Shown here piece by piece: positions 1-32,982 of a stretch of 32,982 bases of DNA (within the stretch, counting starts at the first letter, position 1; each line of letters begins with the position of its first letter). The DNA is taken from NCBI GenBank assembly GCA_938084455.1, contig CALKDX010000078.1, positions 1 to 32,982 on the forward strand, read 5' to 3'. The notes below the pieces were generated by a model. It was not told the DNA's origin. It ran no database searches and was given only the letters and a program-made list of their open reading frames with translations. The position numbers were made by a program, and so were the translations under genes. The stretch is from Candidatus Poseidoniaceae archaeon (GTDB lineage Archaea > Thermoplasmatota > Poseidoniia > Poseidoniales > Poseidoniaceae).

Positions 1-2394
1 CACCCAGGAGACGCTGTCACCATCGAAGCTGAACTTGGGTTCGAAGGCATTGAGCATTCACCCTCGCCTCGTTCAGGGAGCGTCGATGTCTGCTTCTATG
101 TGGATGATGTTCAAAATCAATGCACTTCAGTTTACAACCGTGGTGTTGCTTCGTTCCCATGGAGCGTGCCAACCGGTAAGGAAAGCGTCACATTACGAAT
201 CGAACTCGTGCCACTCCAAGGCCAAGCCGTCTCCTATCCTGTATCAAATGAAGCAACCTTCAATTTCGACAATGTGGCGCCAGAACTTCTTGGTATGAAC
301 GTCGAAACTTACGATCACATGGACGCTGGCCCGAAAACGGCGCTGGAATTCCTCATCGCAGACCGTCCGATTCTCCCTTCCCATGCTGTTGTTCACATGT
401 GGCGTTCGTGGGTGGACGATGCGAACCTCGATGGAGTCATGGATGTGGATGAAGTCTTCTCCGATTCACTCGAAGTTCCATTCAACCGGACCAACGTACA
501 AGGCACCTACCTCTACGCCTTTGATTCATCTTCCTATCCCTCTGGAGCCTTGATGCAGGGATGGCTCGAAGTGGCGGATCCTGCAGGCAACCCGATGTTG
601 AGTGGTGGGGACTTCGCAACGCCGCTGTTCAATTTGCAAATCGATAATGACGGTGCACCTCAACTCGGCTCCACGCCTTCTTCTTGGCACATAGACGGCG
701 ATGCATGGCTGCACCCAGGTGAAAACAACCTCCTCAGCATTCCCGTGTGGGACATGAATGGTGTCAGCGATATTGCAACCATCGAACTGGATTTGGCCAG
801 CAACCACAACACACCAGTGCTCGTGCAGTGGAACGCAACAACGGACCAATGTGTGTCCAACAATGTGTTCGTTGAGATTGAATCCTGTCATATTGAACCA
901 TTGAGCCGTGAAAATGTCTTCTCAAATGAAGGAATGTTCCACGTTAATTTTTCACTTGAATGGGGCTTTGATCCTGACGTCAGCCTTATGCGAACACCCT
1001 CTATTCTTGTTTACGACCGCTCGGGCCAATCCAACATCGCTGCTCTTTCCACCCTCGACTGGAGGTTCTCCGGTGAGTTAGAAATCCCTCATAACAGCAT
1101 GGCCTTCGATGTCGACGGTGCACCAATGGATGCCTTAGGCACATGGATTCAACCACGGGCAGGGGTTGGGGTGAACGGGACACTTGTGTGGCACCGTTCC
1201 CAAAATCCTGTGATGCAAACGGTCGATCTGCTGATTGACTTAGGCGGCATTGAAGCCACTGTCGAATCAGTGAACGGAACATTTGCCGGCCAAGTCATTG
1301 CCCCTCTTTCCCCAGGGACTTACGGACTTACAACTTCACTAAATGAGCCTCCAAACGGTGCTATTGACCGCACTGACTCCGCACCGTTTGCATACTTCAT
1401 CGTCGACCATCAGGCACCATCGATTGTCGGTGTCGCATCGCCCCCTGTGAATGGCGTCATCGAAGAGGCAGCATGGTCGAACATCAAATTCGAGATTTTA
1501 GTGGACGAAGAAGACCGCTTGAATGAAGAGGATTTAACCCTCAATTGGGCAGTCCACCAAGCAGGTCTAGGCTTAACCAGTCCAATGGTCATCAGCGGAA
1601 CGGAGCCCCTCCAGGTTGTTGGTGGTCGTGCGTATGGGTCGATGATCCCAACCGAGGCCACCCTTGACCTTGAGCAACAACTCACCACTTCAATGCGTTC
1701 CGAAGCGCTCGAACTCCGAATCTATGTGACTGGCTCAGACATCGCAGGTCATCCAGTTGCCGCTGTGTTCAATGACATCGATGCTCCTCTGTCCGTTTGG
1801 GTTCTGGAACAACGAGTGGCAGAATACTCATTCTTGCAGCCAAGCATGAAACCATCCAAAGACATCGCTGAGGGTGATGTTGTCAGCCTTGGTGTTGTCG
1901 TGGAAAACAACGGACGTGCCGATGGTGTGGCCCAGATGTTTGTGGAACGCGTTGAAAGCAACGGTGCTCGAACCCGCATTGACGCACGAGAGATTCAAGT
2001 TCCGGCTGGTGAGCAATTCGTCTACAGCAAGGAATGGATGCCAGACCGATCAGGCACCATGTGGATTGAGTACCACATCATCAATGGTCCAATGTCACAA
2101 ACCAACACCGTCTTCGTCGATGAACCACGCACAGAGGGTGTGCTCGGCAGTGTTGCGGCGGTCAACCCTGTGTTGTTGGTCATCATCTTCTTGCTCAGCG
2201 TATCGCTCGTTGCTGTTCTCTTGTTCGGACTTCAATCGCCTCAACAGAAGAATTGGGACCAAGAAAAAGCACGCCAGGTTTCGAATTCACTGCCAGCCAT
2301 TCCGGTGCAACAACAAGCAGCATCAGCACCAGAAACCGGGCCCTATGGCGCCCAAAATGAGGCTGCTTCACCCGGCAACAACCCGTACCAGTGA
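1..2394 (+). CDS. Large cell-surface protein with CARDB-like domain and C-terminal membrane anchor (5' truncated)
   Basis: The reading frame is open from base 1 with no start or signal peptide, so the N-terminus lies upstream of the window; 797 residues are visible. Most of it is beta-rich, low-lysine, Asp/Asn/Ser-rich sequence resembling stacked Ig-like or cadherin-like modules, with several DxDxD-type acidic loops (for example DDANLDGVMDVDE) that could bind calcium. A CARDB-like domain (VVSLGVVVENNGRADGV) occupies about residues 611-710. One transmembrane helix follows (about 719-745), then a cytoplasmic tail of about 50 residues rich in Gln, Pro and Ala. This matches the architecture of the surface proteins at 18951-23615 and 29132-31528. 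Adhesion or surface-layer function is inferred; no catalytic motif was seen. RNase P RNA begins about 50 bases after the stop. Confidence 0.85.
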   Translation, partial: HPGDAVTIEAELGFEGIEHSPSPRSGSVDVCFYVDDVQNQCTSVYNRGVASFPWSVPTGKESVTLRIELVPLQGQAVSYPVSNEATFNFDNVAPELLGMNVETYDHMDAGPKTALEFLIADRPILPSHAVVHMWRSWVDDANLDGVMDVDEVFSDSLEVPFNRTNVQGTYLYAFDSSSYPSGALMQGWLEVADPAGNPMLSGGDFATPLFNLQIDNDGAPQLGSTPSSWHIDGDAWLHPGENNLLSIPVWDMNGVSDIATIELDLASNHNTPVLVQWNATTDQCVSNNVFVEIESCHIEPLSRENVFSNEGMFHVNFSLEWGFDPDVSLMRTPSILVYDRSGQSNIAALSTLDWRFSGELEIPHNSMAFDVDGAPMDALGTWIQPRAGVGVNGTLVWHRSQNPVMQTVDLLIDLGGIEATVESVNGTFAGQVIAPLSPGTYGLTTSLNEPPNGAIDRTDSAPFAYFIVDHQAPSIVGVASPPVNGVIEEAAWSNIKFEILVDEEDRLNEEDLTLNWAVHQAGLGLTSPMVISGTEPLQVVGGRAYGSMIPTEATLDLEQQLTTSMRSEALELRIYVTGSDIAGHPVAAVFNDIDAPLSVWVLEQRVAEYSFLQPSMKPSKDIAEGDVVSLGVVVENNGRADGVAQMFVERVESNGARTRIDAREIQVPAGEQFVYSKEWMPDRSGTMWIEYHIINGPMSQTNTVFVDEPRTEGVLGSVAAVNPVLLVIIFLLSVSLVAVLLFGLQSPQQKNWDQEKARQVSNSLPAIPVQQQAASAPETGPYGAQNEAASPGNNPYQ

Positions 2395-2444
2395 GCCTCT
2401 GCTAGAGGCGAAGGGTTTGAAACCTCGATGCTAAAGCGCACCTT

Positions 2445-2747
2445 GGAGGGAGTAGGAGGATCGCTGACAGAGTTCGACTCTGAGGAAAGTCCCCTCTCCA
2501 CAGTGCAAACGGCTTGCAGAAGGAAGAGAACAGAAATGGTCTGGTCAATGCAGCAGAAACGAACGATGCAAGGTGTGTACAATGACGTTGAAAGACAGAG
2601 ATTGCCTTGTTGTCGATGAGACGAGCAACCCCGTTGGAGCAAGTCCAAACAGTCCCGCCGACGCGGCACGCCGAGGGACAGGTAGGACGCTAAGTTGAAT
2701 GCGGTCGCCGAAAGGTAACAGAAAGGGGCTTACTCCCTACTCCCTCC
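2445..2747 (+). ncRNA. rnpB: RNase P RNA (archaeal type)
   Basis: This is the catalytic RNA that matures the 5' ends of tRNAs. The 5' strand GGAGGGAGTAGG (2445-2456) pairs perfectly over 12 bp with CCTACTCCCTCC (2736-2747), forming helix P1 and setting both ends. The conserved CR-I element GAGGAAAGTCC is at 2482-2492. The conserved 3' element ACAGAAA followed by GGGGCTTAC is at 2718-2733. Spacing and total length (about 303 nt) suit an archaeal type A RNA. The short frames that cross it on both strands are not coding. Its 3' end lies 2 bases from the stop codon of the convergent membrane-protein gene. Confidence 0.95.
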
Positions 2748-2749
2748 AC

Positions 2750-3352
2750 TCAATGAAGATCGCTTTGAGGCTCGAAGCGATCTTTTCTATGCCCAAAATG
2801 AAACAGCGCATAGAACACAAAGAACGTTATTCCGATGCTGGAAAGAAAGCCCATCACTTCAGCTTGGAACCATGCGATAGGATCCTCTGGCTGATGGTCC
2901 TCTCCTGCATAATCACCTTGGCCACCATCAAAGCCTCCTCCTCCTTGCTGGTAGGCATACAGGGCGACACTGTTGAGCAAAGCAGGCCCAATCAGCAGCA
3001 AAACGGCTATCGAAACCAGGGTGGCAGTTCGCAAAGGATGAAGCAATCCGTTCAGGTATGCTTGGCGCATAAACGGGAGTGCGGAACACAACCCCACGAG
3101 GATCATTAGGGCGTTCATTGGATTTCCCTCATGGTTGAACCCCAATTGGACTCCGTTGTAATTGTAGGTCAGAAAACCAAGATACAGTGCAGAAAGAGTG
3201 ACCACGCAGGCCATCCATATGAACCAACAACTTCGCCTGAAAGCGGTCAAGTTTGAATGCGTCAGCAACCAAGGCAGTCCGAGGATGAAAGCGATTGACG
3301 CCCATTGAATCCAAGAAACCAGCGGGTCGCTCGCTGTTAGGTTCAACAGCAC
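2750..3352 (-). CDS. Five-helix integral membrane protein of unknown function
   Basis: It encodes 200 residues with about five hydrophobic helices (roughly 13-31, 40-62, 79-96, 107-133 and 164-188). A Gly/Asp-rich loop (YQQGGGGFDGGQGDYAG) lies before the last helix, and the tail is short and charged. I do not recognise a family. The start is GTG at 3352, with AAGGTG just upstream on the minus strand. It follows the RND transporter by 11 bases, so the two are probably co-transcribed and it may be an accessory subunit; that is inference from position only. Its stop codon nearly touches the 3' end of the convergent RNase P RNA. Confidence 0.75.
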   Translation of the reverse strand: MLLNLTASDPLVSWIQWASIAFILGLPWLLTHSNLTAFRRSCWFIWMACVVTLSALYLGFLTYNYNGVQLGFNHEGNPMNALMILVGLCSALPFMRQAYLNGLLHPLRTATLVSIAVLLLIGPALLNSVALYAYQQGGGGFDGGQGDYAGEDHQPEDPIAWFQAEVMGFLSSIGITFFVFYALFHFGHRKDRFEPQSDLH

Positions 3353-3363
3353 ACCTTAGCCCC

Positions 3364-6264
3364 CTAGTCCTCTAACACCGCATCGAGTGGCTTCATGGCA
3401 ATTGGTGATGCAAGGGCAATGCCATCGCCATAATCCCGCCAACCCTCTTGGCCGAGCAATTGGGCGCGTACGGTGTGCTCGAGGGTAATCACAGCTGGAA
3501 GCAAGAAGGCGCTGGTGATGAATGCGAAGAAGATCAGCAGGCACATAATCATGAAGAAATTCTCCAACCCGGGGAAAGCCGCTAAAAATCCAGCAGCAAT
3601 GCCTGAGATTGTTGTGATGGTGGTCTCGAAAATCGTTTGCCCGGTCTCCTCGATCGCATTCGCGATGCCGGTCGGCGTCTCACCTTCTTCCTGGATCCTG
3701 TGCATCACGTGAATCGAATCATCCACACCGATTCCAAAGACGATGGTTCCAATCATCGCTGTGAAGATATTGACGTTGACATCGCCGCTCTGCATCAACA
3801 AGGGTTGCCACAAAATCACAACAGCAACTGGGAGCATGGTGTAAATCCCCAATCGGGGTGAGCGGAATACGATGGAAAGAACAACGGTGAGCAGCAACAA
3901 AGTGACGATGGTCGTGAGGCTTTGTGTGTCGTGGATGCCGTCGTTAATGTCGAGCGATACTGGGAGGCCGCCCGTAAGTAAGGATGTGCTTGTTTTGGCC
4001 ACAACAGGTTCCTGAGCGAGCAAGTCATCAATTTCTTCACGCAGTTCACCAGCCACATTGAGGTTCATGTATGGTTGAGTCACATAGACAATGGCTTTGG
4101 TTCCGGCTTCGTTCAAAAGCATTGAACGCACTTCCTCCGTGAGGGTGTCGAACACCACATTGACCATGTCCTTGCGCAATCCTTGGCGTCCTTCTGGGCC
4201 AGTCAGTTCAAGCCCCAGCCAGACGTTGCACTGGATCGGATCGTTGCTCTCCCAGCAAGGGTCATGGAGCAAATCCCAGAGGCTTCCCTCGTACAAGGTC
4301 ACGCCATCAGTGAGGGAGATTGTGGCGGGGATGGTTCGCAAGAACGTAATGATGCTCGTCGTGTTGGTTTCATCGACCGCATCAATTTGTAATTCAAGAG
4401 CGTCGATTGCGTCCAACACCGGCAAGTCGCGAATGTTTTCGGTGTTGTTGGCTTGTGCTTCTGCTGTTCTATCTTCAGCATTGAAGATGAACAGCGAGGT
4501 TTGACCACCGCTGAATTCACGTGAATACTTCGCCAATGAATTAAGCGAATCAATGCCATCAGGTGCTTCGGATGACCCTGTAATTGGCTCGTTCATCTCA
4601 TCGAGGTTGGCGACACCGTAGGCCGTCACGCTACCTGATACGAGTAAAATCACAACGAACCACTTGACAGGCCAGGTACCGATGTTCTTCCACATCGAAG
4701 GGTTGGTTCGTTTGCTGAACTTCAACAGCCACGCCAAGGTCGGCACTAAAATGATGCTGAAAATCAGCGTTGAGGTGATGCCGATAACGAGGGTAATACC
4801 GACGGAGCGGATTGGGGATACGGTGACGATCATTGGTGCGATAAGCACTGAGAATCCGATCACAGTGGTCATGGCAGAAAGGAACACTGCAACGCCAGTT
4901 GAGCGGGTCATTTCGAGGACACAATCGCGGTAGAAATTGACATCCCACAAGTCGGGCACGGGCTCGAGTGGTTCCCCCGAACGCCGCCGTCTCGCATTTT
5001 CGTCGTTCGCTTTGTCAATTTCTTTTCGCCGGACTTCCTCGATCCTATTGACCATGTGAAGGGCGTAATCTACGCCTAAACCAATTAAAATCGGGAATGT
5101 GGCCACGATCATCGGGGTGAGGGTGATGTCCAGCAGGACTGAACTACCAAAGGTGACAGCGAGAGCCATGACGATGGGTGTTCCAGTGATGACCACCACT
5201 TTCGCAGAGCGGTGAAGGGCTGTGATCACAATCACTGTGCAGAGCACGGACCAAGGCAGAATCATCAGCAAGTCTTCGTAAATCGCATCAGAGACGTCTT
5301 CCAGAACCTTGGTAAGTCCTGTGACGGTCATTTCAGTTTCACGGTATTCTGATGGACGCTCATCAATAACGGCTTGGAAGTGGTCGAGCAATTCTGAAAA
5401 GTCCTTGAAGTCCTTTGTTTCGGAGAGGTCGCTTTTCATGCCGACGAGAATAGCTGCTGTGTCCCATATACCATCGCCATCCATATCGTTGGTCGTGTTT
5501 CCATCTCCGTCGCTGTCGACGAAGGGGTCCATGTCGTTTGTGTCTTTGAACAGGGCGTCAAATCCACCATCTGATTCTTCGATGATTTGGTCAATGCGTT
5601 GTTGGTCCGGAATTGCATACGGTCCTCCACCTGGCAAATCACAATCCACATCCACTGGTATTCGGGTGTTGATCCCGTGAACACACAGCGATTGATTGAA
5701 CCGCCCATCGGCTGAGTTCACCTCTTTGATGACCTGAGCAGGTGAGATGATCCATAGGACTCCATCGTCACGCCCGCGGTCTGTTTTAGCGTAATCGATA
5801 CCCCGCTCCAACGTTGCGCCGTTTGCGTTGTCATCATCCCCTTCCACCCAACTAATTTCTTTGAGAATAAGCTCGTTGGTGATGTTGGTGGTAAATGAAG
5901 GGTTATTGGCGTTAGGTGTCTGTATATAGATGACAGCAATGTCGGTTGACCACTCTTCACGAACCTCGAGCAACAGTTCTGTGGAGGGTGCGCCATCGGG
6001 AAGGAAGATTTCGACATCATCATCGATTTGTTCCTGGAAACTTAGCCCTTGACTGCCAAATCCTCCAGCGATGATGATCAGAAGAACGACGACCATCAGT
6101 GGTGCGGCAAGGATGCTGTCATACATCTTGTCAATGCGGTCCATCGCCGTCTCTGTCACACGGTTTTGGAAATCAGTAAGAGGTTGAAGCCACCCGGCAA
6201 GGGAACCTCCATCCTCGCTTGCCATGCTACAGGCATGAGGTGCAGGGTCTTGAATGATGCTCAT
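3364..6264 (-). CDS. RND/MMPL superfamily membrane transporter with calcium-loop insert
   Basis: This 966-residue protein has the duplicated RND layout: a first helix (about 53-72), a large extracytoplasmic loop to about residue 333, a block of five helices, then a repeat of the same plan. The signature helix motif appears twice, as GLGVDYALHM (about 395-404) and GIGVDDSIHV in the second half, which places it with the MMPL/Patched-like archaeal exporters. Such proteins are proton-driven and move lipids or hydrophobic compounds; the substrate here is unknown. The first external loop carries an Asp-rich DSDGDGNTTNDMDGDGIWD segment (residues 250-268) like thrombospondin type 3 or dockerin calcium loops. 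The ATG at 6264 has no clear ribosome-binding site; ATG 6225 is an alternative. It sits 33 bases after the glycosyltransferase and 11 bases before the membrane protein, a probable operon. Confidence 0.9.
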   Translation of the reverse strand: MSIIQDPAPHACSMASEDGGSLAGWLQPLTDFQNRVTETAMDRIDKMYDSILAAPLMVVVLLIIIAGGFGSQGLSFQEQIDDDVEIFLPDGAPSTELLLEVREEWSTDIAVIYIQTPNANNPSFTTNITNELILKEISWVEGDDDNANGATLERGIDYAKTDRGRDDGVLWIISPAQVIKEVNSADGRFNQSLCVHGINTRIPVDVDCDLPGGGPYAIPDQQRIDQIIEESDGGFDALFKDTNDMDPFVDSDGDGNTTNDMDGDGIWDTAAILVGMKSDLSETKDFKDFSELLDHFQAVIDERPSEYRETEMTVTGLTKVLEDVSDAIYEDLLMILPWSVLCTVIVITALHRSAKVVVITGTPIVMALAVTFGSSVLLDITLTPMIVATFPILIGLGVDYALHMVNRIEEVRRKEIDKANDENARRRRSGEPLEPVPDLWDVNFYRDCVLEMTRSTGVAVFLSAMTTVIGFSVLIAPMIVTVSPIRSVGITLVIGITSTLIFSIILVPTLAWLLKFSKRTNPSMWKNIGTWPVKWFVVILLVSGSVTAYGVANLDEMNEPITGSSEAPDGIDSLNSLAKYSREFSGGQTSLFIFNAEDRTAEAQANNTENIRDLPVLDAIDALELQIDAVDETNTTSIITFLRTIPATISLTDGVTLYEGSLWDLLHDPCWESNDPIQCNVWLGLELTGPEGRQGLRKDMVNVVFDTLTEEVRSMLLNEAGTKAIVYVTQPYMNLNVAGELREEIDDLLAQEPVVAKTSTSLLTGGLPVSLDINDGIHDTQSLTTIVTLLLLTVVLSIVFRSPRLGIYTMLPVAVVILWQPLLMQSGDVNVNIFTAMIGTIVFGIGVDDSIHVMHRIQEEGETPTGIANAIEETGQTIFETTITTISGIAAGFLAAFPGLENFFMIMCLLIFFAFITSAFLLPAVITLEHTVRAQLLGQEGWRDYGDGIALASPIAMKPLDAVLED

Positions 6265-6297
6265 TCGAGCGTTCTAACAACGGGTTCTATCGACCCG

Positions 6298-7233
6298 TCA
6301 ATCAAGGCCAAATTCTCGAACCAAAAGGTGTCTGAGGAATCCACGGGCGCTTTGTAAAACGAGTCCCGTAGCCATGAGTGCAAGGCCAAGAACCCCAATC
6401 CACACCGCTGACAAACCTGGGCCTACGATGCTGTCGAGTTGGGTTGTCACACCTTGAGCTGCGTTCATTCCCATCGCTGCTCCAGTGGCCAGCAATCCGA
6501 CTCCAGGCAGACCAAGAACGAGAAGTGGTTTCTTTTGAGAAAGCGATAACAGGGCCCAAGTAAGGACCGTAAAACCGTGAGATACGGCTGTAAAGTTTGA
6601 TCCCTTTGGTACGTCATATCGGATGACGGTCGGGACTTCGAGGATCTTCAGTTGCTTTTCTCGAGCGTCTTCAAGCATTTCCAGCGAAAGTTCCATTCCC
6701 TCTGAATCAAAGCGAAGACGCTCAAGTGCTGTGCTTGAAAAGGCACGGAATCCAGATTGTGTGTCCTTGATGCCCAAGTCACTGGACAGATTGCTTGCCG
6801 CAGTGATTACTTTGATGCCCAAACGCCGGTATGCTGGCATATCGGTGCCGCCGCCACCGTTAATGAATCGAGAACCTATGGCAAAATCTGCTTCTCCATC
6901 AAGGATTGGCTTCAACAACTTTGGAATATCGCTTGCTTCATGTTGCCCATCGCTATCAAGCACAACAAGGGCGCTGACATCCATTTCTCGGGCTTTGATG
7001 AACAAGGTCTTGAGGGCAGCCCCATAGCCTCGATTGGATCGGTGGCGGTAAACGATTGCGCCGCATGCTTCTGCAATACGAGCGCTGGAATCTGAGGAAC
7101 CGTCGTCGATGCAAATGACGGCGTCAACATGACGCAAAGCGGTGGTAACGACCGTACCAATTGTCTCTTCCTCGTTGTACATCGGCATGCCGGCAACAAC
7201 GAAAGAGGGAGGCAATTGCTCCTGCTTATCCAT
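6298..7233 (-). CDS. Family 2 glycosyltransferase, dolichyl-phosphate hexosyltransferase type
   Basis: This 311-residue protein has a GT2 catalytic domain (about 10-230): GMPMYNEEETIG at the nucleotide-binding strand, CIDDGSSD (41-48) and the metal-binding LDSDGQHEASD (92-102). Further on are the family features GSRF and the DTQSGFRAF stretch that is common in dolichyl-phosphate mannose/glucose synthases. Two C-terminal hydrophobic helices (about 235-305) anchor it in the membrane. The expected reaction is transfer of a sugar from a nucleotide sugar to a polyprenyl phosphate for N-glycosylation or glycolipid synthesis; the sugar cannot be read from sequence. ATG 7233 was chosen because GGTGA lies just upstream; GTG 7242 is less likely. 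It heads the operon with the RND transporter, and an AT-rich promoter-like region lies upstream. Confidence 0.92.
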   Translation of the reverse strand: MDKQEQLPPSFVVAGMPMYNEEETIGTVVTTALRHVDAVICIDDGSSDSSARIAEACGAIVYRHRSNRGYGAALKTLFIKAREMDVSALVVLDSDGQHEASDIPKLLKPILDGEADFAIGSRFINGGGGTDMPAYRRLGIKVITAASNLSSDLGIKDTQSGFRAFSSTALERLRFDSEGMELSLEMLEDAREKQLKILEVPTVIRYDVPKGSNFTAVSHGFTVLTWALLSLSQKKPLLVLGLPGVGLLATGAAMGMNAAQGVTTQLDSIVGPGLSAVWIGVLGLALMATGLVLQSARGFLRHLLVREFGLD

Positions 7234-7255
7234 GGTTTTCACCGTTTCTCCGCTT

Positions 7256-7314
7256 GAGTATACCTATTTAGTCGTATAGATTCAATTGATGAAAGGAATA
7301 TAGTTTACCTTTCA
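7256..7314 (-). promoter_or_regulatory. AT-rich promoter region with inverted repeat upstream of the glycosyltransferase-RND operon
   Basis: Read on the minus strand, this stretch has several TATA-like tracts (AACTATATTCC, CTATACGAC, CTAAATAGG) in an otherwise balanced-GC window. It also has an inverted repeat, TGAAAGG (7290-7296) and CCTTTCA (7308-7314), around the first tract. A near copy of its TTCAATTGATGAAAGG half (7281-7296) occurs upstream of the second RND gene. Promoter use is inferred; no transcription start is known. Confidence 0.4.
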
Positions 7315-7322
7315 CGGTTTTG

Positions 7323-7354
7323 GCCCCTCACGGCGCCGAAGCGCTGTGAGGGGC
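7323..7354. repeat. 14-bp hairpin with CGAA loop
   Basis: Bases 7323-7336 and 7341-7354 pair over 14 bp with one G-U wobble and a four-base CGAA loop. A smaller stem, CTGC-ACGAG-GCAG (7360-7372), follows. It lies between the small minus-strand protein (stop at 7420) and the glycosyltransferase start, in a 186-base non-coding stretch. No T-tract follows on either strand, so it is not a typical terminator. A transcript-end structure or part of a small RNA are the other options. Confidence 0.55.
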
Positions 7355-7419
7355 GGCTCCTGCACGAGGCAGTCGGTCATCGAGGATGAGGTGTTGGAGG
7401 CGAGTTGATTCAGTTCGCT

Positions 7420-7671
7420 TCAATCTTGAAGTTGGCTGAGGGTGGTGACTGCTCGTTCACCGCTCAGAACCTTTCCGAGGGCGTTCAACGAGATCACAAG
7501 GGGCACGTAGGCTTGTCCATCGCTTGTCACGTAGGTCGAACAATCGCTGAAAGCGCTTGTGTTGATGGACACCTTGAGGGCGGCACCAGCGTTGCTTTTT
7601 CGGACGTAGCCGACCAGCAGATTGTTGTTCATTTCTTGGGCTTCATTGGTTTGTTGGTTTTTTTTGCTCAT
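7420..7671 (-). CDS. Small conserved-looking archaeal protein, function unknown
   Basis: It encodes 83 residues: a polar Gln/Asn-rich N-terminus (MSKKNQQTNEAQEMNN), then a compact body with VGYVRKSNAGAALKVSINTSAF, a TYVTSDGQAYVPLVISL strand pair and a final helix ending TTLSQLQD. The alternating pattern suggests a small beta-sheet domain. It has no signal peptide or membrane helix. ATG 7671 was chosen over an upstream in-frame GTG because the polar, lysine-rich start is more natural. It is transcribed away from the epimerase cassette; the 116 bases between them should hold divergent promoters. I cannot assign a function. Confidence 0.65.
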   Translation of the reverse strand: MSKKNQQTNEAQEMNNNLLVGYVRKSNAGAALKVSINTSAFSDCSTYVTSDGQAYVPLVISLNALGKVLSGERAVTTLSQLQD

Positions 7672-7787
7672 GTTTTCACATCCATGCACCGTCTGTGGGT
7701 GCACAAAATGAACCAATTCCGTCTAACATCATAAGGCACATGGTGTCGACATGGCGAGCAAAGCCTCATACGGGGGGCTCGTCTGTT

Positions 7788-8756
7788 ATGACCATGCGAG
7801 CATTGGTCACCGGTGGTGCAGGTTTCATCGGGTCACATCTCATTGACCGTCTTGTCGCCCGTGGCGACCACGTGGTTGTGCTTGACAACCTTTCATCAGG
7901 TCACCTTTCGTTTATTCAAGAGCATCTCGACAACGGCAATGCAACGCTTGTCCAAGCCGATATCACTCAATTTGACGAGGTTATGGTTGCCATGAAGGGC
8001 ATTGATTGCGTGTATCATCTCGCTGCTAATCCAGACATCCGCTTGGGCACGCGCATCACGGACACGGATCTCAAGCAGGGCACCCTCGCGACGTACAACA
8101 TTGTTGAAGCCATGCGCCTCAACAACGTCGGGACCATCGCCTTTGCCTCATCCTCTGTGGTGTACGGTGAAGATGCACCCCTTCCTACGCCCGAATCACA
8201 CGGGCCTTGTATGCCCATTTCGCTCTACGGTGCGAGCAAGCAAGCCGGTGAGGGTTTGATCAGCAGTTGGGTCGGAACCTTCGGCATTAAAGCTTACATC
8301 TTTCGTTTTGCCAACATCATCGGGACGCGTGGCACCCACGGGGTCATCTTTGATTTCATTCACAAACTCAAGAAAGATCCATCCCGTCTAGAGGTGCTTG
8401 GCAATGGATTACAAGAAAAATCCTACATGGAAGTCGGTGACTGTGCCGACGCCATTTTGCATGTGATGTCCTGTTCGAACGATTCACTCAACCTCTACAA
8501 CCTTGGTAGCCACGACACCGCTTCAGTGCGTCGGATTGCAGAAATCGTAGTCGAGACAACAGGCTGCCATGACGCAAACATCGAGTACACTGGCGGAGAC
8601 CGAGGTTGGGCTGGCGATATTCCACGAGCCATGCTTGGCATAGAGAAGATGCTTTCAACAGGATTTGATGTGCGCTACAACAGCGAAGAGGCCATTCGGC
8701 ACACCGCACTTGCTCTGATTGAAGAAATCGGTTTGAACACGGAGATGAACTCATGA
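7788..8756 (+). CDS. NAD-dependent nucleotide-sugar epimerase/dehydratase (GalE-like SDR)
   Basis: This 322-residue extended short-chain dehydrogenase starts with the Rossmann motif VTGGAGFIGSH (7-17). It has the NAD-ribose acidic residue in VLDNLSSGH (31-39), the HLAANPDIR segment (78-85), SSSVVYG (121-127) and the catalytic YGASK (Tyr147, Lys151). Length and motifs match UDP-glucose 4-epimerase and related nucleotide-sugar epimerases; the exact sugar is not determinable. ATG 7788 is two codons before MRALVTGG; upstream in-frame starts would add an unlikely polar extension. Its TGA stop overlaps the ATG of the thioredoxin-fold gene (ATGA, 8753-8756), implying translational coupling with the redox genes downstream. 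It could supply sugars for surface glycans alongside the glycosyltransferase at 6298-7233. Confidence 0.92.
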   Translation: MTMRALVTGGAGFIGSHLIDRLVARGDHVVVLDNLSSGHLSFIQEHLDNGNATLVQADITQFDEVMVAMKGIDCVYHLAANPDIRLGTRITDTDLKQGTLATYNIVEAMRLNNVGTIAFASSSVVYGEDAPLPTPESHGPCMPISLYGASKQAGEGLISSWVGTFGIKAYIFRFANIIGTRGTHGVIFDFIHKLKKDPSRLEVLGNGLQEKSYMEVGDCADAILHVMSCSNDSLNLYNLGSHDTASVRRIAEIVVETTGCHDANIEYTGGDRGWAGDIPRAMLGIEKMLSTGFDVRYNSEEAIRHTALALIEEIGLNTEMNS

Positions 8757-9466
8757 AACAAATTTACGATGATGAAGCCAGCACCCTCACCGATGCTTTT
8801 TTGAAAATTTCAAGCCTCTTTTTCGTTGGTATTTTGATCATTGCCTTCACGACCAATGGCATCGCGACAGGCACAGAAGAAGGAGAGCGAGCACCAGTCC
8901 TCGAGGGAGCAGCCTACTCTGGCAACGGCTGGGCCTCATTTGACTTCAGTCAAGAATTCGACACCGCTTGGGACGGTAACGTTTCAAGCGATTGGGTCAT
9001 GATTACATTCATGGACACCGATTGTCCTTACTGTGTGCGATCTGCAGATTTGTTCGGAGAAGCATCGGAGATTTTCCATGGCTCCAACCCTGAATGGAAC
9101 GGAGCACAAGTGAATTTCTTCGCAAGCGCGACCCAACTTGACATCAAGGGTCACGATTCCTCACGAGATGAGATTGCCGCATTCAGGGACAAGTCCACTG
9201 GACAAGAATGCGCAGGTGCTGATTGCGCAAACCGTGGCGGCTCCGCACACAACCTCATCACCTACATTGATGACCTCGACCAAGAAAACATGGATGAGTG
9301 GGACATCAGAGGAACACCAACCTACTTCTTGATCCAACCAGATGGCATCATCGCATGGGTTTCAAACGGTGGAACAAACGTCGGTGATGTCAACCAAGAC
9401 GGAGACGAGAACAATTACATCGACGCCATCATCACCCTTGTTACCCGCGAGAACGGTGGTGCTTGA
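8753..9466 (+). CDS. Membrane-anchored extracytoplasmic thioredoxin-fold protein (CPYC)
   Basis: It has 237 residues with an N-terminal membrane helix (about 20-36), so the rest faces outside. The thioredoxin fold follows: the active-site CPYC (Cys91, Cys94) after strand WVMITFMDTD, and the cis-proline loop GTPTYFLIQPDG (187-198). CPYC is the glutaredoxin-like active-site sequence; DsbA-type proteins use CPHC. A second Cys pair (Cys153, Cys158) lies in an insert between the active site and the cis-Pro loop, and the C-terminus has a DxDxD-like loop (VNQDGDENNY). The likely role is disulfide formation or exchange in exported proteins. It overlaps the epimerase upstream by 4 bases, and the VKOR gene follows directly, a natural partner that would reoxidise it. 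Confidence 0.9.
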   Translation: MKQIYDDEASTLTDAFLKISSLFFVGILIIAFTTNGIATGTEEGERAPVLEGAAYSGNGWASFDFSQEFDTAWDGNVSSDWVMITFMDTDCPYCVRSADLFGEASEIFHGSNPEWNGAQVNFFASATQLDIKGHDSSRDEIAAFRDKSTGQECAGADCANRGGSAHNLITYIDDLDQENMDEWDIRGTPTYFLIQPDGIIAWVSNGGTNVGDVNQDGDENNYIDAIITLVTRENGGA

Positions 9467-9467
9467 A

Positions 9468-10055
9468 GTGTCAACCACTCTTTTGCTTGCAGCATACGCT
9501 CTTCCTGTCGTGCTTGGCTTAGCGTTGATCCTTCCTTGGACGGCACCTCTTTTCCTTGGAATGAGCGAAAAACTCCCGTTCTTGAAAACACGCCGCGACA
9601 GGATTTTTGCAGGATTAAACCTTACTTTGCTTGCGGGCTTGGCTATTTCCGTTCAGACACAATGGATTCATGCCAAGGTGAGTGAAGGGGCTAATTTTTG
9701 TGCCTCAAACACCATCTTTTCGTGTGACGATGTGATTGGTAATGCCAACTACAACACCATGCCGGTTCTCGATGTTTCATGGGGAATGGTTGGCATGTGC
9801 ACCTTCGCATTCTTGCTGTTCCTCACCTATGCCTCATCGAAGGAACCGAACGCAACATGGGTCAAAACATGCATCGACCTGGGCACCCTGATGACCTTCG
9901 CTGGTCTTGGCGTCATCGGCTTGCTCGTTTCTTACGAAATTGAAATGGAAAAAATCTGTCAATTCTGCACCATGGCTCACATCGCAAACATCGTGGCATT
10001 AGGTGGATTCATTCAACTGCGCATGATGCATGGCGAAAAGGCGTGGAATGATTGA
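9468..10055 (+). CDS. Vitamin K epoxide reductase (VKOR) family membrane oxidoreductase
   Basis: This polytopic protein of about 195 residues has the complete VKOR cysteine set. A loop pair, Cys78 and Cys86 (FCASNTIFSC), has the same spacing of 8 as in human VKOR, and a membrane-embedded CQFC (Cys164, Cys167) sits in the last helices. Bacterial and archaeal VKOR homologues pass electrons from DsbA/thioredoxin-like proteins to quinone, replacing DsbB; the adjacent CPYC protein fits as the redox partner. GTG 9468 was chosen because GGTGGT lies 8 bases upstream and it clears the previous stop by one base; GTG 9456 and 9459 are alternatives. A small C-terminal charged tail follows the last helix. 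Confidence 0.9.
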   Translation: MSTTLLLAAYALPVVLGLALILPWTAPLFLGMSEKLPFLKTRRDRIFAGLNLTLLAGLAISVQTQWIHAKVSEGANFCASNTIFSCDDVIGNANYNTMPVLDVSWGMVGMCTFAFLLFLTYASSKEPNATWVKTCIDLGTLMTFAGLGVIGLLVSYEIEMEKICQFCTMAHIANIVALGGFIQLRMMHGEKAWND

Positions 10056-10080
10056 TGGAAGGACTGAGTGAGTGGTAATT

Positions 10081-10626
10081 ATGGCAAGCGAACGTTTCAT
10101 TTGGGGCACCATCACCACAGGAGCAGTCATCGTATTGCTTGTCCTCCTCGGACAACAAGATGCACTGGAATCATCCAACGGACTGTGGTCCACAGCTGAC
10201 GACCCGCACCCATTGGCACTCGAATGTTTAGATCACGGTAACCTGTTTCGACATGACCACGTCACGCTGAAAATTTTCATCGAGGATGAGCGATACACCA
10301 TTCCAGAGAACCTGGGCATTAACACAGGTGTGTGCAATCAATCTGGAGAGAACATGCACACGGTCCACACGCATTCACCCGGCGAGCGACTTCATATCGA
10401 AATGGCAGAAGGAGATGACGTACCTCTTGGTGTATTCTTTGACATCTGGGGCGTCCACTTTGATGACACAGGGATTTTCGATTACCGTGTGAATTCCACT
10501 CACGGCATCACCATGCACGTGTTTCAAGATGGACAACAGGCATCGGAGTCAAACCAGGTCGCTTCCTTTGATGACTATGTTCTCCTAAACGGAGAAATCA
10601 TCGAGATCTACTTCCAAGAAATTTGA
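10081..10626 (+). CDS. Membrane-anchored His-rich extracytoplasmic protein of the redox cassette
   Basis: It has 181 residues with one N-terminal hydrophobic helix (about 8-24) and an outside domain. Histidines cluster in two places: HGNLFRHDHVTLKIF (52-66) and MHTVHTHSPGERLHIEM (92-108). The rest is beta-strand-like, with PLGVFFDIWGVHF, GIFDYRV and a C-terminal YVLLNGEIIEIYF strand. From memory, similar domains with a paired HxH and MHxxHTH pattern occur in other marine archaea near VKOR or thioredoxin genes; I could not confirm this by search. Metal (copper or iron) binding is plausible but inferred. ATG 10081 was chosen with GGT upstream; GTG 10072 is an alternative. Its TGA abuts the convergent gene's stop in a TGATCA palindrome. 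Confidence 0.8.
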   Translation: MASERFIWGTITTGAVIVLLVLLGQQDALESSNGLWSTADDPHPLALECLDHGNLFRHDHVTLKIFIEDERYTIPENLGINTGVCNQSGENMHTVHTHSPGERLHIEMAEGDDVPLGVFFDIWGVHFDDTGIFDYRVNSTHGITMHVFQDGQQASESNQVASFDDYVLLNGEIIEIYFQEI

Positions 10627-10896
10627 TCAAGGGGTAAAGCAGCCTTCGAAGTACAACGCATCGACATCGGTGTTGACTTCTTCCATTCGAAGCACAGTCA
10701 CGTCGATTCGTTCGCTTCCGCTGTAGGTGCGCTTGAGTTCTGCTAGCAGGTGCTGTTGCACCCCCGCATGATCTTCGCCCCATAGCATGCTCAAATGATG
10801 ATGTTGTTCACCGTTGATTGTCACGGTGTATTCAACAGCCCATTCTTTGAGAGGTTCATTATCCTCCCATGTCACGTCTTCCCATGTTTTTGCCAT
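10627..10896 (-). CDS. Small acidic cytoplasmic protein, function unknown
   Basis: It encodes 89 residues beginning MAKTWEDVTWEDNEPLKEW, with a strand EYTVTINGEQHHHLSML, a helix (GVQQHLLAELKRTYSG) and a strand RIDVTVLRMEE. This is a small alpha/beta unit with no signal or membrane helix. ATG 10896 was selected; the upstream in-frame TTG 10947 would add a weak extension. Its stop meets the stop of the His-rich gene base to base. No family recognised. It follows the 11012-11956 thioredoxin-fold gene on the same strand by about 115 bases, so the two may share a transcript. Confidence 0.6.
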   Translation of the reverse strand: MAKTWEDVTWEDNEPLKEWAVEYTVTINGEQHHHLSMLWGEDHAGVQQHLLAELKRTYSGSERIDVTVLRMEEVNTDVDALYFEGCFTP

Positions 10897-11011
10897 GGTG
10901 ATATCTTGTTCTTGGAAGGTTATCAATGCATCGGATTGATGCTTCAACTTTTTACCGGTTTGCGGAAGTAAATGTCGTAATCAATGCGTTTTAAGGAGGC
11001 ATTTCCGGTTT

Positions 11012-11956
11012 TTAATCACGCTTTTGCACAATAAGTAAGCCAGTGAATGCCGTGACACCCAGCACCACCCATACAGGATTCCATGCCTCGTCAGAACTTC
11101 GTTCTCGATAGGCAAATTCCAGTGCTCCATAGGTTCCAAGGTCATCTCGTGCTTCGATTGATTGGTAATCGTTTTCGTGAAGAAGCACAACACTGAATGA
11201 ATCCAATGGTCCAAATTCAATGCTAAAATCTGTGGTGCAAGATGTCGGCGCTTCGGAATGAATCAAACCTATGCTCGTCGAAACGAAACCATCGCCAAGC
11301 CTGCATTCAGCCGTAGCGATGACCACTCGGTCCCGCGCAGGCTCGCCGGGGTTATCGAACCCTTTCGGCACCGTTTTCCCGTGTTCGAGCACTAAGAAGG
11401 TCAACTGCGATCCGTTCATGGCATGACCGTCGAAGGTTGTGATTGTAGCGTGAATTGATTCATTAATCCGTTGAACATTGAACTGGAGCTGCGTGAAGGA
11501 TTGCCGAGCGACTTCAAGGTCCAATATGTCTCGTTGAACATCGACCCATGCATCTGTTCCTGTCCTGTACGCTCCACCTTCAACCATGAATGTCGGCGTA
11601 CCAGGCAGGTTCGCATCGACCGCCCTCAACCGCTCAATGCGATGTTGGGCAGCCTCTGGGCCAAACGCATCAACACCGTCATCGGGATGGTAGGCCATCA
11701 GCGCGATGCGTGAGGCATGTGCGTCGGCCACGTTCATCAGGTAAGGATCGATTTCTGCGCATGAAACGCACCACGTTGTGGTTAATTCTTCAACGATTAA
11801 ACTTCGACCTCCAAGGTTCGTTTCAATGCCCTCTTCAAGTGAGGTATTCAAATCCACAACCACAGCCTGTGCGAAGATTGGCGCCTGAAGCAAGCCAACG
11901 GCAAGAAGGAGGACCAACCATCCTCTCTTGTGCGGTCGAGATTGACCCTTCGCCAT
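11012..11956 (-). CDS. Secreted, C-terminally anchored thioredoxin-fold protein (CVSC)
   Basis: It has 314 residues. A signal peptide (basic SRPHKRG, then a Leu-rich helix to about residue 30) is followed by a thioredoxin fold: TTTWCVSCAEIDPYL with Cys63 and Cys66, and the cis-Pro loop GTPTFMVEG. A beta-rich domain follows with two more cysteines (AECRLGDG and TSCTTDFS) that could form a structural disulfide. A single C-terminal helix (VWVVLGVTAFTGLLIV) and the tail QKRD anchor it. It is likely a thiol-disulfide oxidoreductase of the cell exterior, complementing the 8753-9466 protein. ATG 11956 was chosen because it gives a clean signal peptide; the longer ATG 12100 would overlap the divergent methyltransferase gene. 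Confidence 0.85.
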   Translation of the reverse strand: MAKGQSRPHKRGWLVLLLAVGLLQAPIFAQAVVVDLNTSLEEGIETNLGGRSLIVEELTTTWCVSCAEIDPYLMNVADAHASRIALMAYHPDDGVDAFGPEAAQHRIERLRAVDANLPGTPTFMVEGGAYRTGTDAWVDVQRDILDLEVARQSFTQLQFNVQRINESIHATITTFDGHAMNGSQLTFLVLEHGKTVPKGFDNPGEPARDRVVIATAECRLGDGFVSTSIGLIHSEAPTSCTTDFSIEFGPLDSFSVVLLHENDYQSIEARDDLGTYGALEFAYRERSSDEAWNPVWVVLGVTAFTGLLIVQKRD

Positions 11957-12060
11957 GCTTCGGCGACGAGGGCGACCTCCTTCATCCCTTTGTTCTGGGG
12001 GGTTTTGAGGCGAGGTTTCTTCAACAGGTCGAATTCCACTCGTGATGAGGAGGGAGTCAA

Positions 12061-12798
12061 GTGGCCGACCATTGGATTGAGAATCACAAGCGTGATTCAT
12101 GGCGTCGACAAGCCAAGGCCAGCGGGTATCGCGCTCGCTCTGCTTTCAAACTGAAGCAAATCCAAGAGCGATTCAACCTCATCCGTGAGGGTGATGTCAT
12201 CCTCGATGTTGGCTGCCACCCCGGTGGATGGGCGCAGGTTGGAATGGAACTCGTCGGCGAATCTGGATTCGTGCTCGGTGTCGACCTCGAACCTTGCCAG
12301 CCGGTTGAAGGAGCCCTCCTCCTTACAGGGGACATCACCGATCCACACACCCAAGAACGCATGCTCGCAGAACTCAAGGGGCGGCCATTGAATTCCATCG
12401 TTTCAGACATTTCGCCAAACATCACAGGGAAGTGGGATATGGATCAGGCCGTGGCGATGACCCTCGTTGCTCAAGTGTTTGATTTCTCATTGCCTTTGTT
12501 GTGTAAGGGCGGTTCGTTTGTCACCAAATTATTCCAAGGGGTTGGGGTGGAGGAATTAATCGTTGCAATAAAACCATATTTTTCGGATGTGCGTCGCTTT
12601 GCACCTCACGCAACCCGAAACTCTTCTTCTGAAGTCTACCTCATTTGTCGTAATTTCATGCCTTGGAAAGCCAAGAATTTCTCCATTCTTGACAGTTATG
12701 AGGCTGCATTGAATCTTAAGTTGGGCGGCGATGATGTGGATGAAGGACCTGAAATCATCAAATCCTCTTTCTCAGTTCGTCGGAAAAAAGCGGAATAG
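12061..12798 (+). CDS. rlmE: 23S rRNA 2'-O-methyltransferase, RlmE/FtsJ family
   Basis: This 245-residue SAM-dependent methyltransferase begins with the RlmE signature SWRRQAKASGYRARSAFKL. It contains the SAM motif LDVGCHPGGWAQ (48-59) and the acidic GVDLEP (73-78). The catalytic tetrad is complete: Lys30, Asp116 in SDISPN, Lys156 in FVTKLFQG and Glu191 in NSSSEVYLI. The family methylates the ribose of a uridine in the 23S rRNA peptidyl-transferase centre (U2552 in E. coli). The start is GTG 12061, with GGAGG about 10 bases upstream. It heads a plus-strand run of RNA- and translation-related genes. The C-terminal tail of about 45 residues is charged and lysine-rich. Confidence 0.95.
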   Translation: MADHWIENHKRDSWRRQAKASGYRARSAFKLKQIQERFNLIREGDVILDVGCHPGGWAQVGMELVGESGFVLGVDLEPCQPVEGALLLTGDITDPHTQERMLAELKGRPLNSIVSDISPNITGKWDMDQAVAMTLVAQVFDFSLPLLCKGGSFVTKLFQGVGVEELIVAIKPYFSDVRRFAPHATRNSSSEVYLICRNFMPWKAKNFSILDSYEAALNLKLGGDDVDEGPEIIKSSFSVRRKKAE

Positions 12799-12830
12799 TT
12801 TGATGCCGGTTAAGGTGGAACTCACCTGGT

Positions 12831-13178
12831 ATGGAACGAAACCCACAACGGCATCAACCAGCTAAAAATCAACCACGGCCCGCACGACAATTGTGCAGCA
12901 ACCTGCGTCATGACGCTCCTGTACATCGAGTGGAATTGGTGGTCTTACGCATCTATCCGGTACGCAGAATTGCTTCTGAACGCTACACTGGGCCAGTGGC
13001 TGCTGCGTGTGGCCGGGATGAATCAGGTATCATCGGGTTGGTGTTATGGGGTGAACAAACGGACATGGTCCAAGTCGGCGACATCATTCGCATCACCAAC
13101 GGTTGGTGCCGCCGCCGGAACGGCGAACTGGTCGTCAGCACAGGCAACGACGGGGCTCTGTCGATTCTTGATCGTTAA
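12831..13178 (+). CDS. OB-fold nucleic-acid-binding protein, RPA/SSB-like
   Basis: It has 115 residues. The basic N-terminus (NPQRHQPAKNQPRPARQ) is probably disordered. The body reads as one OB fold: VELVVLRIYPVRRIA, then ESGIIGLVLWGEQTDMVQVGDIIRITNGWCRRRNGELVVSTG. The order of a DESG turn, LWGEQ strand, VGDIIRI strand and NGELVVSTG strand is characteristic of archaeal RPA-like and SOSS-B-like single-domain OB proteins. It could bind single-stranded DNA or RNA; placement between RlmE and EF-1beta makes an RNA or translation role equally possible. ATG 12831 lies 32 bases after the rlmE stop, with GGTGGA upstream. Confidence 0.8.
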   Translation: MERNPQRHQPAKNQPRPARQLCSNLRHDAPVHRVELVVLRIYPVRRIASERYTGPVAAACGRDESGIIGLVLWGEQTDMVQVGDIIRITNGWCRRRNGELVVSTGNDGALSILDR

Positions 13179-13302
13179 TTGAGGGACAGTGGCCCGGTTT
13201 TGGGCAGCAGCGATTGACGAGTTTGATGCCATCCTCGAGGTTGTACAGCACGCAACCATAAAGAAGGGGAGGGCATGGGCGAAGTGTTCCTGAGGTCCCA
13301 TT

Positions 13303-13470
13303 ATGAGTGAGAGAGCAACCAACTGCACCGCATCCGGCGTTCCTTTGCAAGAAACCGGTTCAACAACATTCCCTTGCCCTGGGTGCTCAGCGCCTATTGG
13401 CCGCAGCCCACGCTGCCGAAACCAAGGCGTTCTGTACGTCTGTCCAGCTTGTGGATACCAGGGGCCCTGA
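13303..13470 (+). CDS. Small zinc-ribbon RNA-binding protein next to EF-1beta
   Basis: It has only 55 residues, beginning MSERATNCTASGVPLQE, with two zinc-knuckle pairs: CPGC (residues 25-28) and CPAC (47-50), plus Cys8 and Cys38. This is the archaeal zinc-ribbon family (HVO_2753-like, annotated as a Zn-ribbon RNA-binding protein involved in translation) that commonly precedes the EF-1beta gene. GAGGT lies about 7 bases upstream of the ATG. The next gene starts 9 bases after its TGA, with its ribosome-binding site GAGGTGAT overlapping this gene's end, so the pair is an operon. The family assignment rests on cysteine spacing and neighbourhood. Confidence 0.9.
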   Translation: MSERATNCTASGVPLQETGSTTFPCPGCSAPIGRSPRCRNQGVLYVCPACGYQGP

Positions 13471-13479
13471 GGTGATATC

Positions 13480-13752
13480 ATGGGTATGGTAGTCATGACA
13501 TACAAAATCAATCCTGACTCTGATGTCGAGGATGTCGATGCTGACGCAATCGCAACAACCATCACCTCAATGGCTGATGAAATCTATAACATTCAATCCG
13601 TTGAAGTCAAACCCCTTGCGTTTGGCCTCAAGTTTGTTCAAGTCCACGTGGTCATGAACGACGGTGAAGGTTTGGCTGATGCCTTGGAAGGACGCATGTC
13701 CGAAATCCATGGTGTTGGAGAGATCGAAGTGCTTTCGATGGGCCTCATTTGA
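13480..13752 (+). CDS. ef1b: Archaeal translation elongation factor 1-beta (aEF-1B)
   Basis: This 90-residue protein matches full-length archaeal EF-1beta. It starts MGMVVMTYKINPDSDVEDVD, has the central IYNIQSVEVKPLAFGLKFVQVHVVMND strand-helix stretch and ends IHGVGEIEVLSMGLI. The family is the guanine-nucleotide exchange factor that regenerates EF-1alpha-GTP during translation elongation, in the cytoplasm. A strong GAGGTGAT precedes the ATG. It follows the zinc-ribbon gene by 9 bases, a pairing conserved in archaea. About 107 bases separate it from the convergent truD gene; I see nothing definite in that gap. Confidence 0.95.
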   Translation: MGMVVMTYKINPDSDVEDVDADAIATTITSMADEIYNIQSVEVKPLAFGLKFVQVHVVMNDGEGLADALEGRMSEIHGVGEIEVLSMGLI

Positions 13753-13859
13753 GCCCAACGATGCTGTTGCTGAGCGCTCAATCCGCTCATGTATTTTCTT
13801 CAATGAAGGATAAGCGTAAGCCTCGCTATCAATGTGGGGCGCGAAGTCCAAGGGCCAAG

Positions 13860-15263
13860 TCAAAGTTGACTTAGTGGCCCCTGCATAAATTCACGGAGCA
13901 AGGTGGTGGCATAACTTCCACTCGAGAGCACAAATCGGAAACGGATGCAGGCGCCTTCAGGATGCCATCGACTGTCTGAGCCTGGGCCCGATTTCCATCG
14001 CTCGCCCATTGTTTCATCGTTTGCAATAGGTACGGTATCGATTGCAAGTTCATTGAATTCTGTAACGAGGGCTCTGCGGGTGCCTCGCGTCGATAGTCTT
14101 GGGATGGCACTGACGTTCCAATCTGCTTCATGGAGGTTCATTTGTTCGATGACCTTAGCCTCAATCGTTCCAGATGCACCCTCGCACGTGTTGATTTCGC
14201 TTCCCGGCAGTGGTCCGGTGGTTACGAGGCGTCCGAGTTGACAATTGCGAGCAATACGAGGGAGTGTTCGTTCTTCAACGACCACACAACTTGATGCCTC
14301 AAGTTGTCCCTTTTCATCGATTCGACCGACTAAATCTCCTGCGACGGGTCTGCTGATTGGCAAACCCTCCTCAATGCGAGCGTGCAATGATTTGTTGAAC
14401 ACCACGGATTGAAGGGCGTGCACCGTCATCAATTGCAAGTTTCCGGGCAGTTTCTTGAATGCACCTACAAAATCATCGGGGCGAGCAAGGAGATGCTCGA
14501 CCATTCGCCGCTCAAAACCAAGCCATTGGGGGGCGAGTTCCAACCCTTCTTCAGTCGGACCATGTTCTCGCACGTGAGCTCGAAAGGCGTGAACATCCTC
14601 ATTCTCCGACATGCCTTCCATCGCGATGTAGGTCATGACGGCCTTTTCCCAATCCTCTGCGATGACATGCTTGCCAACTTCTGCAGTGACCGGCCGGCCG
14701 GATCCGAACCGCTGTGGACCAATCCAATTTGGGAAGGTATTGTCCCCAAGGGTTGAGGCCATATCGGATTGAATGCGTTCAACTTCGCTCAGGGCATCTT
14801 CTGTGCTCATCGGTGTTCCATCGTTGTGGGCGCAACCTCGAACGACGATGGTGAACCGATTTCCACGGTGGTTACCAAACCCAATCTTCTGATGGGTCCG
14901 GCCAAGCACTTCAATTTCAACATCGGGCATGTCGACTTCTGCCACTTTCTTTTGCGGAGCATCGATGACAAACAATTGCTGGGTGACAGCCCGTTTGTCC
15001 TTCGTACCTGCAAAGAAGATTCGATTCCGTGGAATCTTGAGGGCTTTGGCCAGGTTGTTGCAAAACCTGTTTGTTTCCCAGTTGGTGAGTGTGATTTTGG
15101 CGACTGTAAACCGACCCTTGTTGTCCATGTGGATTGGGGTCGAGATTTCTTCGACTCGAAAATCGGTGACCCTCGCTTTGAGAACACCGCCGATGCCGTC
15201 GGTTTTTGTCGCGTAGCCATCCAATCCAATGGCTTCTGCCAATGAATCAGTCCACGCAGTCAT
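13860..15263 (-). CDS. truD: tRNA pseudouridine synthase D (TruD)
   Basis: It has 467 residues, typical of archaeal TruD. The conserved segments run in order: the N-terminal DFRVEEI, NRIFFAGTKDKRAVTQQ with catalytic Asp89, RTHQKIGFGNHRGNRFTIVVRG, NWIGPQRFGSGRP, and the C-terminal RFRFVLSSGSYATTLLREF. Archaeal and eukaryotic homologues (Pus7 family) convert U13 of tRNAs to pseudouridine. ATG 15263 is preceded on the minus strand by GGGGTG; an upstream in-frame start would run into the rpo11 gene. It follows rpo11 by 13 bases, so the two are likely co-transcribed. Long open frames on the plus strand opposite it are shadows. Confidence 0.95.
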   Translation of the reverse strand: MTAWTDSLAEAIGLDGYATKTDGIGGVLKARVTDFRVEEISTPIHMDNKGRFTVAKITLTNWETNRFCNNLAKALKIPRNRIFFAGTKDKRAVTQQLFVIDAPQKKVAEVDMPDVEIEVLGRTHQKIGFGNHRGNRFTIVVRGCAHNDGTPMSTEDALSEVERIQSDMASTLGDNTFPNWIGPQRFGSGRPVTAEVGKHVIAEDWEKAVMTYIAMEGMSENEDVHAFRAHVREHGPTEEGLELAPQWLGFERRMVEHLLARPDDFVGAFKKLPGNLQLMTVHALQSVVFNKSLHARIEEGLPISRPVAGDLVGRIDEKGQLEASSCVVVEERTLPRIARNCQLGRLVTTGPLPGSEINTCEGASGTIEAKVIEQMNLHEADWNVSAIPRLSTRGTRRALVTEFNELAIDTVPIANDETMGERWKSGPGSDSRWHPEGACIRFRFVLSSGSYATTLLREFMQGPLSQL

Positions 15264-15276
15264 GAAAGCACCCCGT

Positions 15277-15543
15277 TCACAGGGTGATGCTGGAAAACTC
15301 AACAGCAAGTCCAGCCACGAGGTCTCTTAGGACCTTGTCGGATGCGTTCTTGCCTTTGGTGCGAACGTAAAACTCTGGATCATCCAGTTCAGGATGCCCT
15401 GGGAAGTAGTTGGCGTATTCCACGTTTTTGTGGTTGTTCAATCGCTCACGGAGCATTTGGAGAGCCGTGTGGCTTTCGCCGATAATGCGGAGGCGCAGTT
15501 CGTTCTTTTCTCGAAGGAGCAGTTTCACAGGCATGATGACCAT
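15277..15543 (-). CDS. rpo11: DNA-directed RNA polymerase subunit Rpo11 (RpoL)
   Basis: It has 88 residues with the family layout: a first strand, LREKNELRLRIIGESHTALQMLRERLN (the glutamate-rich strand and helix seen in RpoL, homologous to eukaryotic RPB11 and the bacterial alpha N-terminal domain), then NVEYANYFPGHPELDDPEFYVRTKG and a C-terminal helix. It pairs with Rpo3 to form the polymerase assembly platform. ATG 15543 is used; GTG 15552 and ATG 15534 are alternatives because the N-terminus (MVIMPVKLLL) is not strictly conserved. It heads a two-gene operon with truD, and divergent promoters for it and the RND gene must lie in the 180 bases upstream. Confidence 0.93.
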   Translation of the reverse strand: MVIMPVKLLLREKNELRLRIIGESHTALQMLRERLNNHKNVEYANYFPGHPELDDPEFYVRTKGKNASDKVLRDLVAGLAVEFSSITL

Positions 15544-15640
15544 TCCGCCCACTGGCCTACTTGTTTTGAACCTTCTCCCAAAAAATCCATGCTATTCTCT
15601 GCTCCTTGACCTCGTTTTCGAGCCATTCCGGCCCTCGCAA

Positions 15641-15661
15641 CCTTTCAATTTTGATGAAAGG
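15641..15661. promoter_or_regulatory. 21-bp inverted repeat upstream of the second RND gene
   Basis: CCTTTCA-ATTTTGA-TGAAAGG forms an inverted repeat with 7-bp arms and a 7-base centre, in the divergent region between rpo11 and the RND gene, about 60 bases before the RND start. The core TTCAATTTTGATGAAAGG nearly matches TTCAATTGATGAAAGG at 7281-7296 upstream of the other transporter operon. It could be an operator; this is inference from two copies. Confidence 0.35.
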
Positions 15662-15722
15662 AGGTTGAGCCAAGGCCAAGGCACCCCCTTCCTTTTTCTA
15701 GTGCTTTGCGTTGGCAATCCGC

Positions 15723-18314
15723 ATGGATACTTCCGCACTTGAGGCGAAGATGGCCAATGGTGCTGGACTGTTCCAGCGCTCGGCCCTCCTCATCCTTATT
15801 GTGACAGGTATGATCACGGTTGGTCTCATGGCTCATTTGACCGTCTCCCCTCCGGATTTCAACACCGACCTTGGAGATTTTGCACCGGATTCTGAAGCGA
15901 ATAAAGCCCACGATCGAATCCACCAACACTTCCCCAATGAAACACGTCCATTGTTCATCGAAGTGCGTGCTGATGATGGCAGAAACATTCTTTCTATAGA
16001 AAATATGCAAACCATGGATGAACACCTTTCAATCATCGAGAATGCTTCAGCAAAGCGCGGTGAAATGATCACGGTGTGGACCACAGCACCAGGCATCCTA
16101 CAACTCGCATTGAATGAGGAAGGCGAAGGCGAGGCTCTCGCAAACATCTCGTCATGGGCACAAATTCTTGACTTGATTTTCGAGGAGGACACCACGTGCT
16201 CAATGACCAGCGACGATCAATTGCTTTCGGCGGCAACCTATGCATCATCGGCCTTGCTCAACAAAGACTTGAGCCTTGATGACACATGTTCCTATCTTGA
16301 ATCGGGCAATGGCACTGCAGCCCCATTTGCTTCGACCACCTTGTGGGTCCTTGAGGTGGACCCTGATTTGGATGAAGAGAATCGAAAGGTCCTCCAAGAC
16401 CAGCTGCGCGATGAATTTGCAACCCTTTCTTCGGAATCCTCGCTTTCTTACGGAGTCGTTTCACTCGACCTCATCTCCTATGACATCGACGAAGGAACCT
16501 TCCAAAACTTGGCGCTTCTCATCATCATTGCTTTGTTCGTAGTGGTTGTGCTTCTTGCCCTTGCCTTCCGCTCGGTACCCGATGTCTTGTTCCCACTCAT
16601 CGGGCTGTCTTCTGCTTTGATTTGGACCTACGGGGTAATGAACCTTCTCGGCGCTAAATTTACCGCCCTCGAAGTGGCAGTGGCTCCGCTCGTTCTTGGA
16701 TTAGGAATCGACTATGCCATTCACCTGCAACGCGCCTATGCTGCCATACGAAAGGAACATCAAGACCCGGCAGAGGCATGGCTGCGTTCGTGTGCCCGCC
16801 TCTCGGTTCCATTGCTGCTTGCGGTTGTCACAACCGTTGCGGCTTTCCTTGCTAACATCATCTCTCCGCTGCCGCCCTTGGCGACCTTTGGATATGCCTT
16901 GGCCTTTGGTGTGGTCTGTGCCTTTGTTTCAGCCACTGTGGTTGTTGGTTCCCTTCACGTCGTCGTTCGCTCTTTTGCAGTCAAGGAAGGATTTCAAGCC
17001 ATCACAATGCCAAAACTTGTCGATCGCATCGTGGCTCTCCAACAAAAGCAACAGGTTGGTGTCCTCTTGGTCACCATCCTAATTTCTGGAGCATCGGTCT
17101 TTGGTGCAGCTTCGCTTGAAACTGATTTTGATCTGGGTGACTTTGTTGACCCTGGGATGGAAATCATGGACGTTCGAGAGGATTTGGACACCAATTACGA
17201 CAGTGCGGGCTGGAAACTGCTCTACATTCTACTCGAACCCGTTGAAGGGGAAAGCACCATCCCTGGTGATTCGCTATTACTTGAGCAAATTCAAGGCCTC
17301 CACACCGATTTAACATCAAATCACGATGTGGTTGGAACCGATGAACGAATTCCCTCACCCGCCTACGAAGGACCCTACGTAGTTCTGCGAGACGCCATCC
17401 TGCGCAACAGCAGTTTCGGAGAAGCCCACAATCTGGAAGTCTTCGACGGTGATGTTTATGTCAAGAATTCAACCCTTGGATGCAACTTGGCTGCGGTGTT
17501 CTTGCAACTGTCCACGAACACTTCGGTTGCCGATGCAATCAGCGGTGAAACATGGTCGGAACGCGTGGCCCAAACTGTGGCCATGGATTCCAATGGCATT
17601 ACCTTCCTAAGAAACGAAGTCCGCGTCGAAGCCTCAACGTCCACTCAGGCAGAGCGCGTCATCGCCCAGATTCAAACTGAACTTGGCTCAACAGATGACC
17701 GAGGCACAATGCGTGAGAACCTTGTCGACCATGCCGAACTTCATGTGACCGGTGACCTGGTCATCTTGCAAACTGTCCTTGACGGTCTAAGCGCCTCCCA
17801 ACTCAAAACCACCCTCATTTCACTGGTCGTCTCAAGCGTTGTGCTGCTGCTGTTGACCCGCCGAATTTTACCAGCCGTCGTCGTGCTGTTCCCCGTGGCC
17901 CTTGCTTCGCTTTGGGTTGCTGGTTCAATGGCAGCGCTCGGACTGAAATGGAACGTGCTGACCGTCATGGTGACGGCACTGACACTGGGCATTGGCATCG
18001 ATTACTCAATTCACATGTGGCGGCGCTTCGAGGTCGAACTCGAACGCAGGGACACCCATTGGGAGGCATTGCGTGCAGCCTTATCAACAACTGGCGTTGC
18101 GCTCATCATGAGCGCACTTACCACCGGATTGGGCTTCCTCGTCCTTCTCTTCTCACCAATGCCCATCATCCAGGATTTTGGATTGATCACGGCGGTGACG
18201 GTGTTCTTCTCCCTCTTGCTGTCACTGATTCTCCTGCCAGTCTTGGTTGAACTCTCAGCTCGAAACAAAGAGCAAGTGCTCGAAGTGAGCGACGGCACCG
18301 TCATCGAAGGTTGA
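15723..18314 (+). CDS. RND/MMPL superfamily membrane transporter (second copy)
   Basis: It has 863 residues with the same duplicated plan as the 3364-6264 protein: helix 1 (about 17-41), a large outside loop, helices 2-6, helix 7, a second outside loop and helices 8-12. The signature motifs are GLGIDYAIHLQRAY and GIGIDYSIHMWRRF. The outside loops contain pairs of cysteines (TCSMTSDD, DTCSYLE) that may be disulfide-bonded. The two transporters are only distantly alike outside the motifs, so they probably handle different cargo. ATG 15723 lacks a good ribosome-binding site and may be leaderless; TTG 15711 is possible. The gene stands alone and meets the convergent DUF2240 gene at TGATCA. Confidence 0.92.
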   Translation: MDTSALEAKMANGAGLFQRSALLILIVTGMITVGLMAHLTVSPPDFNTDLGDFAPDSEANKAHDRIHQHFPNETRPLFIEVRADDGRNILSIENMQTMDEHLSIIENASAKRGEMITVWTTAPGILQLALNEEGEGEALANISSWAQILDLIFEEDTTCSMTSDDQLLSAATYASSALLNKDLSLDDTCSYLESGNGTAAPFASTTLWVLEVDPDLDEENRKVLQDQLRDEFATLSSESSLSYGVVSLDLISYDIDEGTFQNLALLIIIALFVVVVLLALAFRSVPDVLFPLIGLSSALIWTYGVMNLLGAKFTALEVAVAPLVLGLGIDYAIHLQRAYAAIRKEHQDPAEAWLRSCARLSVPLLLAVVTTVAAFLANIISPLPPLATFGYALAFGVVCAFVSATVVVGSLHVVVRSFAVKEGFQAITMPKLVDRIVALQQKQQVGVLLVTILISGASVFGAASLETDFDLGDFVDPGMEIMDVREDLDTNYDSAGWKLLYILLEPVEGESTIPGDSLLLEQIQGLHTDLTSNHDVVGTDERIPSPAYEGPYVVLRDAILRNSSFGEAHNLEVFDGDVYVKNSTLGCNLAAVFLQLSTNTSVADAISGETWSERVAQTVAMDSNGITFLRNEVRVEASTSTQAERVIAQIQTELGSTDDRGTMRENLVDHAELHVTGDLVILQTVLDGLSASQLKTTLISLVVSSVVLLLLTRRILPAVVVLFPVALASLWVAGSMAALGLKWNVLTVMVTALTLGIGIDYSIHMWRRFEVELERRDTHWEALRAALSTTGVALIMSALTTGLGFLVLLFSPMPIIQDFGLITAVTVFFSLLLSLILLPVLVELSARNKEQVLEVSDGTVIEG

Positions 18315-18902
18315 TCAATAGACCGAAAGAGCAGCAGTGATGTCTTCCATCGCTAACCCTTGTTCACGGGCCACGAGGGCAAGACAAATCCAATCGCTTG
18401 CGTAAGTGAGTGCTTTCGCTTTCCTTTGGGCTCTTCGTTCGACTTCCTCAATTTGCAATTGAGACTGACGCGCAATGAATTTGGTGAGCCTTGGCGTCAG
18501 ACGTGACCTTGGATCGTCGCTGATCACTGCTTTCACGTCCACAGTGGGTGCCTGTTGTTGAGGAGCAACAGGCAGGGGCGTAGAACGGGATTCAGGCGCC
18601 GGAGACGGAGTTTGGGGCTCAGCACCCTGTGAAACGGGCGACAAAAGACGCGACGGCCGAGGGAACCAGCCAAGTGGTGACACGATTCCATTCAACGAAA
18701 CCGTCGGTGTGAGCGCATCCTCCGGACCGGTTAACCAACCTGCTTTGATCAAGGCTTGGACCGCTGTTTCGGCTTCCTCGGGGGAAACCCAACCCATATC
18801 GAAGGACATAATTCGTTCCAAATCTAAGGCGTCGAGTGGCCCGCCTTCTCGGTAACAAATCGCAAGCACACGCAAGACATCGTCGGTGTCTTCTGTGCTC
18901 AT
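18315..18902 (-). CDS. DUF2240 family archaeal protein
   Basis: It has 195 residues. The N-terminal 85 residues look like the archaeal DUF2240 domain, a winged-helix-like unit: DVLRVLAICYREGGPLDALDLERI, SFDMGWVSPEEAETAVQALIKAGWL and SLNGIVSPLGWFPRPSRLL. A Pro/Gln/Ser-rich linker (about 92-122) leads to a C-terminal helical part (RLTKFIARQSQLQIEEVERRAQRKAKALTYASDW) with many charged residues. A role in nucleic-acid binding or regulation is plausible from the fold, but the family has no known function. The start is ATG 18902. It is followed in the same direction by nothing but the convergent RND gene; the kelch gene upstream ends 48 bases before this start. Confidence 0.8.
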   Translation of the reverse strand: MSTEDTDDVLRVLAICYREGGPLDALDLERIMSFDMGWVSPEEAETAVQALIKAGWLTGPEDALTPTVSLNGIVSPLGWFPRPSRLLSPVSQGAEPQTPSPAPESRSTPLPVAPQQQAPTVDVKAVISDDPRSRLTPRLTKFIARQSQLQIEEVERRAQRKAKALTYASDWICLALVAREQGLAMEDITAALSVY

Positions 18903-18950
18903 GATGGCCTGTGCGCGTCCCTTGTTGAAGAAGGTAAGCCCGAATTCAAC

Positions 18951-21900
18951 TCACTCAATTCGAGTGAATGTTTTGTCCTCATTCATCTGCCAGACACCGC
19001 ATTCCTCGCCTTTGTAGACCGTTTGTTCCATTGCGTAATCATACTCACCGCCAGCCGGTAACTTCGACCATTCACTCACAGTGGTACCAATGGATGCACC
19101 TCCGCTTTCACTGATCGGTTGAATCAGTGCGTCAAGGGCTTTCGAGCCATCGACCTCGGGTTCAGGTTCGGTTTGCGGTTTACGTCCAGGAGGTCCTTTC
19201 AGGCCTGCTGGTTTGGGTTTAGGCGTGCTTGACCGCTGGGGCGGTCCTCTAAGTGGATTTGCCGCCACTGGTACCTGTTTCAGTTCAGGCGCATCGATTT
19301 CGGGGTCCGAATCGACCGAGCCTCGTCGTCGGAGCAACAGCACTAAGCCTGCCAACCCAGCCAGAGAAATTCCACCAGCTGCGGCGATGGTTGCGGAGCC
19401 AAAGCCTGAGGTGCTGGGAGAGAACGATGCGTTCCAAGCGTTGTTGGTTTCGTCCACTTCCCACATCAATTGTTCTGCATCGACTTCGACATGGAGGCTC
19501 CATGCGCCACTTGGGACGGTAATGGTGCTTCTGAGGGTGGTGGCGGTGTTCATGCCAATTTTTGTGACCAGTTCGCGTCCGACAAGGGTTCGCTCCCCGT
19601 CAATCTCAGTGAAGATTGAAACGTTAAACGGATCATCAATGGCTTCACCAAGGCTTGCCAATTGAACGGCGAGTCGCATTGTCTCGCCGGACTCCCGTCC
19701 GCCGCTTATTTTGACATCAGTGATCGCCAAATCTGGGCCATTGCTGCTTAATGGCAATGTCAACCAAGGGTCGAGTTCTGAATTTCCACCGTTTGCTGCA
19801 AGCGTCCAACCTGCATCGTCCATGCCCGAAGCCCAACATACAATGCTGGCCTGTGTTGCAAGCGTTGAAGGATCGCCAAGCGGACTAAAGTCAAACACAA
19901 AGGAAAACATCGTTTTGCCATCATAGACCGTTGTGGAGGCCTTGCTTTGGCTGGAAACTGGCCATGAATCGCTTAAGGAACGAACCTGGCAATGAAGCGT
20001 CAAATTCCCCGACCAGAGATTCGCTTCTTGGATGTTGGCTCCAATTTCAACTTCGCTGAGATGGAATCGTGAAAAACCACTGCTCAGCGTTGAATCGAGC
20101 AGCACTGGTGCCGCTCCATCAATTCTTAACGTTGGCAGATCGATGGTCAACAACTCCCGAGTGGCATAGGGGTCCCAAATGCTGAGTTCAGTTTCAAACA
20201 ACAGTCCAGAACCCAATGGTGCATCAAATTCGATGGAGAGATGGCCGTCAATGGCTTCACCTGAAGTTCCACCGCTCCAACGGTCACTTTGCAATTTGCC
20301 GTTCCAATACACGGACACAGGGCCGGTGTAACTTGTGTTGCTCAGTGCATGGTGGATGGAGGCATTGAGACGGATTTGTTCTCCACTTTGAATGCTCCAA
20401 CCTTCGCTCAAATCGCCTTGAACCTCACCTTGGATGTCCATGAGCGATTCAAGGACAACTTCCATCTCAGCCTCATAGGTCCATTGTTCTTCGAAGGTGA
20501 TGGTTTGAATCCCATCATAGTCTTCGATGACCACATCAATGCGTCCGTCGTTGCTTCCCGGGGTGACAAAGGTCCAATCAACAACCGCCTTGAACTCAAT
20601 CACAAGCGTATCGCCAAGCACGGCGTTGCAGCCTTGTGTGACTTGCATTCGAGCGTCGAGGCCTTCGCATGTTCCGAGGTTTGTGTTGTAGCGTAGACCG
20701 AGCGTCGGATCGTTACCAAGCAGCATGCTCACGCGGGTGATGTCATCGATTTTATTGGCGTCAGACACTTCGAGGCGCCATCCAACTTCCTTGGTTGGTT
20801 CGAGCCTAATCGGATCTCCTGAATTGCCATTGTCCAAAGCTTCGAGGCTCAATAACTGACCTTTTGCTGGGGTGCGGCTTTCCCACCAAAGCGTACCGAC
20901 AGCGGCTGATGATGGACCGATGTCGAAGCCGGCGAGGTCAGTGCCCTTCAACCAAATGCGCACCAATTGATGGTCGTCGTTGGCGCTTTCATTGACCTCA
21001 AGATGAATGGTCCAGTCGTTTCCATCGTTGCTAAAATCAAGTGGATGTGGAACGTATTCGCTTGCTTCAGAAGCGCCGTTTCCGGAGGTGTCATGCAGGG
21101 CTTCAATCCAAATGAACCCTTGAACGGTCGCATTTGAAAACCCACCCACATCATGGTATTGAAGCGAGACTTGGCGGTTGTTCTCTTCGTTGGTGTACGC
21201 TCCATTCATTGGCTCGGTGCTGGTCAGCACTGGCGCCTCGTTGTTGATTTCGACGGTTCTGTTTGAGGCCAACACATTCAATGATAAATCTTCAGAGGTG
21301 CGGGCTTCCAACCAAATTCGAGCATCACCCGAGGTGCCATTTGGCAGCAGGAACTCAATTGACGTTGTCGAACCGAGGTCCAAAGTGGTCCAGACGCCTT
21401 GGTAGCTGTAGAACGCTCCACCCGATGCCTCGGTGCCGGTCACATCGATGTTGATTCGTGCTTCGATCAATCCATTCAACAAACGAGCGCCTGAATTGGT
21501 GAAGGTGTGGTCAACGGTTGCGCTAATCGGGGCATCACCGGGGTAAATTTCTCCCTCGCTGACCGAACTGTCGCCTTGGCTGCTGAAACTCGATGTCATG
21601 TCGAGCACCTCAACCGTGAGTTCGTTGTCGATGGATGTGATGGTTGGTGTTGTGTAACTCGTCGTTGCCGCACCATGGGTCGTCGCGCTCATCTGCAGGT
21701 AAGGAGTGCTCAGTCCGTCATTGACGCCAAACGACCAATCAACAACATCGCCATCAGCGTTGGAGGAATGCGTTGCCTGAATGTCCGTTGAGCGCAAGAT
21801 ACCATCGACATCATCAATGCTCAACGATGAAGCACTCGGATCGTAGGAAAGAACAGCAGGGTCAAGGCCTGTGATGTTGAACCCATCATAGGTCGTCTGC

Positions 21901-23615
21901 CGGATTGTCAGGCTGTATGTGGATTGGGCATCGTACGCAGAATGGAAACTTTGGACAACGCTGACTTGTGCGTTTGGATTAAGCACACTGGGTGGTGCTG
22001 AGAAGAAACCTGCTTCTTCAGATCCCACTTCGACGTGATGGAGTGTGGGGGTGATCCATGCGTTCAATTCAGAGGTTTCAAACTCGATTCTGTATTGAAT
22101 GAGAGAATCGCCCTCCACAGCGTCTGTGATGGTGTGGTTCCCGATGTTGAGCGACTCGGAACTTTGGTTGGCACCTAACGGCCGCCATGGGCTGTTGCTG
22201 ATGTCGCTTTGCGTCGCTCCAGTCTTGTATTGCATTGTGAGTTGCGTGTTGACTGGGGTGATGCCATCCAACTCCATCCAGAGCGGCGTAGCGCTTGCTG
22301 TGGGGTTGGTGCGCAAGTCAAAAATATCCGAGAGCAAGATTCCTGATTGGGAATTGGGGTTCTCGTGTGAACCTGTGGTGTCGGAATAGGTTGTGCCCCA
22401 ATTGCTGAACCGCCAAGCCGATGTGTCGCCACCTGCGTAAACCAATGCACCATCGACATTGAGTATGTCAAAGTCGTAGAGGGCCGTGTGCAATGGGTCA
22501 TGAGCGTGGATTTGACCCGTGAGTGGGTTGTAGCCTCGAACTTGGTCGTACCTCAAATTGTTATTCCGGCCACCGGCAATGACGATCTCATCGTTATGAA
22601 CAACGGCTGCATGCGATGAAATTTTGAAGGGTAAATCGGAACCATTGGTCCATGTGTTGGTGACAGGATCATAAATTTCAGTGTGGTTTGCAGACTGGGT
22701 CGTGGTTTGGTTCAATGCAGCATCAAATAAGGTCACAATTCCACCCAGAGCGTACAACTTTCCATCGAAAGCAACCAACTCAAAGGAATGGCGTGGTGCG
22801 CTCATGTTGGCCATGTAATCCCACACGTCAGTGGCGGGATTGTACCTCATGGTGCGGTTGGTTAAATCAGATCGGTCCTTTTTGCCTACACCCCCTGCTA
22901 CGTAGATGAAGCCGTCGAGGGTGTCCATGCCAGCCAGGCCAACACCCGTCGTAGCAGGCATCGAAGTGCCGTCCGTCCAATTGTTGGTTGCAGGGTCAAA
23001 GATGTGGACCATTCCATCGCCCATGATGGCAGGTGTTGCATAGGGGTGGTAATCGCCTATGGCGTAGATTTTTCCTTGGACAGTGACGCATTCGTGGTAG
23101 GCTTGAGGCTGTGGTAATGTGTCTGGGTTGGGCGACCATGTTTGGTTCGCAATGTCAAACGTCTCAATGAAATTCGTGATGTCTTCATCACCGTTCTGAC
23201 TTGGATTTGGATCGTAGCGTCCACCGATGAGCCAAGCTTCCTCAGTCACACTGTTGTACTCCAAGCAACCAGCAGTTCGTCTGAACATCATGCCGGGTGC
23301 AGGGGCTGTTTGGAAACTGATGACCGGCCGGTCGAGCATCGGTGTGCCATCGGCGCTGTTGACGGTGATGTTTGAGGGTGTGAATCCATCGCTGGCGTTA
23401 AATCCGGCAACGACTGCAATCACCGAGGCTTGTTCATGTTCCTCCACAAGGGGTTCTGCGGCGTCAAGCACCCCGCTGTACGGCAGAAGCAACATACCCG
23501 CCACCGCCCAAATTACGAAGAGGAAATGACTTGCGCTGAGGTTCGCCATGGTGTGGGACTTTGACGGCGATTCAAGAGGCTTGCGTGCCCTTGTCAAGTC
23601 CATACGCTCCAACAT
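18951..23615 (-). CDS. Giant kelch/CARDB surface protein with membrane anchor and cytoplasmic tail
   Basis: It has 1554 residues. A signal sequence (hydrophobic stretch about 28-45, FLFVIWAVAGMLLLPYSG) leads to a kelch beta-propeller region at about 105-415, with repeats such as GRYDPNPSQNGDED, GKIYAIGDYHP, DGFIYVAGGVG and GKLYALGGIV. Long beta-rich Ig-like modules follow, then a CARDB domain (PDLAITDVKISGGRESG, about 1293-1394), a transmembrane helix (about 1408-1428) with RRR on its inner side, and a 122-residue cytoplasmic tail. The tail is Pro/Lys-rich and ends in a compact WSKLPAGGEYDYAMEQTVYKG segment followed by CGVWQMNEDKTF. It is probably an adhesin or surface receptor. ATG 23615 is the longest start; ATG 23549 (MANLSASHF) gives a cleaner signal peptide. 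Confidence 0.88.
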   Translation of the reverse strand: MLERMDLTRARKPLESPSKSHTMANLSASHFLFVIWAVAGMLLLPYSGVLDAAEPLVEEHEQASVIAVVAGFNASDGFTPSNITVNSADGTPMLDRPVISFQTAPAPGMMFRRTAGCLEYNSVTEEAWLIGGRYDPNPSQNGDEDITNFIETFDIANQTWSPNPDTLPQPQAYHECVTVQGKIYAIGDYHPYATPAIMGDGMVHIFDPATNNWTDGTSMPATTGVGLAGMDTLDGFIYVAGGVGKKDRSDLTNRTMRYNPATDVWDYMANMSAPRHSFELVAFDGKLYALGGIVTLFDAALNQTTTQSANHTEIYDPVTNTWTNGSDLPFKISSHAAVVHNDEIVIAGGRNNNLRYDQVRGYNPLTGQIHAHDPLHTALYDFDILNVDGALVYAGGDTSAWRFSNWGTTYSDTTGSHENPNSQSGILLSDIFDLRTNPTASATPLWMELDGITPVNTQLTMQYKTGATQSDISNSPWRPLGANQSSESLNIGNHTITDAVEGDSLIQYRIEFETSELNAWITPTLHHVEVGSEEAGFFSAPPSVLNPNAQVSVVQSFHSAYDAQSTYSLTIRQTTYDGFNITGLDPAVLSYDPSASSLSIDDVDGILRSTDIQATHSSNADGDVVDWSFGVNDGLSTPYLQMSATTHGAATTSYTTPTITSIDNELTVEVLDMTSSFSSQGDSSVSEGEIYPGDAPISATVDHTFTNSGARLLNGLIEARINIDVTGTEASGGAFYSYQGVWTTLDLGSTTSIEFLLPNGTSGDARIWLEARTSEDLSLNVLASNRTVEINNEAPVLTSTEPMNGAYTNEENNRQVSLQYHDVGGFSNATVQGFIWIEALHDTSGNGASEASEYVPHPLDFSNDGNDWTIHLEVNESANDDHQLVRIWLKGTDLAGFDIGPSSAAVGTLWWESRTPAKGQLLSLEALDNGNSGDPIRLEPTKEVGWRLEVSDANKIDDITRVSMLLGNDPTLGLRYNTNLGTCEGLDARMQVTQGCNAVLGDTLVIEFKAVVDWTFVTPGSNDGRIDVVIEDYDGIQTITFEEQWTYEAEMEVVLESLMDIQGEVQGDLSEGWSIQSGEQIRLNASIHHALSNTSYTGPVSVYWNGKLQSDRWSGGTSGEAIDGHLSIEFDAPLGSGLLFETELSIWDPYATRELLTIDLPTLRIDGAAPVLLDSTLSSGFSRFHLSEVEIGANIQEANLWSGNLTLHCQVRSLSDSWPVSSQSKASTTVYDGKTMFSFVFDFSPLGDPSTLATQASIVCWASGMDDAGWTLAANGGNSELDPWLTLPLSSNGPDLAITDVKISGGRESGETMRLAVQLASLGEAIDDPFNVSIFTEIDGERTLVGRELVTKIGMNTATTLRSTITVPSGAWSLHVEVDAEQLMWEVDETNNAWNASFSPSTSGFGSATIAAAGGISLAGLAGLVLLLRRRGSVDSDPEIDAPELKQVPVAANPLRGPPQRSSTPKPKPAGLKGPPGRKPQTEPEPEVDGSKALDALIQPISESGGASIGTTVSEWSKLPAGGEYDYAMEQTVYKGEECGVWQMNEDKTFTRIE

Positions 23616-23702
23616 TCTTCATAGAGCCTAGTCAGCAAAGACACATGCGACGGCCATAGGTTCATTGGTAACGAACTGTTGCGCCGGGGTGGAGGGCTTC
23701 AA

Positions 23703-25031
23703 ATGGTACGTGAATATATTGCGAGAGACCCTCGAACAGGGCTTCCTCTCAACGTTGCAAAAAGCAAGCGGGTTGAGAAAAAAATACACAATGAAGTTGG
23801 CCCATGGGTCAGCATTTCAGACGCCGATGTGCTCCCGCTTGCTTTAGGGCAAATGAGCGAGGTTCAAACCCGCTACCTCGATCAAAACCACACTCACGGA
23901 CGGGCCGCTGGGGTTCGGGCGCTTGGTCGGTTCAGCGGAAGCAGAGTGCATGAGGCCCACAAAGCACTCCTCATCGCCTTCGAGCAAGATGAGGCCACCA
24001 TCAAGGTCGCGGCCCTCAATGTGCTGCCAGAAATCGCTGTTCGCAAATCGGATGAATTGTTTGATTGGCTTTCAGTGCTCCTCGATGACGATGATGCTCA
24101 GGTTCGTATGGCTGCCAGCCAATGCCTCGCACTGACGGCTCCAGTGTTCCCTTCAGCGGTTGAAACCATCCTTGCAAATGAATTGCGTTCCTCAAGCAAG
24201 CCAAGGCAAACGGCCGCTTGGCGTGGGCTCAAGTCCTTGTGTGAAACTTGGCCCGAGGTTGTTGTTCACCACATCGACACCCTTCTCTTGGAAGACGAAC
24301 CTGCGTTGCGTCGAAAAGCCGCAGGGCTTCTCAAGAGCGTCGTGGCTCGTGGTGGCCCATCAGTTTGGGATTTGATCTCATGGTCCTTGAATGACAATGA
24401 TGTGGAGGTGCGACGAATATCTGCCCGCACCCTACCAAGTTTAGCCAAAAGGGAATCGAGGATTGCGACCGTCTTTGCTGAACGAGCAATGGTTGATTCA
24501 GATTCAAAGGTTCGTTTGAGTGGAATCAAAGCCCTCCAATCAATCGACACCGATCACGGGCGTGCAAGGGAACTTGTCGTCAAGGGGACCTCCTCTAAAG
24601 ACATCCAAGTTCGCAAGGCGTGCGTCGATTTACTGCCTCGTCTGTTTGGCGAAGATGTGTTGCGAACCATGGCCATCGATTTGCTCAAGACCGAAACCGA
24701 CCCTTCCATCATCACCTCGCTCAAAGAGATGATTTTCGACGCATCCATCGAAGGCACGGAAGCTCAGAAAAACGCTCAATTGGCTCCAGCTCCGGCCGTT
24801 CCAGCCATCGACAGGGAAATTGCAGAAGCCCATGGGAAACAAGTTGGTTTCGAACCACTGCGGCCAAATCCTACTCCGTCGGAGCCAAAGGATGCTGCTT
24901 CGCAAGAAACGCCAACCCCTTCCCCCCAGCCAGCAGCAGGTGCGTACAGGGCTGTGTCCCAGGATGAGATGATGGGATACGACGATGAATTTGAGGATGA
25001 AGAGCCTGAAACGGACGATGAATACTTCTGA
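23703..25031 (+). CDS. HEAT-repeat protein with acidic tail
   Basis: It has 442 residues. Tandem helical repeats span about residues 45-355, with HEAT-type phrases repeating every 35-40 residues: GVRALGRFS, IKVAALNVLPEIA, QVRMAASQCLAL, PALRRKAAGLL, EVRRISARTLPSLA, KVRLSGIKALQSI and QVRKACVDLLPRLF. A Pro-rich linker follows, then a very acidic end (YDDEFEDEEPETDDEYF). There is no signal peptide or membrane helix, so it should be a cytoplasmic scaffold or protein-interaction platform; the partner is unknown. ATG 23703 was chosen because GGTGGAGGG lies just upstream; GTG 23679-type upstream starts are inferior. It is divergent from the kelch protein, with about 85 bases between them. Confidence 0.88.
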   Translation: MVREYIARDPRTGLPLNVAKSKRVEKKIHNEVGPWVSISDADVLPLALGQMSEVQTRYLDQNHTHGRAAGVRALGRFSGSRVHEAHKALLIAFEQDEATIKVAALNVLPEIAVRKSDELFDWLSVLLDDDDAQVRMAASQCLALTAPVFPSAVETILANELRSSSKPRQTAAWRGLKSLCETWPEVVVHHIDTLLLEDEPALRRKAAGLLKSVVARGGPSVWDLISWSLNDNDVEVRRISARTLPSLAKRESRIATVFAERAMVDSDSKVRLSGIKALQSIDTDHGRARELVVKGTSSKDIQVRKACVDLLPRLFGEDVLRTMAIDLLKTETDPSIITSLKEMIFDASIEGTEAQKNAQLAPAPAVPAIDREIAEAHGKQVGFEPLRPNPTPSEPKDAASQETPTPSPQPAAGAYRAVSQDEMMGYDDEFEDEEPETDDEYF

Positions 25032-25124
25032 TGTTCATCCGAATGGCTCGATGTTCTCACACAAACCATGTCGGCATTGTTAAGAAGGGAGCATCAGTGG
25101 CCGGAATGCTTAGAGGTGTTTATG

Positions 25125-25340
25125 ATGAGTTCAGGCGCATTTAATGACAAGGAAGAACAGTTCGACCGTTTGTGGGATGGAATCACTCCTAAAGGGATCA
25201 ACCGCAACAAGTCGCTCAAGTTCCGACAATATATTCTCGAACACGTTCGACAGACCAAGCGCCCTATGAACCGTGAGAACGCCCGCAAATACTGGATGGG
25301 TATTCTCCAACAAGAAATCGCAGAGCGCGACAATTACTGA
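25125..25340 (+). CDS. Small basic helical protein, function unknown
   Basis: It has 71 residues beginning MSSGAFNDKEEQFDRLWDGI. It is helical and charged throughout, with the basic stretch GINRNKSLKFRQYILEHVRQTKRPMNRENARKYW (interrupted here by no Gly or Pro except KRP) and an acidic end. It has no Cys, signal or membrane helix. GAGGTG ends 6 bases before ATG 25125; the ATG directly before it (25122) is equally possible. It lies between the HEAT-repeat and helicase genes on the same strand (93 bases after the first, 65 before the second). Nucleic-acid binding is only a guess from charge. Confidence 0.65.
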   Translation: MSSGAFNDKEEQFDRLWDGITPKGINRNKSLKFRQYILEHVRQTKRPMNRENARKYWMGILQQEIAERDNY

Positions 25341-25405
25341 TTCAATTCGATTGGGTTGCCACCGTCTCGGCGACCCACTCGCACAACCGAGACGGAGATG
25401 ATACC

Positions 25406-26827
25406 ATGTTCACCAAAACCCGCTTCGACTCATGGGACCTACCAGCCGGCCTTTTGGACGGATTGGCAGCCCTCGAATGGACCCACGCAACTCAAGTCCA
25501 GAAAGACACCATTCCTCTCGCTCGCCGTGGCCTCGATGTGATTGGCCAAGCCCGAACAGGCTCAGGAAAAACCGCTGCCTTTGGACTACCTATCCTAGAA
25601 CGATGCAGCCCTACAGGCTCTCTTCAAGCGTTGATCTTGACCCCTACGCGTGAACTTGCGAACCAGGTGGCTCAAGAATTTGAATCGCTCCAAGGCGAGA
25701 GTGGCCTTTCCATTCAGACCGTATACGGTGGAACTGATTTGGAAAAGCAAGCCCGAACCCTCGGCGACGGTGTCGACATTATCGTTGGAACACCCGGTCG
25801 AGTGATGGACATGAGCGAACGGGGTCACATTGACCTCACTTCACCTTCCTTGTTCTGCCTCGATGAGGCGGACCGTATGTTGGACATGGGATTCTTCCCG
25901 GACATCATGTGGGTGATTGAGCGCATGACAGGGCGAGAACAAACCCTCCTCTTCTCAGCAACCTTCCCGCAGGAAATTATTGACACTGCAAACGAATTCA
26001 TGAACGAACCCGAGTTCGTCTTGACCAACACTGAGGAATTGGACATACCACCAATCGACATGTACAGCGTTCGAATTGGCCGTGCCAACAAACTCTGGGT
26101 GCTTGGACGACTTCTTGCTGGTATGAACGAAGAAGATCAAACCATCATCTTCTGCAACACCAAGCGCATGGTGGACTTGGCTGTTCAACGCCTCTCCAAG
26201 CATGGCTTCTCAGTTGAAGGCCTGCATGGCGATTTGAGCCAAAACCAAAGAGAAAAGATCCTCGGACGGTTCAAGGCCGAGGAAATCAAAACCATCGTTG
26301 CCACCGACGTCGCAGCCCGTGGAATTGACGTGGATGGAATCACCCTCGTCGTCAACTATGATCTCCCAGTCGACTTGGATTCCTTTGTCCACAGGGTTGG
26401 CCGCACAGGTCGTATCGGTCGCAAGGGTGAGGCTTGGAGTTTGGTCTCACGGGACGACGCTCCACAACTTTCCAAGATCATGGCCACCTACGGATTGGAC
26501 ATCATCGAATCCGAACCTCCGGCTTTGCCAGAAGGCATGGACCGAGACCCGGTCAAGCGACAGGATGATTTCGGCGAAACAGCGGACGTGTTTGGCTTCG
26601 TGACGCTCGAATTGAACATTGAGCCTGCAGCAGCAGGTTCCTCAAGAAAGGTCTCCCAGTGGTTCACCGATGCACTTCGTTGCAATGAGATGGCCATTGG
26701 CGATGTTCATTTCGAAGGCGAATCAACCTTCATCAGCATCCATACCAGCAAGGTTGGATTGGCTATCAAGGCGCTTCAAAAGAAAGAAATGTCTGGCCAA
26801 CAAGTTGTTGCAACCATCGTTGAGTGA
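25406..26827 (+). CDS. DEAD-box ATP-dependent RNA helicase
   Basis: It has 473 residues with all core motifs in order: the Q-motif region FDSWDLPAGLLDGL with ATQVQKDTIP, motif I ARTGSGKT (49-56), Ia PTREL (80-84), GG, Ib TPGRV (129-133), II DEAD (153-156), III SAT (184-186), V ATDVAARGIDV and VI HRVGRTGRIGR. The C-terminal 90 residues (FGFVTLELNIEPAAAGSSRK to the end) look like a DbpA/CsdA-type RNA-binding domain, a more bacterial-like arrangement. Its job is ATP-driven unwinding of RNA duplexes, for example in ribosome assembly or cold adaptation. ATG 25406 is preceded by GGAGATGAT. Its stop is 2 bases from the stop of the convergent archaeosortase gene. Confidence 0.95.
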   Translation: MFTKTRFDSWDLPAGLLDGLAALEWTHATQVQKDTIPLARRGLDVIGQARTGSGKTAAFGLPILERCSPTGSLQALILTPTRELANQVAQEFESLQGESGLSIQTVYGGTDLEKQARTLGDGVDIIVGTPGRVMDMSERGHIDLTSPSLFCLDEADRMLDMGFFPDIMWVIERMTGREQTLLFSATFPQEIIDTANEFMNEPEFVLTNTEELDIPPIDMYSVRIGRANKLWVLGRLLAGMNEEDQTIIFCNTKRMVDLAVQRLSKHGFSVEGLHGDLSQNQREKILGRFKAEEIKTIVATDVAARGIDVDGITLVVNYDLPVDLDSFVHRVGRTGRIGRKGEAWSLVSRDDAPQLSKIMATYGLDIIESEPPALPEGMDRDPVKRQDDFGETADVFGFVTLELNIEPAAAGSSRKVSQWFTDALRCNEMAIGDVHFEGESTFISIHTSKVGLAIKALQKKEMSGQQVVATIVE

Positions 26828-26829
26828 AT

Positions 26830-27894
26830 TCACTCTTCTTCACTGCTGCGCTTCTTCCAAGATCCCTTTTTCTTAGATGCGTGCCTTGAGGTTGGAACTT
26901 TTGGCTCCAAGGATGCTTCAACGCCAACCGTCGCTTTTCTAGCGGGCCATAATCCGTTTTCATCAGGACGCTGAACTTCGATGGCACCAACTCCAGCACA
27001 CAGGATACCGAGTGCAGATAGGGACCAAGCGTAACCAATCGCATCGTCCCATCGGTTTTGGGCTTGGCCACATTCAGACGAAATGAGATCGAGGCTGTAG
27101 CAAGTGTCCAGCGTTGCCTTTGCATCCATCGCTTCGGTGTTGCTGGTCACGTTGTACGCTGCTGAAGCGATCAACAAAGCAGCCAGCACCATCAATGCGA
27201 TTTGGAGCTGGTTGGGTGCTCTGCGAATGGTCAATCGCCATTCGCCTGGTGTCCCATAGGATGCATCAAGTGTCCGTGCTGGTCCTCCAACCAGCCAAAA
27301 CCAAGCCACCCACATGCCGACAAGGACAACCATGAATCCCCACTTGTACACCATTGTGTGCCATTCCCACATGCCCGTGAGGCAAGCCGCATCGTTGGGT
27401 AGGGCTGCACAATCTTCGAGTGCAATCGGATAAAACACCACCAGGCGCAGCAGGTTGAGCACATACACGATGGCACACATCACGAGGATTGAACGGATCT
27501 TGAGTTTCTGAGGGACACCTTCAGTCATAGCGACCAACGTGGAGAGGAAAATCATCTCATGGACGCCAGCACATTCATCGGAAACATAGAGCGCTATGTG
27601 ATCAAAAGTTCCTGGGAAATCGGGGTGGTTCAATTCAATTCTTGTCATCCAGCCATTGTGCATTCCTAATGTGGAAGCCCCCTCGCCATAGAGAAAATTG
27701 GTGATTGCGTTCCAAAGATAGGCCTCTGAAACTTGAATCGGAGCGAGGGTGTCCGAGGGCATGGTCAAAAACCAATAAAACGCCTCAACGCAAAGCAAAG
27801 CGAGTGGGATGCGTGCATACCTCAATCCGAGTTGTGCCACTTCCGACCATTCCATATCGTCTGGCTTTTGCGACGATGTGGCGGTGGACACCAT
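26830..27894 (-). CDS. Archaeosortase/exosortase family transmembrane protease
   Basis: It has 354 residues and about eight hydrophobic helices. The family's three catalytic positions are visible: Cys108 in the outside-facing SDECAGVHEMIFLSTL, Arg150 in VYVLNLLRLVVFY and His179 in MWEWHTMVYKWGF. These proteins cut C-terminal sorting helices from exported proteins and transfer them to a lipid or other acceptor. The C-terminal part adds two or three helices and a very basic tail (SRHASKKKGSWKKRSSEEE), which is unusual for the family. ATG 27894 was chosen; the upstream extension to 28068 would overlap the divergent TusA-like gene. No neighbour carries an obvious PGF-type sorting motif, so the substrates are probably elsewhere. 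Confidence 0.85.
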   Translation of the reverse strand: MVSTATSSQKPDDMEWSEVAQLGLRYARIPLALLCVEAFYWFLTMPSDTLAPIQVSEAYLWNAITNFLYGEGASTLGMHNGWMTRIELNHPDFPGTFDHIALYVSDECAGVHEMIFLSTLVAMTEGVPQKLKIRSILVMCAIVYVLNLLRLVVFYPIALEDCAALPNDAACLTGMWEWHTMVYKWGFMVVLVGMWVAWFWLVGGPARTLDASYGTPGEWRLTIRRAPNQLQIALMVLAALLIASAAYNVTSNTEAMDAKATLDTCYSLDLISSECGQAQNRWDDAIGYAWSLSALGILCAGVGAIEVQRPDENGLWPARKATVGVEASLEPKVPTSRHASKKKGSWKKRSSEEE

Positions 27895-28019
27895 GAACCG
27901 TGGTGGGTGTTCCTCCTCATCAACTTGCGGGCCAAAGGGCAGCAGGAACAATGCATCAGAAGCAAATTGCCAAATTGGCGAGAGGTGCACTTCATACCAA
28001 TGAACATACAGGGCTATCT

Positions 28020-28286
28020 GTGGTCGAAGTGACGCAGTTGGGCACCGCTTCGTCGGTACAGCCAACACACAGGCTCAATGTCATCGGGTTTTTCTGTCCG
28101 GTTCCCGTTGCGGAAGCAAAGAAAGCACTGTCCACAATGGACCAGGGCGAAGTCCTCGAATTGTGGGCTGATGACCCCGAAACATTGCATGATCTTCCAA
28201 TGCTCATTCAGCGGACACCTCACCATCTCATTTCTATAGAAGAGGGCTCAGGAGAGTATCGTTTCCTTGTAGAGGTGGCGGCATGA
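28020..28286 (+). CDS. TusA/SirA-like sulfur-carrier family protein
   Basis: It has 88 residues. After a short N-terminal extension, HRLNVIGFFCPVPVAEAKKAL carries the CPxP motif (Cys26) that holds the persulfide in TusA proteins. The remaining pattern also fits the beta-alpha-beta-alpha-beta fold: GEVLELWADDPETLHDLPMLIQ, then HHLISIEEGSGEYRFLVEV. Family members pass sulfur to tRNA thiolation, molybdenum cofactor or other pathways. The start codon is GTG 28020 or GTG 28029; neither has a strong ribosome-binding site. Its TGA overlaps the ribA ATG (ATGA, 28283-28286), so the two are translated together; the reason for linking sulfur transfer to riboflavin synthesis is not clear. Confidence 0.85.
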   Translation: MVEVTQLGTASSVQPTHRLNVIGFFCPVPVAEAKKALSTMDQGEVLELWADDPETLHDLPMLIQRTPHHLISIEEGSGEYRFLVEVAA

Positions 28287-28927
28287 CCCCACCAGTTGTG
28301 GAACGAAACTCAGTTCCAAGTGAAGCCAAATTACCTACTGTGAGGGGTGAATTCAACATCCGTATTTTCCACGAAGCTGAGACTGGCCACGACCATGTGG
28401 CGCTCACACTTGGGGGCATGGACGGGCCAGATCCTGTTCTTGTTCGCTTGCACTCCGAATGCCTCACCGGCGATGCATTTGGCAGCACACGTTGTGATTG
28501 TGGCCCTCAACTCCAAGCAGCGATGGACGCGGTTGTTGAGCGAGGGTATGGTTGCATTCTCTACCTGCGCCAAGAAGGAAGGGGCATAGGGCTTCATGCC
28601 AAAATCCAAGCTTATCACCTCCAAGACAAAGGTGCAGATACCCTTGATGCCAACCTTATGTTGGGTCTTCCAGGTGATGGCCGTGATTACAAAATCGCAG
28701 CTTCAATGCTCAAAGCATTGAACATTCCAAGCATCGAATTGCTGTCGAACAATCCAGACAAAGCCGAACAACTCCTCGAATACGGCATCGATGTGGCTTC
28801 GCGAACCGCTTTGGTGGTTGGAGTTGGTAAAGAAAACCGTTTGTACCTTGAGACCAAGGTGGAGCGAATGGGTCACACCATCTCAGAAGCAGATCTTTCG
28901 ACAGACAGGCCTGACAAGAATGAGTAA
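28283..28927 (+). CDS. ribA: GTP cyclohydrolase II
   Basis: It has 214 residues, close to monofunctional RibA. Zinc ligands Cys60, Cys71 and Cys73 are in HSECLTGDAFGSTRCDCG. The GTP-binding and catalytic stretch LRQEGRGIGLHAKIQAY (95-111), GDGRDY (131-136) and SNNPDKAEQLLEYGI (155-169) all match the family. The enzyme opens GTP to 2,5-diamino-6-ribosylamino-pyrimidinone phosphate plus formate, the first step of the riboflavin pathway. Many archaea use the unrelated GTP cyclohydrolase III (ArfA) instead, so this bacterial-type enzyme may have been acquired by transfer. It overlaps the TusA-like gene by 4 bases and ends 4 bases before the tRNA-His 3' end. Confidence 0.95.
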   Translation: MTPPVVERNSVPSEAKLPTVRGEFNIRIFHEAETGHDHVALTLGGMDGPDPVLVRLHSECLTGDAFGSTRCDCGPQLQAAMDAVVERGYGCILYLRQEGRGIGLHAKIQAYHLQDKGADTLDANLMLGLPGDGRDYKIAASMLKALNIPSIELLSNNPDKAEQLLEYGIDVASRTALVVGVGKENRLYLETKVERMGHTISEADLSTDRPDKNE

Positions 28928-28931
28928 AGAG

Positions 28932-29004
28932 GGCCGTGACCGAGAATCGAACTCGGGCTGGCAGAACCACAATCTGCCGTGCTAACCCCTACACCATCAC
29001 AGCC
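28932..29004 (-). tRNA. trnH: tRNA-His (anticodon GTG)
   Basis: The complement folds into a full cloverleaf: acceptor stem GCTGTGA/TCACGGC, D-arm GTGT/GCAC, anticodon arm GCAGA-TTGTGGT-TCTGC with anticodon GTG, and T-arm CCGAG-TTCGATT-CTCGG. An extra G at position -1 (base 29004) faces discriminator C73 (base 28932), the identity element of tRNA-His, and it is encoded in the gene. CCA is not encoded. There is no intron. It lies 4 bases after the convergent ribA stop. Confidence 0.96.
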
Positions 29005-29030
29005 ATGAGAGGTACTTCGCCGTCAAGCGC

Positions 29031-29041
29031 GTGGTATTTCA
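29031..29041 (-). promoter_or_regulatory. Possible TATA box of tRNA-His
   Basis: On the minus strand ATTGAAATACC lies about 27-37 bases upstream of the tRNA 5' end, the distance expected of an archaeal TATA element. The match to TTTAWA-type boxes is weak. Confidence 0.3.
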
Positions 29042-29131
29042 ATGGTGCGTACAGCGCAACAGGTCGCTGATGCCTTGCCATGCGAGCAGAGGACCCTTGC
29101 ATTCAAGTGCATTCGGCCTTGTAGTCCAACC

Positions 29132-31528
29132 ATGCGAACTCTACGTGCGAACAAGTTCATCGCCAGCGGGCTGCTCTTGTTGTTTGTTTTGGCACCGCTA
29201 TCCAGCGTTTCAGCACGTTCAGTGCATGAGACCACTGCCGTTGCTCTGCTCCCTCAAGGTGATTTTGAGGATTCATCAGCATGGCACATGGATGCTTATA
29301 CCTCGTTTTCTCAAGACCAAGCACTCTACACCGATGCTATGGTGGCGGACAGTCGCCTAACCATGGTTCACGATCGACCAGTCAATCTCGACACAATGGT
29401 GTTCTGGGCCCAATCCACCCCGACCAATTCCAACAACTCGCTTTACGCACCCGATGGGGCCTATTCGTGGTCGTCCGGACCTGAGATGGAATTAACAAAT
29501 TTCTATGCTGCAGGCTCGACTCAATATGAGATTGAGCAGGTGAAGTTGGTGTTTGCTTTCGCAGTACCTCACACGCTGTCCCAAGACTCCGTGCGCTTCT
29601 CTGTCGAATACAACGGTAACTTCTCCTCCCTTGCCACCTTTGCCCACACCCAGGCCCCCCTCGATCACATGACCAATTATTGGAAGAAAGACATCAGCAC
29701 GCTCGATGCATGGACCTGGTCATCGTTGCAAGACCTCATTGTCACGGCGAATTACGAATCGGTTGGTTCGACCGATGACTCGCAACTGAACTTGGATGCA
29801 GTTGGAGTGGAAGTCACCATGCAAACGCCATGGTACGGTGGCGAAGTGGCCGAAGCTTCCACCAGCTTTAGCGCACATGAAACTCCAGTCATTGTCCTTG
29901 ATTTGACGGCTGGAGAATCCGAGAACATGGGCTATGCTGCCTGTGGACTGCAGAGCAGCGTCGAGGGCACCACGGGCCAATGGACAAGCAACGTCATTGA
30001 AACACCGCCAAACCAACGCATCGGGCGCGTTCATTTTACACTCCAAAACGAATCCCTTGATGATGTGGTGTTGCATTACGCCTCCTCCGCAGATGGAACC
30101 TCCTTCACCGCTTTTGAGGCAATGGATGAGCACATGCTGCTGCCAAACCAGCCTTACAGCAAAGTGCGGGTCACAACCACTGAGGCATGCATCAGTGAGA
30201 TCACCGTTGATGTGAACGACCCAACATTGACACTGAACGGGCGAATCTTTGGCGATTTGGACGGGCTGGATTCAAGTTATTCCCGTTGGTTGTTGTTTGT
30301 CAACGATGAACTTGTCACAAATCAACCGGTTGAACTCTCTCCCTCACTCTCGTTTTCTTTCCCAGTCGGTGCGCACATTCACAACCCTACTGCCCCACTT
30401 CATGTGGAACTGAAAACATGGTTTACATGGGATTCACAGGGTGGAGCAAGCACAACAGCGTTCGAAGTGACCTCGATGTCCATCAGTGGTGGCTACAACA
30501 TCACTTGGGATGAAAACCCGACCTGTGTTGCCGTTGGCGATCAAACCATGATTGAAGACGGCGGAGGTCGAATTCTACCCTTCCTCCATCGATGCGAAGA
30601 CGACCGAACCGTCAATGAAAACCTCGTAGTTTCCTTCACCAACACAAACCCGAACCTTGTCCTCGTCGATCTTTCTCAAGGCGATGTTCGCGTCCGCTTA
30701 ATGCCAGAGGTGTCAGGCTTTGCCACCGTGACGACAACCGTCCTCGACGAAGCAGGAAATGCTTGGTCTGAGGTGTTCATGATCACCGTAAGTTCGGTTG
30801 ATGACGCTCCGACCCTGACCGAATTCCAGTCGATCATTCCTGTTCAATTGTCGGTGCCAACAACGCTTGACTTTACCTACAGTGACATCGATTCGAACGA
30901 GTTGACCTCAAGCACCAATCGAAGTTGGGCCTCCGTCGACATGGCGGCCAGAACCATTACTGTGAACGCACCATCGCCTGGATTCCACTCTGTGCTCGTT
31001 TCGATTTGTGACCAAACAACCTGCACTGAACGCGTGATGGATTTGGAAGTGATGGCCCTCCCAGACCTCGTCATTGAAACGATTGATGCAGGTGATGATA
31101 CCATTCTTGCAGGCGATGTCGCCGAAATACGTGTCTTCGTCCGCAACAACGGACAAGCCGATGCATCAATGATCTCCGTTCGCTGCGAAATGAACTCAGA
31201 ACTGATTTCGATCGGTACCTTACCAATTCTACGACCAGGCGAACTTGGCTCTGTGACATGCGACTGGGGCGTGCCCGAACAAACGGGTGTGGTGCAGATC
31301 CGTGCGATTGTGGACCGTGGCTTAGAAATTGACGAAGGCGATGAAACCAACAATGAGGCGGCGATTGCAGTTGAGATTGAAGCCAGTGCATCCACGAACG
31401 GTGACTCTTCCTCGTCGTCAATCAACATCAGCGATGGTGCCTTCTACGGCTTGACCGTGTTTGGACTTCTGGCCATTGTTGGCGCATTTGCTTTCTTGTC
31501 CCCTGCCAAGATTAAGAAACTCGAATGA
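29132..31528 (+). CDS. Secreted surface protein with CARDB domain and C-terminal anchor
   Basis: It has 798 residues. A signal peptide (RTLRANKF, then a Leu-rich helix, cleavage probably near SVSA) leads to a beta-rich ectodomain. The mid-protein part (DDRTVNENLVVSFTNTNPNLVLVD, later SSVDDAPTLTEFQ) resembles cadherin-like/Ig-like tandem modules. A CARDB domain follows (LPDLVIETIDAGDDTILAG to GDETNNEAAIAVEIEA). After a Ser-rich spacer, a single helix (FYGLTVFGLLAIVGAFAFL) and the short basic end SPAKIKKLE complete it. Function as an adhesin or surface-layer component is inferred. ATG 29132 is preferred over the longer ATG 29042 because it puts the signal peptide at the N-terminus; no ribosome-binding site is visible. 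The stop codon lies inside the inverted repeat that follows. Confidence 0.85.
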   Translation: MRTLRANKFIASGLLLLFVLAPLSSVSARSVHETTAVALLPQGDFEDSSAWHMDAYTSFSQDQALYTDAMVADSRLTMVHDRPVNLDTMVFWAQSTPTNSNNSLYAPDGAYSWSSGPEMELTNFYAAGSTQYEIEQVKLVFAFAVPHTLSQDSVRFSVEYNGNFSSLATFAHTQAPLDHMTNYWKKDISTLDAWTWSSLQDLIVTANYESVGSTDDSQLNLDAVGVEVTMQTPWYGGEVAEASTSFSAHETPVIVLDLTAGESENMGYAACGLQSSVEGTTGQWTSNVIETPPNQRIGRVHFTLQNESLDDVVLHYASSADGTSFTAFEAMDEHMLLPNQPYSKVRVTTTEACISEITVDVNDPTLTLNGRIFGDLDGLDSSYSRWLLFVNDELVTNQPVELSPSLSFSFPVGAHIHNPTAPLHVELKTWFTWDSQGGASTTAFEVTSMSISGGYNITWDENPTCVAVGDQTMIEDGGGRILPFLHRCEDDRTVNENLVVSFTNTNPNLVLVDLSQGDVRVRLMPEVSGFATVTTTVLDEAGNAWSEVFMITVSSVDDAPTLTEFQSIIPVQLSVPTTLDFTYSDIDSNELTSSTNRSWASVDMAARTITVNAPSPGFHSVLVSICDQTTCTERVMDLEVMALPDLVIETIDAGDDTILAGDVAEIRVFVRNNGQADASMISVRCEMNSELISIGTLPILRPGELGSVTCDWGVPEQTGVVQIRAIVDRGLEIDEGDETNNEAAIAVEIEASASTNGDSSSSSINISDGAFYGLTVFGLLAIVGAFAFLSPAKIKKLE

Positions 31529-31645
31529 ACGGTCCAAACAACCGCTCTGATGACGGATAACGCGAAAAGTGGCCTCAAACTTGATAATGGGACCGTCTCA
31601 CAAAAACTTGCTTTGAGGTCGTGGGGACCGTTCAACTTCGGTTGA
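31526..31645 (+). other. Nested inverted repeats, possible structured RNA
   Basis: TGAACGGTCC (31526-31535, including the upstream gene's TGA) pairs perfectly with GGACCGTTCA (31625-31634). Inside, GGCCTCAAA (31571-31579) pairs with TTTGAGGTC (31612-31620) with one wobble. A second copy, GGACCGT (31590-31596), offers a rival partner to the outer strand. A TCAAC-TTCG-GTTGA hairpin (31632-31645) with a cUUCGg tetraloop overlaps the outer 3' strand. These alternatives cannot all form at once. No known RNA family was recognised. Confidence 0.45.
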
Positions 31646-31664
31646 CAAGGCGGATGTGGGAATC

Positions 31665-31730
31665 ATGTCAGTATTGAAAATAAGAATAGAAACCGAGGAG
31701 TACATTTACGAAGAATACATCGAAGCGTGA
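31665..31730 (+). CDS. Possible 21-residue peptide
   Basis: ATG at 31665 opens a 21-codon frame (MSVLKIRIETEEYIYEEYIE then Ala, stop TGA), with a purine-rich GATGTGGGA just upstream. It is acidic and Tyr-rich with alternating hydrophobic residues. It lies in the 224-base non-coding stretch between the surface-protein gene and the convergent cbf5 gene, directly downstream of the inverted repeats. So short a frame can arise by chance. Confidence 0.2.
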   Translation: MSVLKIRIETEEYIYEEYIEA

Positions 31731-31752
31731 TGTCAATCGCGCTAAGTTGGTG

Positions 31753-32721
31753 TCACTCAGGTGACTTCCAACGTCGAGGGTAGAGATCGCCATCCATGAG
31801 CACCATGCTCGGGCGTGCGATTTCGCCTTCTTTCATCGATGGGATTTCGTCTGTGTTCGCCGTAAGGGTCACAACGCCGACCGCCTCATTCTTGAGGGTT
31901 TGAACGTAGATCTCCTTGCCTGATGCAACGCCAGATGCGATGTTGACAAGGCCCGGACGCAGCAAAGGTGCTCCGTGGGCAAGTGCTGCAGCTGCGCTGT
32001 CTTTCACAGTAGCAGACGGCAAATCCAACAGCAACTTTTCGATTGGATGAATGATTTTGAGCAAGGCGGCGGGAGCATCGCACTCTTTCCAAAGCCAGAC
32101 TGCATCAGCCAGTTCTTGCAAAGTCACGCAATCTTCGAGAGCAAACACTCCAGAGGAATCACGGCGCAGTTCCTTAAGTTGAACCTTCATGTTGAGAAGG
32201 AGGCCAAGGTCTCTTGCCATGGTACGAATGTAGGTTCCCGCTTCACAATGGACTCGGGCAATCATATCCTTGCCCGAGGAATCAAGGGTTTCAAACTGGA
32301 AAATTTTTCTGGTTCGCACCTGAACCTTGACCGCTGAAACTTCTGGTGGAACGTTGTAGACCCTTCCAGTCAACCTCGCCATTGCTTCACTGAGCGCTTT
32401 AGGGTCGACTTCCTCAGCAAACCGAAACACACAGATGTATGACTTCTTGTGGTTGAGGATTTTCTTGGTGACCTTCATTGCTTTTCCAGCCATGAGGGGG
32501 AGCACACCTGTGGCAAAAGGATCCAGTGTTCCTCCATGCCCCATTCGCTCTAGACCAAACAAGTCCCTTGCCCATGCTGCGACCTGGTGGGACGTAGGGC
32601 CTGCTGGCTTGTCGAGCAGAATAAAACCGGCGGCTAAGCGTTGCTCGACATCCCTTGCGTCGGGGTGAATTCCAACGGCTTCATTCGTGGTTGCGCTATC
32701 GTCGAGAAGATGATGTGTCAT
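31753..32721 (-). CDS. cbf5: tRNA/rRNA pseudouridine synthase Cbf5/TruB type, with PUA domain
   Basis: It has 322 residues. After a polar N-terminal extension of about 30 residues, ILLDKPAGPTSHQVAAWARD and the catalytic GHGGTLDPFATGVLPL (Asp67) identify the TruB/Cbf5 family. KKSYICVFRFAEEVD, CEAGTYIRTMARDLG and QLKELRRDSSG follow in family order. A C-terminal PUA domain (about 235-322: ALAHGAPLLRPGLVNIASG, VGVVTLTA, ARPSMVLMDGDLYPR) ends it. Archaeal Cbf5 works in H/ACA ribonucleoproteins to modify rRNA and can make tRNA psi-55. ATG 32721 overlaps the stop of the CMP kinase gene (ATGA), a conserved archaeal pairing. Confidence 0.95.
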   Translation of the reverse strand: MTHHLLDDSATTNEAVGIHPDARDVEQRLAAGFILLDKPAGPTSHQVAAWARDLFGLERMGHGGTLDPFATGVLPLMAGKAMKVTKKILNHKKSYICVFRFAEEVDPKALSEAMARLTGRVYNVPPEVSAVKVQVRTRKIFQFETLDSSGKDMIARVHCEAGTYIRTMARDLGLLLNMKVQLKELRRDSSGVFALEDCVTLQELADAVWLWKECDAPAALLKIIHPIEKLLLDLPSATVKDSAAAALAHGAPLLRPGLVNIASGVASGKEIYVQTLKNEAVGVVTLTANTDEIPSMKEGEIARPSMVLMDGDLYPRRWKSPE

Positions 32722-32982
32722 AGAGAAGCCTCCAATTTTTCAATCACTGCAGAGAGCACTTGTTCCCTGCTGAGAGTTGTTGCATCGAGTACTATGGTAT
32801 AGGGTTCGCGCTGTTCAGGCAAGAGACCGTACAACTCCATGAAGCGCGCTGCGTCGACCGCAGTTCGCATCTCATTGGCGTGCAGGGCCTCTTCCAGAGT
32901 GCATTGCTCCCGTGCGACGACTCGGTTGGCTCGTTCTTGGTCATCGACCTCGAGCCAGAGGCGGACGCAATCAAGATCAAGT
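32718..32982 (-). CDS. cmk: Cytidylate kinase, archaeal type (5' end outside window)
   Basis: The last 87 residues are visible; the frame is open through the window edge at 32982, so the N-terminal P-loop part is missing. The visible part, DLDCVRLWLEVDDQERANRVVAREQ, then LEEALHANEMRTAVDAARFMELYG and PYTIVLDATTLSREQVLSAVIEKL, matches the C-terminal lid and last helix of archaeal CMP kinases. These phosphorylate CMP/dCMP with ATP for nucleotide synthesis. Its TGA overlaps the cbf5 ATG; cmk-cbf5 adjacency is common in archaea, which supports the call. Confidence 0.85.
   Translation of the reverse strand, partial: LDLDCVRLWLEVDDQERANRVVAREQCTLEEALHANEMRTAVDAARFMELYGLLPEQREPYTIVLDATTLSREQVLSAVIEKLEASL

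Follow-up and report, generated by a model that had tools for sequence, protein, structure and literature searches.

The window analysed here, that is, the whole stretch of 32,982 nucleotides, belongs to a fragmented genome assembly (G000) of the order Poseidoniales (Marine Group II), whose members are abundant uncultured archaea of the ocean. The assembly has 131 contigs with a total of 1.93 Mb and a completeness of 85%. On its minus strand, at 26830..27894, it carries the second archaeosortase-family gene of this genome, for which the working name art2 is used. The open reading frame had been predicted at exactly this place, and it encodes 354 amino acids when read from the ATG at 27894. The frame is open further upstream, to a GTG at 28068 (the 412-aa reading); the alignment of the relatives begins at about residues 1–13 of the shorter protein, and D13 is invariant. 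A helicase-like gene (25406..26827, plus strand), identified as an ORF, placed by gene order and named from reading its sequence, is convergent to art2, with the two stop codons adjoining. The conserved neighbour on the other side is ribA, a GTP cyclohydrolase II-like gene (28283..28927, plus strand; PF00925, E = 1.8e-60), and a small ORF with a CPxP motif, which we take to resemble TusA/SirA, lies between art2 and ribA at 27900-28286. Next comes a gene for a CARDB surface protein (29042..31528, plus strand; CARDB, E = 1.2e-14), whose product ends in a C-terminal helix followed by SPAKIKKLE and is a candidate substrate at most.

The order helicase, art2, ribA was found in 17 of the 20 art2-containing loci read; of the remaining three, two are truncated where the contig ends, and L189 is rearranged. 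The helicase gene and ribA stand together without art2 in 12 of the 18 art2-minus loci read, and the other six are loci with contig ends or with a helicase that was not recognised. Elsewhere, the window encodes two RND transporters of the HAE3/MMPL type (3364-6264 and 15711-18311), both scoring under the subfamily cut-offs, and a large kelch surface protein (18951-23615), whose gene lies beside a HEAT-repeat gene in several loci of the window's own family, f1, and was not recognised in the loci of the second family, f2, that were examined.

The product of art2 is a genuine member of the exosortase/archaeosortase family: hmmscan with TIGR04178 gave 31.6 bits against a cut-off of 23, with the match covering a conserved catalytic core at residues about 103–202 (27289..27588, minus strand; positions 161–260 of the 412-aa reading). 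The catalytic Cys, Arg and His that had been read from the sequence are present in this order as C108, R150 and H179, and all three are invariant in 48/48 rows of the homologue alignment, in which two genes were entered twice. The cysteine lies in the motif DECAGVHE, of which C108, G110, H112 and E113 are invariant in 22/22 aligned rows. Five hydrophobic stretches show up in the 412-aa reading in a simple scan, and long helices are seen in the AlphaFold2 model, which suggests a multi-pass membrane protein with the topology deduced from these stretches. At the same time, none of the named subfamily models in the NCBIfam profile scan gave a score over its cut-off. The model of archaeosortase A (TIGR04125) reached 17.6 bits against 75, and those of archaeosortases B, C, D and H and of pacearchaeosortase reached 13.5–15.5 bits against 80–200.

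The TIGR04178 match stops near residue 202, so that the protein continues about 150 residues past the family core, as originally predicted. The additional helices anticipated there are found as three in the AlphaFold2 model (229–251, 253–268 and 273–304), and together they form a C-terminal extension at residues about 229–305 (26980..27210, minus strand), which is taken as a membrane hairpin with the cysteines C265 and C275. The model as a whole was of moderate quality (pLDDT 74.9, pTM 0.57), with block pLDDT values of about 79–93 over residues 231–300 and a small strand region ahead of Cys108 in the core. The underlying alignment consisted of 40 sequences, namely that of art2 and 39 relatives out of the 80 that had been kept from 157. 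A sequence search for relatives of solved structure matched only designed proteins, Foldseek gave no match with E under 0.001, and VIA-align gave Z values of 8.5 or less, almost all on residues about 215–326; none of these searches pointed to a family of known fold.

The hairpin extension is kept in most Poseidoniales homologues of art2 and is missing in a few. Short forms without it were found in three genomes of genus g9 (frames of 229–248 aa) and in one genome of genus g15 (G219, 234 aa); in the short forms L100:9163-9834 (223 aa) and G219:C43:24241-24816, the catalytic core region is kept. Within the extension, 98% of the 48 rows have C265 and 94% have C275, and we infer that the two form a disulfide. 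The window also encodes, at 8753-10055, a VKOR-like protein and an exported protein of thioredoxin fold, perhaps a disulfide-forming pair, both with weak NCBIfam matches (for the VKOR-like protein, E = 9.8e-6 and 26.0 bits, well under the cut-off of 120). The presence of both genes in the window makes extracellular disulfide formation plausible.

The protein ends in a disordered tail (residues 320–354; 26833..26937, minus strand; pLDDT under 50), which is Lys-rich, contains GSWK and closes with EEE. The Lys-rich end of the original prediction does not characterise the enzyme family as a whole: reading of 129 loci, in four of which no art2 gene was called, gave at least five Lys in the last 40 residues in 64/97 distinct art2 genes and in 0/8 of those from f2, and by these counts the Lys-rich tail appears only in f1. 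The final two residues are EE in 93/97 distinct art2 genes against 22/547 sampled proteins of G002, a complete genome of the same genus as the source genome. Close relatives have a GSW(K/R) motif ahead of the terminal EE. On the DNA level, runs of at least five A occur in 59% of the 97 art2 tails versus 9% of 844 equally long windows taken from the other parts of the genes, with a mean longest run of 4.7 versus 3.2. Such runs may reflect either the Lys codons or, on the antisense strand, a T-tract that ends transcription of the convergent helicase gene, and cause and effect are inseparable here because Lys codons alone make A-runs.

Among the 243 genomes of the order, art2 was found in 142; by a hand count of the table, these are 111/121 genomes of f1 and 31/122 of f2, and within f2 the gene is confined to the genera g15, g17, g19 and g22. 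Across the phylum, the art2 profile matched 75/340 genomes in all, eight of them outside the order (E from 3.9e-11 to 7.9e-24). These archaeosortase-like proteins share the core with art2, but the matching region breaks off at about position 220 of 317, short of the extension, and the hairpin therefore looks Poseidoniales-specific. In the tree of the neighbouring surface protein (29042-31528), all 23 art2-minus rows used form one clade (support 99/98), which, with the root placed at the midpoint, falls within the art2-plus rows and therefore fits one loss; judging from this tree, art2 was probably lost once. The genomes of the art2-minus lineage are mostly smaller. Note that any effect of the absence of art2 on other genes rests on this one loss event.

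The ordinary sorting system of archaea is also present in the source genome. TIGR04178 matches were obtained in 231/243 genomes at E of 0.1 or better, and about 98/121 f1 genomes have at least two of them (hand count). The second copy of the source genome, on contig C66, reached 102.5 bits with TIGR04125 against the cut-off of 75 and is an archaeosortase A (ArtA); this model was applied to the C66 copy, and copies elsewhere are called ArtA on the basis of similar scores. The accompanying C-terminal signal, PGF-CTERM, was found over the cut-off on another contig (C95:12836-12913, 26.9 bits against 24.5), with further matches under the threshold on C3 (22.9 bits) and C8 (21.2 bits). ArtA and the signal composed of PGF, a helix and a basic end are described in Haloferax in the sources cited here (PMC9263693, PMC7157517). 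Typical ends in Poseidoniales are TIPGFGALVAISGLAMAAAFTRRD in the source genome and ELPGFGAFLSLIGLLGAALIGRRQEA in G001, a genome without art2. Of the 14 genomes tested, seven had PGF-CTERM over the cut-off: 4/8 with art2 (G000, G002, G008 and G017) and 3/6 without it (G001, G019 and G036), in a search in which two of 14 control genomes also exceeded the cut-off and 12 of 14 gave matches at E of 10. Since the source genome has both ArtA and PGF-CTERM, the lineage possesses the known signal and the usual enzyme. In the literature searched, mostly without subscription papers, nothing was found on archaeosortases, PGF-CTERM or the surface layers of Poseidoniales.

The original prediction had set the archaeosortase against surface proteins that lack a PGF-like motif, and this puzzle is mostly answered by the second enzyme and by known signals that other parts of the genome encode. 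The absence of the motif holds within the window, where the proteins encoded at 100-2394 and 18951-23615 end in a helix with a tail, the latter a long one, and where another protein that looks exported, the fourth of its kind in the window (11012-12100), has QKRD after its terminal helix; for the genome it does not hold. The suggestion that the targets lie elsewhere was right genome-wide, given the PGF-CTERM protein on C95, but such proteins go with ArtA and show no demonstrable link with art2.

A second signal was sought in parts of three genomes: 819 kb of the 2.06-Mb G002 (about 40%), 249 kb of G001, and, for G017, about 351 kb together with a single 19-kb locus. The ORF caller was crude (longest ORFs, hydrophobicity windows), so some of the helix-ended proteins counted are not true genes or are not exported. 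Of 650 ORFs of at least 100 aa in 800 kb of G002, 36 have a hydrophobic stretch at the end, followed by no more than 25 residues, and in six of these 36 the end resembles a PGF signal or a variant of it. The corresponding PGF-type ends were 4/14 for G017 (277 ORFs), with one stretch chosen for its PGF match, and one variant among 12 helix-ended ORFs for G001 (210 ORFs). No second recurrent class of short-tail signal besides PGF was recognised in these partial samples, nor was a substrate or an art2-dependent signal found in them, and a rare signal could escape notice at this coverage. Three ends considered as such a class, LPFIHSL, LGFLSP and FLPAPS, have homologues ending in LPGFLAP, LPGFG/VPGFG and LPGWS, that is, in PGF or closely similar ends, and are therefore taken as PGF variants; for the end LLPALSPL (L032), no homologue was found for comparison. 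Another candidate for an art2-linked target, a G002 protein of 409 aa with a helix at its end (L041), was rejected, being present in 214/243 genomes, art2-minus genera included.

These results bear on the possibility that art2 has no signal of its own and works as an auxiliary enzyme on the PGF-CTERM substrates of ArtA, on a subset of them or under certain conditions. The PGF-type ends are the sole recurrent short-tail signals recognised in the art2-containing samples, and the frequent occurrence of two or more TIGR04178 matches in f1 genomes also agrees with such a role. However, PGF-CTERM exceeds the cut-off in half of the tested genomes that lack art2, and art2 is remote from ArtA, both in its TIGR04125 score and in its cysteine motif (DECAGVHE against ACTALQS). 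We regard an auxiliary role as rather unlikely, although it is the strongest competitor of the reading preferred below.

The SPAKIKKLE-type end (31500-31525) of the neighbouring CARDB protein had been put forward as an undescribed sorting signal of this lineage, an idea that did not survive comparison. Of 1092 genes from the G002 and G001 samples and the art2 neighbourhoods, 12 have P-x-x-[IVL]-[KR]-[KR] close to the C-terminus, namely 11 orthologues of the 29042-31528 protein and one gene without a helix; the end thus belongs to one orthologous family and is not shared by unrelated exported proteins in this set. The comparison with genomes lacking the enzyme, proposed together with the original idea, gave the helix in 24/24 art2-minus genomes read, followed by P-x-x-[IVL]-[KR] in 23 and by P-x-x-P-K in one, and PGF-CTERM, too, occurs in such genomes, as given above. 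As the helix and a similar end are kept in all 24 genomes, SPAKIKKLE is not an art2-dependent signal, and annotators should not call it a sorting signal. Coupling of the presence of the protein to art2 is likewise ruled out, with the CARDB protein in 224/243 genomes of the order, including genera without art2, and art2 in 142/243. This protein is a near-universal component of the cell surface with a conserved helix and a P-x-x-I/V/L-K/R end.

It is improbable, therefore, that the CARDB protein is the dedicated substrate of art2 with the helix and the P-x-x-I-K/R-K end as its signal. The position of the gene would suit this role, as it lies next to ribA beside art2 in 10/20 art2-containing loci from both families, and a CARDB protein gene also adjoins ribA in L104, where art2 was not called; three art2-containing loci (L095, L096 and L107), however, have different genes at that place, and no shared motif was seen ahead of the helix. 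A lineage difference within the protein was also noticed: in a count that left out rows whose match stopped short of the final 60 residues and took each distinct end a single time, Trp was present in the helix in 50/85 rows from art2-plus genera versus 0/24 art2-minus rows, and in 0/3 rows of g9, while the end is longer in most art2-minus rows and mostly shorter in the art2-plus ones. But genus g19, with art2 in 4/5 of the genomes used, is already in the art2-minus-like state (Trp in 0/5, long tail), so the change seems older than the loss of art2, and the difference in Trp and tail length is no more than a weak lead.

Least probable of all is the reading of art2 as an enzyme in decay or put to another use, without a sorting function, with which its loss in a whole lineage, the short forms without the extension and the single internal stop in each of three copies (G198, G109 and G209) would agree, but against which stand the triad and surrounding motif, invariant in rows down to 27% identity, and the presence of the gene in 111/121 f1 genomes.

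Among these readings, we favour art2 as a second archaeosortase beside the standard ArtA, dedicated to a few substrates of its own; this is probably its role, ahead of auxiliary action on PGF-CTERM proteins and of the neighbouring protein as substrate. By analogy with ArtA, such an enzyme would recognise a C-terminal (or internal) signal in exported proteins and cut them there, at the outer face of the membrane, where Cys108 would form an acyl-enzyme with the assistance of Arg150 and His179, and the new C-terminus of the substrate would then be handed to a lipid. The dedicated enzyme would serve one or a few substrates, which could explain why no second signal recurs in the samples. The hairpin, probably closed on the outside by the C265–C275 disulfide, may help to dock or select the substrate, and the Lys-rich tail may be a lineage-specific cytoplasmic end. 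A more specific version, to which we give somewhat less than even weight, is that a new subfamily of archaeosortases begins with art2, and that its own, undescribed signal, carried by one protein or a few, is read via the disulfide-closed, Poseidoniales-specific hairpin. ArtA and PGF-CTERM, together with a widespread art2 that was probably lost once, provide a natural contrast of presence and absence for finding the substrates.

Compared with known systems, art2 has in common with ArtA (TIGR04125) the superfamily TIGR04178, the Cys-Arg-His order and the character of a polytopic membrane protein, and its triad aligns with the corresponding three residues in the ArtA of the same genome, in an alignment that is statistically weak (probability 1.2, E = 0.043). 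The two differ in the cysteine motif compared above, in the C-terminal hairpin added in art2 and in the signal, none being linked to art2. Archaeosortases B, C, D and H, pacearchaeosortase, XrtG, XrtM and XrtY of NCBIfam resemble art2 weakly and in the catalytic region only (11–16.4 bits against cut-offs of 80–200), and their matches all end before the extension.
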